A DNA stretch of 64,000 nt, from contig NZ_NJGU01000007.1 in assembly GCF_002213415.1 (NCBI RefSeq), positions 248,001-312,000 on the forward strand, read 5' to 3'. Made by a program: the position numbers and the translations under genes. This document shows positions 1 through 64,000 of this stretch, piece after piece (the stretch's first letter is position 1; the number at the start of each line of letters is the position of its first letter). Under the pieces are notes generated by a model. That model ran no database searches. It was not told the origin of the DNA and saw only the letters and a list, made by a program, of their open reading frames with translations. The stretch comes from Herbaspirillum robiniae. GTDB lineage: Bacteria; Pseudomonadota; Gammaproteobacteria; Burkholderiales; Burkholderiaceae_D.

Positions 1-333
<333 letters not shown>

Positions 334-342
334 GAGGAAAAA

Positions 343-1281
343 ATGGGACAAGGACATTCGCACGTTCCTCCGCAAGGAGGTAATGAAAGGGCGCTGAAGA
401 TCGCACTGGCCCTGACGTCGACGTTTCTGATTGCAGAGGCCGTTGCGGGTGTTCTTACCCAAAGCCTTGCGTTGATCTCCGACGCTGCACACATGCTTAC
501 AGACAGTGCAGCGTTGGCGATCGCTCTATTCGCAATCCGGATCGGCAAGCGACCGGCAGATGCGAAGCGCACTTTTGGCTATGCACGTTACGAGATCCTG
601 GCCGCGCTTTTCAATGCGGTTATGCTCTTCGCAGTGGCAATCTACATCCTGGTCGAGGCATACAAGAGATTTACGTCACCTCCCGAGATTCAGTCGGGGG
701 CTATGCTTGTAGTGGCCGTTCTGGGGCTGATTATTAATTTGATCAGCATGCGCATGTTGACGTCGCGAAAAGATGAAAGCCTGAACGTTAAAGGGGCGTA
801 TCTGGAAGTATGGAGCGACATGCTGGGATCGGTGGGTGTCATCGCAGGTGCGCTGATCATCCGATTCACCGGTTGGGATTGGGTAGATACCGTCATCGCC
901 GTAGCGATCGGTCTGTGGGTGCTGCCGCGTACATGGACGTTGCTGAAAGAGAGTATCAACGTTTTGCTGGAGGCAACACCTGCACACGTGAATCCCGACG
1001 AAATCCAGGAAGCAATCCTGGGAGTTGAAGGAGCTCAATCAATTCACGATCTTCACATCTGGTCCATCTCGAACGACAAGGTGAGTTTGACTGCTCACGT
1101 TGTCTACGACCCCCGCACATATAACATCGAAGTACTCGGAAAGATCCGGAAGTTGTTAGCTGAAAAATTCGACATTCATCACGTCACCATTCAATTGGAA
1201 GACCTGCCATGCGAGCAGGCGGCTGAACAGCACACCTTTTCTCCGATCGGTAAGGAGGGCGAAAATGATCATCAACACTAG
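343..1281 (+). CDS. czcD: CzcD cation diffusion facilitator (Zn/Co/Cd efflux)
   Basis: The 312-residue protein is a six-helix cation diffusion facilitator that exports Zn2+, Co2+ or Cd2+ from the cytoplasm into the periplasm by proton exchange. The N-terminus starts with a short His-containing MGQGHSH segment. The TM2 metal site is visible as SDAAHMLTD (H50, D54) and the TM5 site as EVWSD (E155, D159). A cytoplasmic dimerisation domain follows (about residues 205-290), ending in a His-rich tail (ENDHQH). Length is normal for the family. It starts 9 bases after czcA and its last 17 bases overlap the next gene, so the three form an operon. In the CH34 czc paradigm CzcD feeds the CzcCBA pump and modulates induction; the same role is inferred here. 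Confidence 0.95.
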   Translation: MGQGHSHVPPQGGNERALKIALALTSTFLIAEAVAGVLTQSLALISDAAHMLTDSAALAIALFAIRIGKRPADAKRTFGYARYEILAALFNAVMLFAVAIYILVEAYKRFTSPPEIQSGAMLVVAVLGLIINLISMRMLTSRKDESLNVKGAYLEVWSDMLGSVGVIAGALIIRFTGWDWVDTVIAVAIGLWVLPRTWTLLKESINVLLEATPAHVNPDEIQEAILGVEGAQSIHDLHIWSISNDKVSLTAHVVYDPRTYNIEVLGKIRKLLAEKFDIHHVTIQLEDLPCEQAAEQHTFSPIGKEGENDHQH

Positions 1282-1786
1282 CCGTTGGCTCAAACTATCA
1301 TTGATAGCCACATTAGCAACTTTGATCTCTGCTTGTGCGACCCCCGCACGTGACACCGTGCCGTGCACGATACAGCAGCAGCACGCGCGCTGTGTCGCGG
1401 TTCCGGTGCATGACGATGAGCATGAAGATGAGGCCAAGGCGCTGACGCCGGCGCCGGAGGGATTCGGCTATCTCTACATAACGAGGCCATATGCGCAGCA
1501 GCGTAGCGTTAAGGCTAAGTTGTTTGTGAATGATGTATTTCTTGCGGAGCTTGGGCCGAAGAGCTTTGCTCGCATCAAGATTCGGCAAGGGGTGTACCGG
1601 ATTAAGATCACCGCCGAAAAAACTGAAGACGTCTTTATTTCGGTAGGAATGAAGAAGGAGACATTCTTGGAATATCAAATCGCAGAGCACTTCTTTTCGA
1701 CGGAACCCAGTATCAAGCTGGTCAGCAAGGAGCGAGCGAAAGAAAGCATGCAACCACTTGATATGGTGGTTTCACGGAACGACTGA
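1265..1786 (+). CDS. DUF2846-like outer-membrane lipoprotein linked to czcA
   Basis: A 173-residue putative lipoprotein: basic N-terminus, hydrophobic segment and a lipobox (LISAC, Cys at about residue 24). The mature part has a PEGFGYLYITRPYAQQRSVK segment and a short beta-rich body typical of DUF2846 proteins, whose function is unknown. The start ATG lies inside the end of czcD (17-base overlap), which implies translational coupling. A paralogue with the same CATPA-DTV-C beginning follows the chromosomal czcA (35617-36141). A hairpin with a T-run follows at 1809-1835, so this is the end of the operon. I infer an envelope role in metal efflux only from this repeated linkage; the sequence shows no metal-binding cluster. 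Confidence 0.85.
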   Translation: MIINTSRWLKLSLIATLATLISACATPARDTVPCTIQQQHARCVAVPVHDDEHEDEAKALTPAPEGFGYLYITRPYAQQRSVKAKLFVNDVFLAELGPKSFARIKIRQGVYRIKITAEKTEDVFISVGMKKETFLEYQIAEHFFSTEPSIKLVSKERAKESMQPLDMVVSRND

Positions 1787-1806
1787 AATCGCGAGGAGTT
1801 AAAGAG

Positions 1807-1836
1807 GGAGGACGCATTTATGCGTCCTTTTTTTTG
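1807..1836 (+). terminator. Rho-independent terminator of the island czcA-czcD-lipoprotein operon
   Basis: Perfect 8-bp stem AGGACGCA / TGCGTCCT (1809-1816 and 1821-1828) with a TTTA loop, followed by a run of seven or more T. It lies 22 bases after the lipoprotein stop codon. Confidence 0.92.
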
Positions 1837-1844
1837 GATCCAAA

Positions 1845-1902
1845 ATTATTACGCAATCGTAATAATTTAGTTCGATTTTGGTAATTGGTGCCTCTCTACA
1901 AT
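1845..1902 (+). promoter_or_regulatory. Metal-responsive CzcR-type operator and promoter of czcE
   Basis: A perfect inverted repeat with 9-bp arms (ATTATTACG, 1845-1853; CGTAATAAT, 1858-1866) and spacer CAAT. Its core, ATTAC-N6-GTAAT (1848-1863), recurs at 8952 and 28478. A -10-like TACAAT starts at 1897, exactly 34 bases after the core ends, the same spacing as at the other two sites. Imperfect -35 plus an upstream operator is typical for promoters activated by CopR/CzcR-class regulators. The nearby CzcR (3663-4349) is the likely binder; this is inference. Confidence 0.75.
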
Positions 1903-1946
1903 GAACTCATCGTCAAAACGATATTTCACCCCAAAGGAGGTTCACC

Positions 1947-2279
1947 ATGAAGTTCAATTTTTCCAAGGCCGCAATTGCCGCAACCCTGCTGATGTCCTTC
2001 GCCGGCGCCAATGCCATGGCTCAAGTCGCAGACCCGTTTGGCACTCCCGCCAATAGCGCGATGCCGGAGCGCGAAATCGCCATGAGCAATTCGACCAAGT
2101 ACGTCAACGTCGCCCAGGGCGAAGTCGTGAAGTTCGTCTCGCACGGCAAGAGCTTCACCTGGAAGTTCGATACCTTCGGCATGCAGCCGTTCTCGTTCTC
2201 GAAGATCGCCCCGCAAGGCTTTGACGGAGCCAACGCCACCGTCTACCTGGGCACCAACCCGCTGTACCGTGGCCATTGA
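1947..2279 (+). CDS. czcE: CzcE-family periplasmic heavy-metal resistance protein
   Basis: A 110-residue exported protein with a clear signal peptide (MKFNFSKAAIAATLLMSFAG, cleavage near the AMAQ at residues 23-26). The mature part carries the CzcE-family pattern: STKYVNVAQGEVVKFV, then KSFTWKFDTFG, and the end NPLYRGH. In Cupriavidus, CzcE is a small periplasmic copper-binding protein of the czc cluster; the same is inferred here. Translation begins after a very strong Shine-Dalgarno (AAAGGAGG, 1933-1940). The gene is monocistronic behind the metal-type promoter at 1845-1902 and converges with the CzcS sensor gene, whose stop lies 30 bases away. Confidence 0.9.
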   Translation: MKFNFSKAAIAATLLMSFAGANAMAQVADPFGTPANSAMPEREIAMSNSTKYVNVAQGEVVKFVSHGKSFTWKFDTFGMQPFSFSKIAPQGFDGANATVYLGTNPLYRGH

Positions 2280-2308
2280 TCGGTGAGGCTTGCCGATATT
2301 GGCAAAGA

Positions 2309-3670
2309 CTATTCTGATACCGCGGCAGTGCGCAGTATCAGGACGGCCCGTAGTCCAGGATGGTTGTTCGAGAGTTCCAAGGAACCACCATGTAGTCTAG
2401 CGACAGACGCCACCAGGCTGAGGCCCAAGCCGACGCCTGGTGTTGATCTGCTCGCATCGCCGCGATAGAAGCGTTGCTGCACTTTGGACAATTCAGTATC
2501 AGGAATGCCGGGACCATTGTCGCTCACACGTACCAATAGGCGGCCGTCGTCGAGCTGTACACAGCTCAGCGTTACCTTCCCGCCAATCGGGATAAATTTC
2601 AGAGCGTTATCGATCAGATTGGCAACGGCTTGTGCCAACAGCAAAGCATCGCCTTTTATGTGCAGTGGACCAGAGGGGCGATGATCAATAATCTTTCCGG
2701 TGGACTCTGCCAGTGGCCGGTAAAATTCGCAGACATCCGCAACGACCGCCGCTGCATTCATGGTGGAGAAGCCCGCTCTTCTAGCACCAGTATCGATTTC
2801 GACTAGCCGCAGTAGGGCATTAAAAATTGAGATGACGCGGTCGACGTCTTCGATAGCCCCTTCAATCTCCTCGGAGTGTTTTTCCTGTCGAGCAAGATCT
2901 TCCAAGCGGGAACGTAGTTCTGCCAATGGTGTTCGTAGATCATGCGCAATCGAGTTAGACGCGTTGATGACCCCTTTCATCAGCTGCTCAATCTGATCCA
3001 ACATGAGATTCGCGGTCTTGGCCAGGCTTGCCAGTTCGCTTTCGCCGCCATGATGTGGCAAGCGGTGCGTGAAATCTCCCTGCACGATGGCCGTAGCAGC
3101 CTGATCGATGTCTTTGACCTTGGCAAGAAGGCTACGTCGAATCGCAACGCCGCCTACTATTCCGAGAAGAATAATGATGGCCCCGGAAGCCGCAAGGCCG
3201 CCGATGAACATATTCTCGAGTAATCGGTATCTGTTGATGTCGTGAGCGACCAGCAGATGAAATCGGCCATTCAGAATGAGATGTCTGGCAAGAATCCGGG
3301 TATTGCTGCCATTGATGTCGACGACAAACCTCCCACTGGAAGCGACTGTACTGATTTCAGTTGGCCAGGAGGGGAGATTGCCCGCCAAGCGCTGCATGTT
3401 CTGGTCGGTCAGCAGAACAATGTCTTCGGAGCCGCCGGGGATCGCCCCAACCCGGGAATCGATCCGCTTGCTCAACGCATCAACTCCTTCTTCTTCATAC
3501 ACGCGCTGCAATCTCTCGCTGTCCGCGTGCAGGATATGGCGCCAGTCCTGCTCGACAAATTCCTGCCATGCATACCAAAGTGGTGTGGCAAAGGCAGCAA
3601 GTGCCAAGAGGCTGAATACGACGTAGCAGCTGGCGACAGTTCGAGCGGAGAACTTAAAGAGCCTATTCAT
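2309..3670 (-). CDS. czcS: CzcS-type heavy-metal sensor histidine kinase
   Basis: A 453-residue inner-membrane kinase. It has a TM helix at about residues 10-33, a periplasmic sensing region to about 150, a second TM (about 153-178), HAMP (about 180-232), a HisKA domain with [19 protein letters not shown] (phospho-acceptor H243), and an HATPase domain with the N box (NLIDNALKF) and G1 box (DNGPGIPD). Its start overlaps the end of the regulator gene by 8 bases, so the pair is co-translated. Position in a czc cluster and similarity in layout to the chromosomal pair at 26286-28423 support a metal ligand, which is inferred. It converges with czcE. Confidence 0.88.
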   Translation of the reverse strand: MNRLFKFSARTVASCYVVFSLLALAAFATPLWYAWQEFVEQDWRHILHADSERLQRVYEEEGVDALSKRIDSRVGAIPGGSEDIVLLTDQNMQRLAGNLPSWPTEISTVASSGRFVVDINGSNTRILARHLILNGRFHLLVAHDINRYRLLENMFIGGLAASGAIIILLGIVGGVAIRRSLLAKVKDIDQAATAIVQGDFTHRLPHHGGESELASLAKTANLMLDQIEQLMKGVINASNSIAHDLRTPLAELRSRLEDLARQEKHSEEIEGAIEDVDRVISIFNALLRLVEIDTGARRAGFSTMNAAAVVADVCEFYRPLAESTGKIIDHRPSGPLHIKGDALLLAQAVANLIDNALKFIPIGGKVTLSCVQLDDGRLLVRVSDNGPGIPDTELSKVQQRFYRGDASRSTPGVGLGLSLVASVARLHGGSLELSNNHPGLRAVLILRTAAVSE

Positions 3671-4349
3671 CGGTAAGCATGTAGCCGGCGTTTCGAATGG
3701 TCTTGAGCATGGGCGGCAGTGAGTCGATATCTAGCTTTTGCCGCAATTTGCTGATATGCACGTCGACCACGTTGGTCTGCGGATCAAAATCGTAATCCCA
3801 AACATTCTCTAAGAGCATCGTGCGCGTGACCACTTTGTTCGCATGACGCATCAGATACTCGAGAAGGTGAAATTCCCGCGGTTGGAGCAATATTGCCTTT
3901 CCGTCCCGGTAGACCTTGTGCTTCATGATGTCCATGTGCAAGTTACCGACCACGAGATACGTCCTCTCGGTCAGCTCCCTGGATCTCCGGATGATGGCTT
4001 CCACACGTGCTAGTAGTTCACCAAACGAGAACGGCTTGATCAGGTAATCGTCTCCGCCGCTCTGCAGTCCTTTAATCCGATCATCGACCTCTGCCATGGC
4101 GCTGAGAATCAAGATCGGAACGTTATTGCCCGTTTTGCGAAGAGCTTCAATGATACTCAGCCCGTCGATGCCTCCCGGAAGCATGCGGTCCATGATGATG
4201 GCTTCGTAAGGTGTGCTTGCGGCAAGCAGCATCCCGTCACGACCGTTGTCGGCGTGATGGACCTCGTATCCTGACTCAGAGAGTCCTTTTTTTAGGAATA
4301 GCGCTACGCGCTCGTTGTCTTCGACGATCAGCAGTTTTGTCGCCGTCAT
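3663..4349 (-). CDS. czcR: CzcR-type OmpR-family response regulator
   Basis: A 228-residue response regulator: receiver domain (acidic ED at 10-11, phospho-acceptor D54 in IIMDRMLPGG, conserved Lys in YLIKPF) and a C-terminal winged helix (about 130-225) with LQPREFHLLEYL and DVHISKLRQKL. It is the first gene of the regulator-kinase pair, overlapping the kinase by 8 bases. It probably binds the ATTAC-N6-GTAAT operators seen in this window. No copy of that box lies immediately upstream of this gene, so autoregulation through it is not evident. Confidence 0.9.
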   Translation of the reverse strand: MTATKLLIVEDNERVALFLKKGLSESGYEVHHADNGRDGMLLAASTPYEAIIMDRMLPGGIDGLSIIEALRKTGNNVPILILSAMAEVDDRIKGLQSGGDDYLIKPFSFGELLARVEAIIRRSRELTERTYLVVGNLHMDIMKHKVYRDGKAILLQPREFHLLEYLMRHANKVVTRTMLLENVWDYDFDPQTNVVDVHISKLRQKLDIDSLPPMLKTIRNAGYMLTDE

Positions 4350-4580
4350 GTTTCTAACGCAGAAAATTAATCCAGTCTTTGGGAGCGCAGCGGACGCATT
4401 TCATATGCAGACCAGACGAATCCAGAAACGCTGCAAGACTGGTGAGATTTGTTGAGGGTGCATGGAAAACAGAGAGATTGAATCTCTACTTTTCTATCCA
4501 ATGCGGAGCTGGAAAACTGTACCACGCCGTCAAAAATTAGCCGATGACTCCGCGGAAATATTTGAAAATAATTTGATGGA
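4350..4580. other. Intergenic region between czcR and the porin 3' end
   Basis: AT-richer non-coding stretch that should hold the promoter of the leftward czcR-czcS operon. I see no ATTAC-N6-GTAAT box and no convincing gene. A 64-codon frame starting at 4462 runs through the porin terminator and has no family-like sequence, so I do not call it. Confidence 0.5.
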
Positions 4581-4615
4581 AAAGAAAAAAGGCTTGCGTG
4601 GGCAAGCCTTCTTTT
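4581..4615 (-). terminator. Terminator of the island porin gene
   Basis: Perfect 9-bp stem AAGGCTTGC / GCAAGCCTT (4589-4597 and 4602-4610) with a 4-base loop. On the minus strand it is followed by a run of T interrupted by one C. It is about 50 bases past the porin stop codon. Confidence 0.88.
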
Positions 4616-4663
4616 ACCGATCCAACATCGCGACCAACCCGCGATGTCGGTGGTGAGTTTTGC

Positions 4664-5827
4664 TTAGAACTTGTGACGAACGCCCACGGCCACCAGAGTC
4701 TGGCTGGCATCAGCGCCGCCGGTAGCAGCATTGCCGGTCGCATCGCCATACACGCCGCTGTTGGCCATGTCCGAAGCACGGATGTTAGCCAGGAACGCGT
4801 ACAGGTCGGTGCGCTTGGACAGCCAGTAGTCGGTGCCCAGGCTGATTTGAGTCAGCTTGCCCTTGGAGGACGAGTTGAAGTCAGCACGGGTGTGAGTGAC
4901 GGCGCCCAGCAGCTTCAGATTCGGGGTCAGGGAGTAGGCGGTACCGACTTCATAGATGTCGGCCTTGTTCGCGGAACCCAGAGTCTTGGACGGCAGAGCG
5001 GTCGGGCTGGCGGTGTTCAGATCTTGCTTCACGCGGTTGTAGTTTGCATACACGCGGGCCGGGCCGAATTGATAGCTGGCTGCAACGTTCAGCACCTTAG
5101 CTGCGCTGTTGCCGGAGTTGTTGACGTCGCCAGCGTTGGTTGTGCCGATCAGCAGCGAAGTGTCGGCCGGGGTTGCGCCTTGCTTCGATTGGAAGTAGTT
5201 GATACCCAGACCCAGCGGGCCATTGTCGTACTTGCCGCCGATGCCGAATGCTTGGCCAGCCGAAGTGCGGCCGGCTTGTTCGCCGAAGCCGTAGAACAGG
5301 TTGCCGGTGAAGCCGCCCATGTTGTTGGTGGTGTAGCTCACGGAGTTGTTGCTACGGGTACCTTCCAGGCGGTCCAGGTTATGGCCAACGGAGCCGGTCA
5401 TGAAGCCGAAGTCGGCAACAGAGGTCAGGTAAGAGATGGAGTCAGCGAAGTCGGTTTGACGACCCAGCAGGACGGTACCGAAGCCGCCGGCCAGACCGAC
5501 GACGGACTTACGACGGAACAGAGTGTTGGTAGTCTTGGAGTCATCCAGGGCGCCGGTGTCGTTCTTGAAGCCGGTTTCCAGATTGAAGACGGCGCTCAGA
5601 CCGCCACCCAGATCTTCAACACCCTTGAAGCCGATACGCGAACCTTGAATCACCGCGGAGTTCACGCCGAACTTGCTGCCGGTGCCGTTAGCAGTGCCGT
5701 TGACAGCCTTGCTGGTGTACACGACGCCAGTATCGATAATGCCGTAGATGGTAACGGAGGAGGTTTGCGCCTGAGCAGCGCCGGCGAACGCGCCGAGCAC
5801 AGCCAGTGCGAGCAACGATTTCTTCAT
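4664..5827 (-). CDS. Gram-negative trimeric porin (OmpC/Omp32 type), island copy
   Basis: A 387-residue outer-membrane general porin. I start it at 5827, where a classical signal peptide begins (MKKSLLALAVLGAFAGAAQA), rather than at an upstream in-frame ATG at 5884. The mature protein opens with QTSSVTIYGIIDTGV, contains the family hallmark SRIGFKGVEDLGGGLSAVF, and ends in the terminal aromatic motif GVRHKF needed for beta-barrel insertion. It resembles the porins at 23247 and 50538. Substrate is not predictable. Codon use is intermediate between the island and the chromosome. It is a single-gene unit bounded by its own terminator. Confidence 0.92.
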   Translation of the reverse strand: MKKSLLALAVLGAFAGAAQAQTSSVTIYGIIDTGVVYTSKAVNGTANGTGSKFGVNSAVIQGSRIGFKGVEDLGGGLSAVFNLETGFKNDTGALDDSKTTNTLFRRKSVVGLAGGFGTVLLGRQTDFADSISYLTSVADFGFMTGSVGHNLDRLEGTRSNNSVSYTTNNMGGFTGNLFYGFGEQAGRTSAGQAFGIGGKYDNGPLGLGINYFQSKQGATPADTSLLIGTTNAGDVNNSGNSAAKVLNVAASYQFGPARVYANYNRVKQDLNTASPTALPSKTLGSANKADIYEVGTAYSLTPNLKLLGAVTHTRADFNSSSKGKLTQISLGTDYWLSKRTDLYAFLANIRASDMANSGVYGDATGNAATGGADASQTLVAVGVRHKF

Positions 5828-6047
5828 GTGTCTTCCTTCTAAAATGGTCTTGAGGATCCGCACGTTTGACGGATGTTTGAACATTACGTGTTCCTCTTTT
5901 CTACCAACAGCGCGTTTGTAAATATAGAAAAAAGTCTGGTTTTGGTCGGACGATTGATTCTGGATTTGTTGTATTTCTTCATCTGTCGAATTTGCTTCGG
6001 AGTTTCATAGGGTGGCTCGCCATATGAATGTGGCAGCAGCGCTATCC

Positions 6048-6092
6048 GAAAAAAAGCCGGCAACAACATGCGTTGGTGCCGGCCAAAAAAGA
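6048..6092 (-). terminator. Terminator of the Sel1-repeat gene
   Basis: A 12-bp near-perfect stem (GCCGGCAACAAC pairing with GTTGGTGCCGGC, one mismatch; 6056-6067 and 6072-6083) with a 4-base loop. On the minus strand a run of T (the A-run at 6049-6055) follows. Confidence 0.85.
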
Positions 6093-6129
6093 AACCACCC
6101 AAATCAAAATCGAGCGGAATCAGGGAGAG

Positions 6130-7704
6130 TTACACTAGGTCCGCGATGATGTTCCTCAATCGATATTGACGCTGGCGATAATTACCTTCTGGACCATCGA
6201 AGCTTGAATTTACGTCGGCAAACAGGCGTGAAATTAAGTCCAAGGTCACGCGTTGTTCGGTATTTTCGATCAAGATCAGGCGCCTTTTGCTGCGAGCATG
6301 GAGTTTACTAATGTCGACTTCGATGCAATGGCCCCAGTCTGCGTGACGCACATCTACGAGCACGGCCTCGGATTTGGAAAGCTTAAAAGCAGCGGCCAGA
6401 TCAATTCTGGCTGAGAGGAATGGATGAGACTTCCTTAATTTAGTCGTCAGCGATTTAGCGATTTCAACGGCCCATGTTTCGGAACTGTTTTTTGCAGAAA
6501 ATCTTGAGGCGGCTATCAAGGCTTCGTGATGACCTTGATCCGCCGCTTTTTTCCACCAAGAGAGTGCGTGGATGTCATGCATTGGACCATCGCGTCGAGT
6601 ACGCCAGAGATACTGACCGTAGTCGAATTGAGCCTGTGCAAATCCCATCTCGGCACTGCGGTTTAAATATTGGCGAGAGAGCGAGAGATTGCGTTGGAAG
6701 TACTCCGCCTTGGCGTAAATCATTGAGAGCCCGTGCCAGGCTTCGGCAACATCTCCCTTGCCGGCAGCATTGAGCCAAGGGACCGCGGCTAAATAGTTCG
6801 CCTGCCCGTGTGCGGGGAATATCCGTTGACAACCGTGGTCGAGGCGCGCGTGGAGCATCCCAAGTCGGTATTGCGCTTCATGATTATTTGAAAGAGCTGC
6901 AAGCTCCAACAGTCTTCTGACATATGAGAGATCGGATACTTTGCGCTCCAACAAGAGCTGAGATTGCCTCAGGAGTAAGGTAACCTCATTTTCGGATAAA
7001 GAAAGTAATGCGCACTGGGGAGAGGGATCGCGAAGATAGCGAAGCTGCGCCTCATGATCCTTAAGTAGGCACTTGATCATCGGCGCGGCGTTCTCGGAAA
7101 AACCGACGTAGTCACCGGCCTTCCAGTACTCCTCCAGTAACGAGTATTGGGCTTCTGTCACGCCGGCTAGCGCTGCTTGCCTGGTCCAATGTTCTTTGGC
7201 TTCTTTCAACGGCGGCGCCAGATGAATTTGATCGCCGGCGCCATGGTGCTGGTCATCTTCGAGTTGCGCAAGATGCTTGGCGAGAAGCCATTGGGCCTCA
7301 TGATTATTTCGCTCAGCTAGCTGCTTCAGTACGTTGACCGCCTTGTCTTTGGCCTTATGACCAAAATGACTGGAATTCTCAAGTACTAAACGTGAGAACA
7401 CTATGCCAGCTTCGAGTACGCCGGAATCGAACGCGCGTTCATACCATGCCACCGCCTCATAGGGGCGCGACATTGTGCTGCGCACTAGATCATATGGAAC
7501 GGCGCGACCTATCATCGTCCAGGCCTCGGTCAGGCCTTGTCTGGCCGCTCGTTCCAACCAGTAGAATGCAGTTTCAGTACTCTGCGGAAGGCTGCCGTTG
7601 CCCAAGTAGTAGCGGGTTCCAATGGCCAACTGTGCGTCGGCAACACCAGTTCGAGCGGCTTTAAGAATGGCAAGGTCGTCGCGGGCCGCCATTTTATCGA
7701 CCAC
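6130..7704 (-). CDS. Sel1-like/TPR repeat protein
   Basis: A 524-residue protein made of repeated alpha-helical pairs of the Sel1 type, for example DAQLAIGTRYYLG, AFYWLERAARQGLTEA, EAQYRLGMLHARL and ALSWWKKAADQGHHEA. No signal peptide or membrane helix is visible, so it is probably a cytoplasmic scaffold or regulatory adaptor. The last ~110 residues lack obvious repeats and may be a separate small domain. An internal start at 7692 (MAARDDLAI) is possible. It stands alone, transcribed leftward, with its own terminator. The biological role cannot be deduced; Sel1 proteins often act in envelope or stress signalling. Confidence 0.75.
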   Translation of the reverse strand: MVDKMAARDDLAILKAARTGVADAQLAIGTRYYLGNGSLPQSTETAFYWLERAARQGLTEAWTMIGRAVPYDLVRSTMSRPYEAVAWYERAFDSGVLEAGIVFSRLVLENSSHFGHKAKDKAVNVLKQLAERNNHEAQWLLAKHLAQLEDDQHHGAGDQIHLAPPLKEAKEHWTRQAALAGVTEAQYSLLEEYWKAGDYVGFSENAAPMIKCLLKDHEAQLRYLRDPSPQCALLSLSENEVTLLLRQSQLLLERKVSDLSYVRRLLELAALSNNHEAQYRLGMLHARLDHGCQRIFPAHGQANYLAAVPWLNAAGKGDVAEAWHGLSMIYAKAEYFQRNLSLSRQYLNRSAEMGFAQAQFDYGQYLWRTRRDGPMHDIHALSWWKKAADQGHHEALIAASRFSAKNSSETWAVEIAKSLTTKLRKSHPFLSARIDLAAAFKLSKSEAVLVDVRHADWGHCIEVDISKLHARSKRRLILIENTEQRVTLDLISRLFADVNSSFDGPEGNYRQRQYRLRNIIADLV

Positions 7705-8302
7705 CCACGAGATCGTCGTTTGGGCGAGAAAGTGTTTGCGGCGATGACATCATGCTGCTCCGTGTATGTTCATAGGGAACGTGCTCGGAGAACTAGATTT
7801 GCACCTTGCGATGATGAATCTTTGCGTAGAAAATCATCAACCTGGCAGTCACAAATCGACGATCAGGAGCACCGATTTTTCAACGGATGTTAGCCAGCGA
7901 TGGTGATCTGCGAATGCCTTTGGAAGATTAAATGTTGTTAATGTAAATGGTCGGAAAGCCGCTATAAATATAGGTTTTATCGAAGATTTCCCTCTATGAA
8001 ATCAAGCTCGGAAGCATATTGAGTCTGACTTGATGGTGATTTCAGTGAATTTTTTTTGAAGATTAACGATCCTTAATAATCGGGCGATGAAGAGGCCGAT
8101 TTTGAGTCGTAAAGTCAGCACGTAATGAGGCACATCTGCCACAGCTGGTTCTGCTTCAGAATGACTAGGTTGGAAAAAAATTTGTAATTTTTAGTCGTAT
8201 TGGCCTATGCTCCCGCGTTCGAAATTTCGAGAAATTACGAGGCGGCGGATGCAGCGGAATCTATAGGCCGGAAAGTGGCCTGTCAGGTCTTAGAGGAGTT
8301 GA
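7705..8302. other. 598-base AT-rich intergenic region
   Basis: Divergent region between the Sel1 gene and the MscS-like gene. It must contain both promoters. No credible ORF, hairpin-T terminator or metal-type operator was seen; the frames crossing it have no family-like residues. A clear Shine-Dalgarno (AGGAG, just before 8303) belongs to the next gene. Confidence 0.5.
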
Positions 8303-8884
8303 ATGAACAAGTTTTTGCAGTCGATACACGACAATCTGCCCCAGTGGATGGCTGATTGGTTTGATGTTCTGGTGCCGGCCGCGGAAGTGGCCTTGATCAT
8401 GATCGGCGCCTTAGCCATCATGAGAATTGCAAAGCTGCTGATCGGCCGGGTAGGTCGTACATACGGCCTACCCGGGAAGGCCGCAGCTCTTACGCAAAGG
8501 GTTCTTGGATTCTTTGTCTATGGCGGCGCCATTCTCTGGGCATTGGAGCGCCTGGGGGTCTCTGGCGCGGTACTTTGGTCCGCATTCACTGGATTTGCTG
8601 CAGTAGGCGCGGTGGCCTTTTTCGCCGCTTGGAGTGTTCTATCCAACCTATTTTGTGCCATCTTGATCTACACGACGCAGCCATTCCGGGTCGGCGACGT
8701 TATCGAAGTGCTGGAGGGCGGTGACAAACCAGGCGTTAAGGGGCGTGTGCTGGACATCAATCTAGTGTACACGACGCTATCCGAGGAGACGGAAGGGGCC
8801 GGGACTACACTGCAGCTGCCAAATAGTCTATTTTTCCAGCGTATCGTGCGCAGATGGAATGACGGCTCCTCTTCGTTATTCTAA
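8303..8884 (+). CDS. Small MscS-family mechanosensitive channel
   Basis: A 193-residue membrane protein with three predicted TM helices: about 25-47, 67-85 and 90-118. The last is the pore-lining helix followed by the MscS signature in YTTQPFRVGDVIEV. A short beta domain follows, including the LPNSLFFQRIVRRW motif, and the protein then stops, so it lacks most of the large C-terminal cytoplasmic cage of E. coli MscS (286 residues). Short MscS relatives like this are known, so it may be complete. It should open in response to membrane tension and release solutes; a metal role is only suggested by location. The start follows AGGAGTTGA. Confidence 0.85.
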   Translation: MNKFLQSIHDNLPQWMADWFDVLVPAAEVALIMIGALAIMRIAKLLIGRVGRTYGLPGKAAALTQRVLGFFVYGGAILWALERLGVSGAVLWSAFTGFAAVGAVAFFAAWSVLSNLFCAILIYTTQPFRVGDVIEVLEGGDKPGVKGRVLDINLVYTTLSEETEGAGTTLQLPNSLFFQRIVRRWNDGSSSLF

Positions 8885-8950
8885 AATTCTTCCCCTCGAT
8901 GGGCCTGCTCTGGGCTCACCGCCATTCCCCAGTTCTCCAGCCTTTGAAAT

Positions 8951-9006
8951 CATTACGCGATCGTAATAGACGCGTAATGATTTTGTTCGAAATGCCTTCT
9001 TAGAAT
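8951..9006 (+). promoter_or_regulatory. Second metal-type operator/promoter (ATTAC-N6-GTAAT)
   Basis: Perfect repeat ATTACG-CGAT-CGTAAT at 8952-8967, with a third half-site CGCGTAATG at 8971-8979 that also pairs with CATTACGCG at 8951-8959. A -10-like TAGAAT starts at 9001, 34 bases after the core, identical in spacing and hexamer to the site at 28477. It predicts a transcript starting near 9010 that covers the small exported ORF and possibly the flgB-like gene. Confidence 0.72.
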
Positions 9007-9075
9007 GTCTTCTTGTCGGTGTGCCGCATCAATGATTCGGTGGATCTGACCTTAGGTACTCTTCTTGGAGGTCTC

Positions 9076-9255
9076 GTGGACGCATTGCTCGCCCTATTTC
9101 TTGTCTCGTCAGTCTTATGCTCTGCGCCAACCTTGGCGAAGGGCGCACCTCAGCTGGAGAGAAAAAATGCAAGGTCTTGCCAGGATCTGTCTCTCGCCGT
9201 TTCGCCCAGCAATCCTAAGAGTAGCTGTCCAACGTCGCGCCTCTGTAGCCGTTAG
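9076..9255 (+). CDS. Possible small exported protein downstream of the metal-type promoter
   Basis: A 59-residue frame starting with GTG at 9076, 4 bases after a GGAGG (9067-9071). The N-terminus looks like a signal peptide (hydrophobic ALLALFLVSSVLC, then APTLAKGAP), and four cysteines follow in the N-terminal and C-terminal parts. I recognise no family. Support is positional: it is the first translatable frame about 65 bases after the predicted transcription start of the box at 8952. Codon use is not strongly coding-like, so it could be spurious, or the transcript may serve only the flgB-like gene. Confidence 0.35.
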   Translation: MDALLALFLVSSVLCSAPTLAKGAPQLERKNARSCQDLSLAVSPSNPKSSCPTSRLCSR

Positions 9256-9354
9256 CGGGCTTTTGTTGCGGATCAGACTTCAGCGTATTGATTGAGCAGA
9301 AATTCGAAGGTATGTCCGGATTGAATTGGCATTTTCTTCGTTAGGAGGCGGGTG

Positions 9355-9780
9355 ATGAACATCAACGGAATGAATGCGCTGTCGAGTGATGGTGGAGAGA
9401 AGGACGAGAAGTTTTGGAATAACGCGGTTCGTTTAGTGGAGCAAAGGCTTGGGCTGCTTGCATCGAATATCGCCAATGCCGATACACCGAACTACAAAGC
9501 CCGGGACATCGATTTCTCATCGGCTTTGAAACAGGCGATGACGAATTCAAAGTTGCCTGTCCTGTCAAAAGGGTACGCCACGGTCCCCAGAGATCTACCC
9601 GTTGAGGCCTTAGTACTCTACCGTTCTCCGACGCAACCGAGCGCGGATGGTAATACCGTAGATGTCGACCAGGAAAGCGCGGCGTTCTCTCATGAAGCGA
9701 TTCGTTATCAGTTCTTCTTGGACAAGGCAGTAGGTGAGTACAAGGAGATCGGAGATTTGTACAAAAAAATGGTGGGGTAG
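9355..9780 (+). CDS. flgB: Orphan FlgB-like flagellar basal-body rod protein
   Basis: A 141-residue protein with the proximal-rod FlgB pattern: RLGLLASNIANADTPNYKAR near residues 33-52, then FSSALKQAM. The C-terminal part (AFSHEAIRYQFFLDKAVGEY) matches the coiled rod helix. Length fits FlgB (about 130-150). I start at ATG 9355, six bases after AGGAGG (9343-9348); a GTG at 9352 is in frame. No other flagellar gene is nearby, and the neighbours are a metal-type promoter, a mechanosensitive channel and lipid A modification genes. It is therefore either a stray rod paralogue or a repurposed protein. Family call is firm; function here is unknown. Confidence 0.85.
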   Translation: MNINGMNALSSDGGEKDEKFWNNAVRLVEQRLGLLASNIANADTPNYKARDIDFSSALKQAMTNSKLPVLSKGYATVPRDLPVEALVLYRSPTQPSADGNTVDVDQESAAFSHEAIRYQFFLDKAVGEYKEIGDLYKKMVG

Positions 9781-9839
9781 TGCGAACGTCACAATGGTGT
9801 GGCGACTGCTCCCGCCGCTGACGACCGAGTTCTTTTCAG

Positions 9840-10040
9840 ATGACGCAATCCCAACAGACGCACGATGCCATCGTAGGCGTAATGAAGGTCGGCTCGGTGA
9901 TCATGCTGTTGCTTGTGCTGGCGTTTTATCTTTGGCTTAAGTTCAACGATCGTAAATCCACCAAGAAGAATCTGCAGACCAAAATCGCAACATCGAAGGC
10001 CAAGCAAAAGCGTCCACGGTCTCGTCGAACTGGGCGCTGA
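9840..10040 (+). CDS. Small single-pass membrane protein, function unknown
   Basis: A 66-residue frame with one clear transmembrane helix (about 15-32, VGSVIMLLLVLAFYLWLK) and a very basic C-terminal tail (KAKQKRPRSRRTGR), so it should sit N-out/C-in in the inner membrane. It lies 59 bases after the flgB-like gene on the same strand. No strong Shine-Dalgarno is visible. I do not recognise a family; a real gene is plausible because hydrophobic and basic parts are cleanly separated. Confidence 0.5.
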   Translation: MTQSQQTHDAIVGVMKVGSVIMLLLVLAFYLWLKFNDRKSTKKNLQTKIATSKAKQKRPRSRRTGR

Positions 10041-10211
10041 GCTATCAATTCCAGCCATCTCACACAAGACTGCTAACCAGCGGCTAATAGACGCGCGTTC
10101 GAGCCGGTGTGAGATGGCTCATTCAGAGATGCATTCGATTTCCATCGTAAATGGTTTCCCTCGCTGCTAACAGCGTGGCGGACTACTGCGCTTGAGCTTA
10201 AAGGGCCATTT

Positions 10212-11813
10212 GTGCTGACGAAGTTTCGCAAGAAAGGCGCGGTTCAAGAAGCGCCGGCAGAGGCCGGGTTCTGGCAAGTGTCGACGCCAACCTTCATTCT
10301 GCTTGTAGCGCTAGGTAGCGCGGCCCTTTATCACTTCCCCCTCTACAGATTCGCAGTCACTAATCTGGATATGTCTTCCCCAGGGGGGATTTGGACTTTA
10401 CTCACCCTATTCGTACTTGTCTTCTTTACGAACGTGTTGGTCCTGAGTGTTGTGTCCGTTTTTTCTCAGTGGCTACTGAAGTCGGCGGCGATGCTGATGG
10501 CAGCCATTAATGCGATAGCTGTTTATTTCATCGTGGTGTATGGGGTCGTACTGGACAAGACCATGATGGGCAATGTCTTCAATACTGATTTCGCGGAAGC
10601 ATCCGCACTGTTTCATCCAATGCTTCTCGTGTACGTGGCGGCGTTCGGTCTACTGCCGATATGGTTACTTGCGCGGATCTCGGTTCGGCCAGTATCTTTG
10701 ATCAAGCGAATCACCACACCTGCGGTGGCAACGGGATTGACCTTGTGCTGGTTGGTTGGAGCCTCTTGGACCTGGCTTTGGATAGACAAGTATGCCAAGC
10801 AGGTGGGTGCCATGGTGTTGCCTTGGTCTCCTGTCATTAACGGCGCACGGTATCTTTCCTCGAACTTGGCGCCTTCGCCTCGCGCAGTTCTTCCTGCGGG
10901 GACATTCGCCAGCTCGAACAGAAAGGTCGTTGTTCTCATCATTGGCGAGTCCGCACGCGCCCAGAACTTTTTTCTATACGGATACAGGCGGCAAACCAAC
11001 CCCCGCATGTCCCTTGCTGGCGTATCAGTCATCCGAAACGCCAGCTCATGCGCTACCTACACCACCGCTTCCCTGGAGTGTATCTTGAGCCCCACCACCT
11101 CTGGGGACGAGGGGAAATGGGAGGTGCTCACTACTTATCTACAGCGCAGCGGCGTAGAGGTGACTTGGAGAAGCCACAATGCCGGGGAACCCCCAATGAA
11201 GGTCCTTCACTATCAGAAGCTTGAGGATGTTAAGCAGACCTGTGTTGGCGACGAGTGCAATTACGACGGAGGATTACTTTTCGGATTAGAGAGGCACATA
11301 GCGGACTCGAAAGGGCTGCGTACCTTGGTGGTGCTGCATCTTACCGGAAGCCATGGGCCGGCATATAACACTCGATATCCAGCAAGCTTTGAGGAGTACA
11401 AACCGGTTTGCAACTCTGTCCAGCTGCAGCAGTGTAGTCAGGAGGAATTGATCAATGCCTACGATAACAGCATCCGCTACACGGACCACGTAGTTGGGCA
11501 GACGATCGATTTACTGAGGCGGCTAGACATTGACGCGACCCTGTTCTTCATCGCTGATCACGGCGAATCTTTGGGAGAAGGGCGCTTGTACCTACATGGG
11601 ACGCCGTGGCTTGTGGCTCCTGAGGAACAGAAGCGTATTCCATTCATCGTATGGAATTCCCGAGACAACATAAAAGAGAACACCACCACAAAGTTCGTTG
11701 ACGGCGCCTTTACTCAGGCGAGCGTCTTCCACAGTGTGTTGGGTGCATTCGGTATGCGGTCTCCTGTCTACAAGCCAGAGCTGGATGTTCTGCCGAAAGT
11801 GGGGCGTCCGTGA
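10212..11813 (+). CDS. eptA: EptA-type lipid A phosphoethanolamine transferase
   Basis: A 533-residue inner-membrane enzyme that transfers phosphoethanolamine from phosphatidylethanolamine to lipid A on the periplasmic side. It has a variable N-terminus, five TM helices (about 25-45, 60-80, 90-112, 135-155 and 170-190), and a sulfatase-like periplasmic domain. Visible motifs are IIGESARAQNFFLYGY (E246), CATYTTASLEC containing the acceptor threonine (T284/T285), HLTGSHGP, and ADHGESLGE followed by a conserved His in YLHGTP. The start is GTG. The last 4 bases (GTGA) overlap the PAP2 gene, so the two are translationally coupled. This modification usually reduces binding of cationic peptides such as polymyxin and can be metal-induced. 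Confidence 0.92.
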   Translation: MLTKFRKKGAVQEAPAEAGFWQVSTPTFILLVALGSAALYHFPLYRFAVTNLDMSSPGGIWTLLTLFVLVFFTNVLVLSVVSVFSQWLLKSAAMLMAAINAIAVYFIVVYGVVLDKTMMGNVFNTDFAEASALFHPMLLVYVAAFGLLPIWLLARISVRPVSLIKRITTPAVATGLTLCWLVGASWTWLWIDKYAKQVGAMVLPWSPVINGARYLSSNLAPSPRAVLPAGTFASSNRKVVVLIIGESARAQNFFLYGYRRQTNPRMSLAGVSVIRNASSCATYTTASLECILSPTTSGDEGKWEVLTTYLQRSGVEVTWRSHNAGEPPMKVLHYQKLEDVKQTCVGDECNYDGGLLFGLERHIADSKGLRTLVVLHLTGSHGPAYNTRYPASFEEYKPVCNSVQLQQCSQEELINAYDNSIRYTDHVVGQTIDLLRRLDIDATLFFIADHGESLGEGRLYLHGTPWLVAPEEQKRIPFIVWNSRDNIKENTTTKFVDGAFTQASVFHSVLGAFGMRSPVYKPELDVLPKVGRP

Positions 11814-12454
11814 AAAATCAAGTGATGCGCCGTTTGGCATGGAACGCCTTGGTTCACATACGTCGCCCTTGGCGCCTTATCGTAATCTGCCTGCTCGGCA
11901 TTGCAGTAATATCGATTTATCCATCAGATCTGGAGGTTTATCGTGAAACCCCTCCTAGCACGCATCCTATCGTTGTCGGCGTAGAGGACTACGGCCGGTA
12001 TATCAATACGGTCGTTCAGATAGGGCTCCCTTTCGTCATGCGAGATCCGGTCGGTATCTTGCAAAACCTTTATATCGCCGTGGGATCAACAATGTTGACT
12101 CATGGGCTTAAGCGCGCTCTAGATCCCGTGTTGGTAGCGGGAACCCAATTAGGTGAACGTCCCAATGGTGGCCGGCACAACATGCCATCAGGCCATTCTT
12201 CGATGGCCTCGAGCGCGATGTACTTCGTTGGCCGGCGCTACGGTTGGTGGCATCTAATTTATATGCTTCCGATTTTGCTGATGACGATGTTTGCGCGAGT
12301 GGCGTTAGATGCGCACACAATTTCGGCGGTCCTTGCCGGCGCGTTGGCTGGAATAGTAGGCGCGGCGCTATTCACTAGCTCATTTCCTCCACAAGTGAAC
12401 ATCGAGTTCGTGAAGAATGAAATTCTTCGAATAGGGAGGGCGTCATCGCGCTAG
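11810..12454 (+). CDS. PAP2-family membrane phosphatase (possible lipid A or undecaprenyl phosphatase)
   Basis: A 214-residue membrane protein of the PAP2 superfamily. Motif 2 is clear (MPSGHSSM). Motif 3 is partly kept: ARVALDAH supplies the Arg and His, but the Asp expected four residues after the His is Ala (HTISA). Motif 1 is loose (KRALDP with RP further on, ERPNGG). It starts with GTG inside the eptA stop (GTGA overlap), so it acts in the same process. It could remove a lipid A phosphate to make room for phosphoethanolamine, or recycle a lipid by-product such as diacylglycerol precursors. The substrate is not established. Its 3' end overlaps the next, converging gene by 12 bases. Confidence 0.8.
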   Translation: MKNQVMRRLAWNALVHIRRPWRLIVICLLGIAVISIYPSDLEVYRETPPSTHPIVVGVEDYGRYINTVVQIGLPFVMRDPVGILQNLYIAVGSTMLTHGLKRALDPVLVAGTQLGERPNGGRHNMPSGHSSMASSAMYFVGRRYGWWHLIYMLPILLMTMFARVALDAHTISAVLAGALAGIVGAALFTSSFPPQVNIEFVKNEILRIGRASSR

Positions 12455-12698
12455 CTTCGTTGCTTGGTTGGCCATGAGCTCTCGAAGCGTCTTTTGGAAT
12501 TCTTCCACGCGATCCATTGCGACTTGACCATGCCGTTGATCAAGTTGCTCCCAGATTAGCTTTATGTCCGCTGCTAGTCTCGGATCGTTTGATTCCAAAG
12601 CTGTTTCATACGCGACTCGTTTCAAAAGCGTCGTTACAAGCTGGCGACCTTGGTCTGTCCAGCCCACATAAGCGATAAAGCTGAAACTGTTATCAGCG
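12443..12698 (-). pseudogene. Gene fragment of unknown function cut by an IS21-type element
   Basis: The open frame reads from within the IS remnant into about 85 codons of non-IS sequence (from about ADNSFSFIAYVGWTD to the end NQATKLAR), mainly helical and charged. The apparent start codon (12787) lies inside the insertion element, so the original N-terminus seems to be lost. I recognise no family. The 3' end overlaps the PAP2 gene by 12 bases in convergent orientation. Confidence 0.45.
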
Positions 12699-13067
12699 TG
12701 TTGATTTGCTCGCAGAATTGACCCTCTCCATTTGACCCACCTTCCATTGCCTCCCGAAGGCTGCCACGCGGTCATAAGACCCTTCATATCCCAGCTCCCT
12801 TAAGTCCAGGAACATCTGTTTCAGGGTTCGTCTCTGCTTGCGAGATTTAACTGCCTCAGCGCTGAGCCAGGCTGAAAGTCGAGGCGCGAATTCATCTAGG
12901 GCACTGGATGATTGCCTTGAGGGGTAGGAAGGCTCAATCGCTCCAGATCGGATATAGCGACGAACCGTGTTTCGAGAGATGTCCAGCCGGCGGGAGATTT
13001 CCCTGATCGAGATGCGATCGCGGATGTACCAGCGTCGAATAATTCCAAGTAGGGCCACGTCTATCAC
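12693..13067 (-). pseudogene. istA: IS21 transposase IstA, N-terminal fragment
   Basis: A 124-residue frame matching the beginning of IS21-type IstA: MIDVALLGIIRRWYIRDRIS, then the resolvase-like helix-turn-helix ISIREISRRLDISRNTVRRY, and the linker ending GSYDRVAAFGRQWK. The catalytic DDE integrase domain, roughly the remaining 300-400 residues, is missing because the reading frame runs into the opposite IS end. It is therefore a remnant that may still bind IS ends. Confidence 0.8.
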
Positions 13068-13173
13068 TCCGTTCTCCCGCTCGCTGTGATGAGCAGGATT
13101 GTGGTCTAAACATGGGTCAACTTAGGATGCAAATTTCCGGGGAAAGTGGGTCAGTTTTCGATGCAACTCAACA
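12699..13173 (-). mobile_element. Internally deleted IS21-family element (about 475 bp)
   Basis: Both ends look like IS21 termini: the plus strand at 12699 begins TGTTGATTTGC, and the opposite end at 13173, read inward, begins TGTTGAGTTGC. Each end carries subterminal TTGACCC/TGACCCA repeats (for example at 12718, 12733 and around 13105-13155). Between them only the first ~120 codons of istA remain, and istB is absent. No clear target-site duplication was found. It cannot encode transposition itself but might be mobilised by a complete relative. Confidence 0.7.
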
Positions 13174-13181
13174 CTATCTAC

Positions 13182-13535
13182 TCATTTTCTTCCATGAGCA
13201 TCGACGTAGGTCTTTATGATTCTTGCCAGAGTGGTGGCATCCTCATTAGAAAGCCTATCAATTTGATCCAGAAGTAAGGTTCTTTTGGAACGGGGTTCTT
13301 CGTCTTTTGATGCCAATAGAACCCAAGGGGAAATTCCTAGCAAACGCGCGATGTACTCAATCTGTTCGATTGGTGGCGCATAAAGTCCCCGTTCGTAACG
13401 AGACACCGTTTCGACTTCGGTGCCCAGTGCTTGGGCAAGACTTTGCTGGGTCAAGCCTGCGACCAGTCGGTACTTCTTGATATTGGCGCCAATCAAGTGC
13501 ACCAACGTTTCTTTTTCGTTTGAGGATTTTGTCAT
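13182..13535 (-). CDS. XRE-family helix-turn-helix regulator
   Basis: A 117-residue cytoplasmic DNA-binding protein: HTH_3 domain at about residues 12-70 (IKKYRLVAGLTQQSLAQALG and VETVSRYERGLYAPP), then a helical C-terminus that may dimerise. The stop is 9 bases from the IS21-type end at 13173. Upstream lie two exact direct repeats (13590-13627) that are good operator candidates, so it may repress its own promoter and the divergent gene at 13742. It resembles phage or island regulators; the controlled function is unknown. Confidence 0.85.
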   Translation of the reverse strand: MTKSSNEKETLVHLIGANIKKYRLVAGLTQQSLAQALGTEVETVSRYERGLYAPPIEQIEYIARLLGISPWVLLASKDEEPRSKRTLLLDQIDRLSNEDATTLARIIKTYVDAHGRK

Positions 13536-13589
13536 GTACGGGGCCTAGAGCTCGTACATGGTGCTTTTCTATTGCTAAAACGGACAGGG

Positions 13590-13627
13590 CGTAAAATGTC
13601 TAGTTATATTGACGTAAAATGTCTAGT
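13590..13627. promoter_or_regulatory. Direct-repeat operator between divergent genes
   Basis: Two identical 15-base copies of CGTAAAATGTCTAGT at 13590-13604 and 13613-13627, centre-to-centre 23 bases (about two helical turns), in the divergent region between the XRE regulator and the gene at 13742. The repeat includes CTAG and faces the same side of the helix, as expected for a dimeric HTH regulator. Confidence 0.6.
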
Positions 13628-13741
13628 CGCTCTATTATCCCGCCTACCGCGAACGTGATGGATTCCCTATAGGTACGAGAAAATATGGAGGATTCTATCC
13701 GTGTTGAGAAGGCGGATACCTTTCGTCTAGAGGCATGAAAA

Positions 13742-14056
13742 TTGGATAAGTTGAGCTGTCCCCAGTGTGGCCGCGAGTGCGTTCCAAAATTGTGGCATTA
13801 CCAACCTATGCCTGGTGCCTTTCGGTATCTAGCCACACAACACATATGCCCCTTCTGCGCGAGTGTCATGTACGAAACCGGGGGAAGGCTTAATCCGCTA
13901 GGGTGGGTAGTGGCCGCTGCCGTGGCGATTGGTATGACGTTTGGCCTGATCGCCGAACTAGGACGGTCGCAAGACATTGGGCGAATCGCCGGCATTTTCG
14001 CGTCGTTGCTTTTCTGGGGATTTATTACATACAAAATCTTCAGACGTAAGAAGTGA
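13742..14056 (+). CDS. Small zinc-ribbon membrane protein, function unknown
   Basis: A 104-residue protein with two CxxC pairs (CPQCGREC near residue 6 and CPFC near residue 37) forming a probable zinc ribbon. Two TM helices follow (about 53-71 and 80-98), with a basic end (FRRKK). It starts with TTG at 13742 about 10 bases after AGAGG; the ATG at 13735 is followed by an early stop. It is transcribed divergently from the XRE gene and may be controlled by it. No family is recognised. Confidence 0.6.
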   Translation: MDKLSCPQCGRECVPKLWHYQPMPGAFRYLATQHICPFCASVMYETGGRLNPLGWVVAAAVAIGMTFGLIAELGRSQDIGRIAGIFASLLFWGFITYKIFRRKK

Positions 14057-14091
14057 TGGTTATATCTCTTAAAAATTTTCTATAGCCGCAG

Positions 14092-14376
14092 ATGAAAGTA
14101 AGTGAAATTCGCCCATTGTCCACCTACATCGGGATTGGTGGAGTAACAAAGATGGCTAAAAGCATCAAGATGGACGTCGACGGGAGGCTTACGGTTGAAT
14201 GGCGCCGTGTAGCTGGCAATCGTCACAACCGCGATACGCCGCTCAAAGGCTCTGAGCGGATCGAGGATTTTGCATCATGGGCCAAGGTACTGGTGGATAC
14301 CTGGTCTGCGGACTTGGCACATCACTTGGTGGATCCGCATGCTAGTGCTTCGTCTGTTGCACCTCTCACGCAATAA
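14092..14376 (+). CDS. Hypothetical protein
   Basis: A 94-residue soluble protein with no signal or TM segment. The middle (KSIKMDVDGRLTVEWRRVAG) and a charged, Trp-containing stretch (SWAKVLVDTWSADLAHHLVD) look protein-like, but I recognise no family. It lies between a zinc-ribbon protein and a HAD hydrolase, all rightward, and could be part of that small cargo operon. An internal start at about 14152 (MAKSIKMD) is possible. Confidence 0.5.
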   Translation: MKVSEIRPLSTYIGIGGVTKMAKSIKMDVDGRLTVEWRRVAGNRHNRDTPLKGSERIEDFASWAKVLVDTWSADLAHHLVDPHASASSVAPLTQ

Positions 14377-14421
14377 CAGCACCAAAAAATCCGAGCTGTG
14401 CCTATTCTTACCAGGTGAAAA

Positions 14422-15033
14422 ATGCCGCTCATTGCACTTGATGCAGATGGCGTGCTGCTGGACTACCACGCTGCCTATCGTGATGCCTGGTTTCGTGCTT
14501 TTGGCGTAAATCCATCTCTTCGAAATCCACTTGCGTATTGGCCAGTTGATCGTTGGGATGTAGAGATTTTGGCCGGTGCCGACCTTGGCAAATTCCGTGC
14601 ACAGTTCGATGAAAAATTTTGGAGTTCGATTCCCCCATGTGTTGGAGCCGTAGATGCCTGCCTCCAGCTCCGGCGAGCTGGCTTTGATTTGGTCTGTGTG
14701 ACGGCGTTAGAAGAGAGATTTCTTGGCTCCAGAAAAGAAAATCTCCTGCAATGCGGATTCCCGATCGCGGCGGTATATGGCACAGACGGCACCGCCGGCG
14801 ATGTAAGCCCCAAAGCAGCCATCTTGGAGGCGCTGAGGCCAATGGCGTTCGTTGACGATTTCCTGCCGTACTTTCGCGGTGTTCCGACCGGCATACATCG
14901 AGCACTCGTAGTTCGCGAGCCGCACGGAAGTCCAAACGTCGGCCCAGACCTGTCCCTTATCCAATCACAACATCCGGATCTTGCGCATTTTTCGAAATGG
15001 GTCTTGCGCGACGGCTTGGGAGCTGGCGCATGA
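14422..15033 (+). CDS. HAD-superfamily hydrolase
   Basis: A 203-residue cytoplasmic hydrolase with all four HAD motifs: motif I ALDADGVLLDY (nucleophile D7 and acid/base D9), motif II Thr in VCVTALEE, motif III Lys in SPKAAILEAL, and motif IV FVDDFLPYF. A small cap is inserted between motifs I and II. Substrate is not predictable; phosphatases of this layout often act on sugar phosphates or nucleotides. It starts right after the Shine-Dalgarno-like AGGTGAAAA. Confidence 0.8.
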   Translation: MPLIALDADGVLLDYHAAYRDAWFRAFGVNPSLRNPLAYWPVDRWDVEILAGADLGKFRAQFDEKFWSSIPPCVGAVDACLQLRRAGFDLVCVTALEERFLGSRKENLLQCGFPIAAVYGTDGTAGDVSPKAAILEALRPMAFVDDFLPYFRGVPTGIHRALVVREPHGSPNVGPDLSLIQSQHPDLAHFSKWVLRDGLGAGA

Positions 15034-15236
15034 GTCCTCTCTGAATAGAGGGTGAACTGACAATTCTCGTCTCGTCACGCATATTCCGAAGTCTCGTCGA
15101 CATGCAGTTTTGTCTGAGTTGAACAACCGAATTGGAACGACCTAGACAGCGCGGCAGCGAATGTCCCTCAACGGACAAGGCGAGGTCGTGGGCGGGAAAA
15201 ACTCTGGACACGTTCTTATCGAGGAGAGGAGAAATA

Positions 15237-15569
15237 ATGGCCATCGAGACCAAGTCAATGCAAATGACGCCTGCAGACGGGAATGTGTTCTCCGACCTAG
15301 GATTTACGCCAGAAGAGGCGGCTAAACTGAAGGCCGACTCTCAGCGGCTTGTCTCGTTAAAGCGTGCCCTTCAGGATCACCTGGTGACCGAACTGGCGAC
15401 TTGGATCGAAGCCAACGACCTGATGCCGGCTGATACTGCCAAGATCTTGGGCATTACTCGCCAACGTGCTTCGGACATAATCGAAAAAAACGGGATGGAG
15501 TTCTCCATTGACTTGCTAGTGAACATGCTAGCCAGAGCCGGCAAGAGCGTCACTATGCACATTGCATAG
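15237..15569 (+). CDS. HTH_37-type XRE regulator, possible antitoxin
   Basis: A 110-residue DNA-binding protein. I start it at ATG 15237 after a strong GAGGAGAGGAG. It shows the HTH_37 pattern: VFSDLGFTPEEAAKLKADSQ, then ADTAKILGITRQRASDIIEK (recognition helix) and the end MLARAGKSVTMHIA. In other genomes this family usually serves as the HigA-type antitoxin beside a RelE-like toxin. No such toxin gene is visible here; instead a HipA-like kinase follows 125 bases downstream on the same strand. Pairing with HipA is therefore an inference. Confidence 0.75.
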   Translation: MAIETKSMQMTPADGNVFSDLGFTPEEAAKLKADSQRLVSLKRALQDHLVTELATWIEANDLMPADTAKILGITRQRASDIIEKNGMEFSIDLLVNMLARAGKSVTMHIA

Positions 15570-15694
15570 AGCAAAATCTATTTGCAAACACTGCCTGTCG
15601 TTGCATCTAGGATTCCATTGCCCAGATCGATTGAACTACAAGTGCCCACGTCGTCGAACTAGGTGTCCCCCTTCACCGCAATTTGAAAAAGAGT

Positions 15695-16996
15695 ATGAAC
15701 AGCGATCCGACGCGCTATGCAGAAGTTTGGCTGAAAGGTCACCATATAGGTTGGCTTAGCAAGGCATGCCGGACAACACGCTTCCTACCAACTGAAAATT
15801 ATCGATCTGATGATCGGCGCCAAACTCTTTCCCATTCCATAACCGAGTTTGCCTATGAGTCATGGGTGCCAGGTTCTCGCAAAGGTTTCTACGATCCTGT
15901 GCTGTGTAGGGAAAACGATGAGCTACCGCCATTTTTTGCGGGACTGCTCCCCGAAGGGGCACTAAGGGGGCGTCTGGCGGCCTCCCGCGAGAGAAAGCTA
16001 GATACCGACGATTTTGGAATTCTCGTAGCTGCCGGAGAGGACTTGCCCGGAGCTGTCACGGTGGTGCCTGCGGACATCGACAAGCTAACAAACATGTTCC
16101 GCTCATATGGAGCTGCAGGCAGCCATGGAGAGCATCAGGTCGAGGTGCCGGAAAAGGCCGCTCTTGGCGCCGCCTCTCTTGCGGGCGTGCAGGATAAATT
16201 AGCGCTCTCGACATCCAAGGAGGGGCAACAATACTGCCTCCCGAGTAAAGGAAGAGTGTCTGACGTTGTCGCTAAGCTCCCGTCACCAGGAGACGATACC
16301 CAGATCATGAATGAGTATGCTTGTATGAGGTTGGCTGCGCTCGCCGGGGTGGATGTAGCACGGGCCACTCCTCGGCCCATGGACCAGATGGCTGATCATC
16401 CGGATCTCGTGGAGAGATACGGCGCTAAAACGCGCTTTTTGGCCGTCGAGCGATTTGATCGTAGCCCAGCTGGTGCAGTGCATATGGAAGACGCTTGCCA
16501 GCTCCTTGGATTGATGCCTGGGAAAAAATATGCCGGCAGGGAAAAGTTTGTGAAGCTCTTCTCAATCTTGAATCGTTTCAGCATACGGGGTATTGAAGAC
16601 GTCCATCAACTGTTCACTCGCCAGGTCGTCAACACGCTTATTGGAAACTCTGACGCACACCTGAAAAACTTTAGCGTCCTCTATCGTGACGAGATCCATC
16701 CCGAATTATCACCAGCCTACGATATTGTCTGCATGTCAGCTTTGCCGGAATTCCGAGAGCTAGCGATTAATGTAGCTATCGAAAAGCGACAGAGAGCCGA
16801 GACTTTGGCCGATTATGAGGCGATAGCCAGAGAAGCAGGCATTTCCCATGAGATTGTCAAAAATGCTGTCATGCAGACGAGCTCTCGCGCTCAGACGCTC
16901 TGGCCAGATGCATTGAAGAACATGGAAGTATCGAGAACAGTACGAGAAAAAATCTTAGAGCGACTGAAAATATTGCCGCTAGCCGCGGTGAAATAG
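15695..16996 (+). CDS. hipA: HipA-family serine/threonine kinase (toxin-like)
   Basis: A 433-residue protein (437 if the in-frame TTG at 15683 is used). The N-terminal subdomain starts YAEVWLKGHHIGWLS. The kinase core shows SLAGVQDKLALS (nucleotide binding), MNEYACMRLAALAG, FLAVERFDR, EDACQLLG, the catalytic loop NTLIGNSDAHLKNFS (D320 in this numbering) and the metal-binding Asp in SPAYDIV (D343). All key kinase residues are present, so it should be active. HipA proteins phosphorylate glutamyl-tRNA synthetase or other targets and cause growth arrest. The usual HipB partner is absent; the HTH_37 protein just upstream may take its role. Confidence 0.85.
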   Translation: MNSDPTRYAEVWLKGHHIGWLSKACRTTRFLPTENYRSDDRRQTLSHSITEFAYESWVPGSRKGFYDPVLCRENDELPPFFAGLLPEGALRGRLAASRERKLDTDDFGILVAAGEDLPGAVTVVPADIDKLTNMFRSYGAAGSHGEHQVEVPEKAALGAASLAGVQDKLALSTSKEGQQYCLPSKGRVSDVVAKLPSPGDDTQIMNEYACMRLAALAGVDVARATPRPMDQMADHPDLVERYGAKTRFLAVERFDRSPAGAVHMEDACQLLGLMPGKKYAGREKFVKLFSILNRFSIRGIEDVHQLFTRQVVNTLIGNSDAHLKNFSVLYRDEIHPELSPAYDIVCMSALPEFRELAINVAIEKRQRAETLADYEAIAREAGISHEIVKNAVMQTSSRAQTLWPDALKNMEVSRTVREKILERLKILPLAAVK

Positions 16997-17034
16997 AGAG
17001 TATTTATCGGATTTTTAATTTGCTCCGTTTCACG

Positions 17035-17565
17035 TTATTTAACTACAGTTAGTTTTTTCTGAATGGACCGAAGATCGGCAGTAAGGTTTTTGATAGTCGT
17101 CGCTTGCATTTCATTTTCCTTTTGCAGTAGCTCTAACTGCGCAGAAGCATGAAGAAGATCTATCTCCGACAAGCAATGTTTGTCCAGGAGATCGTTATAC
17201 TTCTTCTTCCACTGCGCGACTGCCGATTCCGGACTTTTTCTAACTTGCAGAGCGTTAGGCTTTGACGGAGGAGTGATCTCCAAAATCCAGTTCTTGATAT
17301 TCTGAGTCAGTACACGGTATCTCGGTTTGTGAAGTGTTTGTGGATGTATCCCCGCTCGGCGCGCAATGTTGGCCAAAGATGGTATCTCTTTGATTTGGAG
17401 AGAGGGATCGAGCTTTGCTAACTCATGCCAAATTTTCTCAAGCTCGTCATCGATTGCCTCACGCAGTTTAAGACTTGATCGGTCAGCTCGCGCCACCGCC
17501 GATTTTTGCATTTTGCTTTTGGAGATGTCGCTGAACGATCTCTTATAGGACGATTTCTCTTCCAT
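17035..17565 (-). CDS. TnpC-like small recombinase accessory protein (DUF6262-like)
   Basis: A 176-residue very basic protein, last gene of the four-gene recombinase operon (6 bases after the stop of the previous gene). It has a helix-turn-helix-like stretch (LANIARRAGIHPQTLHKPRY, about residues 64-83), then a long coiled coil (about 115-172) rich in Leu and Gln. This layout matches TnpC of Tn554-type elements, which assists or orients the recombination. GmtX-like proteins of Gamma-Mobile-Trio elements are another possibility. The role is inferred from position and layout. Confidence 0.65.
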   Translation of the reverse strand: MEEKSSYKRSFSDISKSKMQKSAVARADRSSLKLREAIDDELEKIWHELAKLDPSLQIKEIPSLANIARRAGIHPQTLHKPRYRVLTQNIKNWILEITPPSKPNALQVRKSPESAVAQWKKKYNDLLDKHCLSEIDLLHASAQLELLQKENEMQATTIKNLTADLRSIQKKLTVVK

Positions 17566-17571
17566 ATTTAT

Positions 17572-19785
17572 CTACTCAGATTTGAAGATAGCTTTTACTG
17601 TTGGATGCTGGAGCCATTTCTCTTCTAACTCAGGAAATCTTGGGACATGTGCTTTGATCTGCCCAGCCCAGTGCGATGTCATGAGGTCATCGTGCTTTAG
17701 CCGTGAAACTTCATATTCTTTCACTGCGGCTTCAATTGCTTGGTCTACATCGACAGATAGAAATCTTTCCTCCAACCTGTGCGTGCAAGATGAACTGCAG
17801 TTCGCCGGTTCTGGATTACCTTTGTTGCCTCTATTGCACGGGCTTTCTTCTCCAGGTAGTTGGGTGCAAATAACGCCCTTTCTAACTATTCTCCAATATT
17901 TCCCTTGTATGGTAAGGAGTTGCACTAGGGTCTCCGTGTCTTCCGCTCCCCAATCTTCGCCGTGGCGATGTTTGGCTTTGAGACCTTTGTCGATAGCCAA
18001 TCGAATTTGTGTTGCCGCCTTTCCTCCATAGCCATCTGCATGCTTGATTTCAGCACCATTGACGTTAGTTGAGGAAAGTATGTCTTCGACCACCTCTGTC
18101 GCGGTTAATAAACGAAGCTCTCGTAACACTTTGTCAATCTCAGTGGAAAGCGCCGGATTAGAAAGTGCGTAGTAAAGGGCCGAGGATGCCGATTTCAGAT
18201 GAAATACGTCCATAAGAAGGGCTGGAGAATGCAATATAGCTAGCGCCCCCAGTCGCACTAGAGTGGGACGAAATCGATGGCTGCGTAGGTTCTGATCGCC
18301 AGGTCGTATCGACATATTTAATGTTATCGCCAACGCTCGAAGTTCGGCGTTTATATCCGACATGAGTTGGCCCGCATCTCCACGAGCGGATATCTGTATC
18401 CAAAGAGGCCGTTGCTCAGGAGGAGTTGAGGACGAAATGAGCGCCGAAGGTTTTTCACTTAGCACGCAGAATTGATCAATGGCAGTTGCCAATGCGATTT
18501 GATTTTTTAGTGCCAGCAATGGCAATTCCGGCAAAGGCCACGTTCTGCGCATGCCATCGATCCGATCAGAATATTTGTATATTTTTCCTTCGACGTAGCT
18601 TTGGTCGTCATCTTCATAGATCAATACCGAGCGTAGCCAACTCATTGTTTCCGACCGTCTTGGAGCCGTGCAGAGCGAAAGTATAAAGAGAGACGATTGC
18701 TGTAATAGGGCTGCAATCGCCCAAACCGTCATGAAAAAACCGCCTTTATCATCGGCGGGGAAATTTCCGGTAAGGAGCTCTTGAATACTATAGTTCGCGT
18801 CGAGATCAACCTTGAAAGGAGGAACAGGAGGAGCTGCGTCCTGTAGGAATTTCTTGTGCCATTCCTTAACAATCGAGCGGATTAATTCGAATCGAATTGT
18901 TAGTGCGGAACCACTAGTGCCTGGTGAAATTCTCCACGTATCAATGACCTTATCCAGAAGCGGTAAGAATATCGGCGCCAGATTTTCCTGGAGCCAGATA
19001 CACTTGAAGGCCATTTCGGCGACATATTCGTCTGGGAGAGGAAGGTGTGGATCCGTTTGGGGGGACGGCTCATTCGCCAATGGAGGTGATGTAATGGCGG
19101 TGGGAAGATCAATTTTTTTTAGGATAGGTACGTCTGACCATAGCCCTCTTTTATTCCAGGCATACAAGCGCTTTAGTGCGATATCTACCGACTTCATGAT
19201 CGACTTTTTGTATCTCAAGCCGAGTCTTCCATTGAAGTATTGCAAAAGTGACTCGGATGCGATTGAGTCAAATTCCTTTCCATTTATTTCGATGAATTCG
19301 GTAATGGCCTGCGCGATCATCGGAAGAATACCGGCCCTTGCGTGAGACATTACGGTGCGAGGATTGAGAGGTTTTTTTGTCGTTACGCCGCTGAGATTGA
19401 TGTTCGTTTGACGCATAAGAATTAGCGATCTGGTTGCCTGAAGTACTCCAATTTCTATGAGGCTCTTGCTTTCAAATGCGGTATTGACCAGTCGGCCAGC
19501 AATTCGTCGGTTGTCTGCGCTGAGAAAGTATAGAATCCGCTTCTTAATGTCCAATGAACTCATACGTTTGCGAGAATTTGCATCCCCAATAAGCCAGCGG
19601 TCGGGCGTTGTCCACTGACCTGGTATCGAGCCTTGCAGAAGAAGACTTTGGATTTCAACTAACTCTTGTATGGATCTATGCTGAATAGACTCGGCAGCAT
19701 ATCTGCTGGAAACGGAGCGGGTGTTTTCCAAAATGTCAGACTCAATTTTGGCTGCTTCCGATTTGGGAGAAGAAGTATTTTTCAT
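17572..19785 (-). CDS. Large tyrosine recombinase-like protein (third of the operon)
   Basis: A 737-residue protein; I start it at ATG 19785, seven bases after AGAGGAG, rather than at the ATG at 19791 that would touch the Shine-Dalgarno. A ~350-residue N-terminal part precedes the catalytic domain. All tyrosine recombinase residues can be traced: box I CTAPRRSE (R376), SHRFRPTLVR (H503, R506), then VFHLKSASSALYY (H529 with the nucleophile Tyr nine residues later, Y538). A C-terminal Cys-rich segment (CTQLPGEESPC and CSSSC, about residues 645-670) may bind zinc. It is the third gene, 11 bases after the stop of the second. Larger than TnpB of Tn554 (about 630). Confidence 0.8.
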   Translation of the reverse strand: MKNTSSPKSEAAKIESDILENTRSVSSRYAAESIQHRSIQELVEIQSLLLQGSIPGQWTTPDRWLIGDANSRKRMSSLDIKKRILYFLSADNRRIAGRLVNTAFESKSLIEIGVLQATRSLILMRQTNINLSGVTTKKPLNPRTVMSHARAGILPMIAQAITEFIEINGKEFDSIASESLLQYFNGRLGLRYKKSIMKSVDIALKRLYAWNKRGLWSDVPILKKIDLPTAITSPPLANEPSPQTDPHLPLPDEYVAEMAFKCIWLQENLAPIFLPLLDKVIDTWRISPGTSGSALTIRFELIRSIVKEWHKKFLQDAAPPVPPFKVDLDANYSIQELLTGNFPADDKGGFFMTVWAIAALLQQSSLFILSLCTAPRRSETMSWLRSVLIYEDDDQSYVEGKIYKYSDRIDGMRRTWPLPELPLLALKNQIALATAIDQFCVLSEKPSALISSSTPPEQRPLWIQISARGDAGQLMSDINAELRALAITLNMSIRPGDQNLRSHRFRPTLVRLGALAILHSPALLMDVFHLKSASSALYYALSNPALSTEIDKVLRELRLLTATEVVEDILSSTNVNGAEIKHADGYGGKAATQIRLAIDKGLKAKHRHGEDWGAEDTETLVQLLTIQGKYWRIVRKGVICTQLPGEESPCNRGNKGNPEPANCSSSCTHRLEERFLSVDVDQAIEAAVKEYEVSRLKHDDLMTSHWAGQIKAHVPRFPELEEKWLQHPTVKAIFKSE

Positions 19786-19796
19786 ATACATCTCCT

Positions 19797-21839
19797 CTAG
19801 GAGTTGAAATCAAAAAATCGATGTTCCCCTGAACTTATTTTTGTTCTCCACTTCTCCAGTCCTTCTGCAATGTCCTCTTCCTTGTATCCCAAGAAGGCGA
19901 CGTTGATATTCTCCATTTCTTCGGGAAAAGAGGAGAGGAGATAGGCTTCTTGCCCCATTGTTCGTTCTAAATATTCCAGCTCTGCAAGTCGTTGGCAAAG
20001 CCCATCGATGCTTTCGCGAAGGAGCACGGCATTTTCATAGCAGAGCACGCACCGATGCACTGAACACTTCTTTTTCCCGTCTGCTACAAAGTTCGGTGCA
20101 ATCCGATTTGGTGGATTGTGCGGATCAAGGCATCCGATACCGAGTCTGCTTTTTTCGAGGTTCCTATGGTCGCGCAAACGCGCTCGTTCTTGATCTGATA
20201 CTTGGCCGTCATACACCATCTTTGCCAAAATGGTCGGATCAATCTCGCCACGCTTGCGTATCTCGCTCCATAGCGCATTGCTGAAAGTCATGAATGTCTT
20301 CCAATGCTCCGCACGTATGACAGTGTTTCGAAGGTAGATATCGGTTGAATGGGGAGAGCGATGGTTTAGACGGGCTTTGACTGTCAGTATTGATCCTCCG
20401 CTTGCGAAGTAGATGCGATTGGTAAAAAGGTCCCGAAATTGTTTTGCAGTGAGATTTGAAATCTGTTGCTTGTCTTTGCGTCGAGAATTTATATCTTCAA
20501 TTAACGATCGCAGATAAATTTTCCCACTTACTCCTTTAGCGTAATTATCTCGGTGGAGCCAGCAGATCTCGTTATGCCGCTGAAATAGCCACGGAGATCT
20601 AACGCCGGCTTCTAGCTCAAAAATCTCTTTCTTCAGATCGTGAAGGTCCGTATCTTCAGCGCGAGTGTGTTTCAAGAGGCGGACGTATTCTTCTTTGCAG
20701 TTTCGCAGCCGGTTGAATAACTCTGTTCGCAGTGGCGCGGTTCTTTTTATTAAGAACGTCAGGATAAATCCGAGTCCTCCTTGGCTCTTGAAGAGGCCTT
20801 CCACATATTGTGGCTCACCGTCGGCGCGATCTTTTATCCCCGTAAATACGAATCGGTTGGAATCTTTAGGGTGAGGTACAAGCATGTCTTGGCTAACGTC
20901 AATGCTAAGTAACGTCGCTACATTCAGGCCATAATTTGCGAGACAGAGATGAAAGGCGTTCTTGACATCGTCCTGGTTTGGGAAGAAGCCTTGATAAATC
21001 CCTTTCGAATCGATTGCTAGATCACAGATGTTCTGTCGATAAGCAGTGGCACTTTCTCTCAATGTGCAGTCCCGTTTCACTGGAGGGAGTGAGGGATTCC
21101 ATTCTTCATAGTCGCTTATCCATCTAAGAATTTTACGTTCTTGTCGACGAATAGCCGGAGCGTCTTCCTTCTGAATAAGCGGCATCCGCGATAAGCGTAG
21201 CGCATCGAAGTATTCGAATTTACGTAGTGTATGGAACCACCGATGTTTGAGCTCGTGTCTTATTAGATCCCCCTGCCAAAGAGGCGGGACAATTTTTTTT
21301 CCGGTCGACCTATCCATACGATTGCTGTCGGGATCCGGGCCGCGCCAAGTGAATTCGGTTTTTCCGAGTGCGCGTCGAGTAACGTTTACCGCTTTTAAGA
21401 AGGCGTAATACGCCTTTCCAGGAATATTGAGTTGCAGGGCCACCTGCCAATGTATTTCGGTTAAGTCGGCGACAGAGGAAACTTTCGGATGAGAGGGAAG
21501 TTCCAGTTCAACGTGGTCCATTACTCGCCACCAATTATGCAGTGACCACCGCAGCGTCACGATTGAGCTGGCGGCGTTATAGACTACTTGGTCATAGAGA
21601 GCATAGAAAAGCTCGCTGATAAGGGCTGGTCTTCCAGAATGATAAAGAGGATCGTCCGGAGCTGAATATCCGTCTCTAAATGAAGTCAAATTACATTCAG
21701 TGGGATTCTTACTATGCTCTGTAAAGAAGACTAGCGTCTCTCGTAGCTCCTCGAGATTTTTGGAGTGCGCCAAGAACGGAGCTGTCGTCTTGGCGTCAGC
21801 TCGGCGATCCTTCGGATTCTTTCCGATGCGTGTATCCAA
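19797..21839 (-). CDS. Tyrosine recombinase-like protein lacking the box I arginine (second of the operon)
   Basis: A 680-residue protein starting with TTG, 9 bases after the stop of the first recombinase gene. The C-terminal half looks like a tyrosine recombinase fold: a box I-like LANYGLNVATLLSID in which the invariant Arg is Asn (N306), then KQFRDLF (K466, R469) and LNHRSPHSTDIYL (H493 and Tyr Y502 at the normal nine-residue spacing). A Cys/His cluster follows (CSVHRCVLC, 592-600, with C570), probably zinc-binding. Loss of the arginine suggests it cannot cleave alone and acts as a partner or architectural subunit. Layout is closest to TnpB-type proteins; the identity is inferred. Confidence 0.75.
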   Translation of the reverse strand: MDTRIGKNPKDRRADAKTTAPFLAHSKNLEELRETLVFFTEHSKNPTECNLTSFRDGYSAPDDPLYHSGRPALISELFYALYDQVVYNAASSIVTLRWSLHNWWRVMDHVELELPSHPKVSSVADLTEIHWQVALQLNIPGKAYYAFLKAVNVTRRALGKTEFTWRGPDPDSNRMDRSTGKKIVPPLWQGDLIRHELKHRWFHTLRKFEYFDALRLSRMPLIQKEDAPAIRRQERKILRWISDYEEWNPSLPPVKRDCTLRESATAYRQNICDLAIDSKGIYQGFFPNQDDVKNAFHLCLANYGLNVATLLSIDVSQDMLVPHPKDSNRFVFTGIKDRADGEPQYVEGLFKSQGGLGFILTFLIKRTAPLRTELFNRLRNCKEEYVRLLKHTRAEDTDLHDLKKEIFELEAGVRSPWLFQRHNEICWLHRDNYAKGVSGKIYLRSLIEDINSRRKDKQQISNLTAKQFRDLFTNRIYFASGGSILTVKARLNHRSPHSTDIYLRNTVIRAEHWKTFMTFSNALWSEIRKRGEIDPTILAKMVYDGQVSDQERARLRDHRNLEKSRLGIGCLDPHNPPNRIAPNFVADGKKKCSVHRCVLCYENAVLLRESIDGLCQRLAELEYLERTMGQEAYLLSSFPEEMENINVAFLGYKEEDIAEGLEKWRTKISSGEHRFFDFNS

Positions 21840-21848
21840 TTCGAAGAC

Positions 21849-23156
21849 CTAGCGCCGAGCAAAGACTATTGGGCGCGATAACTTTGTCATCAGCCACTGC
21901 AAATATATGTACGTTGTGCTTTCTGAGCGATGACCAAGTTGCGGCTGGATTATGAGTTTTATTATCGTTTGCCCGTGCTCGCGAAGATGGTTATCCTTCG
22001 CCTTCTTAATATCGGAGATTGCGGGATGAGTGACCAGGCTGTTCCAGAGTACGGAGCATGCCCACCAATGCCGTCCTAAATGCGGCGTCCAATTCTTTTT
22101 TCCGATTCTTATTTTGTTCCAGCGACGATAGATTTCTGCTCCATCGAAGCGTTTTCCATCTCTTTCCCGAAGGAAGAGGTGTACTGTCGCTTTTACGGCA
22201 TTGGCTCTTAACCGGGCATCGGGCATATGGGAAATTAGTGCATTGATAGACCGGTTTCTGGTGTCATTTCTGTACTGATCCCAGAGCAGGGCCAGACGAA
22301 GTGGCATCAAGATATGCCGTTCAGGGCCAATCTTGTCGCCATGGTCTTGCCCAGACCAGCGGCCTTTCGTACCGTATCTAATGGCTATGCGAACTTGCTG
22401 AAGATCATCGGGCTCTTTGGGGTTTACGATTTTCCACTCGTCTCTTCGAAGTGGCAATGTATCCATCCGCAGGCTGGCGACCTCTTCTCTCCGCATCGCA
22501 GTACATAAAATCGTTTCGCAGATCAGGCCAAAAGTAGTCCCATCTTTTTGATAGACCTCTTTGAGCCAATGCTCAACTTCCTCATGCTCGGGCAATATAA
22601 GTGGCTTAGGAAACGCATCGGCGGCTTGGCCGCCACGGATTCGAACCGTTTTCGAAAACTTCACCTCATCGTTTGTAACTGTAGTCCGGCTAATGGTTTT
22701 CTCAGTATATGGGACTGAGAACTCCGTTCTGTTACCTTTCTGCGACAGCCATGTCAGGAAATCACATGCATGTTGCGTGCGAAGATTCGCAGTTTTAGGG
22801 GAGAGTCCTTTGCCTGTACGAGACCAACTTCCCTCAATCATTTCCCTCTGATATTCGAGCGCGTGGGTACGGTATGTGCATGTTGCAATGTCAACTCCGC
22901 GCGTTTCACACCATTCCAGAAAGTTTGCAATCCACTCCGCGTAGCTGTAAAGGGTTCGCGGTGACGGACGCATTACTGACACTGAATTATGGTTGGACTG
23001 ACAAGTCCACACGCCTGTCCCTCGCTCAATCAAGTACCTATTTGCCAACCGATGGTAACCAGAGTTGCTATCCAAAATGAACGGCACGTGCTGCAAGGCC
23101 GGGTATTTATCCACAACCAAATGGGATGGCGAGTGGACAGTGAAGCGAAGCGTCAT
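21849..23156 (-). CDS. Tyrosine recombinase (first gene of the four-gene operon)
   Basis: A 435-residue site-specific recombinase. The frame stays open much further upstream across the porin, but the credible start is ATG 23156 (MTLRFTVHSPSHLVVDKYP) behind GGAGAG. A SAM-like DNA-binding domain spans about 65-145 (LYSYAEWIANFLEWCE, CDFLTWLSQ). The catalytic domain has the full set: LCTAMRREEVASLR (R222), TPHLGRHW (H359, R362), LGHRSESTTYIYLQ (H409, Y418). It is the first gene of a tight leftward operon (gaps of 9, 11 and 6 bases) and sits at the right edge of the low-GC island, the usual place for the integrase. Confidence 0.9.
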   Translation of the reverse strand: MTLRFTVHSPSHLVVDKYPALQHVPFILDSNSGYHRLANRYLIERGTGVWTCQSNHNSVSVMRPSPRTLYSYAEWIANFLEWCETRGVDIATCTYRTHALEYQREMIEGSWSRTGKGLSPKTANLRTQHACDFLTWLSQKGNRTEFSVPYTEKTISRTTVTNDEVKFSKTVRIRGGQAADAFPKPLILPEHEEVEHWLKEVYQKDGTTFGLICETILCTAMRREEVASLRMDTLPLRRDEWKIVNPKEPDDLQQVRIAIRYGTKGRWSGQDHGDKIGPERHILMPLRLALLWDQYRNDTRNRSINALISHMPDARLRANAVKATVHLFLRERDGKRFDGAEIYRRWNKIRIGKKNWTPHLGRHWWACSVLWNSLVTHPAISDIKKAKDNHLREHGQTIIKLIIQPQLGHRSESTTYIYLQWLMTKLSRPIVFARR

Positions 23157-23246
23157 TTGAATTCTCTCCGGACGATTAAAGCCAGCATAGGAGGAAGTTT
23201 CAGGGGGTTCAAGTCTCGGCTTATATTTTTTTATGAAAAAACATAA
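23157..23246. other. Probable right border of the low-GC island
   Basis: The 90 bases between the recombinase start and the porin ATG are AT-rich; GC rises abruptly at the porin coding sequence. The region must hold the promoter of the recombinase operon. No inverted repeat or attachment-site duplication is visible from this side alone. The left border is outside the window, so the att core cannot be defined here. Confidence 0.5.
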
Positions 23247-24377
23247 ATGAAAAAAAAAGCATTTGCATTGGCCGCTCTCGGGCTGATCTCCGCCACGGCC
23301 GCGCAAGCGCAAAGCAGCGTCACCATCTACGGTCTGATCGACACCGGCGTGACCTACATGAGCAACGTGAAGAAGGCAGGCGTCAATGAAAACGGCTCGC
23401 GCTTCGGCATCGACTCGGGCATCTCGTCGAGCTCGCGCATCGGCTTTCGCGGCACCGAGGACCTGGGCGGTGGCCTGAAGGCCCTGTTCGTGCTGGAAAA
23501 CGGCTTCAACGGCGACACCGGCGGCATGGGCTCGTCGGGCGTGCTGTTCGACCGCAAGTCGGTGGTCGGCCTGTCCGGCGGCTTCGGCACCGTCACCGTG
23601 GGCCGCCAGGCGGACTACCTGGACGACATCGGCTCCAAGTACACCTCGGCACAGACCTTCGGCTCCAACAGCCAGAAGGGCGCGCACGCCAACAACATCG
23701 ACCGCACCTCCACCGGCCGCAACGACAACTCGGTGCGCTTCGACACCGCCAACCTGAGCGGCTTCACCGGCAGCCTGTACTACGCCTTCGGCGAAGTCGC
23801 CGGCAAGACCTCGGCCGGCCAGGGCTTCGGCATCGGCGGCAACTACGCCAACGGTCCGTTCGGCATCGGCGCGGCCTACTTCCAGACCAAGCTGTCGGCC
23901 AATGCCGCGCCTTACAGCGCCGGCGACACCAACCTGAAGACCTTCACCATCGGCACCAGCTACCAGTTCGGCCCGGCCAAGCTGTACGGCGCATGGTCGC
24001 AAGGCAAGCGTCCGACCGCCGCCAACCAGACCAGCCGCCTGGCATCGGTGGGCGCTGCGCGCAAGGCCAACATCTTCGACATCGGCGTCGACTACGCCCT
24101 GAGCCAGAACCTGCACCTGCTGGGCAGCGTGATCCATTCGCGCATGGACTTCAACCGCGTCGCCGGCAGCACCTTCTCGACCTCGGGCAAGACCACCCAG
24201 TTCAACCTGGGCGTGGATTACTTCCTGTCCAAGCGCACCGACGTCTACGCGATGTGGAGCAACCTGCGCGCGCAGGACGTGGTCAACCCGGGCGTGGTCA
24301 ACAATGCGGCCGACTTCGGCGCATGGGATGACTCCACCCAGAACGTGCTGCGCGTGGGCCTGCGTCACAAGTTCTAA
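23247..24377 (+). CDS. Gram-negative trimeric porin (OmpC/Omp32 type)
   Basis: A 376-residue outer-membrane porin with signal peptide MKKKAFALAALGLISATAAQ, mature start SSVTIYGLIDTGV, hallmark SRIGFRGTEDLGGGLKALF, and C-terminal GLRHKF. It is a very GC-rich resident gene. Its ATG overlaps the stop of a five-codon frame (MKKHK) and has no good Shine-Dalgarno; an AGGAGG at 23190 is too far away. Because the island border lies within ~90 bases upstream, the native promoter and leader may have been replaced. A conserved 3' element and a terminator follow (24388-24453). Related to the porin at 50538. Confidence 0.93.
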   Translation: MKKKAFALAALGLISATAAQAQSSVTIYGLIDTGVTYMSNVKKAGVNENGSRFGIDSGISSSSRIGFRGTEDLGGGLKALFVLENGFNGDTGGMGSSGVLFDRKSVVGLSGGFGTVTVGRQADYLDDIGSKYTSAQTFGSNSQKGAHANNIDRTSTGRNDNSVRFDTANLSGFTGSLYYAFGEVAGKTSAGQGFGIGGNYANGPFGIGAAYFQTKLSANAAPYSAGDTNLKTFTIGTSYQFGPAKLYGAWSQGKRPTAANQTSRLASVGAARKANIFDIGVDYALSQNLHLLGSVIHSRMDFNRVAGSTFSTSGKTTQFNLGVDYFLSKRTDVYAMWSNLRAQDVVNPGVVNNAADFGAWDDSTQNVLRVGLRHKF

Positions 24378-24387
24378 GCGTGATGCC

Positions 24388-24414
24388 TGAATAGTCTTGA
24401 GAGGAGCTGTATTT
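24388..24414 (+). other. Conserved 3'-UTR element shared with the porin at 50538
   Basis: TGAATAGTCTTGAGA (24388-24402) is identical to 51644-51658 after another porin gene. It is followed 10 bases later here, and 9 bases later there, by TTGAT-A/C-CGGC leading into a terminator. The surrounding bases differ. Confidence 0.6.
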
Positions 24415-24415
24415 G

Positions 24416-24454
24416 ATACGGCGTTGCCTTCGCGGGCGACGCCGTTTTTTTATG
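24416..24454 (+). terminator. Porin terminator
   Basis: Stem ACGGCGTTGCC / GGGCGACGCCGT around a TTCG loop with one wobble pair, followed by seven T, about 40 bases after the porin stop. Confidence 0.88.
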
Positions 24455-24493
24455 GCCGCCTCGTCCCTGCCATGGCGACGGCGGCGCGGCCGC

Positions 24494-26170
24494 TCATGAA
24501 GCCGGCGCCTGGTTGAACATCACGGTGCGCGGCAGGTAAGGCTGGCCGTTGATGCGGCGCTGGCCGTTGCTGAAGTCCTGGCCCAAGAAGGCGTCGCTCA
24601 AGATGTCGCGCGACGCCAGGTAGTAGCTCGACTCGATGCGCAGCAGGCCCAGCACCGCGTGTTCCAGGTGGTCGGTCTGGTACGGGCGGTTTTCCAGGAT
24701 GGCCTTGTCGTCCGCATTCTTTCCCGAGAACGACCTGGTCCACAGGAACATCGGTATCTCGTAGCCCGACGCATCGGCCACCGACTGGCCCGCATGGTCG
24801 CGCGTGTGGCCGACCTCCTGCCCGTGGTCGGCGCTGAAGAGCAGGCTGGCGGCGCCGGCGCCGGAGGCCATCGTGGCCTTGATCATGCCGGCCACGACGA
24901 AGTCGGTATAGGCGACGGCATTGTCGTATTCATTGCGCAGGCGCCGGATCCAGGCCGAGCGCCCGGCCGCCGACAGCCGCCGGGTGACGGCGTCGTCGGC
25001 GTCGTCGAAGCGCGCGTGCGAAGACGGATAGCGCATGTCGTAGGTGGGATGGGCGCCCAGCAGGTGGACCACGATGAGCTTTTTCGGCGCCGGGTCGGCG
25101 AGCGCGGTCTCCAGTCCCGGCAGCAGGTTGCCGTCGAAATTGTTCTCGCCGCGACCGGCGCCCTTGTTGATGAACACCTGCTGGTCGGCCCGGCTGGACA
25201 CCAGGCCCAGCCAGCCGTCGTTGGGCACCTGGTTGGAGATCCAGAAGGTCCGGTAGCCGGCCTCCTTGGCCAGCATCAGCACATCGGGTTTGCTGTGCCA
25301 GGCGTCGGGCGCGTTCAGGTCGGCCGGCGTCAGCATCTTCATCAGCGAGGACATGGTGGCCGGCTCCGACGAGATCACGTCGCGAAACACGATCAGTTCG
25401 CGGCGCATCGCGTCGAGCATCGGCGTCGTGCCGCGTTCATAGCCGTACAGCGACATGTTGCCGCGGTTCATGCTCTCTCCCACCACCCAGACCACGGTGT
25501 TGGCCTGCGGCCCCGCGTAGCGCACCCGCCATTCGGAGCGCTGCGCCATGTTGCCGGCGATGGCGCGTTGCATCGCCTGGGCCTGCTCCAGCTGCGCGCG
25601 ATAGTCGAGATAGCGGATCGGCCAGAACAGCGCCGGATTTTCCTTGGCCATGGTGGGATTGAAATGCAGCGCCAAGAACGACGCCAGCAACAGGCCGGTG
25701 GCCACCACGCCGCCCTTGCGCATGACGTCGGCCGGGCGCCGCGCCTCGCTGCGCGCCAGCCGGCGCTCCAGCGCGAACGCCGTGGCGCCGATCGCCACAA
25801 AGGCCAGCAGCGCCTTGCCGACTTCGCGCCAGTTGTGGCGGAAGAACTCGCCGCTCTCATCCGGATTGGAATTGAACACCGCCTGCAACACCAAGACCGG
25901 ATTGGGACGCAGCCCGAAATAGTCGCGCAGGAAACCCTTCAGCGCGGCGTCGAAGAAGAACAGCAGCAGGATCGCCATGCCCGCGGTCGACAGCCAGGCG
26001 GGACGCGCTCTGACGCGCGGGACGGCGAGCAGGATGCCGGCGATGCCGGGCAGGCCGGTGGCCATCAGCAGGCCGCTCTTGGCGAATTCGTTGGCGCTGA
26101 TCATGCCCAGCGACCAGAAGGCGGCCAGGCCTGCGATGCCGATGCCGAGTCGATATGCCAGTTGCTTCAC
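24494..26170 (-). CDS. CptA/EptC-type phosphoethanolamine transferase
   Basis: A 558-residue inner-membrane enzyme with five N-terminal TM helices (within residues 1-165) and a periplasmic sulfatase-like domain. It shows VVGESMNRGNMSLYGYERGT, the segment SEPATMSSLMKML with the probable acceptor Thr, HLLGAHPTYDMRYP, and SADHGQEVGHT. It adds phosphoethanolamine to lipid A or the LPS core; sequence style is nearer CptA (core heptose) than EptA. The start is GTG at 26170 behind AAGGTGG. It lies 115 bases downstream of the czcS-like kinase on the same strand, so it is probably co-transcribed with czcRS. A different enzyme of the same superfamily is in the island at 10212. Confidence 0.88.
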   Translation of the reverse strand: MKQLAYRLGIGIAGLAAFWSLGMISANEFAKSGLLMATGLPGIAGILLAVPRVRARPAWLSTAGMAILLLFFFDAALKGFLRDYFGLRPNPVLVLQAVFNSNPDESGEFFRHNWREVGKALLAFVAIGATAFALERRLARSEARRPADVMRKGGVVATGLLLASFLALHFNPTMAKENPALFWPIRYLDYRAQLEQAQAMQRAIAGNMAQRSEWRVRYAGPQANTVVWVVGESMNRGNMSLYGYERGTTPMLDAMRRELIVFRDVISSEPATMSSLMKMLTPADLNAPDAWHSKPDVLMLAKEAGYRTFWISNQVPNDGWLGLVSSRADQQVFINKGAGRGENNFDGNLLPGLETALADPAPKKLIVVHLLGAHPTYDMRYPSSHARFDDADDAVTRRLSAAGRSAWIRRLRNEYDNAVAYTDFVVAGMIKATMASGAGAASLLFSADHGQEVGHTRDHAGQSVADASGYEIPMFLWTRSFSGKNADDKAILENRPYQTDHLEHAVLGLLRIESSYYLASRDILSDAFLGQDFSNGQRRINGQPYLPRTVMFNQAPAS

Positions 26171-26285
26171 TCAGTTCCACCTTCCAGAAAAGATGCGCGC
26201 CATGTGCGGGAAGATCGCTGGCATGCGGTCTTGCCGTTGCGCCGATCCACTCGCTTGTGCCACCTGTGTTGCCGGTTCCGCTTGC

Positions 26286-27755
26286 TCAGTTTGTGACACC
26301 CGCGCCACTTGCGCCCGGCCTGCCCTGCGCGGCAGGCGTCGCCTGGTCCGGAAAGGCCAGGCTGAACACCGTGGAGCCGCCCGGCGCACTGCTCACGCTG
26401 GCCGTGCCGCCGTGCAACGTCATGACCGAACGCACGATCGCCAGCCCCAGTCCGCTGGAGCCGCCGGCGCTGCTGCGCGACGGGTCGGCGCGGTAGAAAC
26501 GGTCGAAGATGCGCTCGGCCAGCTCGGGACGGATGCCTTCGCCGGGATTGGCGACGCTGATGACGGTGGCCGCGCCGGTGCGCGCCGCTTCGATGCGGAT
26601 GACGCCCTGCGCCGGCGTGTAGCGGATGGCGTTGGCCACCAGGTTGCCCAGCGCGCGCCGCAGCAGCATCATGTCCGCGCTGATCTCGCCGGCGCCGTAG
26701 ACGGCGATTCGCACGCCGGCGTCCTCGGCGATGCCTTCGAAATAGTCGGCGATCCTGCCCAGCTCTTCTTCCACGCTCAGGCGCCGGATCTGCAGCGCCA
26801 CATGGGCATGCTCGGCCCGGGCCAGGAACAGCATGCTTTCCATCATCCGCGAGAGCCGTTCGTACTCCTCGATGTTGGAGCTCAGCAGCGCCTGGTACTC
26901 CTCAAGCGCGCGCGGCTTGCCCAGCGCCACCTGGGTCTGCACCATCAGGTTGTTCAACGGGGTGCGCAGGTCGTGCGCCAGGTCGGCCGAGAACTGCGTC
27001 AGCTGTTCGAAACTGCGGTGCAGGCGATCGAGCATGGCATTGAAGGATTCGACGATCTCATGCAGCTCGCTGGGCGCGGAGCGGATGTCGATCCGGGTGT
27101 CCAGCCGGTTGGCGGAGATCGCGTGCGTCTGCGCCGCCATCAGGCGCAGGGGGCGCAGGCCGCCGCGCACGAAGAAGTAGCTCAGCAGGGTCGCCAGCAG
27201 GGTGCCGATGCTGGCCGCGTACCAGACCTGCGAATGGTAGTCGGCCAGCAGCTGCATGCGGTCCGACGCCGTGCGCGCCACCATCACCGTGGCCTGCTCG
27301 CCGGAACGCGCAAAGGCCCGGCTGACGATGACGCGGGCCCGGCCGTCGGGCAGGTCGACGGTGCGCAGCGCGCCGGATGGCCGGGCGGCGTCGGCCGGCA
27401 AACCGGGCAGGCTGTCGGGGTCGTCGTAGCTCTTGATGATGGTGGCGCCGGCGGCGTCGGTGATGCGGATCAGCAGTCGGTCGTGGCCGCTGATGGTGTC
27501 CAGCAGCGCGTGGGTGTTCTCGCGCAGGGCGGCCAGCGAGTCCGCCTCCTGCACCAGGTGGCCGATCGAACTGCTCTTGCCGGCGAGTTCGTCGTCGTCG
27601 CGGCGCTCCAGCTGCACGTGCAGCGAATGATAGAGATAGCTGCCCACGCCGGCGAAGGTGACGATGGCCACCAAGGCGAACAGGCTCACCAGCCGCAGCG
27701 TCATCGACGGCGGGTGGCGCGATGGCTGCAGCCCCTGCGGCCTGTGCCGCTTCAC
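26286..27755 (-). CDS. czcS: CzcS-type heavy-metal sensor histidine kinase (chromosomal)
   Basis: A 489-residue inner-membrane kinase. I start it at GTG 27755, which overlaps the regulator's stop (GTGA); the alternative ATG is 27704. The N-terminus [20 protein letters not shown] is typical of heavy-metal sensor kinases. A periplasmic region follows, then a second TM near residue 185, HAMP, HisKA with [18 protein letters not shown], and HATPase with [10 protein letters not shown], the G2-like motif [11 protein letters not shown] and a C-terminal VFSLAFP. The very N-terminal extension seen in the open frame is non-coding. It belongs to the czcR-czcS-phosphoethanolamine transferase unit, divergent from the czc efflux operon. 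Confidence 0.9.
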
Positions 27756-28423
27756 TGCCGGGCCTCGAACACGTAGCCCATGCCCCACACCGTGTGCAGC
27801 AGCTTGTCGTCGAAACCGTCGTCGAGCTTGGCGCGCAGCCGGCGCACCGCGACGTCGACCACGTTGGTGTCGCTGTCGAAGTTCATGTCCCACACCTGCG
27901 AGGCGATCTGCGGGCGCGACAGCACCTCGCCGGGACGCCGGATCAGCATGTGCAGCAGGGCGAACTCCTTGGCGGTCAGGTCGAGCCGCCGGCCGCCGCG
28001 CGTCACCTTGCGGCGCAGGACGTCGACCAGCACATCGGCGTATTCGATGACGTCGGCCTCGCGGCTGGGACCGCGGCGCAGCAGCGTGCGCACGCGCGCC
28101 AGCAGCTCGGTGAAGGCGAACGGCTTGACCAGGTAGTCGTCGGCGCCCAGCTCAAGGCCCTTGACGCGGTCTTCCACCTCGTCGCGCGCGGTCAGGAACA
28201 GCACCGGCGTGTCATGTGTGCGGCGCAGTTCGCGCAGGATCTCCCAGCCGTCCATCCCCGGCAGCATCACGTCGAGGATGACCAGCTTGTAGTCCAGCGT
28301 GGTGGCGTTGTGCAGGCCGTCCACGCCGGTGCGCACCCAGTCGACCACGAAGCCGGACTCGGTCAGGCCGCGGCGCAGGTAATCGCCGGATTTCGGTTCG
28401 TCCTCTACCAACAGGATGTGCAT
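27752..28423 (-). CDS. czcR: CzcR-type OmpR-family response regulator (chromosomal)
   Basis: A 223-residue response regulator: receiver with ED at 8-9, phospho-acceptor D51 ([13 protein letters not shown]), Lys in [10 protein letters not shown], and a winged helix with [12 protein letters not shown] and [15 protein letters not shown]. It is the first gene of the leftward operon and overlaps the kinase by 4 bases. It is divergent from the DUF4148-czcICBA genes, with the ATTAC-N6-GTAAT box at 28478 in between. It is the obvious candidate to activate that operon and, through the same box, the island promoters. Confidence 0.92.
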
Positions 28424-28476
28424 GATCGGTTTTCCATGGAGTACGCCGCTATTGTGATCGCTGCGGCCTGCCGATT

Positions 28477-28532
28477 CATTACAAATCCGTAATGACTGGG
28501 CAATCTTTCTGTGCGGACCCGCTCCCTAGAAT
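28477..28532 (+). promoter_or_regulatory. Metal-type operator/promoter of the chromosomal czc operon
   Basis: CATTAC-AAATCC-GTAATG (28477-28494) contains the ATTAC-N6-GTAAT core of the island boxes. A -10-like TAGAAT begins at 28527, 34 bases after the core ends, the same distance as at 1848 and 8952. The operator lies in the divergent region between czcR and the DUF4148 gene. Confidence 0.78.
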
Positions 28533-28622
28533 TCACTCAACGATGCGCCACCCAAGCAAGCGGCGCTCGGCGGCGCCCGTGACGGGCGTCTCTTTCTGAA
28601 CTTCCATTCTAGGAGAACTGGC

Positions 28623-28913
28623 ATGAAAACTTTGCAAATCGTCTGCGCCGCCCTGGTGGCCGCCTTCTCGGTATCGGCCTTCGCGCAAAACACCGTCAGG
28701 ACCGACGCCGAACGCGACCGGGCCAACCTGAACGCCCGCAACAACTATCCGGTCATCAAGTTCGAGAGCACCAAGACCCGCGCCGACGTGCGCGCCGAGC
28801 TGGAAGCCGCCCGCCTGGGCGAGCCGGCCAAGGCGCAGGGCCCCAAGCCGAGCGCGACCGGCAGCCCGGCGCAAGGCAAGGCCTTTGACTCTTCGCTGTA
28901 CAACGGGGCATAA
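28623..28913 (+). CDS. DUF4148-like small exported protein
   Basis: A 96-residue protein with a signal peptide (MKTLQIVCAALVAAFSVSAF, cleavage after FAQ) and a DUF4148-like segment (STKTRADVRAELEAARLGE). The C-terminal part is Pro/Ala/Gly-rich and probably disordered. It starts after an AGGAGAA. It is the first gene after the metal-type promoter at 28477, so it should be metal-induced and may bind metal or protect the envelope. DUF4148 proteins are common, short, periplasmic proteins of Burkholderiales without known activity. Confidence 0.75.
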   Translation: MKTLQIVCAALVAAFSVSAFAQNTVRTDAERDRANLNARNNYPVIKFESTKTRADVRAELEAARLGEPAKAQGPKPSATGSPAQGKAFDSSLYNGA

Positions 28914-29006
28914 TCGCCGCCGTCTGATGCCGATGCCGCATCACGACGCCACGGTCGCCGGCTGCAAGGCCGGCTGCCGCCGTACCGGGCGCGGTTGCCG
29001 ATGACC

Positions 29007-29046
29007 GCCAACCATTGCCAACGATGGCCAACCGTCACCAACGATG
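29007..29046 (+). repeat. Four exact 10-bp-spaced CCAAC repeats before czcI
   Basis: CCAAC occurs at 29008, 29018, 29028 and 29038, each the core of a degenerate 10-mer ([G/A]CCAAC[C/G]...). The last copy ends 10 bases before the czcI ATG, where a Shine-Dalgarno would normally be; none is visible. It could be a binding array, a leader feature affecting translation, or a simple short tandem repeat. Confidence 0.55.
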
Positions 29047-29051
29047 ACACG

Positions 29052-29423
29052 ATGCGCGCGCTGATCTTCCTGCTGGCCTTGTTGTTGCCGCTGCAGCTCT
29101 CCTGGGCGGCAATGGCGGGCTATTGCCAGGCGGAACAGGATCGCACGCCCTCGCACCTGGCGCATCACGAGCACGCCGCCGACAAGGCTGGCAAGGCTGA
29201 CAACGCCGAAAAACAGGACGCGCCGTCAAGCTCGCCGTCAGGCGACTGCGACGCCGGCTGTTCCCTGTGCCATTTTTCCTGCATGAAACCCATGCAACTG
29301 CGCAGCGCCGCCATGGCCACGCCGTCGGGCACGCAACAGAAGGCCCTGCCGCCGCGTTCGCACCATCCCGCCTCCCACATCGCCGACGGGCCTGACAAGC
29401 CCAACTGGACGCTCGCCGCCTAG
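29052..29423 (+). CDS. czcI: CzcI-like exported regulatory/metal-binding protein
   Basis: A 123-residue exported protein. I start it at ATG 29052 because the signal peptide begins there (MRALIFLLALLLPLQLSWAA); the frame is open upstream. The mature part begins GYCQAEQ, is rich in His and Ala, and has a Cys/His cluster (CDAGCSLCHFSC). This matches CzcI of Cupriavidus-type czc operons, a small periplasmic protein thought to modulate czcCBA expression. It lies 65 bases before czcC. No Shine-Dalgarno is apparent; the 10-bp repeat at 29007-29046 occupies its place. Confidence 0.8.
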   Translation: MRALIFLLALLLPLQLSWAAMAGYCQAEQDRTPSHLAHHEHAADKAGKADNAEKQDAPSSSPSGDCDAGCSLCHFSCMKPMQLRSAAMATPSGTQQKALPPRSHHPASHIADGPDKPNWTLAA

Positions 29424-29488
29424 CCCGGCGAGGACATTCACCACCTGCCTGCTCTCGCCGGATTCGCCATCTTTCACTGGAGAATTCG

Positions 29489-30778
29489 ATGTATCGGCAC
29501 AGCTATCTGCTGGCGCTGGCCGTGTTTGCGGCCGGCGCCAGCCAGGCGCAATCCGGCGCGCCTGGACCTATTGCCCCCCTTGTTACCGACGCCGCGGCAA
29601 TCCCGCCGCAGCCGCAGTCGCCGGCACTGTCGCTGCCCGCGGCAATCGCCCTGGCGTTCGAACGCAACCACACGCTGGCCGCCGCACGCCATGAGATCGC
29701 GGCCATGGAGGCCACCATCATCCAGGCCGGGGCGCGGCCCAATCCCGAGTTTTCTGCCTTGCTGGAAGACACCCGCAAAGCGACCCGCACCACGACCTAC
29801 CAGATCAACCAGCCTATCGAGCTGGGCGGCAAGCGCAGTGCCCGCATCGAGGCGGCCCAGCGCGCGCGCGACATGGCCTTGCTGGACTACGCGGCCAGGC
29901 GCGGCGAGCTGCGCGCGAGCCTGACGGCCGCCTATTATGAAGTCATGATCGCCGGCGAGCGCCGGCGCCTGGCGGCGGAGCTGGCGGGTCTTGCCAGGAC
30001 TTCTTCCGGCATGGCCGAGCGCCGCGTCATGGCCGGCAAGATCTCCCCGGTCGAACACACCAAGGCCCGGGTCGCGCAAGCCGGCGCGCAGCTGGAGCTG
30101 AGCCAGGCCGACAGCGAACTGACGCTGGCCAGGAGAAAGCTGGCCGCCTTCTGGGGCGCCGCCGACGGCGCGTTCCAGTTGTCCGCGGGCGGCGCCGAAG
30201 CCCTGCCGGAACTGCCGCCCATCGCCGAGCTGACCGGCAAGGTCGCGGCCGGCCCGGCGGTGCGGCTGGCCCGGCTGGAGGTCGAGCGCCGGCAAGCGCT
30301 GGCCAGGGTGGAGACCAGCAAGCGCACGCCCGACCTGACGCTGAGCCTGGGCAACAAGCGCGACGAAGAGGCGGCGCGCAACATGTGGGTGGTCGGGTTC
30401 TCCGTCCCGATCCCGGTCTTCGACAGCAACCGCGGCAACGAGCTGGAAGCGCTCAGGCGCGTCGACAAGGCGCGCGACGAGTTGTCCGCCGCCGAGCTGC
30501 AGGCGCAGGGCGACGCCGCCCAAGGCTATGAGCGCCTGCGCAACGCCCGGGAAGAAACCGCCGCGCTGCGCGACGAGATCGTGCCCGGCGCGTACAGCGC
30601 CTACCAGGCCGCGCGCACCGGCTTCGAGCTGGGGAAATTCGCTTTCCTCGACGTCCTTGACGCGCAGCGCACCTACTTCCAGGCCAAGGCGCAGTACTGG
30701 AAAGCGCTGTCGACCGCATTCCAGGCCACCGCCGACCTCGATCGCCTGGCCGGCGCCGACACACCCACATCCGAGTGA
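29489..30778 (+). CDS. czcC: CzcC outer-membrane channel of the RND metal pump
   Basis: A 429-residue TolC/OEP-family outer-membrane protein: signal peptide (MYRHSYLLALAVFAAGASQA), then two homologous helical repeats. Examples are AIALAFERNHTLAAARHEIA in repeat 1 and REETAALRDEIVPGAYSAYQ in repeat 2. It forms the exit duct for the CzcA/CzcB complex. Its stop overlaps an in-frame GTG that could serve as an alternative czcB start, so it is tightly coupled with czcB. Size is standard for CzcC. Confidence 0.92.
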   Translation: MYRHSYLLALAVFAAGASQAQSGAPGPIAPLVTDAAAIPPQPQSPALSLPAAIALAFERNHTLAAARHEIAAMEATIIQAGARPNPEFSALLEDTRKATRTTTYQINQPIELGGKRSARIEAAQRARDMALLDYAARRGELRASLTAAYYEVMIAGERRRLAAELAGLARTSSGMAERRVMAGKISPVEHTKARVAQAGAQLELSQADSELTLARRKLAAFWGAADGAFQLSAGGAEALPELPPIAELTGKVAAGPAVRLARLEVERRQALARVETSKRTPDLTLSLGNKRDEEAARNMWVVGFSVPIPVFDSNRGNELEALRRVDKARDELSAAELQAQGDAAQGYERLRNAREETAALRDEIVPGAYSAYQAARTGFELGKFAFLDVLDAQRTYFQAKAQYWKALSTAFQATADLDRLAGADTPTSE

Positions 30779-30786
30779 GAACAGAC

Positions 30787-32355
30787 ATGAGCAAAAAACA
30801 GAAACTCGCCATCGCGGCGATCCTGGCCGTGGCGGCGCTGCTGTGCGCCGTCGCCCTGCTGGGCGGCAAGGCCGGCGGGGACGGCGCGGCAGCGGCGTCC
30901 CATCGTGAAGAAGGCGGCCACGGCGACCGCGAGCATCACGGCGAAAACAAGCGCGACGCGCATCAGGACGCAGACAGCCACGGCGGCGACGAACACCACG
31001 CCGCGGCGCCGGCCAAGGGGCCGCATGGCGGCGCCCTGTACCGCGACGGCGCTTCATCCTACGAAGTGCTGCTGTCGGAGAGCGACGGTGCGCTCAGCGT
31101 CTATGCCTACCGCGACGGGCAGGCGCTGGCGCCGGGCGCCGTGAAGCTGGCGGCGACCCTGCAGCGCCCCGGCAAGGGCGCCGAAGCATTGCAGTTCCAG
31201 CCGGCCGGCGACGCCCTGAAGGCGGGTGCGGCGATCGGGGAGCCGCACCTGTTCGACATCCGGTTCTCGGCGTCCTCGCCGGCCGGCGCGCAGGAATTCA
31301 CGTTCTCCAAAGAGGAGGGCAAGATCGAACTCGGCAAGGAGCAGATAGCCGCTGCCGGCATCGTCCTCAAGACCGCCGGCGCAATGAAGATGAACAGCAG
31401 CCTGCAGCTGCCCGGCGAGATTCGCTTCAACGAGGACCGCACCGCGCACGTAGTGCCGCAGGTGGCCGGCATCGTCGAGTCGGTCTCGGCCAACCTCGGG
31501 CAGAAGGTGAAGAAGGGCCAGGTGCTGGCCGTCATCAGCAGCAGCGCGGTGTCCGAACAGCGCTCCGAGCTGCTCAATGCCGAACAGCGCCTGGCGCTGG
31601 CCAGGAGCGCCTACCAGCGCGAGAAGCACCTGTGGGAGCAGAAGATTTCCGCCGAACAGGATTACCTGCAGGCGCAAGCGAGCCTGCGCGAATCGGAAGT
31701 GGCCGTGCGCAATGCGCGGCAGAAGCTGCGCGCCATCGGCGCCACCGGCAGTAGTGCCGGTGCGGCCGGCAGTCTGAACCGCTACGAGATCCGCGCGCCC
31801 TTCGACGGCGTGGTGGTCGAGAAGCACCTCGGCCTGGGCGAGGCGGTTCGCGAGGATGCGAACGTCTTCCTGATCTCGGATCTCCCCAGCGTCTGGGCCG
31901 AGATCGTCGTATCGCCCAAGGACATGCGGGCGGTGCGCGTGGGCGGCCAGGCCGTCGTGCGCGCCACCGCCTTCGACTTTTCCGCCGGCGGCCGGATTTC
32001 CTATGTCGGCGCGCTGATCGGCGAGCAGACCCGCACCGCCAAGGCCCACGTGGTGCTGCCCAATCCCGACGACAGCTGGCGTCCCGGCCTGTTCGTGTCG
32101 GTCGAGATCGTCGGCGACGAGACGCAGGCCGCCGTCGCGGTGGCGGCCGACGCCATCCAGAGCGTGGACGGCAAGAGCGTGGTCTTCGTGCGCGTGCCCG
32201 GCGGGTTCGCCGCGCAGGAGGTCGAGACCGGACGCAGCGACGGCCGCTTCGTCGAAATCAGGTCCGGCCTGGAGGCCGGCGCCGAATACGCCGCCGCCGG
32301 CAGCTTCGCCATCAAGGCCGAGCTGGGCAAGGGCTCGGCCGAACACAGCCACTGA
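30787..32355 (+). CDS. czcB: CzcB periplasmic membrane-fusion protein
   Basis: A 522-residue membrane-fusion protein anchored by an N-terminal TM helix (about 5-25), then a long His/Asp/Glu-rich stretch (about residues 35-75) typical of metal-binding CzcB proteins. A small beta domain follows, then the lipoyl/coiled-coil hairpin (VSANLGQKVKKGQVLAVISS, and helices around LNAEQRLALARSAYQ). The adaptor domain contains RAPFDGVVVEKHLGLGEAV. I prefer ATG 30787; a GTG at 30775 overlaps the czcC stop. It bridges CzcA and CzcC and may deliver metal to the pump. Confidence 0.92.
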   Translation: MSKKQKLAIAAILAVAALLCAVALLGGKAGGDGAAAASHREEGGHGDREHHGENKRDAHQDADSHGGDEHHAAAPAKGPHGGALYRDGASSYEVLLSESDGALSVYAYRDGQALAPGAVKLAATLQRPGKGAEALQFQPAGDALKAGAAIGEPHLFDIRFSASSPAGAQEFTFSKEEGKIELGKEQIAAAGIVLKTAGAMKMNSSLQLPGEIRFNEDRTAHVVPQVAGIVESVSANLGQKVKKGQVLAVISSSAVSEQRSELLNAEQRLALARSAYQREKHLWEQKISAEQDYLQAQASLRESEVAVRNARQKLRAIGATGSSAGAAGSLNRYEIRAPFDGVVVEKHLGLGEAVREDANVFLISDLPSVWAEIVVSPKDMRAVRVGGQAVVRATAFDFSAGGRISYVGALIGEQTRTAKAHVVLPNPDDSWRPGLFVSVEIVGDETQAAVAVAADAIQSVDGKSVVFVRVPGGFAAQEVETGRSDGRFVEIRSGLEAGAEYAAAGSFAIKAELGKGSAEHSH

Positions 32356-32384
32356 GCGCAGCGATTCCGAGAGAGGCCACAATC

Positions 32385-35588
<3,204 letters not shown>

Positions 35589-35616
35589 TGGCCGTCACCA
35601 AGAGGAGCTACCTGTC

Positions 35617-36141
35617 ATGGGAAAAAACCATCCCCGTTCATTGGGAAAATGCCTCTGCGTCGCCGGCCTGGCGCTGCTGGCGTCGGCCTGCGCCACCCCG
35701 GCGCCGGACACCGTGGCGTGCACCATCCTGCAGCAGTCGGGCCGGTGCGCCGCCGTGCCGGTGCACGACGATGCGCATGAGGACGAGGCCAGGCGGCAGG
35801 TGGCCGCGCCGGAAGGCTTCGGCTATCTCTACGTGGCCCGTCCTTACGCGCAGCAGCGCAGCGTGAAGGCGCGGGTCTACCTGGATGGCGCGCTTGTCGC
35901 CGAACTCGGTCCGCAGAGTTTCGCGCGGCTGAAGCTGCGCCCCGGCCTGCATGCGGTGGAGGTGGCGGCGGACGGCGTCGCCGCGGCCCGGGCGACGGTG
36001 GACATGAAGGCCGAGGCGTATCTCGAGTACCGCCTGGCCGAGCGTTTCTTCGCCACGCAATCCGGCATGAGCGAGGTCGACCGCGCGCGGGCGGCCGCGC
36101 TGCTGCCGCGGCTCGACCTGGTGGTGTCCCGGCAGGAGTGA
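35617..36141 (+). CDS. DUF2846-like lipoprotein following chromosomal czcA
   Basis: A 174-residue putative lipoprotein. I start it at ATG 35617, eight bases after AGAGGAG. It has a signal sequence with lipobox (LLASAC, Cys near residue 25) and mature CATPAPDTVACTILQQSG, then PEGFGYLYVARPYAQQRSVK. It is clearly homologous to the island protein at 1265-1786, and both directly follow metal-pump genes, here czcA itself and there czcA-czcD. Function unknown; an envelope partner of the Czc pump is the inference. Confidence 0.85.
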   Translation: MGKNHPRSLGKCLCVAGLALLASACATPAPDTVACTILQQSGRCAAVPVHDDAHEDEARRQVAAPEGFGYLYVARPYAQQRSVKARVYLDGALVAELGPQSFARLKLRPGLHAVEVAADGVAAARATVDMKAEAYLEYRLAERFFATQSGMSEVDRARAAALLPRLDLVVSRQE

Positions 36142-36290
36142 CGGCCAGCGTAACGGAAAAGTGCCGCGCAGCGCATGGCCACGGCTCCTTCGCATGCGCG
36201 GCATACATGCGAAGCGGCGCAAATCTCGTTTGAGCGTGTCCCGTGGCGGATGCTTCAATGCTCCTACCGCACTTTTGCCAGGAGCCAGCC

Positions 36291-37154
36291 ATGCCAGCCC
36301 AAGCGATCCATGCCGTTCATCAACCGCAGCCGGCCGGCGTCACCGCCGCGCTGAGCTACCTGGCCGACCAGGCCGTGCTGCCCGTCAGCTACGCCTATCC
36401 GCCGCCGCCGGGACAAGCGTGGGAAAGCGCCGCGTATGAGGCGCGCTCCTGCTTCATCGCCGATGCCCGCGGCGAACCGGGCCATGCGCTGGACGGCAAC
36501 GGCTTCCTGCTGGCCGATGCGCCGACGGCGGTGCGCGACTTCGCCGACGAGGGCGAGATCGTATCGGCTTACTACGCCGAGGCCGTCGAGCTGGCCCTGC
36601 AGGCCACCGGCGGCACCCATGCCTACGTATTCGACCACCTGGTGCGGCGGCGCGAAGCCGACCGCGCCGCGCTGAGCTTCGGCCGCAAGGCGCCGGGCGG
36701 GCTGCCGGCGGCCAACGGCCGCATCCACAACGACTACACGGAGCAGTCCGGGCGGCGACGCCTGGCGCTGCTGCTGCGCGACTCCGACCTGCTGCCGTTC
36801 GTGCAGCATTTTTCCATCATCAATATCTGGCGCTCCATCAACGGGCCGGTGCAGGACACGCCGCTGGCGGTGTGCGACGCGCGCAGCGTGCGGCCCGAGG
36901 AGCTGGTGTGCGGCGAGGTGCGCTATCCCAAACGCACCGGCGAGATCTACCAGCTGCGCCATGCCGGGCATCACCGCTGGTCCTATTTTTCGCGCATGGA
37001 CCGGCATGAGGCGCTGCTGTTCAAGCAGTACGATTCGCGCACGCAGGGCGTGGCGCGCTTCACGCCGCACGCCGCCTTCGACCTGCCGCGGATCCCGCCC
37101 GGCGCGCCGCTGCGCCAGAGCATAGAACTGCGTTGCCTGGTGGTGCACGCATGA
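36291..37154 (+). CDS. CmcJ/NvfI-family oxidoreductase-like protein
   Basis: A 287-residue soluble protein, started at ATG 36291 behind AGGAG. It matches the CmcJ/NvfI (also called GA4-desaturase/AsaB-like) family: RIHNDYTEQSGRRRL, FSIINIWRSINGPVQDTPLA with CDARSV, YPKRTGEIYQL, then HRWSYFSRMDRHEALLFKQYDS. This family has a jelly-roll, dioxygenase-like fold and acts on small metabolites (7-methoxylation of cephalosporins and fungal pathways). The substrate here is unknown. The ATGA overlap with the next gene indicates one operon. Confidence 0.8.
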   Translation: MPAQAIHAVHQPQPAGVTAALSYLADQAVLPVSYAYPPPPGQAWESAAYEARSCFIADARGEPGHALDGNGFLLADAPTAVRDFADEGEIVSAYYAEAVELALQATGGTHAYVFDHLVRRREADRAALSFGRKAPGGLPAANGRIHNDYTEQSGRRRLALLLRDSDLLPFVQHFSIINIWRSINGPVQDTPLAVCDARSVRPEELVCGEVRYPKRTGEIYQLRHAGHHRWSYFSRMDRHEALLFKQYDSRTQGVARFTPHAAFDLPRIPPGAPLRQSIELRCLVVHA

Positions 37155-37747
37155 GCGCGCCGGCCATCGAGTTCTGGTTCGATTTCGGCAGCAGCTACAG
37201 CTACCTCAGCATGATGCGCATCGAAGCCGAGGCGGCCAAGGCCGGCGTCGTGGTGCAGTGGAAACCCTTCCTGCTGGGACCGGTGTTCCAGGCGCTGGGC
37301 TGGAGCACCTCGCCATTCGTGCTGCAGAAGGAGAAGGGCGAATACGCCTGGAAGGACATGCAGCGCCAGTGCCGCAAGTACGGCCTGCCATGGCGCCAGC
37401 CGAGCCGCTTCCCGCGCGCGGCGGTGCCGCCCACGCGCGTGGCGCTGGCCAACGCCGGGCGGCCCTGGGTCGGCGAATTCTGCCGCCGGGTGATGCAGCT
37501 CAATTTCGCCGAAGACCGCGACATCGACCGCCCTGAGACGACGCTGGAAATACTGCGCGGCATGGACCTGCCGGCCGAGCACATCTGGGAAGAAGCCCAG
37601 TCCGAGCAATGGCGCGCCCGCCTGCGGGCGCAGACCGCGGCGGCGCGCTGGCGCGGGGTGTTCGGCGCGCCGACCTTCTTCGTCGGACGCGAGATGTTCT
37701 GGGGCAACGACCGGCTGGACGACGCGCTGGCCTGCTGCCGCCCATGA
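37151..37747 (+). CDS. 2-hydroxychromene-2-carboxylate isomerase/DsbA-like protein
   Basis: A 198-residue thioredoxin-fold protein of the HCCA isomerase/kappa-GST family. Visible are WFDFGSSYSYLSMMRIE (glutathione-binding Ser), WKPFLLGPVF, and GVFGAPTFFVGREMFWGNDRLD. It has no signal peptide and no CxxC, so it is not a periplasmic disulfide enzyme. HCCA isomerases act in naphthalene-type catabolism, but this one could also be a glutathione transferase. It overlaps the CmcJ-like gene by 4 bases (ATGA) and probably works in the same small-molecule pathway. Confidence 0.85.
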   Translation: MSAPAIEFWFDFGSSYSYLSMMRIEAEAAKAGVVVQWKPFLLGPVFQALGWSTSPFVLQKEKGEYAWKDMQRQCRKYGLPWRQPSRFPRAAVPPTRVALANAGRPWVGEFCRRVMQLNFAEDRDIDRPETTLEILRGMDLPAEHIWEEAQSEQWRARLRAQTAAARWRGVFGAPTFFVGREMFWGNDRLDDALACCRP

Positions 37748-37760
37748 ATCCGACGGCGCT

Positions 37761-38669
37761 TCAGTTTTGCGCCTCCGCGCAGATCCACTCGGCCACCTGC
37801 AACACCTCGCGCCGCGGTTCGGCTTCGGTCTGGAGCAGCCAGTAGGCATGGCCATCCTCGGCCTGCGCGCGGGGTTCGGCCAGCATGGCCAGTTGCCCGC
37901 TTTCCAGTAGCGGGCGGATCAGTTCGATGCGGCCCAGCGCCACGCCCTGGCCGGCCAGCGCGGCGCGGATCACCAGGTCGTACTGGTTGAAGCGCAGCAT
38001 GCCGCGCTTGCCGCCCGCGGCCAGCACGGTCCAGTCCTGCCATTGCTGCCACTGCAGCCAGGGGCTGGGATGGTCGAATTCCAGCAGCGGCGCGTCGGCC
38101 AGCAAGGAGGCCGGGGCCGCTTTCTTGCCCGATTTTGCCAGCAGCAGCGGATGCGCCACCGGCGCCACGGATTCGCCGAACAGTCGACGCGCGCCCGGCG
38201 GCGCGCCGGCCTCGGTGGTATAGCGGATCGCCAGGTCGATGCCGTCATGGCGCAGGTCGGCCAGGCTGTCGCTGGCGGCCACCCGCACGTCGATGCCGGG
38301 CAGGCGCTGCTGCAGGCGGCTCAGGCGCGGCAGCAGCCATAGCCCGGTCACCCCGATGCTGGCGGTGACCGTCACCGGCCGCGCGGCCTGCCCGGCGCGC
38401 AATTCTCCCAGCACATCCTGCAACTGCTGCAGCACCGCGTCGGCGCTGCGAAACAGCCGTTCGCCCTCGGCAGTGAAGGCGATCGAGCGGTGGCCGCGCA
38501 CCAGCAGACGCACTCCCATGAATTCCTCCAGCGCATGGATCTGGCGGCTCACGGCCGACTGCGTCAGGCACAGGTCTTGCGCCGCCAGCGTAATGCTCAT
38601 GCGGCGTCCGGCGGCGACGAAGCCGCGCAACAGGTCCAGGGAGGGGAGTTTCAGCAGGGGTAGCGACAT
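37761..38669 (-). CDS. LysR-family transcriptional regulator (GcvA-like)
   Basis: A 302-residue regulator with an N-terminal winged helix-turn-helix (RMSITLAAQDLCLTQSAVSR, then IHALEEFMGVRLLVRGHRSI) and a substrate-binding domain (from about residue 90). I start it at ATG 38669 (MSLPLLKLPSLDLLRGF). It converges with the CmcJ-isomerase operon (stop to stop 13 bases) and is divergent from the unknown gene at 38879. It may regulate either neighbour; the inducer is unknown. Confidence 0.88.
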   Translation of the reverse strand: MSLPLLKLPSLDLLRGFVAAGRRMSITLAAQDLCLTQSAVSRQIHALEEFMGVRLLVRGHRSIAFTAEGERLFRSADAVLQQLQDVLGELRAGQAARPVTVTASIGVTGLWLLPRLSRLQQRLPGIDVRVAASDSLADLRHDGIDLAIRYTTEAGAPPGARRLFGESVAPVAHPLLLAKSGKKAAPASLLADAPLLEFDHPSPWLQWQQWQDWTVLAAGGKRGMLRFNQYDLVIRAALAGQGVALGRIELIRPLLESGQLAMLAEPRAQAEDGHAYWLLQTEAEPRREVLQVAEWICAEAQN

Positions 38670-38878
38670 TCCTTCACCGCATGCGAAATGGGATGCGTCA
38701 TTGAACCACAGCAAGCGCTTGCCTGCTGGCGGACGAATGTTGCACGGAGGGAAGACCGGGTGAAAAAGGCGTCTGTTCCCCTCGCTCCGGCGAGACGAAG
38801 CGGTTCACAATTCGTGCTCGGGCCGCTACAAGCGGCCGGGCGTCATGCCACTCGGGGAACAACAACGGGAAGAACAAG

Positions 38879-39553
38879 ATGATCGGCGCAATCACCCAGA
38901 CAGGCCAAACCACCACCACCGGCAACACCACGGCAGGCGCCGGCGGCACGCTGTCGGTATTCCAGCAGATCCTGCAGAACGCGGCGCAGACCTCGCAGGC
39001 CGGGGCCGCCTCCGGCGACACGCTGGCGTCCGACCTCAACGCCGCGCTGCAGGCGGCGGGCATCTCGGCGCCGCCGGTCATGCGCATCGTGGCCGGCGCC
39101 AATGGCCCGCAGCTTGCCGACGACGTGCGCGATGCGACATTCCAGTCGGTGATGGCCGCCAACCCGGCGCTGTCGGCGCGCATCAGCGCTCGCCTGTCGG
39201 CTGCCGAGATCGAGCGCAAGGCGGCGCTGGGCAGCGCCGTCACGCAGTTCGCCGGCGACCATCCGAGCAATGCCACCGCCGACTTCCTGCTGCGGTTCGC
39301 GCAGCAGAACAAGCCGCAGGCCTACAGCCTGTCCTTCAACGGCGCTTCGACCGAGATGCAGGAGCTGGGCGACAACGGCTGGACGCCGCTGAAAAACGGC
39401 GACGACATCAACAAGGACCTGCTGGCCGCCTATACCGGCTACATGGTGACCCACGCGGTCAGCGTCGAAAAGCGCCGCGACGGCGACGACGAACCGGCCA
39501 TCGATTTCAAGCTCAAGCTGGCGCGCGTGCTGGACGGCCTGCAGGGCGTCTGA
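38879..39553 (+). CDS. Hypothetical protein, unknown family
   Basis: A 224-residue protein with no convincing signal peptide. The N-terminus is Thr/Gly-rich and low-complexity (TQTGQTTTTGNTTAGAGGTL). The rest is helical and charged (for example SARLSAAEIERKAALGSAV, FLLRFAQQN), ending in a basic/acidic segment (RRDGDDEPAIDFKLKLARVL). I do not recognise it. It ends 20 bases from the stop of the converging sensor kinase at 39574. The GC-rich codon use and third-position bias support a real gene. Confidence 0.6.
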   Translation: MIGAITQTGQTTTTGNTTAGAGGTLSVFQQILQNAAQTSQAGAASGDTLASDLNAALQAAGISAPPVMRIVAGANGPQLADDVRDATFQSVMAANPALSARISARLSAAEIERKAALGSAVTQFAGDHPSNATADFLLRFAQQNKPQAYSLSFNGASTEMQELGDNGWTPLKNGDDINKDLLAAYTGYMVTHAVSVEKRRDGDDEPAIDFKLKLARVLDGLQGV

Positions 39554-39573
39554 GGCACACCCTAAGCCCGTCA

Positions 39574-40965
39574 TCAGCCGGCGGCAGCGCCGGCCGCAAG
39601 CGTCACCGTCACCATCAATCCGCCCTCGGCCGAGGTGTCCAGCGCGACGCTGCCGCCATGCTGGCGCGCCACCGTCTGCACGATCGCCAGCCCCAGGCCG
39701 CTGCCGCTCTGGGTCTGGTCAGGGTCGCGGAAGAAGCGGTCGAAGACGCGTTCGCGCAGTTCCGGCGCAATGCCGGGGCCGGCGTCCGAGACGCGCAGCA
39801 CGATTGCCTGCGCCGACGCATGGAGAGCGACTTCCACCCGCCCCTGGGCAGGGCTGTACTTGATGGCGTTTTCCACCAGGTTGTCGACCAGCGACACCAG
39901 GCCTTCGCGCATGCCGTCGATGCGAATTTCCCCGCGCGCATCCAGTTCCAGTTCAACCGAGCATCGCGCCGCCAGCGGCGACAGCACGGCCAGCCGTTCC
40001 TGCACCAGCGCCGTCAGCGCCACCGGGCGCCGCGGATTCGCCGTGCGCGTTTCACTGCGCATGAGCAGCAGCAGCTGGCGCACCAGTCGCGTGGCGCGGT
40101 CGCCGCTGTTGAGGATGCCACCCAGCAGCTCGCGCTGCTGCCGGTCGGTGACATGCGACTGCAACGCCTCGACGTTGATGCGCATGGCCGCCAGCGGCGT
40201 GCGCAGTTCGTGCGCGGCGTCGGCGATGAAGGCGCGTTCGCGCTCGGCGCTCTCGCGCACGCGCCCCAGCAGGTCGTTGATGCAGTCGACCATGTTGCGC
40301 AGCTCCTCGTGCTTGGGCATGGATTGCAGCGGCGTCAGGTCCTGCGGCCCGCGCGCGGCGACTTCGCGCGCCACCTTGCTCCAGGGGCGCAGCGCCACGC
40401 GCACCGAGAGCCAGGCCGGCAGCAGCAGGAAGGGCAGGCTGATCAGCAGCGGCAGCAGGTAGTAGCCGCGCGTGTTGATGTGGATGAAAAAGTGCCATTC
40501 GTCGGCCGGCATGACCAGCGTGGCCTCCGCGTCCGAACGCGGCGAGCGCGCGGTGCGGCTGCGCCACAGGCTGCCGTCGGCGCTGATGCGCTGCGCCTCG
40601 TCGTAATGTGTGTTGCGCACGTTGAGCGGCGCGCCCTCGGAGGCATAGACGACCTGGCCGCCGCTGCGCACGATCAGGCTGGTCGAGATCGCCGGGTCGT
40701 CGCCGGCGCCGTAGTCCTCGCGCAGCGCCAGGTCGATCTCCCGGAGGATCTTGTAGCGGGCCTGGGGGCGGTCGGCCATCTGGTCGACCACGGCCAGGAT
40801 GGTGTCGTAGGTCTTCTTGCCCGCCAGCAGGCCCGGGCTGCGCAGGCTTTCCCACAGCACATAGGTGAGGAATGCGCACCACAGCAGCGTGAGCAGCAGC
40901 ATCTGCGCCAGCATGATGCGCCGGACCAGCGAGGGCGTTGACACGCGGCGCCACCAGCCGCGCAT
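39574..40965 (-). CDS. QseC/TctE-like sensor histidine kinase
   Basis: A 463-residue inner-membrane kinase started at ATG 40965 (ATGA overlap with the regulator stop). It has TM1 at about residues 14-38, a periplasmic domain of about 130 residues, TM2 near 170-190, HAMP, HisKA with ADAAHELRTPLAAMRINVE, and HATPase with NLVENAIKYSPAQG, DAGPGIAPE and [10 protein letters not shown]. Ligand unknown. With the regulator it forms an operon transcribed away from mipA; the four-repeat operator (41714-41751) lies in the shared intergenic region. Confidence 0.88.
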   Translation of the reverse strand: MRGWWRRVSTPSLVRRIMLAQMLLLTLLWCAFLTYVLWESLRSPGLLAGKKTYDTILAVVDQMADRPQARYKILREIDLALREDYGAGDDPAISTSLIVRSGGQVVYASEGAPLNVRNTHYDEAQRISADGSLWRSRTARSPRSDAEATLVMPADEWHFFIHINTRGYYLLPLLISLPFLLLPAWLSVRVALRPWSKVAREVAARGPQDLTPLQSMPKHEELRNMVDCINDLLGRVRESAERERAFIADAAHELRTPLAAMRINVEALQSHVTDRQQRELLGGILNSGDRATRLVRQLLLLMRSETRTANPRRPVALTALVQERLAVLSPLAARCSVELELDARGEIRIDGMREGLVSLVDNLVENAIKYSPAQGRVEVALHASAQAIVLRVSDAGPGIAPELRERVFDRFFRDPDQTQSGSGLGLAIVQTVARQHGGSVALDTSAEGGLMVTVTLAAGAAAG

Positions 40966-41645
40966 CACCCGGCCTCCTTGCGCGCCACCACGGTATCGAT
41001 CACGTAACCCACGCCGCGCACCGTGCGCACGAAGCCGTCGCCGATCTTGCGGCGCAGGTTGCCCATGTGGACGTCGAGCGCGTTGCTGGCATTCTCCTGG
41101 GCGCCGGGCAGGGCTTCTTCTTCCAGCACACGGCGCGTCACCACGCGGTCGGCGCGCACCAGCAGCAGCTTGAGCAGCGCGTATTCGCTGGCGGTCAATT
41201 CGACCGCGCGCTCGCGCACCGTCACGCGTCGGGTCGGCACGTGCAGCGACAGGCCGCGCACTTCCAGCATCTCGCCGTCGAAGCCGTAGCTGCGTCGCGC
41301 CAGCGCTTTCACCCGCGAGAGCAGTTCGGCCAGCACGAAGGGCTTGACCAGGTAGTCGTCGGCGCCGCCGTCCAGGCCGCGCAGGCGGTCTTCCAGCGCG
41401 TCGCGCGCGCTCAGGATGATCACCGGCAGGGTCTGCCGCTCGCGACGCAGGCGCGCCAGGATGCGCATGCCGTCGCCGTCGGGCAGGCCGAGGTCGAGCA
41501 GCACCAGCTCGCAGGCGCCGGCGTCGAGCTGGCGCAACGCGTCTTCCTGCTGGCGCACCCAGACCACATCGAAGCCCTGGTCGGCCAAGGCGATGCGTAC
41601 GCCGTTGCCCAGGTCGAGGTCGTCTTCTATCAGGAGGATTTTCAT
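40965..41645 (-). CDS. QseB/PmrA-like OmpR-family response regulator
   Basis: A 226-residue regulator: receiver (ED at 7-8 with D51 in LVLLDLGLPDGDG, Lys in YLVKPFVLAEL) and a winged helix with LTASEYALLKLLL and DVHMGNLRRKIGDGF. It is divergent from mipA, and four phased TTCAT repeats sit between. The best inference is that it binds these and controls mipA and its own operon. Confidence 0.9.
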   Translation of the reverse strand: MKILLIEDDLDLGNGVRIALADQGFDVVWVRQQEDALRQLDAGACELVLLDLGLPDGDGMRILARLRRERQTLPVIILSARDALEDRLRGLDGGADDYLVKPFVLAELLSRVKALARRSYGFDGEMLEVRGLSLHVPTRRVTVRERAVELTASEYALLKLLLVRADRVVTRRVLEEEALPGAQENASNALDVHMGNLRRKIGDGFVRTVRGVGYVIDTVVARKEAG

Positions 41646-41713
41646 GCCCGCAAGTGTATATGGTGAGGCTGAAGGGGGGATGAAGAGCGGCGCCGGCGGA
41701 GCGTGGCGGCGGC

Positions 41714-41751
41714 TTCATTTTCCCTTCATGCCGGGTTCATCGGCGCTTCAT
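41714..41751 (+). promoter_or_regulatory. Four TTCAT direct repeats at exactly 11-bp intervals
   Basis: TTCAT starts at 41714, 41725, 41736 and 41747. Exact helical phasing is typical for tandem binding of OmpR-family dimers. An ATGAA (the complement) is also present at 41680-41684. The array lies between the regulator gene at 40965-41645 and mipA. Confidence 0.75.
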
Positions 41752-41797
41752 TCCGGCTGGCGATACTGCGCTCTTTCTCCCCCACGAAAGGTCAGAC

Positions 41798-42649
41798 ATG
41801 CAATATCCCCAGAGCCGCATCCGCCGCCTGCGCAGGCGCGGCACGCTGCATTTGTTCCCGCTGGCGCTGCTGTGCGGCGCTGCCGCGCCCGTCGTCGCGC
41901 AGCCGGTCGACCCCGCGCTCGCTTCGGCCGCCCCGGGCGAGGGCGTGCTCACGCTGGGCGCCGGCGCCGCCTTTGGTCCGCGCTATTCGGGCTCCGACAA
42001 GCGGGCGGGCAGCGCCGCGCTGCTGTTCGACTACGTCTCGCCCGGCGGTTTCTTTGCAGGCACCGCGCGCGGCATCGGCTACGGCAACCAGCACGGCATG
42101 TGGCGTTACAGCGCCGCGCTGGGCTACCGCCCGGGGCGCAAGGACAGCGACCAGAACGGCCTCACCGGCGCCACCGGCAGCGCCTACTTGCGCGGCATGG
42201 GGGAGGTGAAGGGCTCGGCGGTGGCCTTGCTGGGCGTGGGCTTGGCGCCGGCGGATTGGGTGGCGCTGGCCTTGCAGGCCGAGCTGCCGCTGAGCCAGCG
42301 CGACAACGGCAGCGTGCTGCGCTTCTCGTTCTCCACGCCGCTGTACCGGGGCCAGGACGACACGCTGACCTTCGGCCTTACCGCCAGCTTCGGCGACGGC
42401 AAGTACATGCGCACCTACTACGGCGTGAGCGAATCGCAGTCGGCGGCCTCGGGCTTTGCCGCCTACCGGCCCAAGGCCGGCCTGTTCGAACACCGGCTGG
42501 AGTTGGGATGGCGCCACAAGTTCAATGCTGAGTGGGCCTTCAACGTCTCAGCCGGCGTGCGCCAGCTGACCTCGGACGCGGGCAAGAGTCCCATCGTGCA
42601 GCGCAAGACGGCGCCGGTGGGCAGCCTGTTCGTTACCTACACTTACTGA
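41798..42649 (+). CDS. mipA: MipA/OmpV-family outer-membrane protein
   Basis: A 283-residue outer-membrane beta-barrel protein with a basic N-terminus, an exported signal (LHLFPLALLCGAAAPVVAQ) and the MipA/OmpV pattern: LTLGAGAAFGPRYSGSDKRA, then alternating strands, DYVSPGGFFAGTARGIGY, and the terminal SLFVTYTY. In E. coli MipA scaffolds murein enzymes; other members are antibiotic- or metal-related. It is divergent from a two-component system and probably its target. It ends 7 bases before the converging kinase at 42657. Confidence 0.88.
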   Translation: MQYPQSRIRRLRRRGTLHLFPLALLCGAAAPVVAQPVDPALASAAPGEGVLTLGAGAAFGPRYSGSDKRAGSAALLFDYVSPGGFFAGTARGIGYGNQHGMWRYSAALGYRPGRKDSDQNGLTGATGSAYLRGMGEVKGSAVALLGVGLAPADWVALALQAELPLSQRDNGSVLRFSFSTPLYRGQDDTLTFGLTASFGDGKYMRTYYGVSESQSAASGFAAYRPKAGLFEHRLELGWRHKFNAEWAFNVSAGVRQLTSDAGKSPIVQRKTAPVGSLFVTYTY

Positions 42650-42656
42650 GCGGCCG

Positions 42657-44153
42657 TCACAACCGCACCTCGATCACGCCGGGAAAGACGATGCGCACCA
42701 CCAGTCCGCTGCCCTGCGCCGGCTGGTCGAGGATGACGTCGGCGCGGTGCAGCGCGGCGATCTCGCGCACGATCGACAGGCCCAGTCCGGTGCCGGAGGG
42801 ATTGATGTGCTGGGTCGCGCCGGCGCGGTAGAAGGGCTCGAACACGCGATCGCGCTCGGCGGCCGGGATGCCGGGGCCGTTGTCCTCCACCTCCAGCAGC
42901 GCGCCGGTCGGTTGGCCGGGCTCGCTGGCCGCGCGCACGCGCAGCGTGATGCGCCCGCCGTCGGGCGTGTAGCGGATGGCGTTGTCCAGCAGGTTGACCA
43001 TCAACTCGTGCAGCAGCAGCGCGTTGCCGCTGATGCGGATGTCGCCTTCGCCTTCGAAGGCCGGCTCGATGCCGCGCGCCACCGCCTGTTGCGACAGCTC
43101 CAGGGCCACCTGCCGTACCGCGTCGGTCAGCGAGAACGGCGCCGTGCCGCCTTCGGCCGCGCCGTGTTCGGCGCGCGCCAGCGTCAGCAGGCGGTTGGCC
43201 AGGTGCACGGTGGCGTCGGTGGTGCGCGCCATGCCTTGCACCAGCTCGTTCATCTCGTCGTGTATCGCGGTGTGGGTGGCGCCGTGGCTGGCGCCGGCGC
43301 CAGCGTCCCGGCGCAGTTCACGCAACGTCAGCTCGGCCTGTGTCTTCAGCACCGTCAGCGGCGTGCGCAACTGGTGCGAGGCGTCGGCGATGAAGCGCCG
43401 CTGGCCGTTGATCAGCGTCTGCAGCCGTTCCATGTAGCCGTTCATGGCCAGCACCAGCGGCCGCATTTCCTTGTGCACCAGCGCCGGGTCGAAGCCGGAG
43501 AGATCGGTCGGCGCGCGCGACTCCACCTCTTCGCGCAACTGCATCACCGGACGCAGCACGAAGCGCACCGCGAACCACACCAGCAGCGCCGCCACCGACA
43601 CCAGCGTGCCCTGGCGCCACAGCGTGTCGAACAGGATCTTGCGCGTCATGCCGTTGCGCGCGTCCATGGTTTCGCCGACCTGGATCAGCGCGATGCCGCG
43701 CATGCTGTCGTCGTACACCGGCTGCAGCAGCGCGGCGATGCGGATCGGCTGGTTGTGATAATCGGCCTGGTAGAAGCGCACCAGTGCCGGATAGGCTTCC
43801 GAGCGCTTCACATCCGGCGGCACCGGCGGCAGGTCGCCGTAGCCCGACACCAGTTCGCCGCCGGGGCCGGTCACCTTGTAGTAGATGCGGCCCAGCGTAT
43901 CGGTCTCGAAACTGTCCAGCGCCACATAGGGAACGTCGGCGGTGACGTGGCCGTCCACCACCGACACGCGCTCGGCCAGCGCGCGGGTGGAGGCGAGCAG
44001 CGAGCGGTCGTAGGCGAGGTCGGCCACCTCCAGCGCGTTGTAGTAGACCGAGACCGCGTCCACCGCCACCAGCAGCGTCAGCGGAATGAGCAGCCAGCGC
44101 ACCAGCTGGCTGCGCAGGCTGCCCAGTTTGGCGCGCGCTGCGAGCTGCGGCAT
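42657..44153 (-). CDS. tctE: TctE-like sensor histidine kinase
   Basis: A 498-residue kinase started at ATG 44153 (ATGA overlap with the regulator stop). It has TM1 (LVRWLLIPLTLLVAVDAVS), an extended sensor region with the TctE/2CSK-type YDRSLLASTRALAERV and DTLGRIYYKV, then TM2, HAMP (ALLVWFAVRFVLRPVMQL), HisKA (FIADASHQLRTPLTVLKTQ) and HATPase (NLLDNAIRYTPDGG, DNGPGIPAAE). TctE kinases sense tricarboxylates. The regulator is divergent from a TctC-like binding protein, which fits. Confidence 0.85.
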   Translation of the reverse strand: MPQLAARAKLGSLRSQLVRWLLIPLTLLVAVDAVSVYYNALEVADLAYDRSLLASTRALAERVSVVDGHVTADVPYVALDSFETDTLGRIYYKVTGPGGELVSGYGDLPPVPPDVKRSEAYPALVRFYQADYHNQPIRIAALLQPVYDDSMRGIALIQVGETMDARNGMTRKILFDTLWRQGTLVSVAALLVWFAVRFVLRPVMQLREEVESRAPTDLSGFDPALVHKEMRPLVLAMNGYMERLQTLINGQRRFIADASHQLRTPLTVLKTQAELTLRELRRDAGAGASHGATHTAIHDEMNELVQGMARTTDATVHLANRLLTLARAEHGAAEGGTAPFSLTDAVRQVALELSQQAVARGIEPAFEGEGDIRISGNALLLHELMVNLLDNAIRYTPDGGRITLRVRAASEPGQPTGALLEVEDNGPGIPAAERDRVFEPFYRAGATQHINPSGTGLGLSIVREIAALHRADVILDQPAQGSGLVVRIVFPGVIEVRL

Positions 44154-44827
44154 CAGGCCGCCTGCAGCAGGTAGCCCAGGCCGCGCAGCGTCAGGATGTT
44201 CACGCGGCCGGGTTGGGCGTTCTCCAGCTTCTTGCGCAGGCGATGGATGTAGATCTCGATGGCGTCGACGCTGGCGTTGTCGTCCAGCGAGAACACCTGC
44301 TGGAACAGTTTCTCCTTGGGCACCGTATGGCCGTGGCGCGCCAGCAGCGCTTCCAGCACGGCATGCTCGCGCGGCGTAAGCGCCAGCAGTTCGCCGAAGT
44401 AGCTGAAGGTGCGCGAGACCGTGTCGAAGCAGAGCGCGCCGCAGCTGACCGTCACCGCCTCGTTGTTCTGCGTGCGGCGCAGCAGCGCCTTCACGCGGGC
44501 TTCCAGTTCGGCCAGCTCGAAGGGTTTGGCGAGGTAGTCGTCGGCGCCCAGGTTGAGCCCGGTCACGCGGTCGGCCAGCCCGCCGCGCGCGGTCAGGATC
44601 AGCACCGGCGTGCGGCTGCCGCGCGCGCGCATGCGCTTCAATACGTCCAGGCCGTCCATCTTCGGCAGCGTCAGGTCGAGGATCACCAGCGCGTATTCCT
44701 GGGTCAGCAGCAGGCTGTCGGCGTCGGCGCCGGTGGCCGCGCATTCCACGGTGAGATGGGCGTCCTGCAGGGCCTTGGAAAGCCAGCGGGAAAGTTCGAC
44801 GTGGTCTTCGACCAGCAAGATGCGCAT
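44153..44827 (-). CDS. tctD: TctD-like OmpR-family response regulator
   Basis: A 224-residue response regulator started at ATG 44827 (MRILLVEDHVELSRWLSKAL). Phospho-acceptor D51 in LVILDLTLPKMDG; Lys in YLAKPFELAEL; winged helix with LTPREHAVLEALLARHG and IEIYIHRLRKKLEN, the TctD-typical style. It is divergent from the TctC-like gene, with three phased TGAAAG repeats in between. Confidence 0.87.
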   Translation of the reverse strand: MRILLVEDHVELSRWLSKALQDAHLTVECAATGADADSLLLTQEYALVILDLTLPKMDGLDVLKRMRARGSRTPVLILTARGGLADRVTGLNLGADDYLAKPFELAELEARVKALLRRTQNNEAVTVSCGALCFDTVSRTFSYFGELLALTPREHAVLEALLARHGHTVPKEKLFQQVFSLDDNASVDAIEIYIHRLRKKLENAQPGRVNILTLRGLGYLLQAA

Positions 44828-44979
44828 GATGCTGCCTTGTTCTGATGTTATCGGTGCTTCGCCGGCGCGCTGTCGCGCGCGTCCGGACTGTCTCAAGCGC
44901 GGATGCTAACAGAAGCGCGGCGCCGATTGAAATGCATGGATGGCAATTGCGGAAACTGCGTAGCCGATATTTTTCGCGT

Positions 44980-45008
44980 TGAAAGCTTCACTGAAAGCCG
45001 ACTGAAAG
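44980..45008 (+). promoter_or_regulatory. Three TGAAAG direct repeats (12 and 11 bp apart)
   Basis: TGAAAG starts at 44980, 44992 and 45003; the last two extend to ACTGAAAG. They lie between the TctD-like regulator gene and the TctC-like gene and are good candidates for its binding site. Confidence 0.6.
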
Positions 45009-45062
45009 ACTTTTCTTGTAGCATTCGCCAACACCAAAAAAGAATACTCAGGAGACCGCCCC

Positions 45063-45116
45063 ATGACGCACTTCCGTTCGCAGTTCCACTCGTTCTCGCA
45101 CTTCATCGACGGCTGA
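45063..45116 (+). CDS. Possible 17-residue leader peptide before the TctC-like gene
   Basis: ATG at 45063 follows a strong AGGAGA by 6-8 bases, runs 17 codons (MTHFRSQFHSFSHFIDG) and stops 14 bases before the ATG of the TctC-like gene, which itself has no good Shine-Dalgarno. This suggests translational coupling or a regulatory leader rich in His, Phe and Ser. It could also simply be the remnant of another start. No attenuator-like hairpin is obvious between the two. Confidence 0.5.
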   Translation: MTHFRSQFHSFSHFIDG

Positions 45117-45130
45117 GCGCCGCGCAAGCC

Positions 45131-46093
45131 ATGACGGCCCGACGCGCGCGCAGCCTGATCGCCGCATGCCTGCTGGCATGCGCGGCGCCGTGCGCGCTCG
45201 CGGTGGAATGCATCGTCCCGGCCAAGCCGGGCGGCGGCATGGATGCGGCCTGCAAGATGCTGCGCAAGGTGCTGAAGGAAGAAGGCACGCAGGAGGCGGT
45301 GAAGCTGAGCTATCTGCCCGGCGGCATCGGCGCGGTGGCCTGGAGCTCGGTGGTGTCGCAGCGGCGCGGTGGTCCGAACACGCTGGTGACCTTCTCCGGC
45401 GGCTCGCTGCTGAACCTGGCGCAGGGCAAGTACGGCAAGGCCGCCACGGGCGATGTGCGCTGGGTGGCCGGGGTGGGCATCGATTACGGCATGGTGGCGG
45501 TGCGCAGCGATGCGCCGTGGCGCAGCCTGCGCGAGCTGCTGCAGGCGATCCGCAAGGATCCGGCCACGACCACCGTGGGCCTGTCCGGCACCGTGGGCAG
45601 CCAGGACTGGCTGAAGATGGCGATGCTGGCCGGACGCGCCGGCATCGAGCCGCGCCAGTTCCGTTTCGTGGCGCTCGAGGGTGGCGGCGATTCCTTCGCC
45701 GCGCTGCAGGCAGGGCATGTGCAGGTGATCTCGGGCGACGCCTCGGAAGCGGCGCACTTCATCGCCGAGGGCCGGGTGCGGATCCTGGCGGTGCTGTCCG
45801 AGCAGCGCCTGCCGGGCCCGCTGCACGATGTGCCGACCGCGCGCGAGCAGGGCTATGACGTGGTCTGGCCCATCATCCGCGGCTTCTACATGAGCCCGCA
45901 CGCGCCGGAGGCCGATTACCGGCGCTGGGTGGAGATATTCGACCGGGTGATGGCCGACCCGGCCTTCGACCGGCAGCGCAGCGCCGGCGGCCTGTATCCG
46001 TTCGCCATGACCGGGAAGGCGCTGTCCGATTATGTCGCGCAAACCGTTGCGCAGTACCGCAAGCAGTCCCAGGAGTTAGGGCTGGTCCGTTGA
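45131..46093 (+). CDS. TctC/Bug-family periplasmic substrate-binding protein
   Basis: A 320-residue exported binding protein (signal MTARRARSLIAACLLACAAP, cleavage after ALA). It has the Bug/TctC fold: VECIVPAKPGGGMDAACKML, then LPGGIGAVAWSSVV, WRSLRELLQAIRKDPATTTV, and a C-terminal VPTAREQGYDVVWPIIRGFY. These proteins bind carboxylates such as citrate. No tctB or tctA follows; instead a ferric-type ABC transporter does, so it may share a transporter or act in sensing by the TctDE-like pair next door. I start it at ATG 45131 because the signal begins there. Confidence 0.88.
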   Translation: MTARRARSLIAACLLACAAPCALAVECIVPAKPGGGMDAACKMLRKVLKEEGTQEAVKLSYLPGGIGAVAWSSVVSQRRGGPNTLVTFSGGSLLNLAQGKYGKAATGDVRWVAGVGIDYGMVAVRSDAPWRSLRELLQAIRKDPATTTVGLSGTVGSQDWLKMAMLAGRAGIEPRQFRFVALEGGGDSFAALQAGHVQVISGDASEAAHFIAEGRVRILAVLSEQRLPGPLHDVPTAREQGYDVVWPIIRGFYMSPHAPEADYRRWVEIFDRVMADPAFDRQRSAGGLYPFAMTGKALSDYVAQTVAQYRKQSQELGLVR

Positions 46094-46175
46094 CCCGGAC
46101 GTGTCGATGACGCCGTCAGGCGTGTTCTTCGGCACCCGGCAGCCAGCCTCATTTCAATATCAAGGAGATCACCAC

Positions 46176-47282
46176 ATGTTGCAGAAACGTCGCCTGAGCG
46201 TCGCGCTCGGTCTCGCCCTCGCTTTGCCTGTCGCTTTCATCGGCAGCGCCCGCGCCGACATTCCGGCGGGCTATCCGGCCGACTATGCCAAGACCGTCGA
46301 GGCCGCGAAGAAGGAAGGCAAGGTCGTGATCTACAGCACCACCGATTCCAAGGCCGCCGAATCGCTGGTCAAGGATTTCAGCGCGCTCTATCCGGGCGTG
46401 AAGGTCGAATACAACGACATGAATTCCACCGAGGTCTACAACCGCTTCATCTCCGAAGCCGCCGCCGGCGGCGCCACCGCCGACGTGATGTGGTCGTCTT
46501 CGATGGACCTGCAGGTCAAGCTGGCGGCCGAGGGCTACGGCCTGGTCTACAAGTCGCCCGAAGCCGCCGCCGTGCCGGGCTGGGCCAACCTGAAGGACAC
46601 CGCCTACGGCACCACCTTCGAGCCGGCGGCCATCGTCTACAACAAGCGCCTGGTGCCTGAAGGCGACGTGCCGACCACCCACGCCGAATTCACCAAGCTG
46701 CTGACCACCAAACTGGACAAATACAAGAACAAGGTCACCACCTACGACATCGAGAAGTCCGGCGTCGGCTTCTCGCTGATGACCTACGACCTGAAGCTGA
46801 ACCCGCAATTCTGGGACTTCGCCCGCGCCATGGGCGGCGTCTCCGCGCGCGTGCAGTCCTCCACCGGCACCATGCTGGAGCGCATCTCTTCCGGCGAGAA
46901 CCTGATCGGCTACAACATCCTCGGCCCCTACGCCCTGGTGCGCGCCAAGAAGGATCCGTCGATCGGCGTGGCCTTCACCAAGGACTACAACCTGGTGCTC
47001 TCGCGCGTGATCTTCATCAACAAGTCGGCCAAGAACATCAACGCCGCCAAGCTGTGGCTGGACTACATCCTGTCCAAGCGCGGCCAGACCATCATCGCCA
47101 ATGACGCGCAGCTGTTCGCCATCCGTGGCGACGTCACCGGCGCGACCACTTCGGCCGAGCTGACCAAGCAGCTGGGCGCGGCACTCAAGCCGATGCCGGT
47201 GTCCACCGAACTGCTGGAATACCTGGACCAGAAGAAGCGCCTGGACTTCCTCAAGCAGTGGAAGGACGCCGCCAAGAAGTAA
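46176..47282 (+). CDS. Ferric-type ABC transporter substrate-binding protein
   Basis: A 368-residue periplasmic binding protein of the Fbp/iron-type (extracellular solute-binding family 1). Signal peptide MLQKRRLSVALGLALALPVA, cleavage after ARA; then AAKKEGKVVIYSTTDSKAAE, AAAGGATADVMWSSSMD, NLKDTAYGTTFEPAAIVYNK, and ending LKQWKDAAKK. The start ATG 46176 follows AAGGAG. It is the first of three ABC genes (binding protein, permease, ATPase). Iron is the usual ligand, but polyamine, phosphonate or other binders exist in this superfamily, so ferric or ferric-citrate uptake is inferred. Confidence 0.85.
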   Translation: MLQKRRLSVALGLALALPVAFIGSARADIPAGYPADYAKTVEAAKKEGKVVIYSTTDSKAAESLVKDFSALYPGVKVEYNDMNSTEVYNRFISEAAAGGATADVMWSSSMDLQVKLAAEGYGLVYKSPEAAAVPGWANLKDTAYGTTFEPAAIVYNKRLVPEGDVPTTHAEFTKLLTTKLDKYKNKVTTYDIEKSGVGFSLMTYDLKLNPQFWDFARAMGGVSARVQSSTGTMLERISSGENLIGYNILGPYALVRAKKDPSIGVAFTKDYNLVLSRVIFINKSAKNINAAKLWLDYILSKRGQTIIANDAQLFAIRGDVTGATTSAELTKQLGAALKPMPVSTELLEYLDQKKRLDFLKQWKDAAKK

Positions 47283-47434
47283 GGCGGTTGGCCGCGGGAT
47301 GAGCCCGCGGCGCGTTGTATCAATCCATCAATCAAGGAACTGGCAATGGAGCGGGCAAGGCCGCGGCTCCATGGCCGCCGCTTTGCCTGTCGTCCGGGAA
47401 GGGCCGGGCGGGTTCCGGTTTCACGAGCCGAATC

Positions 47435-49246
47435 ATGCAAACATCCACATCGCTGCCGCGCAGCACCGAAGCACCGCCACGGCGGCGCCTGCGCCTGAAC
47501 TGGCCGCGCGGGCTGGTCGTCGCGCTGGCGGCGCTGGCCATCTTCGTGCCGCTGCTGCTGATCTTCTACCAGAGCTTCCTGTCGGCGCCGTTCTTCGCGC
47601 CGGTCAAGGAGCTGACGCTGGATTCCTACCGCTTCATCTTCGATGATCCGGACTTCCGCCAGGCCTTCATCAACGGCTTCACGCTGGCCGCCGGCCTGAC
47701 CGTGATCGCGGTGCCGCTGGGCGGCATGCTGGCCTTCCTGATGGTGCGCACCGACCTGCCGGGCCGCGCCTGGATCGCGCCGGCGCTGATGGTGCCGATC
47801 TTCGTCTCGCCGATGGTGATCGGCTTCGGCTACGTGGTGTCGATGGGGCCGGTCGGCTTCTACACGGTGTGGGTCAAGAACCTGCTGGCGCTGGTCGGCT
47901 TCGAGGGCGACCCGTGGAACATCTATGCCTTCCCCAGCATCGTGCTCATCGCCGGCCTGACCCACGTGCCGCACGTCTATCTCTACGCCTCGGCCGCGCT
48001 GAAGAGCCTGGGCTCGGACGTCGAGGAAGCCGCCCGCGTGGCCGGCGCCTCGCCGCTGCAGGTGGCGCTGAACGTGTCGCTGCCGATGATCATGCCGGCG
48101 CTGGCCTACTCCGGCGTGCTGGTGTTCTTCCTCGGTTTCGAAGTGTTCGGCCTGGTGCTGGTGCTGGGCGACCCGGAAGGTCACCTGGTGCTGCCGACCT
48201 ATCTCTACAAGCTGACCAACAAGCTGGGCACGCCGTCCTATCACCTGATGGCGGCGGTGGCCGTGTGCCTGGTGGCGGTGACCATGCCGCTGGTGATGCT
48301 GCAGCGCTGGCTGCTGCGCTCGGCCAACAAGTACGTCGCCATCAAGGGCAAGGGCGCGCGCCAGAAGGCGCTGCCGCTGGGCAAGTGGCGCTGGGTCGCG
48401 TTCGCGCTGATCGCCGCCTGGCTGCTCTTCACCGTGGTGATCCCGCTGTCGGGCATCGCGCTGCGCACCTTCGTCTCGCACTGGGGCGACGGCGTCAACC
48501 TGCTCGAAGTCCTGACGCTGCAGAACTTCCGCGACGTCTGGGACCAGCCCTCGCTGGTGCGCGGCATCATCAATACGGTGCTGATCGGCGTCATCGGCGG
48601 CGCGCTGGCCGTGGCTTGCTATACCGCCATCGCGCTGGCCATGCACCGCAAGCAGGACGGCATCACCCGCTTCCTCGACTACAGCGTGCTGGTGCCGCGC
48701 GCGGTGCCGGGCCTCCTGGCCGGCCTGTCCTTCCTGTGGGTGTTCCTGTTCGTGCCCTCGCTGCTGGATTCGGCGCTCAAGGGCTTCGATAACCCGGTAG
48801 CGCTGTGGCTGACCGAGAGCTTCATCCCCACGCTGCGTTCGCTGCGCTCGACCATCTTCTCGGTCTGGCTGGCGTACTCGGTGGTGTGGCTGGCCTACGG
48901 CCTGCGCCTGATCAATACCGCGCTGCTGCAGGTCGGCCCCGAGCTGGAAGAAGCCGCCCGCGCCGTCGGCGCGCCGCGCGCCCGGGTCACGCGCGACGTC
49001 ACCATCCCGCTGGTGCGCTACGGCCTGATCGGCGCCTGGCTGATGGTGTTCCTGATCTTCGAGCGCGAGTACTCCACCGGCGTCTACCTGCTCTCGCCGG
49101 GCACCGAGGTGATCGGTTCGATGATCGTCTCCATGTGGGCCGCGGGGGCCGTCGAACTGGTGGCTGCGCTGTCCTTCATCAACATCACGCTGGTGGCCGT
49201 GGGCCTGGGCATTGCGCTGCGCTTCGGCGTCAAGTTGCACGATTAA
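47435..49246 (+). CDS. Ferric-type ABC transporter permease, fused two-domain
   Basis: A 603-residue inner-membrane permease. I start it at ATG 47435 (MQTSTSLPRSTEAPPRRRLR); the frame is open upstream. It contains two homologous permease domains with about twelve TM helices and two EAA loops: EEAARVAGASPLQVALNVSL and EEAARAVGAPRARVTRDVTI. This FbpB-like fused layout is typical for ferric ABC importers. It is in one operon with the binding protein and ATPase (32 bases before the ATPase gene). Confidence 0.92.
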   Translation: MQTSTSLPRSTEAPPRRRLRLNWPRGLVVALAALAIFVPLLLIFYQSFLSAPFFAPVKELTLDSYRFIFDDPDFRQAFINGFTLAAGLTVIAVPLGGMLAFLMVRTDLPGRAWIAPALMVPIFVSPMVIGFGYVVSMGPVGFYTVWVKNLLALVGFEGDPWNIYAFPSIVLIAGLTHVPHVYLYASAALKSLGSDVEEAARVAGASPLQVALNVSLPMIMPALAYSGVLVFFLGFEVFGLVLVLGDPEGHLVLPTYLYKLTNKLGTPSYHLMAAVAVCLVAVTMPLVMLQRWLLRSANKYVAIKGKGARQKALPLGKWRWVAFALIAAWLLFTVVIPLSGIALRTFVSHWGDGVNLLEVLTLQNFRDVWDQPSLVRGIINTVLIGVIGGALAVACYTAIALAMHRKQDGITRFLDYSVLVPRAVPGLLAGLSFLWVFLFVPSLLDSALKGFDNPVALWLTESFIPTLRSLRSTIFSVWLAYSVVWLAYGLRLINTALLQVGPELEEAARAVGAPRARVTRDVTIPLVRYGLIGAWLMVFLIFEREYSTGVYLLSPGTEVIGSMIVSMWAAGAVELVAALSFINITLVAVGLGIALRFGVKLHD

Positions 49247-49278
49247 TCGAACAGCACGAACAGAAAAGAGAAAACATC

Positions 49279-50376
49279 ATGACCGAACTTTCCGTCAACG
49301 ACCTGCACCTCGACTATGGCGCCGGCGCCCACGCCAATCCCATCCTCAAGGGCGTCTCGATGCAGCTGCAGCGCGGCGAAGTGGTGGCGCTGCTGGGCCC
49401 CTCGGGCAGCGGCAAGACCACGCTGCTGCGCGCCGTGGCCGGGCTTGAATCGCCCAAGGCCGGCACCATCGACATCGGCACGCGCCAGGTGTTCGACGGC
49501 GCGCGCAACTTCGAGATGCCGGCCGAGGAGCGCAACCTGGGCCTGGTGTTCCAGTCCTATGCGCTGTGGCCGCACAAGACCGTCTCCGACAACGTCGCCT
49601 ACGGCCTGAAGCTGCGCAAGGTGTCGTCCTCCGACATCGCCGCGCGCGTCAAGGCGGTGCTGGCGCAGCTGGGCCTGGGGCATCTCGGCGAACGTTATCC
49701 GCACCAGCTCTCCGGCGGCCAGCAGCAGCGCGTGGCGATCGCCCGCGCGCTGGTCTACAACCCGCAGGTGATCCTGCTGGACGAGCCGCTCTCCAACCTC
49801 GACGCCAAGCTGCGCGAAGAAGCGCGCGCCTTCCTGCGCGAGCTGATCGTGCGCCTGGGCCTGTCCGCGCTGATGGTCACGCACGACCAGGGCGAGGCGA
49901 TGGCGATCTCGGACCGCATCCTGCTGTTGAACAACGGCCGCATCGAGCAGCAGGGCACGCCGCAAAGCATGTACCAGACGCCCGAGACGCTGTTTACCGC
50001 CGAATTCATGGGCAGCAACAACAAGCTGGCCGCGCAGGTCGTCAGCCGCGAGGGCGAGCGCGTCACGCTCAAGCTGGACGGCGGCACGGCGGTGGCCACG
50101 CTGCGCGGCAGGAGCGACGTGCAGCAGGGCCAGGACGTGACCGGCATCATCCGCGTCGAGCAGGTGCGGGTGTCGGCCCAGCCCAGCGACAACGCGATTC
50201 GCCTGCCGCTCTCCACTTGCATGTACCTGGGCGACCGCTGGGAGTGCCTGTTCAAGGCCGGCGGCGTGAACGGCGCCGGCAGCGGCGCCGTCGGCCTGCG
50301 CGCCTACGCGCCGCAGCGCCTGGAGCAGGGCGAGTACTGGCTCTCGCTGCCCGAGCAGGCGCTCTGGGCCTTCTGA
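49279..50376 (+). CDS. ABC transporter ATPase (FbpC/PotA-type)
   Basis: A 365-residue ATP-binding subunit: Walker A GPSGSGKTTL (about 41-50), Q-loop VFQSYALWPH, signature LSGGQQQRVAIARAL, Walker B QVILLDEPLSNLDAK, H-loop VTHDQGEA, then an OB-fold (TOBE) C-terminal domain (about 240-365). It energises uptake by the permease at 47435. A porin follows 162 bases downstream, possibly for the same substrate. Confidence 0.94.
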   Translation: MTELSVNDLHLDYGAGAHANPILKGVSMQLQRGEVVALLGPSGSGKTTLLRAVAGLESPKAGTIDIGTRQVFDGARNFEMPAEERNLGLVFQSYALWPHKTVSDNVAYGLKLRKVSSSDIAARVKAVLAQLGLGHLGERYPHQLSGGQQQRVAIARALVYNPQVILLDEPLSNLDAKLREEARAFLRELIVRLGLSALMVTHDQGEAMAISDRILLLNNGRIEQQGTPQSMYQTPETLFTAEFMGSNNKLAAQVVSREGERVTLKLDGGTAVATLRGRSDVQQGQDVTGIIRVEQVRVSAQPSDNAIRLPLSTCMYLGDRWECLFKAGGVNGAGSGAVGLRAYAPQRLEQGEYWLSLPEQALWAF

Positions 50377-50537
50377 TTTCCGCCGCCCGGCGCCAGCCGG
50401 GGGAGGGGAGGGCGGATGCGGGGCGACCGGCCTGCGCATCCGCATGGCGGTGTGCACAACAGACCGCGATAACGACAAGCCGCAGCCGCATGGTGCGCGG
50501 CGCAACACCACAACAGCTTTCAACCAAGGAGATCACA

Positions 50538-51608
50538 GTGCAGAAGAAACATCTGGCCGCCGCGACGGCGCTGGCCGCCATCGCCGCAGCCGCGGGCCAT
50601 GCCCAGGCGCAGAGCAGCGTCACCATCTACGGCCTCATCGATTCGGGCGTGGAATTCGTCAACAACGCCGGCGCCAACGGCGGCAGCGTCACCCGCCTGT
50701 CCTCGGGCACCATGAACACCTCGCGCATCGGCTTTCGCGGCAGCGAAGACCTGGGCGGCGGCCTGAAGGCCATCTTCCAGCTGGAAAACGGCTTCAAGCT
50801 GGACAACGGCGGCTTCGACGGCGACGCCAACCAGCTCTTCAACCGCCAGTCCAACGTCGGCCTGGAGGGCGGCTTCGGACGCGTGGTGGCCGGACGCTCG
50901 TTCTCCACCACCTATGACTTCATCCTGCCGTTCGACCCGATGGGCTACTCGGCCAACTACTCGTGGGTGACCTCGGCCGGCGCCACCGGCGGGCGCAAGG
51001 ACGGCATGCCCACCGGCGTGTCCAACCTGGTGAAGTACCAGGGCGAATTCAGCGGCGTGAAGATCGGCGCCATGTACGGCTTCGGTGAAGTCGCCGGCAA
51101 TACCAGCGACAGCGCCAAGTACGGCGTCGGCCTGGGCTGGGGTACCGGACCGTTCAGCGTGGCCGGCACCTTCGACCGCGTCAACGGCACCACTGCCGCC
51201 AACGGCGCCTACGACAAGACCACCACCGCCCACCTGGCCGGCGGTTACCAGCTGAGCGACGCCTGGAAGTTCAACCTGGGTTACCGCTACTACAAGAAGA
51301 CGCTGGCCTCCGGCGCCACCGACCTGCGCAGCGATTTCTTCTGGGGCGGCGCCAGCTACAAGATCACGCCTGCAATGACGCTGATCGGCACGGTGTACTA
51401 CCAGAACATCAAGAACGTGGCCAGGGATGCGGATCCGATCATGTACTCGCTGCGCCTGAAGTACGCCATGTCCAAGCGCACCGACCTGTACCTGAGCACG
51501 GCCTACGCCAAGGCCAAGAACAACCAGCTGGTCGGCCTGTCGCGCGACGATGTCGGCTACGGCAACAGCCAGTTCGGCATGACGCTGGGCATGCAGCACC
51601 GCTTCTGA
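50538..51608 (+). CDS. Gram-negative trimeric porin (OmpC/Omp32 type)
   Basis: A 356-residue porin starting with GTG 50538, eight bases after AAGGAG. Signal peptide VQKKHLAAATALAAIAAAAG, mature start SSVTIYGLIDSGV, hallmark SRIGFRGSEDLGGGLKAIF, and C-terminal GMQHRF. It lies downstream of the ABC transporter and could deliver its substrate across the outer membrane. Its 3' UTR contains the TGAATAGTCTTGAGA element also seen after the porin at 23247. Confidence 0.92.
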   Translation: MQKKHLAAATALAAIAAAAGHAQAQSSVTIYGLIDSGVEFVNNAGANGGSVTRLSSGTMNTSRIGFRGSEDLGGGLKAIFQLENGFKLDNGGFDGDANQLFNRQSNVGLEGGFGRVVAGRSFSTTYDFILPFDPMGYSANYSWVTSAGATGGRKDGMPTGVSNLVKYQGEFSGVKIGAMYGFGEVAGNTSDSAKYGVGLGWGTGPFSVAGTFDRVNGTTAANGAYDKTTTAHLAGGYQLSDAWKFNLGYRYYKKTLASGATDLRSDFFWGGASYKITPAMTLIGTVYYQNIKNVARDADPIMYSLRLKYAMSKRTDLYLSTAYAKAKNNQLVGLSRDDVGYGNSQFGMTLGMQHRF

Positions 51609-51643
51609 GTTTGAGGAAGCCACCGGCGCGGATGCGCCGGGTT

Positions 51644-51706
51644 TGAATAGTCTTGAGACGTCGGAACTTGATCCGGCACGGGGGCATCCTCCGTGCCGGT
51701 TTTTTT
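51644..51706 (+). terminator. Porin 3' element and terminator
   Basis: The conserved TGAATAGTCTTGAGA (51644-51658) is followed by TTGATCCGGC and a perfect 9-bp stem CCGGCACGG / CCGTGCCGG (51673-51681, 51691-51699) with seven T. The T-run ends against the stop of the converging dsbB. Confidence 0.85.
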
Positions 51707-52283
51707 ATTTGCCGAGCAGCTGGTAGAAGGTGGGATCGTCCTCGCAGGCGCCGCCGCCGCATTCGAGCACGGTGGAAACCAGGTTGCCGGCCACCAGCAG
51801 GATGAACAGGATGCAGGCCAGCTTGCCGCCCGCCGATTTCCAGGCCGGATCGCGCGCCGGAGCTTCCCAGCTCTTGAGCATCAGCAGCAGCGCGATGCCG
51901 GCCACGGCGGCCAGCGAAGACAGCGCGGCCAGCGTGTAGAAATGCAGGCCCATGAAGGTCGAGCCGTAGCCGGCGTCGCCCGGCGTGATGTGCAGGAACA
52001 CCTGGCGCAGCGCGATGACGCCGGTGGCCAGCGCGCCCGCCAGCGCCACGCCGTAGTGCGCCGCCTTCACGCCGAAGCGCACGTTCATCATCAGGCCGAT
52101 GCCCATGAGGATCATGCCGGCGCGCTGCAGCAGGCACAGCGGACAGGGCAGTTCCTTGAGCGCCAGCTGGTAGTAGAAGGCGATGCCGAGCGAAGCGCAG
52201 ATGGCCAACAGGCCCAGCACGTTGAGCACGTTGCCGCCGGAGCTGGCGTTGCCGCGCAGGGAGGAATAGGGAGATTGGTCCAT
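51705..52283 (-). CDS. dsbB: DsbB-like disulfide bond formation protein
   Basis: A 192-residue four-helix membrane protein that re-oxidises DsbA using quinone. The first cysteine pair is C47/C50 in ELPCPLCLLQRAGM; the second is in the periplasmic C-terminal loop (LECGGGACEDDP). Quinone-proximal Arg after the CPLC (LLQR) is present. The C-terminal pair position (after the last TM) differs from E. coli DsbB, where it lies between TM3 and TM4, so it is the DsbB-related DsbI/short type. It is 9 bases downstream of the DUF5993-like gene. Confidence 0.88.
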   Translation of the reverse strand: MDQSPYSSLRGNASSGGNVLNVLGLLAICASLGIAFYYQLALKELPCPLCLLQRAGMILMGIGLMMNVRFGVKAAHYGVALAGALATGVIALRQVFLHITPGDAGYGSTFMGLHFYTLAALSSLAAVAGIALLLMLKSWEAPARDPAWKSAGGKLACILFILLVAGNLVSTVLECGGGACEDDPTFYQLLGK

Positions 52284-52292
52284 GTCGCCGCC

Positions 52293-52451
52293 TCAGAAGG
52301 AAAGCGTCAGCGCGCTGGTCGCGTGGAAGGAGAACGACCACAGCGTCACGCACAGCGTGGCCAGCCACATGGCGTAGCTGAAGCCCTTCCAGCCGGCGGC
52401 GATGCCCAGCACGGCGAAGAGCGCCAGCAGGAACGGAAGATACATGAACAT
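52293..52451 (-). CDS. DUF5993-like small membrane protein
   Basis: A 52-residue protein with two TM helices: FMYLPFLLALFAVLGIAAG and YAMWLATLCVTLWSFSFH, ending in ATSALTLSF. This matches the DUF5993 family, frequently found next to DsbB-like genes; the partnership is inferred. The start ATG 52451 is chosen; an in-frame ATG at 52445 is equally possible. Longer upstream frames have no coding look. Confidence 0.75.
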   Translation of the reverse strand: MFMYLPFLLALFAVLGIAAGWKGFSYAMWLATLCVTLWSFSFHATSALTLSF

Positions 52452-52648
52452 GGGGAAAGCCTTTGTCTTGATCCAGGTCCGCATTGGCGGTTTTGTTTGT
52501 GCGCGATGATAACGTAAAGCAAGTGATAAGCTGCCGTGATTTTGGGCAGGCGAGGCAATTTCCCGTGCATTTGGACGGGTTCCTTGTTCTTCTGGCAAGC
52601 GCCGCGGCCCGGATTCCGCATTCGCAACATCAATAAGAGGAGAGACCA

Positions 52649-53611
52649 ATGCAAGAACAACAAGCCGTCCCGCCGTCCGGCATCAAGCGCATCGCCGTGG
52701 TCGGCACCGGCGTCATCGGCGCCAGCTGGGTGGCCTACTTCCTGGCGCGCGGGCTGGACGTGTCGGCCACCGATCCCATGCCGGACGCCGAACGCAAATT
52801 GCGCGAGGCCGTGGCGCGCCACTGGCCCAGCCTGGAAACGCTGGGCCTGGCGCCGGGCGCATCGCTGGAGCGACTGCGCTTTTTCGACAAGCTGGAAGAT
52901 GCACTGGAAGGCGCCGACTTCGTGCAGGAAAACGGTCCCGAGCGCGAAGACCTGAAGATCGACCTGTTCCGTCGCATGGATGCGGCCTTGCCGGCGCACG
53001 TGATCCTGGCCTCCAGTTCGTCGGGCCTGCTGATGAGCAAGGTGCAGGCCGCCTGCCGCCACCCTGGGCGGGTGGTGCTGGGGCATCCCTTCAATCCGCC
53101 GCACCTGATCCCGCTGGTGGAGGTGATCGGCGGACAGGCGAGCTCGGAAGCGGCGGTGCAGTCGGCGCTGGACTTCTATGCGGCGGTGGGCAAGAAGCCC
53201 ATCCATGTGCGCAAGGAGGTGAAGGGCCACATCGCCAACCGCCTGCAGGCAGCCTTGTGGCGCGAGGCCTTTCACCTGGTGGAGCAGGGCGTGGCCAGCA
53301 CCGAGGACATCGATACCGCCATCGCCTACGGACCGGGCTTGCGCTGGGCGCTGATGGGGCCTTACCTGAACCTGCACCTGGCCGGCGGCGAGGGCGGGGC
53401 GCGCCATGCGCTGGATCACCTGGGGCCGCCTATCGAGAGCTGGTGGGCGGATCTGGGTTCGCCTGCCATCACCGAGTCGCTGAAAGAGACGATCACGGCC
53501 GGGGTGGAGGAGCAGATGGAGGGGAAGACCCTGGGAGGCCTGGCGGCTGAGCGGGATCAGTTGCTGGTGCAGTTGCTGGTGGCCAAGGGGAAGGCCAAGG
53601 TGATTCCTTGA
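52649..53611 (+). CDS. 3-hydroxyacyl-CoA dehydrogenase-like / L-carnitine dehydrogenase family
   Basis: A 320-residue NAD-dependent oxidoreductase. Rossmann motif VVGTGVIGASW (GxGxxG) at the N-terminus, catalytic His in LGHPFNPPHLIPLVEVI, Glu in VEVIGG, and a helical C-terminal domain with HIANRLQAALWREAFHLVEQ. Length and layout fit L-carnitine dehydrogenase, lambda-crystallin-like and short 3-hydroxybutyryl-CoA dehydrogenases; the exact substrate is not evident. It starts at 52649 after AAGAGGAGAGA and is a single-gene unit before the repeat region. Confidence 0.85.
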   Translation: MQEQQAVPPSGIKRIAVVGTGVIGASWVAYFLARGLDVSATDPMPDAERKLREAVARHWPSLETLGLAPGASLERLRFFDKLEDALEGADFVQENGPEREDLKIDLFRRMDAALPAHVILASSSSGLLMSKVQAACRHPGRVVLGHPFNPPHLIPLVEVIGGQASSEAAVQSALDFYAAVGKKPIHVRKEVKGHIANRLQAALWREAFHLVEQGVASTEDIDTAIAYGPGLRWALMGPYLNLHLAGGEGGARHALDHLGPPIESWWADLGSPAITESLKETITAGVEEQMEGKTLGGLAAERDQLLVQLLVAKGKAKVIP

Positions 53612-54859
53612 GCTTGGGTTTTGTCGTGGGTTGATCTGTTTTGTGCTTGCCTGTTGGGGCGGGGGAGAGGCGGAATTTGTGGGTGGCTTGGCTTGCCTGC
53701 GGCTTCGATATACAGGCTCGCTATCTAATGTAATCCGTCATCCCGGCGAAGGCCGGGATCCAGCGTCGTTCGTCGCGCCTCCGAGAACTCCGTTCGGACT
53801 GAGTAGCCGCGTATGCGGCGTATCGAAGTCAGCGTGTATGCGGTTGTGTTTGTTTGGGTAGTCTGGTCTTGCTGCCTGCAGATGTACTGGCTCTATGCCT
53901 ATCTTTCTCCGGCCGAAACGGAGCGCCGGGAGCGGCCCGGCAGCCGCTCACTTTTCTTGCTCCGCCAAGAAAAGTAAGCAAAAGAAGGCGGCCGCTACCG
54001 CCCAGCCCCTTCGGGGTACCCGCTGAACCGCACGGAAAAATGGGAAAGGAGGCAAGTCGCTACGCTCCGGCCTCCTTTCTGATCCATTTTTCCGCGCGAT
54101 TCAGCGGCTGGGCAGAAGCGGACTTCGTCTCCGGCTCGCCTGCGGCTTTGCCTTGTTCTTTTCATGCTCGCCTTCGGCCTCGCGGTGCTTGCTGCTTGCT
54201 GCTCGCTGCTCGCCTGCGGCATCGATATACAGGCTCGCTATCTCATACAATCCGTCATCCCGGCGAAGGCCGGGATCCAGTGTCGTTCGTCGCGCCTCCG
54301 AGAACTTCGTTCGGACTGAGTAGCCGCTTTGCGGCGTATCGAAGTCAGCGTATATGCGGTTGTTCTTCGGGGTAGTCTGCTCTTGCTGCCTGCAGATGTA
54401 CTGGCTCTATGCCTATCTTTCTCCGGTCGAAACGGAGCGCCGGGGGGCGGCCCGGCAGCCGCTCACTTTCTTTGCTCCGCCAAAGAAAGTAAGCAAAGAA
54501 AGGCGGCCGCTACCGCCCCGCCCCTTCGGGGTGCCCGCTGAACCGCACGGAAAAATGGGAAAGGAGGCAAGTCGCTGCGCTCCGGCCTCCTTTCTGATCC
54601 ATTTTTCCGTGCGGTTCAGCGGCTGGGCAGAAGCGGACTTCGTTGACGGCTCGCCTGCGGCTTTGCCTTGTGTCCGGCTCGCCTTCGGCCTCGCGGTGCT
54701 TGCTGCTCGCTGCTCGCTGCTCGCCTGTGGCATCGATTCCCTGGCTCGCTATCCAATGTAATCCGTCATCCCGGCGAAGGCCGGGATCCAGCGTCGTTCG
54801 TTGCGCCACACCAAACGCATCCAGCCCCCAACCACGACCAACAAAGCCGCAGCACGACC
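53612..54859. repeat. Tandem ~515-bp hairpin-rich repeat, about 2.1 copies
   Basis: No gene is supported in these 1.25 kb; the frames inside are artefacts. The REP-like hairpin TCCCGGC-GAAG-GCCGGGA occurs at 53741, 54258 and 54769, giving a period of 517 and 511. Each full unit also contains a short hairpin (53950-53975; 54465-54490) and a long one (54020-54107; 54535-54622). Copy 2 of the long hairpin has a perfect 24-bp outer and 10-bp inner stem. Copy 1 of the short hairpin differs from copy 2 in both arms but still pairs perfectly. Similar repeats are scattered in Burkholderiales genomes; the function is unknown. Confidence 0.85.
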
Positions 54860-55765
54860 CTACTTGCCCTTTCTCCTGCTGGGCGCCATCTCCCGCATCA
54901 AGGCGATGAAGCGCTGCGCTCCCAGCCCCAGCGGCCGGTCCTTGCTCCACACCACGTCCACCCACAGGCGCAGCTGGTTGCTGATGTTGTCGAAGTCGAT
55001 CGCTGCCAGCAGTCCGGCCTCGATCTGCTGTTGCACCAGGCTGTGCGGCAGGTAGGCCCAGCCCAGGCCTTCGCGCACCAGCGACAGCGTGGCCAGGTGG
55101 TTGTCGGTGCGCCAGATCTGGCGAGCCAAAAAGAAGCGAGGGTCGGAGATGCTGGCGTCGCGGCTGGCTACCGCGATCTGGCGGATGTCGTACAGGTCTT
55201 CGTAGCGCAGCTTGCGCTTCCTTCCCTTCAGGGCCGGGTGCTGCGGCGAGATGACCGCCACCAGCATTTCGCTGCTGAATTCCTGGAAGGCCTCGCGGTC
55301 GTTGCCGGCGTGGCGCTCGAACACCAGCGCCAGCTGCGCGGTGTTGTCGTACAGCATGCGCATGGCGTCGGCCTGCGGCGAGGAGAGGACTTCCACCTCC
55401 AGCGACGGGAACTCCTCGGCCAGCACCGCCAGCGGCCGCGCCCATGGCACCGACAGCAGCTCGGGCGCGACCGCCAGCGTCAGCTTGCGCTCCAGCCCCT
55501 GGTGCATGGCCAGGGCGTGGGCGTCGAGCTGGCGCAGGGTGCTGGCCAGCAGGCGGGCGTCGGGTTCGAGCGCACGCGCCATGTCGGTGGGACGGGCGTC
55601 GCGCGCGGTGCGGTCGAACAGGATCAGGTCCAGCTCGGCCTCGAGCTGGCTGATGGTCATGCTGACCGACGAGGGCACGCGGCCCAGCGCGCGCGCCGCG
55701 GCAGAGAAGGAGCCGCCGTCGAGCACGGCGAGGAAAACCCGGACGTTGTCGCTGGAGAAAGCCAT
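54860..55765 (-). CDS. LysR-family regulator, divergent from a PACE efflux gene
   Basis: A 301-residue LysR regulator: winged HTH (VRVFLAVLDGGSFSAAARAL and SSVSMTISQLEAELDL) and substrate-binding domain (from about 90, LERKLTLAVAPELLS). The start ATG 55765 is the first in the frame with coding character. It is divergent from the PACE-family efflux gene and is the best candidate for its ligand-dependent activator (as AceR is for AceI). A palindrome and two repeats lie between the two genes. Confidence 0.87.
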   Translation of the reverse strand: MAFSSDNVRVFLAVLDGGSFSAAARALGRVPSSVSMTISQLEAELDLILFDRTARDARPTDMARALEPDARLLASTLRQLDAHALAMHQGLERKLTLAVAPELLSVPWARPLAVLAEEFPSLEVEVLSSPQADAMRMLYDNTAQLALVFERHAGNDREAFQEFSSEMLVAVISPQHPALKGRKRKLRYEDLYDIRQIAVASRDASISDPRFFLARQIWRTDNHLATLSLVREGLGWAYLPHSLVQQQIEAGLLAAIDFDNISNQLRLWVDVVWSKDRPLGLGAQRFIALMREMAPSRRKGK

Positions 55766-55779
55766 GTTGCTATTTTGGT

Positions 55780-55820
55780 TATCAAAAAATCTGAAAGAAG
55801 CCGACTTCTTCTATCAAAAA
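55780..55820. promoter_or_regulatory. Putative LysR operator between lysR and the PACE gene
   Basis: A perfect palindrome AAGAAG-CCGA-CTTCTT (55795-55810) is flanked by two identical TATCAAAAA (55780-55788 and 55812-55820), 32 bases apart (about three helical turns). Confidence 0.5.
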
Positions 55821-55906
55821 TTAAACCATAAAATTCTCCCCGTACCCAAGGCCTATATGAAACAACGCCATTTCGCGTTGCCAGGCCGGCAACCCAGGAG
55901 AATTCC

Positions 55907-56368
55907 ATGCAAGGCTTCAAACGCAAACTGACCTACGCCTGCCTGTTCGAGGCACTGGCGATCGTCTTCACCACCTTCGGCCTGGCCGTCATCGCCGGCC
56001 ACGACAGCGCCCATTCGACCGCCGCCGCCGTGGCCTCGTCGACCATCGCCTTCATCTGGAACTTCATCTTCAACGGCCTGTTCGAGCGCTGGGAAGCGCG
56101 CCAGGCCAAGCGCGGCCGCGGCTTCGCCCGTCGCGCGGCGCACGCCATCGGTTTCGAGGGCGGGCTGGTGCTGATGCTGGTGCCGATGTTCGCCTGGTGG
56201 CTCGATATCGGGCTGTGGGACGCCTTCGTGCTGGATCTCGGCCTGATCGTGTTCTTCATGGTCTACACCTACCTGTTCAACCTGGGCTTCGACCGGGTGT
56301 TCGGCCTGCCCAGCTCGGCCATGCCGGCCCCGGCGCCGCAGCCGGGCCGGCCGGTGGAGGCGCGCTGA
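55907..56368 (+). CDS. PACE-family multidrug/biocide efflux transporter (AceI-like)
   Basis: A 153-residue inner-membrane transporter with four TM helices in two repeats. The first repeat begins FKRKLTYACLFEALAIV, with the essential glutamate at E15 as in AceI; then IWNFIFNGLFERWE, and in the second repeat RAAHAIGFEGGLVLMLVP and YTYLFNLGFDRVFG. PACE pumps export chlorhexidine, acriflavine or short-chain diamines by proton exchange. It starts behind CAGGAG and is divergent from the LysR regulator. Confidence 0.9.
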   Translation: MQGFKRKLTYACLFEALAIVFTTFGLAVIAGHDSAHSTAAAVASSTIAFIWNFIFNGLFERWEARQAKRGRGFARRAAHAIGFEGGLVLMLVPMFAWWLDIGLWDAFVLDLGLIVFFMVYTYLFNLGFDRVFGLPSSAMPAPAPQPGRPVEAR

Positions 56369-56544
56369 GCGCGGCCGGCCAGGGAGATTCCTGATGGGGA
56401 AATGCCTGATGCGTTTCCCGCAACTTTCAGGATTGCCCCGATGTCGGTGAATCCGGCAAAAAACTAAAGTGTCTCCATACCCGCTGCACACAGAAGTTCT
56501 CGCACAGGGCGAGGGCAGTCGCAGGGATCCACAGGAGAATGAAC

Positions 56545-57045
56545 ATGTTTTTTGCCAAGAAAAATCGCTTCGTCTGCGCTTCCATCGCCGCCGTCGTCCT
56601 GGCTTCCAGCGCTCCCGCATCCTTCGCCGCGACCGCCACCAGCTCGCTGACCATCAGCGCATCGGTGGTTGCAGCCTGCACCGTGGTCGGCTCGGCCATC
56701 GCCTTCGGCGCCTACACGCAAACAGTGGTGAACCAAAGCGGCAGCATCACCGTGCTGTGCACCAACGGCACCACCTACAACGTCGGCCTTGACGCCGGCA
56801 CCGGCAGCGGCTCCAGCGTGACCACCCGCAAGATGAGCGCCACCGGCGGCGGCACCCTGAACTACGCGCTGTACCGTGATTCGGGCCGCACCAACAACTG
56901 GGGTTCGACCATCGGCACCGACACCCAGGCCGGCACCGGCACCGGTCTGCTGCAAACGCTGACCGTGTACGGCCAGATCCCGGCTTCGCAAACACCGCTG
57001 GCCGGCGCCTACTCGGACACCGTGACCGTCACGCTGACCTACTGA
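56545..57045 (+). CDS. Csu/SCPU-type spore-coat-U domain pilin-like protein
   Basis: A 166-residue exported protein started at ATG 56545, seven bases after AGGAGA (an earlier ATG at 56539 would be too near). Signal peptide FFAKKNRFVCASIAAVVLAS, cleavage after FAA. It has a spore-coat-U/Csu fimbrial domain: SASVVAACTVVGSAIAFGAY, ITVLCTNGTTYNVGLDAG, MSATGGGTLNYALYRDSG, and the terminal beta strand DTVTVTLTY. No chaperone, usher or other pilin gene is adjacent, so it is an orphan. Two Cys could form the usual disulfide. Secreted biofilm-related role is inferred. Confidence 0.82.
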   Translation: MFFAKKNRFVCASIAAVVLASSAPASFAATATSSLTISASVVAACTVVGSAIAFGAYTQTVVNQSGSITVLCTNGTTYNVGLDAGTGSGSSVTTRKMSATGGGTLNYALYRDSGRTNNWGSTIGTDTQAGTGTGLLQTLTVYGQIPASQTPLAGAYSDTVTVTLTY

Positions 57046-57089
57046 TCTGCCGATGCGCGGCGGCGGATGTCCGCCGCGACCAGAAGTCA

Positions 57090-57117
57090 AAAGCCCGCTT
57101 CAACGCGGGCTTTTTCA
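57090..57117 (+). terminator. Terminator after the Csu-type gene
   Basis: Perfect 7-bp stem AGCCCGC / GCGGGCT (57092-57098, 57105-57111), TTCAAC loop, then a T-run. Confidence 0.85.
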
Positions 57118-57312
57118 TTTGCCGCATGGGTTTGCATTTTTATCCCTGCCGGCGACAGGGATTAGGCTTGTCTGTTTCCTACTAGAATTGAATCTTTTCG
57201 TCTTCCGGGCATCTTTTCGGAAGATCCGGACCCACCGTCCACCGCCACCCAACCGGCAGCCTCCGAACGGCCCTCGCGGCCGCGATTTCCACAACCCCAT
57301 CGGAGAAATGCC

Positions 57313-57924
57313 ATGCCTTATACCTTGCCAGCCCTGCCCTACGCCTACGATGCGCTCGAGCCGCACATCGATGCGCAGACCATGGAAATCCACTACAGCA
57401 AGCACCACCAGACCTACATCAACAACCTCAACGCCGCCGTCGCCGGCACCGAGTGGGAAAAGTTGCCGGTCGAGGAACTGGTGGCGCGCGTGAAAGACGT
57501 GCCGGACAAGCTGCGCGCCGCCGTGGTCAACCAGGGCGGCGGCCACGCCAACCACGCGCTGTTCTGGACCGTGATGGCGCCCGATGGCGGCGGCAAGCCC
57601 GACGGCAAGCTGGCCGCGGCGATCGATGCCGAGCTCGGCGGCTTCGACGCCTTCAAGGAAGCCTTCACCAAGGCCGCCGTCTCGCGCTTCGGCAGCGGCT
57701 GGGCCTGGCTGTCGGTCACGCCGCAAAAGAAACTGGTGGTGGAAAGCAGCGGCAATCAGGACAGCCCGCTGATGAACGGCAACACCCCCATCCTCGGCTT
57801 GGACGTATGGGAGCACGCCTACTACCTGCGCTACCAGAACCGCCGCCCGGAATACATCGGCGCCTTCTACAACGTGGTGAACTGGCCTGAGGTAGCGCGT
57901 CGTTATGCCGCTGCCATTGCCTGA
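57313..57924 (+). CDS. sodA: Superoxide dismutase, probably Mn-type (SodA)
   Basis: A 203-residue cytoplasmic superoxide dismutase. The four metal ligands are visible: H27 (EIHYSKHH), H81 (HANHALFW), D164 and H168 ([13 protein letters not shown]). The second-sphere glutamine is in GNQDSPL (Q149), and GGGHANH is present, both the Mn-type pattern; Fe-type enzymes place Gln elsewhere. Cambialistic activity cannot be excluded. It starts at ATG 57313 (GGAGAAATGCC upstream) and is monocistronic, with a terminator at 57946-57972. Confidence 0.9.
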
Positions 57925-57945
57925 GCCTGTTTTCGCGCCAATAGA

Positions 57946-57974
57946 AACGGCGTCCATCGGGCGCCGTTTTTTCG
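57946..57974 (+). terminator. Terminator of sodA
   Basis: Stem AACGGCG / CGCCGTT (57947-57953, 57962-57968) with a 8-base loop and a T-run. Confidence 0.82.
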
Positions 57975-58046
57975 TCTGATCGAGCGTAGCTGGCGATCGC
58001 TACAATGAGCGTATTGCTGAAAGGACAGATCGGTGTCGGAAGCCGA

Positions 58047-58631
58047 ATGAACAACGAAGAAAGATTGCGCCGGCTGATCGCAGAAGACGATGAACGCATG
58101 CGCGTACTGCATGCGGTGCGCTCGCTCGCCTTGCCGGATGGCTGGATCGGCGCCGGCTTTGTCAGGAACGCCGTATGGGATGCCTTGCATGGGCTCGCGC
58201 CACGTCTGCCCGCCAGTGACATCGACGTCATCTGGCATGACCCCGCGCGCTGCGACGCGAGCGTCGACGCCGTCCTGGAGGCGCGCCTGCGCGAGATCGA
58301 TCCGGCGCCGAACTGGTCGGTGCGCAATCAGGCGCGCATGCATGTGCGCAACGGAGACGCGCCTTACGACAGCTGCCGGGAAGCAATGACATGCTGGCCG
58401 GAAACAGCCACCGCGGTGGCGGCGAGATTGAGCGCGCAAGGGACAATCGAGATCTCCGCACCTTTCGGCGTCGGTAATCTGTGGGCCGCGATCATCAGGC
58501 CGACGCCCGCCTTCTCCACGCACAAGCATCCGATATTCATGGAACGGGTGATATCACGTCAATGGCAACGGCATTGGCCGCGCCTGCGGCTTATCTCTGG
58601 CGACGACCAGGCAGCGGCGACTTGCGTGTGA
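58047..58631 (+). CDS. Nucleotidyltransferase-like protein (NTP_transf_6)
   Basis: A 194-residue protein started at ATG 58047 (MNNEERLRRLIAEDDE); 58005 is an alternative start. It shows the DUF925/NTP_transf_6 pattern: LPDGWIGAGFVRNAVWDAL, the DxD motif ASDIDVIWHDP, and later LWAAIIRPTPAFS. The nucleotidyltransferase G-S motif is represented by GAGFVRN, typical of the family. Substrate unknown. Its last 41 bases overlap the converging MocR gene, so the two transcripts can interfere. Confidence 0.8.
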   Translation: MNNEERLRRLIAEDDERMRVLHAVRSLALPDGWIGAGFVRNAVWDALHGLAPRLPASDIDVIWHDPARCDASVDAVLEARLREIDPAPNWSVRNQARMHVRNGDAPYDSCREAMTCWPETATAVAARLSAQGTIEISAPFGVGNLWAAIIRPTPAFSTHKHPIFMERVISRQWQRHWPRLRLISGDDQAAATCV

Positions 58632-60117
58632 GGCCGACGGACGAGGCGATGACCTGGGCCAGCTTGCGCGCCGCCTTCTCCATCTGCTCCCCGCTGAATC
58701 CGCCAAAGCCCAGCACCAGCCCCGGCCGGGCGCTGCCGTCGGCGAACATGGGCGATACCGCGCGCACCGCCACTCCCGCCGCGGCCGCGTTGCGCGCCAC
58801 CTCCACGTCATCCAGGCCGGCGTTGAGCCACAGCAGCAGGTGCATGCCCTGGTCGCTGGGTTGCAGCCATGCCAGTTCCGGCGGCAGCAGGCGCGTGAGC
58901 GTGTGCATCAGCTGCCGGCGGTGCTCGGCGTAGACGCCGCGCACGCGGCGGATGTGGCGATCCAGGTGGCCTTCTTCCATGAACGCGGCCAGCACATGCT
59001 GGTCGGCGCCGGGCGGGCTGCGGTCCATCAGCACGCGCGCGCCGGTGAAGGCCGGCACCAGCTCGGGCGGCGCGATCAGGTAGCCCAGCCGCAGCGAGGG
59101 ATAGAGCACCTTGCTGAAGGTGCCGAGGTAGACCACGCGCTGCGGGTCCAGCCCCTGCAGCGAGGGGAAGGGGTGGCCGGCGTAGCGCAGCTCGCTGTCG
59201 TAGTCGTCTTCCACGATCCAGGCGCCGGCCGCGCGCGCCCATTCCAGCAGCGCGTCGCGCCTGGCCATGCTCATCGGCATGCCCAGCGGATACTGGTGCG
59301 AGGGCGTGACGAAGGCGGCGCGCGCGTCCGGCGCCAGCCGCATGCCGGCGGCCACGTCCAGCCCTTCTTCGTCGACCGGCACGCGCACGGCGGCCTTGCC
59401 GGCGTCATGTTGCAGGATGGAGGTGATGCCGGAGTAGGCCGGGTTCTCGACCCAGGCCCGCTCGCCGGCGCCCAGCAGCACCTGGCAACACAGGTAGAGG
59501 CCCTGCTGGGTGCCGCTGGTGACGATCACCTGCTGCGCCTCGCAGCGCACCGAGCGCGAGCGGCGCACATAATCGGCGATGGCCTGGCGCAGCGGCAACG
59601 CGCCCTGCGGATCGCCGTAGCCGGCGGGCGCGCCCAGCCCGCGCGCGCGCAAGCGGTTGCCCAGCCGGCGCCAGGCTTCGCCCGGCACGGTGGCGCCCAG
59701 CGGCACGGAAATCGCGAACGGCACATGCGGCAAGGCGCTGAATTGCTGCGCCACGCGGGCGAACGCCGCGGCCGGCGTCGGCAGCGGCGCCGGAGCGCTC
59801 TTGCGTGCGGCCTTGCGCGGAGCGGGCGTGGTTTCGCGGCGCGCTTCGATGGCTGCGGCCACCCGCGTGCCGGCCCCGGGGCGCGCTTCGAGAAAGCCCT
59901 CCGCCACCAGCTGTTCGAAGGCTTCCACCACGGTGCCGCGCGCCAGCGACAGCGACTGCGCCAGCATCCGGGTCGAGGGCAGCGCTTCGCCCGGGCGCAG
60001 TTCGCCGCGGCGGATCGCCTCGCGCAGCGTCTGCGCCAGCTGGCGGCCCAGCGATCCTGCCGCGCGGTCCAGTGCGCCGAGCGCGGGCAGGTCGATGACG
60101 TGGGCTTTCCTGGGCAT
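58591..60117 (-). CDS. MocR-type regulator (GntR HTH fused to aminotransferase)
   Basis: A 508-residue regulator: N-terminal winged helix (QLAQTLREAIRRGELRPGEA and ALPSTRMLAQSLSLARGTVV), linker, then a fold-type I aminotransferase domain with PLP-binding Lys in VVYLGTFSKVLYPSLRLGYL and the Asp in VEDDYDSELRY. MocR regulators sense a PLP-linked ligand such as GABA, taurine or vitamin B6 forms. It is divergent from the PaiB-like gene with an AAACTGG-N14-CCAGTTT repeat in between, so PaiB is a likely target. 3' overlap with the nucleotidyltransferase gene. Confidence 0.9.
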   Translation of the reverse strand: MPRKAHVIDLPALGALDRAAGSLGRQLAQTLREAIRRGELRPGEALPSTRMLAQSLSLARGTVVEAFEQLVAEGFLEARPGAGTRVAAAIEARRETTPAPRKAARKSAPAPLPTPAAAFARVAQQFSALPHVPFAISVPLGATVPGEAWRRLGNRLRARGLGAPAGYGDPQGALPLRQAIADYVRRSRSVRCEAQQVIVTSGTQQGLYLCCQVLLGAGERAWVENPAYSGITSILQHDAGKAAVRVPVDEEGLDVAAGMRLAPDARAAFVTPSHQYPLGMPMSMARRDALLEWARAAGAWIVEDDYDSELRYAGHPFPSLQGLDPQRVVYLGTFSKVLYPSLRLGYLIAPPELVPAFTGARVLMDRSPPGADQHVLAAFMEEGHLDRHIRRVRGVYAEHRRQLMHTLTRLLPPELAWLQPSDQGMHLLLWLNAGLDDVEVARNAAAAGVAVRAVSPMFADGSARPGLVLGFGGFSGEQMEKAARKLAQVIASSVGLTRKSPLPGRRQR

Positions 60118-60142
60118 GATTCCGGTCTACTCGAATATGTTG

Positions 60143-60170
60143 AAACTGGACCTGCATATTAAGCCAGTTT
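60143..60170. promoter_or_regulatory. Inverted repeat operator between mocR and the PaiB-like gene
   Basis: Perfect 7-bp arms AAACTGG (60143-60149) and CCAGTTT (60164-60170) around 14 bases that include a -10-like TATTAA. It is the only symmetrical site in the divergent region. Confidence 0.55.
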
Positions 60171-60217
60171 GGCGGCACAATCCTCCCATCATCCACCGCC
60201 GCCGCCAGGAAGCCGCC

Positions 60218-60856
60218 ATGTATATCCCCGCCCATTTCGACGAACCGAGCACCGACGTCCTGCACGGCATGATCGTCGCCCATCCTTTCGGCGTGCTGGT
60301 CTCGCACGGTGGCGGCGCGCTGGACGCCAACCACCTGCCGTTCCACCTCGACCCCACCGCCGGCGCGCTGGGCACGCTGCATGCGCACGTCGCGCGCGCC
60401 AATCCGCTGTGGCGCGAACTGGCCGACGGCGACGCCGTGCTGGCGGTGTTCTCGGCCGGCGACGCCTATGTCTCGCCGAGCTGGTATCCGAGCAAGCACG
60501 AGGCGCACCGCCAGGTGCCGACCTGGAACTACATGGTGGCGCACGCCCACGGCCGCGTCATCATCCGCGACGACGAGCGCTACCTGCGCGGCGTGGTGGC
60601 GCGGCTGACGCGCACGCATGAGGCGACCGAGGCCACGCCATGGAAGATGTCGGACGCGCCGGCCGATTTCGTCGACACCCTGCTCAAGGCCATCGTCGGC
60701 ATCGAGATCGAGATCACACGCCTGGAGGGCAAGCGCAAGCTCAGCCAGAACAAGGAAGTGCGCGACATCCGCGGCGCCGGCGAGGCGCTCATGGCGCGCG
60801 GCCACGACGCCGTGGGCGAGGCCATGCTGGAGGCCGCCGCACGCAAGGAGCAATAG
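60218..60856 (+). CDS. PaiB-like FMN-binding regulator
   Basis: A 212-residue protein of the PaiB family (FMN-binding, split-barrel flavin fold): MYIPAHFDEPSTDVLHGMI, then LDANHLPFHLD, AGDAYVSPSWYPSK, VPTWNYMVAHAHGR, PWKMSDAPADFVDTLLKAIV and KLSQNKEVRDIRG. It is annotated as transcriptional regulator but may be an oxidoreductase. It starts at ATG 60218 after CCAGGA. It pairs with the divergent MocR gene, a common arrangement in proteobacteria. Confidence 0.88.
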   Translation: MYIPAHFDEPSTDVLHGMIVAHPFGVLVSHGGGALDANHLPFHLDPTAGALGTLHAHVARANPLWRELADGDAVLAVFSAGDAYVSPSWYPSKHEAHRQVPTWNYMVAHAHGRVIIRDDERYLRGVVARLTRTHEATEATPWKMSDAPADFVDTLLKAIVGIEIEITRLEGKRKLSQNKEVRDIRGAGEALMARGHDAVGEAMLEAAARKEQ

Positions 60857-60879
60857 CGCGCATCCGGGTTTGCCATGGG

Positions 60880-60918
60880 GAAAAAGCGGCGCAGCAAAAT
60901 GCGTCGCTTTTTTTTCGT
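60880..60918 (+). terminator. Terminator of the PaiB-like gene
   Basis: Stem AAGCGGCGCA / TGCGTCGCTT with one mismatch, loop GCAAAA, then eight T. Confidence 0.88.
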
Positions 60919-61162
60919 CCGTAAGGCTGGCGCAAGCACTGCTCGCCTATGCTTGCAGAATGAAATCCGTCGGAAATCTTCGCTGTTCAGGGCGTGCAAC
61001 AAATATTGTGCCGCGCACAAATTCTGCAGTATCTGTAAAATCCGGTAAATGAATGAGGGCGCCGACGGGCGCTTTCCGGGGACGCATGGCGCCGGTGGAC
61101 GACCGGCGATGCGTCCGCTTCAAGGCTGACGAGCATTCCTGTCTCCAATGAGGTCCCTGTCC

Positions 61163-62074
61163 ATGTCCGCATCGACTTCCTTCGCCGACTCCATCGTTAC
61201 GCCCGCCGGCATCGATTCGCTGGGCTGCCTGGCCGACAGCCTGCACAAAAGCCACGAACTGCGCCGCCCCGACCTGGCCTTCTACCGCAAGCGGGTTGAC
61301 CAGGAGCAGGTCTCGCAGGTGCGCACGGATGCATCGGACCGCGGTTTCCTGGTCGGCGTGTCGATGTCGCCGCAGCATCGCCGCAGCATCTTTCGCGGAC
61401 GCCAGGGTTCGCATCACGACTTCAATCGCGGCGGCATCTACATCCGCGATTTTTCCGAGGACTACCGCGCCGACATCCACGGCGCCTTCGACTTCCTGCT
61501 GGTCGAATTGCCGCGCGCGTTCTTCGAGCAATCGGGCCAGGACCAACGCGGCCGCATCCCCGGCCTGAAGACGGTGACTGGCCTTTACGATCCCGTGCTG
61601 GAGCACCTGGCGCATGCGCTGGCGCCCGCGCTGGCGCGGCCGGACGAGGCCAGCATGCTGTTCGTCGACCAGATCGGCGTGGCCATCGGCACCCATGTGA
61701 TGCAGCGCTACGGCGGCGCACGGGCGCCGCGGGGCGTGCGCGGCGGCCTGTCGCGCCTGCACGAGGAGCGCGCCAAGCAGATGCTGATGGAAAAGGTGAG
61801 GGGCAACGTCTCGATCCCCGAGATCGCGCGCGAGTGCAACATGTCGGCCAGCTACTTCCTGCGCGCCTTCAAGGAAAGCACCGGCCAGACGCCGCACCAG
61901 TGGCTGATGGCGCAGCGCGTGCAGCGCGCCCGCGAGTTCCTGCGCGACACCGAACTGCCGCTGGCGGAGGTGGCGATCGCCTGCAACTTCTACGACCAGA
62001 GCCACTTCAGCCGGGTGTTCTCGCAGGTGGTCGGCACCTCGCCGGGCAGCTGGCGCCGCCACAGCCGCGGCTGA
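61163..62074 (+). CDS. AraC-family transcriptional regulator
   Basis: A 303-residue regulator. The N-terminal sensor part (about 1-190) contains FYRKRVDQEQVSQVRTDASD and GIYIRDFSEDYRADIHGAFD; the two C-terminal HTH units are SIPEIARECNMSASYFLRAF and LPLAEVAIACNFYDQSHFSR, followed by VFSQVVGTSPGSWRR. I start it at ATG 61163 behind GAGG; an ATG at 61148 is possible. Target genes are probably beyond the window or unlinked. It converges with the kinase at 62114 (39 bases between stops). Confidence 0.88.
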   Translation: MSASTSFADSIVTPAGIDSLGCLADSLHKSHELRRPDLAFYRKRVDQEQVSQVRTDASDRGFLVGVSMSPQHRRSIFRGRQGSHHDFNRGGIYIRDFSEDYRADIHGAFDFLLVELPRAFFEQSGQDQRGRIPGLKTVTGLYDPVLEHLAHALAPALARPDEASMLFVDQIGVAIGTHVMQRYGGARAPRGVRGGLSRLHEERAKQMLMEKVRGNVSIPEIARECNMSASYFLRAFKESTGQTPHQWLMAQRVQRAREFLRDTELPLAEVAIACNFYDQSHFSRVFSQVVGTSPGSWRRHSRG

Positions 62075-62113
62075 AGAGCGCCGGCCGTCGATGCCTGGCG
62101 TGCGCGGACCCGC

Positions 62114-64000
62114 TCAGGGCACGCGCGGCATGTCGAACCGGAACACCGTGCCGCAGGGCTGCGCCCCGGCGACCCTGATGCGTCCGCGATGGTTCTCGAC
62201 GATGGAGCGGCAGATCGCCAGCCCCATGCCCATGCCGTTTTCCTTGGTGGTGTAGAAGGCGTCGAACACGCGCGGCATGGCGTCGGGCGCGATGCCCTCG
62301 CCGGTGTCCTGCACCGCCACTTCGACGCGCTGGTCGCCGGTGCAGGCCGACGACACGGTCAGGGTGCGCGGCCGGTCGCGCACCTCGGCCATCGCCTCGA
62401 CCGCATTGACCACCAGGTTCAGCAGCACCTGCTGCAGCTGCACCAGGTCGCCCAGCGCGCAGGTTTCTTCCGGCGCCAGCGCCAGCACCAGCGACACTTC
62501 CCTGCGTTCCAGCTCGCTCTTCGAAATCGTCAGGATGTGGCGGATCGCCGCATTCACGTCGACCCGCGCGAACACCGGCTCGGTGTTGCGCGTCAAGCCC
62601 TGCAGGCCGGCGATCATGCCGCCGGCGCGCTGGCCTTCGGCGACGATGTCGCGCAGGCCGGCGCGCGCGTTGTCCAGATTGGGCGGATCGCGGTCCAGCC
62701 AGCGCAGGCTGGCGCCGGCGTTGGAGACGATGGACATCAGCGGCTGGTTGATCTCGTGCGCGATGGACGCCGTCAGCTGGCCCACCGTGTTGGCGCGCGA
62801 GACGCGCTCAAGGTCGGCCTGCGCCACGCGCATCGCGTATTCGGCCTGGCGCCGCACGGTGATGTCGGTAGCGGTGCCGACATACTCGACGAAGGTGCCG
62901 TCCACCCACACGGGTTTGCCGATGCCGGAGATGTAGCGCACCTCGCCGGTGTCGCGCCGGCAGATGCGGTGCTCCACCCGTATCGTGCCGCCCATGGCGA
63001 CCGCGGCGTCGACGGTGTCGATCACTTCCTGGCGGTCGTCGGGGTGCATCAGCGCCGCGAATTCTTCATAGTTGATGCAGTTGCGGCCGTCTTCCAGGCC
63101 GTAGATGCGGCACAGCTCGTCGGAGCAGAACATCAGGTCCTCGCGCACCAGGTAGCGCATGCTGCCGGTGTGGTTGAAGCGCTCGCCCTGCTTGAGCAGT
63201 TCCTGGCTGGTGCGCAGGGCCTGCTCGGCGCAGGCCAGCTGTTCGTTCTCGCGCCGCAGCCGCGCGTGGGCCAGCGCGTTGTGCAGGCATATCGCGGCGT
63301 GCGCGGCCAGCCGGCGGGCCAGCGTCAGCTGGCGCGCGTCGAAGGCGGCGCCGTGCTCGCCGCGCACCAGGTAGAGCGCGCCCGGCACCTCGCCGCCGTG
63401 CGTCAGCGCGATGCACAGCGCGCGGCAGGCGCCGTCCTCGTCATCGTGGGCCGCCGCGCTTTGCAGCAGCGAGCCGTCGTTGCCGGCGCACACGCTGCCG
63501 CCTTCCAGCGCCAGCTCCAGCATGCCCAGCGACATTTCACCCTCGCCGGCGGCGCGGCGGCGGGTATTGATCTCGATTGCGCCGCCCGACGCCAGCGCCT
63601 CGGCTTCGATATAACTGCGGCCTTCGTCGCGCAGCAGCAGCAGGCAGCGCCAGGCGCCGGTCAGTTCGCAGGCGATGCCGGCGATGGCCGGGCGCAGCTG
63701 TTCCAGGTCGAGTTCGGCCGACAGCGCGCGCATGGCGCGCAGCAGGGCATCGATGTCGTGGGAGTCGTCGGTAGCGGCGGTGGCGTCGCGGGACAAGATG
63801 GTTTTCCTGGAGGCGGATCGGTTGGCAAGGGGGACGGCCGGCGCGGGAGCGGGCAGGGCGCAGGCGTATTGTTCCAGCGCCTGCGCGACTTCTTCCGCGC
63901 CTGGCCAGCATTGTGCCGCATCCTGCGCCAGCATGCGCATCACCAGGCGCGAGAGCCGTTCGGGAATGGCGCGGTTGAAGGCGCGCGGCGACCGGCATTG
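62114..64000 (-). CDS. Sensor histidine kinase with GAF and PAS domains and an upstream protein-kinase C-lobe (partial)
   Basis: The frame is open to base 64000, so the N-terminus lies outside. The first ~35 visible residues (AIPERLSRLVMRMLAQDA, then WPGAEEVAQALEQ) look like the end of a Ser/Thr kinase domain. Next come a GAF-like domain (from LLRAMRALSAELDLEQLRPA), a coiled linker, a PAS domain (GSMRYLVREDLMFCSDELCR, IYGLEDGRN, with the PAC motif FVEYVGTATDITVRRQAE), HisKA with TASIAHEINQPLMSIVSNAG, and HATPase (LNLVVNAVEAMAE, MGMGLAICRSIVENH). Trifunctional kinase/ATPase/sensor proteins have a large AAA domain between kinase and GAF; here it seems to be missing. Ligand unknown. Confidence 0.8.
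   Translation of the reverse strand, partial: QCRSPRAFNRAIPERLSRLVMRMLAQDAAQCWPGAEEVAQALEQYACALPAPAPAVPLANRSASRKTILSRDATAATDDSHDIDALLRAMRALSAELDLEQLRPAIAGIACELTGAWRCLLLLRDEGRSYIEAEALASGGAIEINTRRRAAGEGEMSLGMLELALEGGSVCAGNDGSLLQSAAAHDDEDGACRALCIALTHGGEVPGALYLVRGEHGAAFDARQLTLARRLAAHAAICLHNALAHARLRRENEQLACAEQALRTSQELLKQGERFNHTGSMRYLVREDLMFCSDELCRIYGLEDGRNCINYEEFAALMHPDDRQEVIDTVDAAVAMGGTIRVEHRICRRDTGEVRYISGIGKPVWVDGTFVEYVGTATDITVRRQAEYAMRVAQADLERVSRANTVGQLTASIAHEINQPLMSIVSNAGASLRWLDRDPPNLDNARAGLRDIVAEGQRAGGMIAGLQGLTRNTEPVFARVDVNAAIRHILTISKSELERREVSLVLALAPEETCALGDLVQLQQVLLNLVVNAVEAMAEVRDRPRTLTVSSACTGDQRVEVAVQDTGEGIAPDAMPRVFDAFYTTKENGMGMGLAICRSIVENHRGRIRVAGAQPCGTVFRFDMPRVP

Follow-up and report, generated by a model that had tools for sequence, protein, structure and literature searches.

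The four genes most probably (about 0.8) make up the recombination machinery of a 42,254 bp site-specific integrative element, of the SE/GInt kind, whose insertion point is the start codon of a core porin gene. Four open frames were found in the window, the 64,000-nucleotide stretch of DNA analysed, in a single operon on the minus strand with intergenic gaps of 9, 11 and 6 bp, and the frame sizes, gaps and operon of the preliminary description were thereby reproduced (Table 1). For gene 3, an alternative in-frame start two codons further 5′ would give a product of 739 aa.

Table 1. Coordinates in the window of the operon, the element borders, the target and the cargo genes.
Feature	Positions	Strand	Basis or remark
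Gene 1, 435 aa, tyrosine recombinase, IntA/GinA/TnpA-like position	21849..23156	minus	ATG start; complete catalytic set
Gene 2, 680 aa, degenerate tyrosine-recombinase-like protein, Tfp-like position	19797..21839	minus	TTG start; residues
Gene 3, 737 aa, tyrosine recombinase, Cys-rich C-terminal part, IntB/TnpB-like position	17572..19785	minus	ATG start
Gene 4, 176 aa, small HTH/coiled-coil-like protein, Srap/GinD/TnpC-like position	17035..17565	minus	ATG start; position, weak conservation
Element, part inside the window	1..23246		far end outside, contig position 228,993 (window starts at 248,001)
Gene-1-side terminus	23233..23246	minus	minus-strand reading begins TTATGTTTTTTCAT
Native target 6 bp (ATGAAA) beside gene-1 end	23247..23252	plus	empty sites L165, L166
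Core porin gene, start codon adjoining the element	23247..24377	plus	Pfam Porin_4 7.8e-57
Cargo: CDF-type cation efflux protein	343..1281	plus	Pfam Cation_efflux 5e-46
Cargo: EptA/EptB-type phosphoethanolamine transferase	10212..11813	plus	Pfam EptA_B_N 3.6e-28, Sulfatase 6.1e-46
Cargo: HTH protein preceding HipA	15132..15569	plus	Pfam HTH_37 2.4e-11
Cargo: HipA-type protein	15683..16996	plus	Pfam HipA_C 7.8e-46

The catalytic residues of gene 1 were R222/H359/R362/H409/Y418, and its Pfam Phage_integrase match was weak (4.9e-5, under the curated cut-off). Gene 3 showed R376/H503/R506/Y539 with Leu in the third-box His column (VFHLKS in the window, VFGHKS or similar in most members of its lineage); therefore, the full set formerly ascribed to both proteins holds for gene 1 and is nearly, not wholly, right for gene 3. 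In gene 2, Asn306 replaces the first Arg and Lys466 the His, while Arg469, His493 and Tyr502 are retained; Asn occupies the first Arg position in 32 of 35 operons. The extra large recombinase noticed earlier is thus present as a large protein but, judged by these residues, is a catalytically degenerate recombinase-like protein and not a third active recombinase. A gene 2 homologue in Microvirga matched Phage_integrase at 4e-9. The fold model of gene 2 was mediocre (pLDDT 67.6, pTM 0.47), and its top Foldseek matches were Cre, XerH and Tre, with a best E of 0.027 and none at 0.001, so that the fold likeness is taken as supporting evidence only. No decisive result came from scanning the four proteins against Pfam and NCBIfam, and gene 4 had no reliable Pfam match.

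The ends of the element were set by comparison with empty sites, since a direct-repeat scan of its borders was uninformative, giving no clear long repeat and just chance-like pairs. The empty site is present in two congeners, both of other species than the host. The operon lies at one terminus of the element, and the termini form an inverted repeat in which 11 of the first 12 bases match; a sigma-70-like promoter was looked for at the right border without success. The GC content of the whole element is 0.526 versus 0.666 and 0.685 in the flanks, and within the window it is 0.475 in the operon, 0.524 to its left and 0.675 to its right, in agreement with the low-GC island border recognized before. 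The metal and HipA cargo then proposed was identified by Pfam as a CDF-type cation efflux protein and a HipA-type protein, and the suggested large-cargo module at the island end corresponds to the delimited 42 kb element with its terminal operon. Fragments resembling transposase pieces were also seen by eye in the cargo.

Three sister elements sit at one common position in a Mg-chelatase-like gene. The terminal inverted-repeat matches in the four elements were 11, 8, 7 and 8 of 12, the modest values of the sisters (7–8 of 12) each having a chance probability of 0.002–0.01. All four delimited elements have native bases in the 6 bp adjoining the gene-1 end and foreign ones in the 6 bp adjoining the far end, which is what SE integration predicts: SEs were reported to keep 6 bp of attB on the gene-1 side and to bear the carried 6 bp at the opposite border (attL/attR; PMC10214605).

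A gene-2 scan of named genomes confirmed the four genes in the same order and orientation in 5/5 loci, a recurrence that places the arrangement beyond chance. The window operon belongs to a fully supported lineage of 10 operons, mostly from Burkholderiales with one from Microvirga, and a synteny search, as suggested in the preliminary description, found the four-gene order kept in all 10. Blastp co-linearity extended to 26 operons including SE-6945 and the pAQU1 SE, with 996 position-agreeing matches versus 4; in this set gene 4 of AgroTi is doubtful (77 aa, 188 bp after gene 3) and for PpCP047312 the annotated frame of gene 1 is short (283 aa). Nine operons were added; of these, no gene 4 was seen in L132, L135 had its gene-4 match on the opposite strand, and in L111 the second gene was recognized from its position. 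Rows with incomplete, rearranged or other operons (L062, L064, L066, L067, L112, L114, L116, L137) were dropped before the counts, L138–L140 and the plasmid match lists (sampled rows) were left out of them, and L056 = L010, L057 = L009, L008 = L011 and L004 = L013 were duplicate rows. Trees, that of gene 3 being a quick tree, separated the window lineage from the canonical SEs, with weak deep branches.

Four-gene modules of such make-up have been published as SEs, intA-tfp-intB-srap (PMC10214605). The window operon has in common with SE-6945 on pSEA1 and the pAQU1 SE the order catalytic, degenerate, catalytic and small accessory, the co-linearity and the degenerate second protein, and the element shares with SEs the end adjoining gene 1, the placing of native and foreign 6 bp, and the imperfect terminal inverted repeats (13–19 bp in SEs). 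The SE second protein was described as devoid of the RHRY motif; of this motif gene 2 has lost the first Arg and the His and retained the second Arg and the Tyr, a pattern found also in the pAQU1 SE, whereas SE-6945 has lost more. The window lineage differs from SEs in its separate tree branch and in genes 2–4, for which direct blastp gave nothing above noise against canonical SE proteins; genes 2 and 4 had no direct match to the canonical SE rows better than E 0.7 and were linked to them solely through intermediate operons. A profile comparison with hhalign, in which three-member profiles were set against individual pAQU1 SE proteins, was positive for gene 1 (78%) and uninformative for the others (<2%). 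The Srap of the pAQU1 SE has a weak DUF6262 match (0.0011, under the cut-off), unlike gene 4 of the window lineage, for which none was found. The hosts differ as well, the SE survey having found no SEs in Alpha- or Betaproteobacteria, and so does the size, 42 kb versus an SE median of 15.7 kb. In published SE knock-outs intA, intB and srap were required, and a tfp mutant was not obtainable. SEs are characterized by a one-strand circularization that leaves no empty site.

GInts (ginABCD; PMC5385486), of which Tn6571 and Tn6488 are filed as Tn554-family subfamilies in a table in PMC8865565, were reported from Betaproteobacteria and other groups with 2.5–70 kb of cargo, 6-nt staggered cuts, hybrid attL/attR and flanking imperfect direct repeats of 10–17 nt, in a survey accepting BlastP matches up to E 0.1; all four gin genes were required in knock-outs. 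There is a nearly even chance that the window element is a plain GInt of the Tn6571/Tn6488 type, which would excise and reintegrate through 6-nt staggered cuts and repair of the heteroduplex, not through SE-like one-strand copying. It resembles GInts in the three recombinase-type proteins and small protein encoded at one end, the 6-nt stagger, the Betaproteobacteria hosts, the site-specific integration into coding genes, with a target position common to three sisters, and the large cargo: GInt cargo spans a range from 2.5 kb up to 70 kb or more, compatible with an element of 42,254 bp, and the median GInt size is 34.9 kb versus 15.7 kb for SEs. However, with GInts compared by published description alone, the first Arg is missing from GinC (PMC5385486), which two papers list after GinA and GinB with catalytic motifs, and here from the second gene. 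The published GInt order, catalytic, catalytic, degenerate, was sought with a diverse gene-3 profile and was absent among the loci read: 6 loci from the class genomes (224/274 matched at E ≤ 0.001, mostly short frames resembling ordinary integrases) and 7 new loci from the order genomes (13/300 matched at E ≤ 1e-9, G000, G119 and G171 being already in the set and G027, G280 and G113 unread). A search for an E. coli GInt by DNA similarity from a Providencia operon gave no match.

The likeness to a Tn554 TnpA-TnpB-TnpC-type recombination module drawn in the preliminary description was upheld as regards one operon located where a large cargo island ends: Tn554 also encodes, in corresponding order, a pair of catalytic recombinases, of which the second is long, and a small accessory protein, and a 6-bp footprint has been reported for it as well. 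Tn554 lacks the degenerate second gene, and identity with this three-gene element was ruled out by the extra large gene, second in 10/10 lineage operons. RIT elements (ritA-ritB-ritC) likewise have three adjacent recombinase genes; their proteins are of 315–410 aa, all with the catalytic Tyr, and they have no fourth gene, so that RIT identity was ruled out by proteins of 435, 680 and 737 aa and the 176 aa gene. Gamma-Mobile-Trio elements (GmtY-Z-X) combine several mobility genes with cargo; no family name of theirs appeared among the NCBIfam matches of the four proteins, from a library that may have no such models.

It is unlikely that the operon is a degenerate, immobile relic at the edge of an island built from several insertions: its single copy in the host genome, the loss of the third-box His from gene 3 and the transposase-like fragments would agree with decay, but the four frames are open, and the two ends are as intact as the 6-bp pattern. 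The idea that the genes are integrases brought together at random, without a shared function, found no support and is already refuted by the synteny in the lineage and in the 26 operons.

In the SE/GInt-kind element preferred here, genes 1 and 3 would be the two active recombinases, which would make cuts staggered by 6 nt and exchange strands both at the element ends and at the target. Gene 2, in which Asn stands in place of the first Arg, may hold the complex together or set the strand that is exchanged, and gene 4 may be an accessory TnpC/Srap-like factor. If the element moves, a circular intermediate probably carries the gene-1-side 6 bp of the old site, which at the new site would be left beside the far end, as in SEs.

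The module had been considered possibly under-described; its kind is already published as SEs (PMC10214605) and GInts (PMC5385486), and therefore, at the level of kind, it belongs to a described, named family. The window module is thus not of a new kind, but belongs to a branch whose exact insertion ends are readable here. The gene-for-gene co-linearity joins SE-like and related operons, and the SE gene order occurs in hosts where the published search had found none. In the host, a porin start codon was the landing site of a 42 kb island whose cargo includes metal-efflux, HipA-type and phosphoethanolamine-transferase-type genes. It is conceivable, though less likely than not, that SE-type one-strand, copy-like transposition also operates in a separate deep Burkholderiales/Alphaproteobacteria lineage, with the Asn of gene 2 fixed and its Tyr kept; with four natural elements of exact ends, the one-strand model becomes testable outside Vibrio. 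If it does, such transposition would not be peculiar to the Gammaproteobacteria, gene 2 would be a conserved crippled recombinase deciding the exchanged strand, and SEs, GInts and the window lineage would form one superfamily with one mechanism.

The four open reading frames of the minus-strand operon (435, 680, 737 and 176 aa, separated by gaps of 9, 11 and 6 bp) were located and grouped as in the preliminary description. That description had credited genes 1 and 3 with full tyrosine-recombinase catalytic sets; this holds for gene 1, while gene 3 keeps Arg, His, Arg and Tyr and carries Leu in the third-box His column. In gene 2 the first Arg is replaced by Asn and the His by Lys, while its second Arg, third-box His and Tyr are intact. 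The small gene 4 product is HTH/coiled-coil-like in appearance, and the Pfam search gave no reliable match for it.

The same columns were read in 26 operons, among them the references SE-6945 on pSEA1, the SE on pAQU1 and further plasmid operons. Gene 1 keeps both Arg and the Tyr in 26/26 and each His in 25/26. Gene 3 keeps both Arg and the Tyr in 26/26, the His in 24/26 and the third-box His in 25/26, the exception being the window operon. In gene 2 the first Arg column holds Asn in 23/26 (Gly in SE-6945, Thr in Alteromonas and Glu in Agrobacterium), the His is found in 0/26, and the second Arg and the Tyr are each kept in 25/26. Nine further operons gave Asn in 9/9, His in 1/9 and Tyr in 8/9, so that Asn replaces the first Arg in 32 of the 35 pooled. 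The second protein of SE-6945 has the accession given for Tfp in the available part of PMC10214605.

All-versus-all blastp (E ≤ 1e-3) of the 26 operons paired genes of the same position in 323, 243, 300 and 130 ordered matches (positions 1, 2, 3 and 4, respectively) and genes of different positions in 4; since the operons were picked by a match to gene-2 or gene-3 queries and a readable order, these counts describe co-linearity among related operons and not natural frequency. In trees of 35 rows, which drew long-branch warnings and have several weak deep branches, ten operons including that of the window formed one branch with support of 100/99 (gene 1), 100/100 (gene 2) and 100 (gene 3, quick run), and the canonical SE rows fell outside it. 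Because direct blastp of genes 2–4 of this lineage against the canonical SE proteins was at or near noise, kinship with SE is argued from gene order, from the catalytic and border patterns and by way of intermediate operons. Two other arrangements were seen. At locus L114, gene-1-, gene-3- and gene-4-like proteins are adjacent as a three-gene operon without gene 2, as in Tn554, which likewise lacks it. At L066, in a genome of the window's genus, a gene-2-like start continues in frame into sequence that by eye resembles a flavin amine oxidase, so that a shortened module is joined to a different gene.

Along the contig, the GC content is about 0.67 up to near position 228,900, where it drops to about 0.5, and it rises again at the porin gene; that of the 42,254 bp element is 0.526, and those of its flanks are 0.666 and 0.685. 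The heme oxygenase gene left of the island was matched in 18 of the 34 genomes of the genus, the window's own counted. In 2 of the 17 others (loci L165 and L166) it adjoins a porin gene with the same start as the porin right of the island; in the remaining loci a porin motif beside it was not seen within the flank of about 1.5 kb examined. Alignment placed the breakpoints at the porin start. The element ends form an inverted repeat with 11 of the first 12 bases matched, equalled by 0 of 20,000 random 12-mers of the element.

Coordinates and border sequences of the element and of related features
Feature	Position	Sequence
Element	window 1-23246, and leftward to contig 228,993	
Target porin gene	window 23247-24377 (+)	
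Empty site		GGGGTATTC-ATGAAA-AAG
Left border of element		GGGGTATTC-ATAGGA-TTATGTTTTTTATG
Right border of element		ATGAAAAAACATAA-ATGAAA-AAA
Second porin gene	L144:1298-2425 (contig 229298-230425)	
Cargo sulfatase-domain gene	L144:9419-11104	
Core gene adjoining target porin	window 24494-26170	
IS21-type start-like stretch, mid-cargo	window 12693-13067	
IS21-type start-like stretch, near far end	contig ~230.6 kb	
Three-gene operon	L114:325-3179	
Gene-2-like/flavin amine oxidase-like sequence	L066:7046-9076	

Sister elements in Massilia aurea, Duganella fentianensis and genome G899 have their gene-1 end at a common position in one target gene, probably comM; the Duganella fragment of it matches the Mg_chelatase and ChlI domains. 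The remainder of this gene resumes after 33,582, 10,196 and 40,637 bp, respectively, and no intact copy was present among the loci searched. The terminal repeats of these sister elements matched at 8, 7 and 8 of 12 positions (chance 0.002, 0.01 and 0.002 against random 12-mers). Read from gene 1 towards the cargo, the gene-1-side 6 bp are those of the target in all four elements (TTTCAT, TTCTGG, TCCTCG, TTCTCG) and the far-end 6 bp are foreign to it (TCCTAT, ACGTAG, CTATCG, TGGACG), nativeness in the three sisters being judged from the reading frame across the target halves; the two sides have 2 or 3 of 6 bases in common. The integration footprint is seen in the sequence. All four elements fit the SE rule, by which attL has 6 bp of attB and attR 6 bp brought by the circle (available part of PMC10214605). 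As 6-nt staggered cuts are also reported for GInts in the accessible portion of PMC5385486, the border rule alone does not tell SE from GInt.

A synteny search for the four-gene order, proposed in the preliminary description, recovered complete operons, ten in all with that of the window. A gene-2 alignment scan of named genomes gave 68 pattern matches, of which 5 were confirmed as relatives (Duganella fentianensis, Massilia aurea, Caballeronia sp., Duganella sacchari and a Microvirga plasmid); genome searches added four complete operons (L058–L061), three in the window's family and one (genome G682) in another class of the phylum. The lineage is uncommon: gene-2 protein matches were found in 2 of 399 genomes of the order, and a gene-2 profile run on 294 genomes of the family gave 69 matches at E ≤ 0.01, full-length in only 6, the window's own counted in both cases. 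The window's own genome has one copy of the operon.

Pfam bore out the predicted metal and HipA cargo on a low-GC island, with a CDF-type cation efflux protein and a HipA-type protein preceded by an HTH protein. In addition, a P-type ATPase, an outer-membrane efflux protein, a mechanosensitive-channel domain, an EptA/EptB-type phosphoethanolamine transferase and a second sulfatase-domain protein were found. Just within the far end, on the strand of the target porin, lies a second porin gene with 75% identity to the target; the displaced promoter region of the porin is upstream of it, and it is perhaps a stand-in for the interrupted gene. A cargo sulfatase-domain protein has 76% identity to the core gene adjoining the target porin, so that each of the two core genes next to the insertion site has an element-borne relative. 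Two similar stretches resemble by eye the start of an IS21-type transposase. Among related plasmid operons, umuC-start-like sequence was noted by eye just upstream of gene 1 in L069, L070 and L080, with umuD annotated upstream in L069 and L080; umuC is a reported target of other elements (PMC8012812, in the part available). In L074 (annotated) and L063 (by eye), the next gene after gene 4 is one for thymidylate synthase, perhaps an element-borne copy of the target gene.

The available text of PMC10214605 describes the SE module as intA-tfp-intB-srap, with a Tfp without catalytic motif, and reports it from Gammaproteobacteria only. For GInt, the accessible portion of PMC5385486 gives ginABCD, all four genes being essential and the first Arg absent from GinC. 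Tn6571 and Tn6488, with ginABCD as core determinant, are placed in the Tn554 family in a table of PMC8865565, and an excerpt of PMC10121019 calls GInt a Tn6571-family transposon. The preliminary description was right on the operon and its role; its suggestion of an under-described module is wrong at the level of kind, given the published accounts of SE (PMC10214605) and GInt (PMC5385486). A literature search met no separate treatment of the window's lineage. The window operon is well preserved and belongs to the SE/GInt kind; its lineage may be GInt proper. Judging from the residues and the published SE and GInt knock-outs, genes 1 and 3 would be the active recombinases, gene 2 a non-standard partner and gene 4 an accessory protein, and the borders suggest that the element may move by one-strand exchange.
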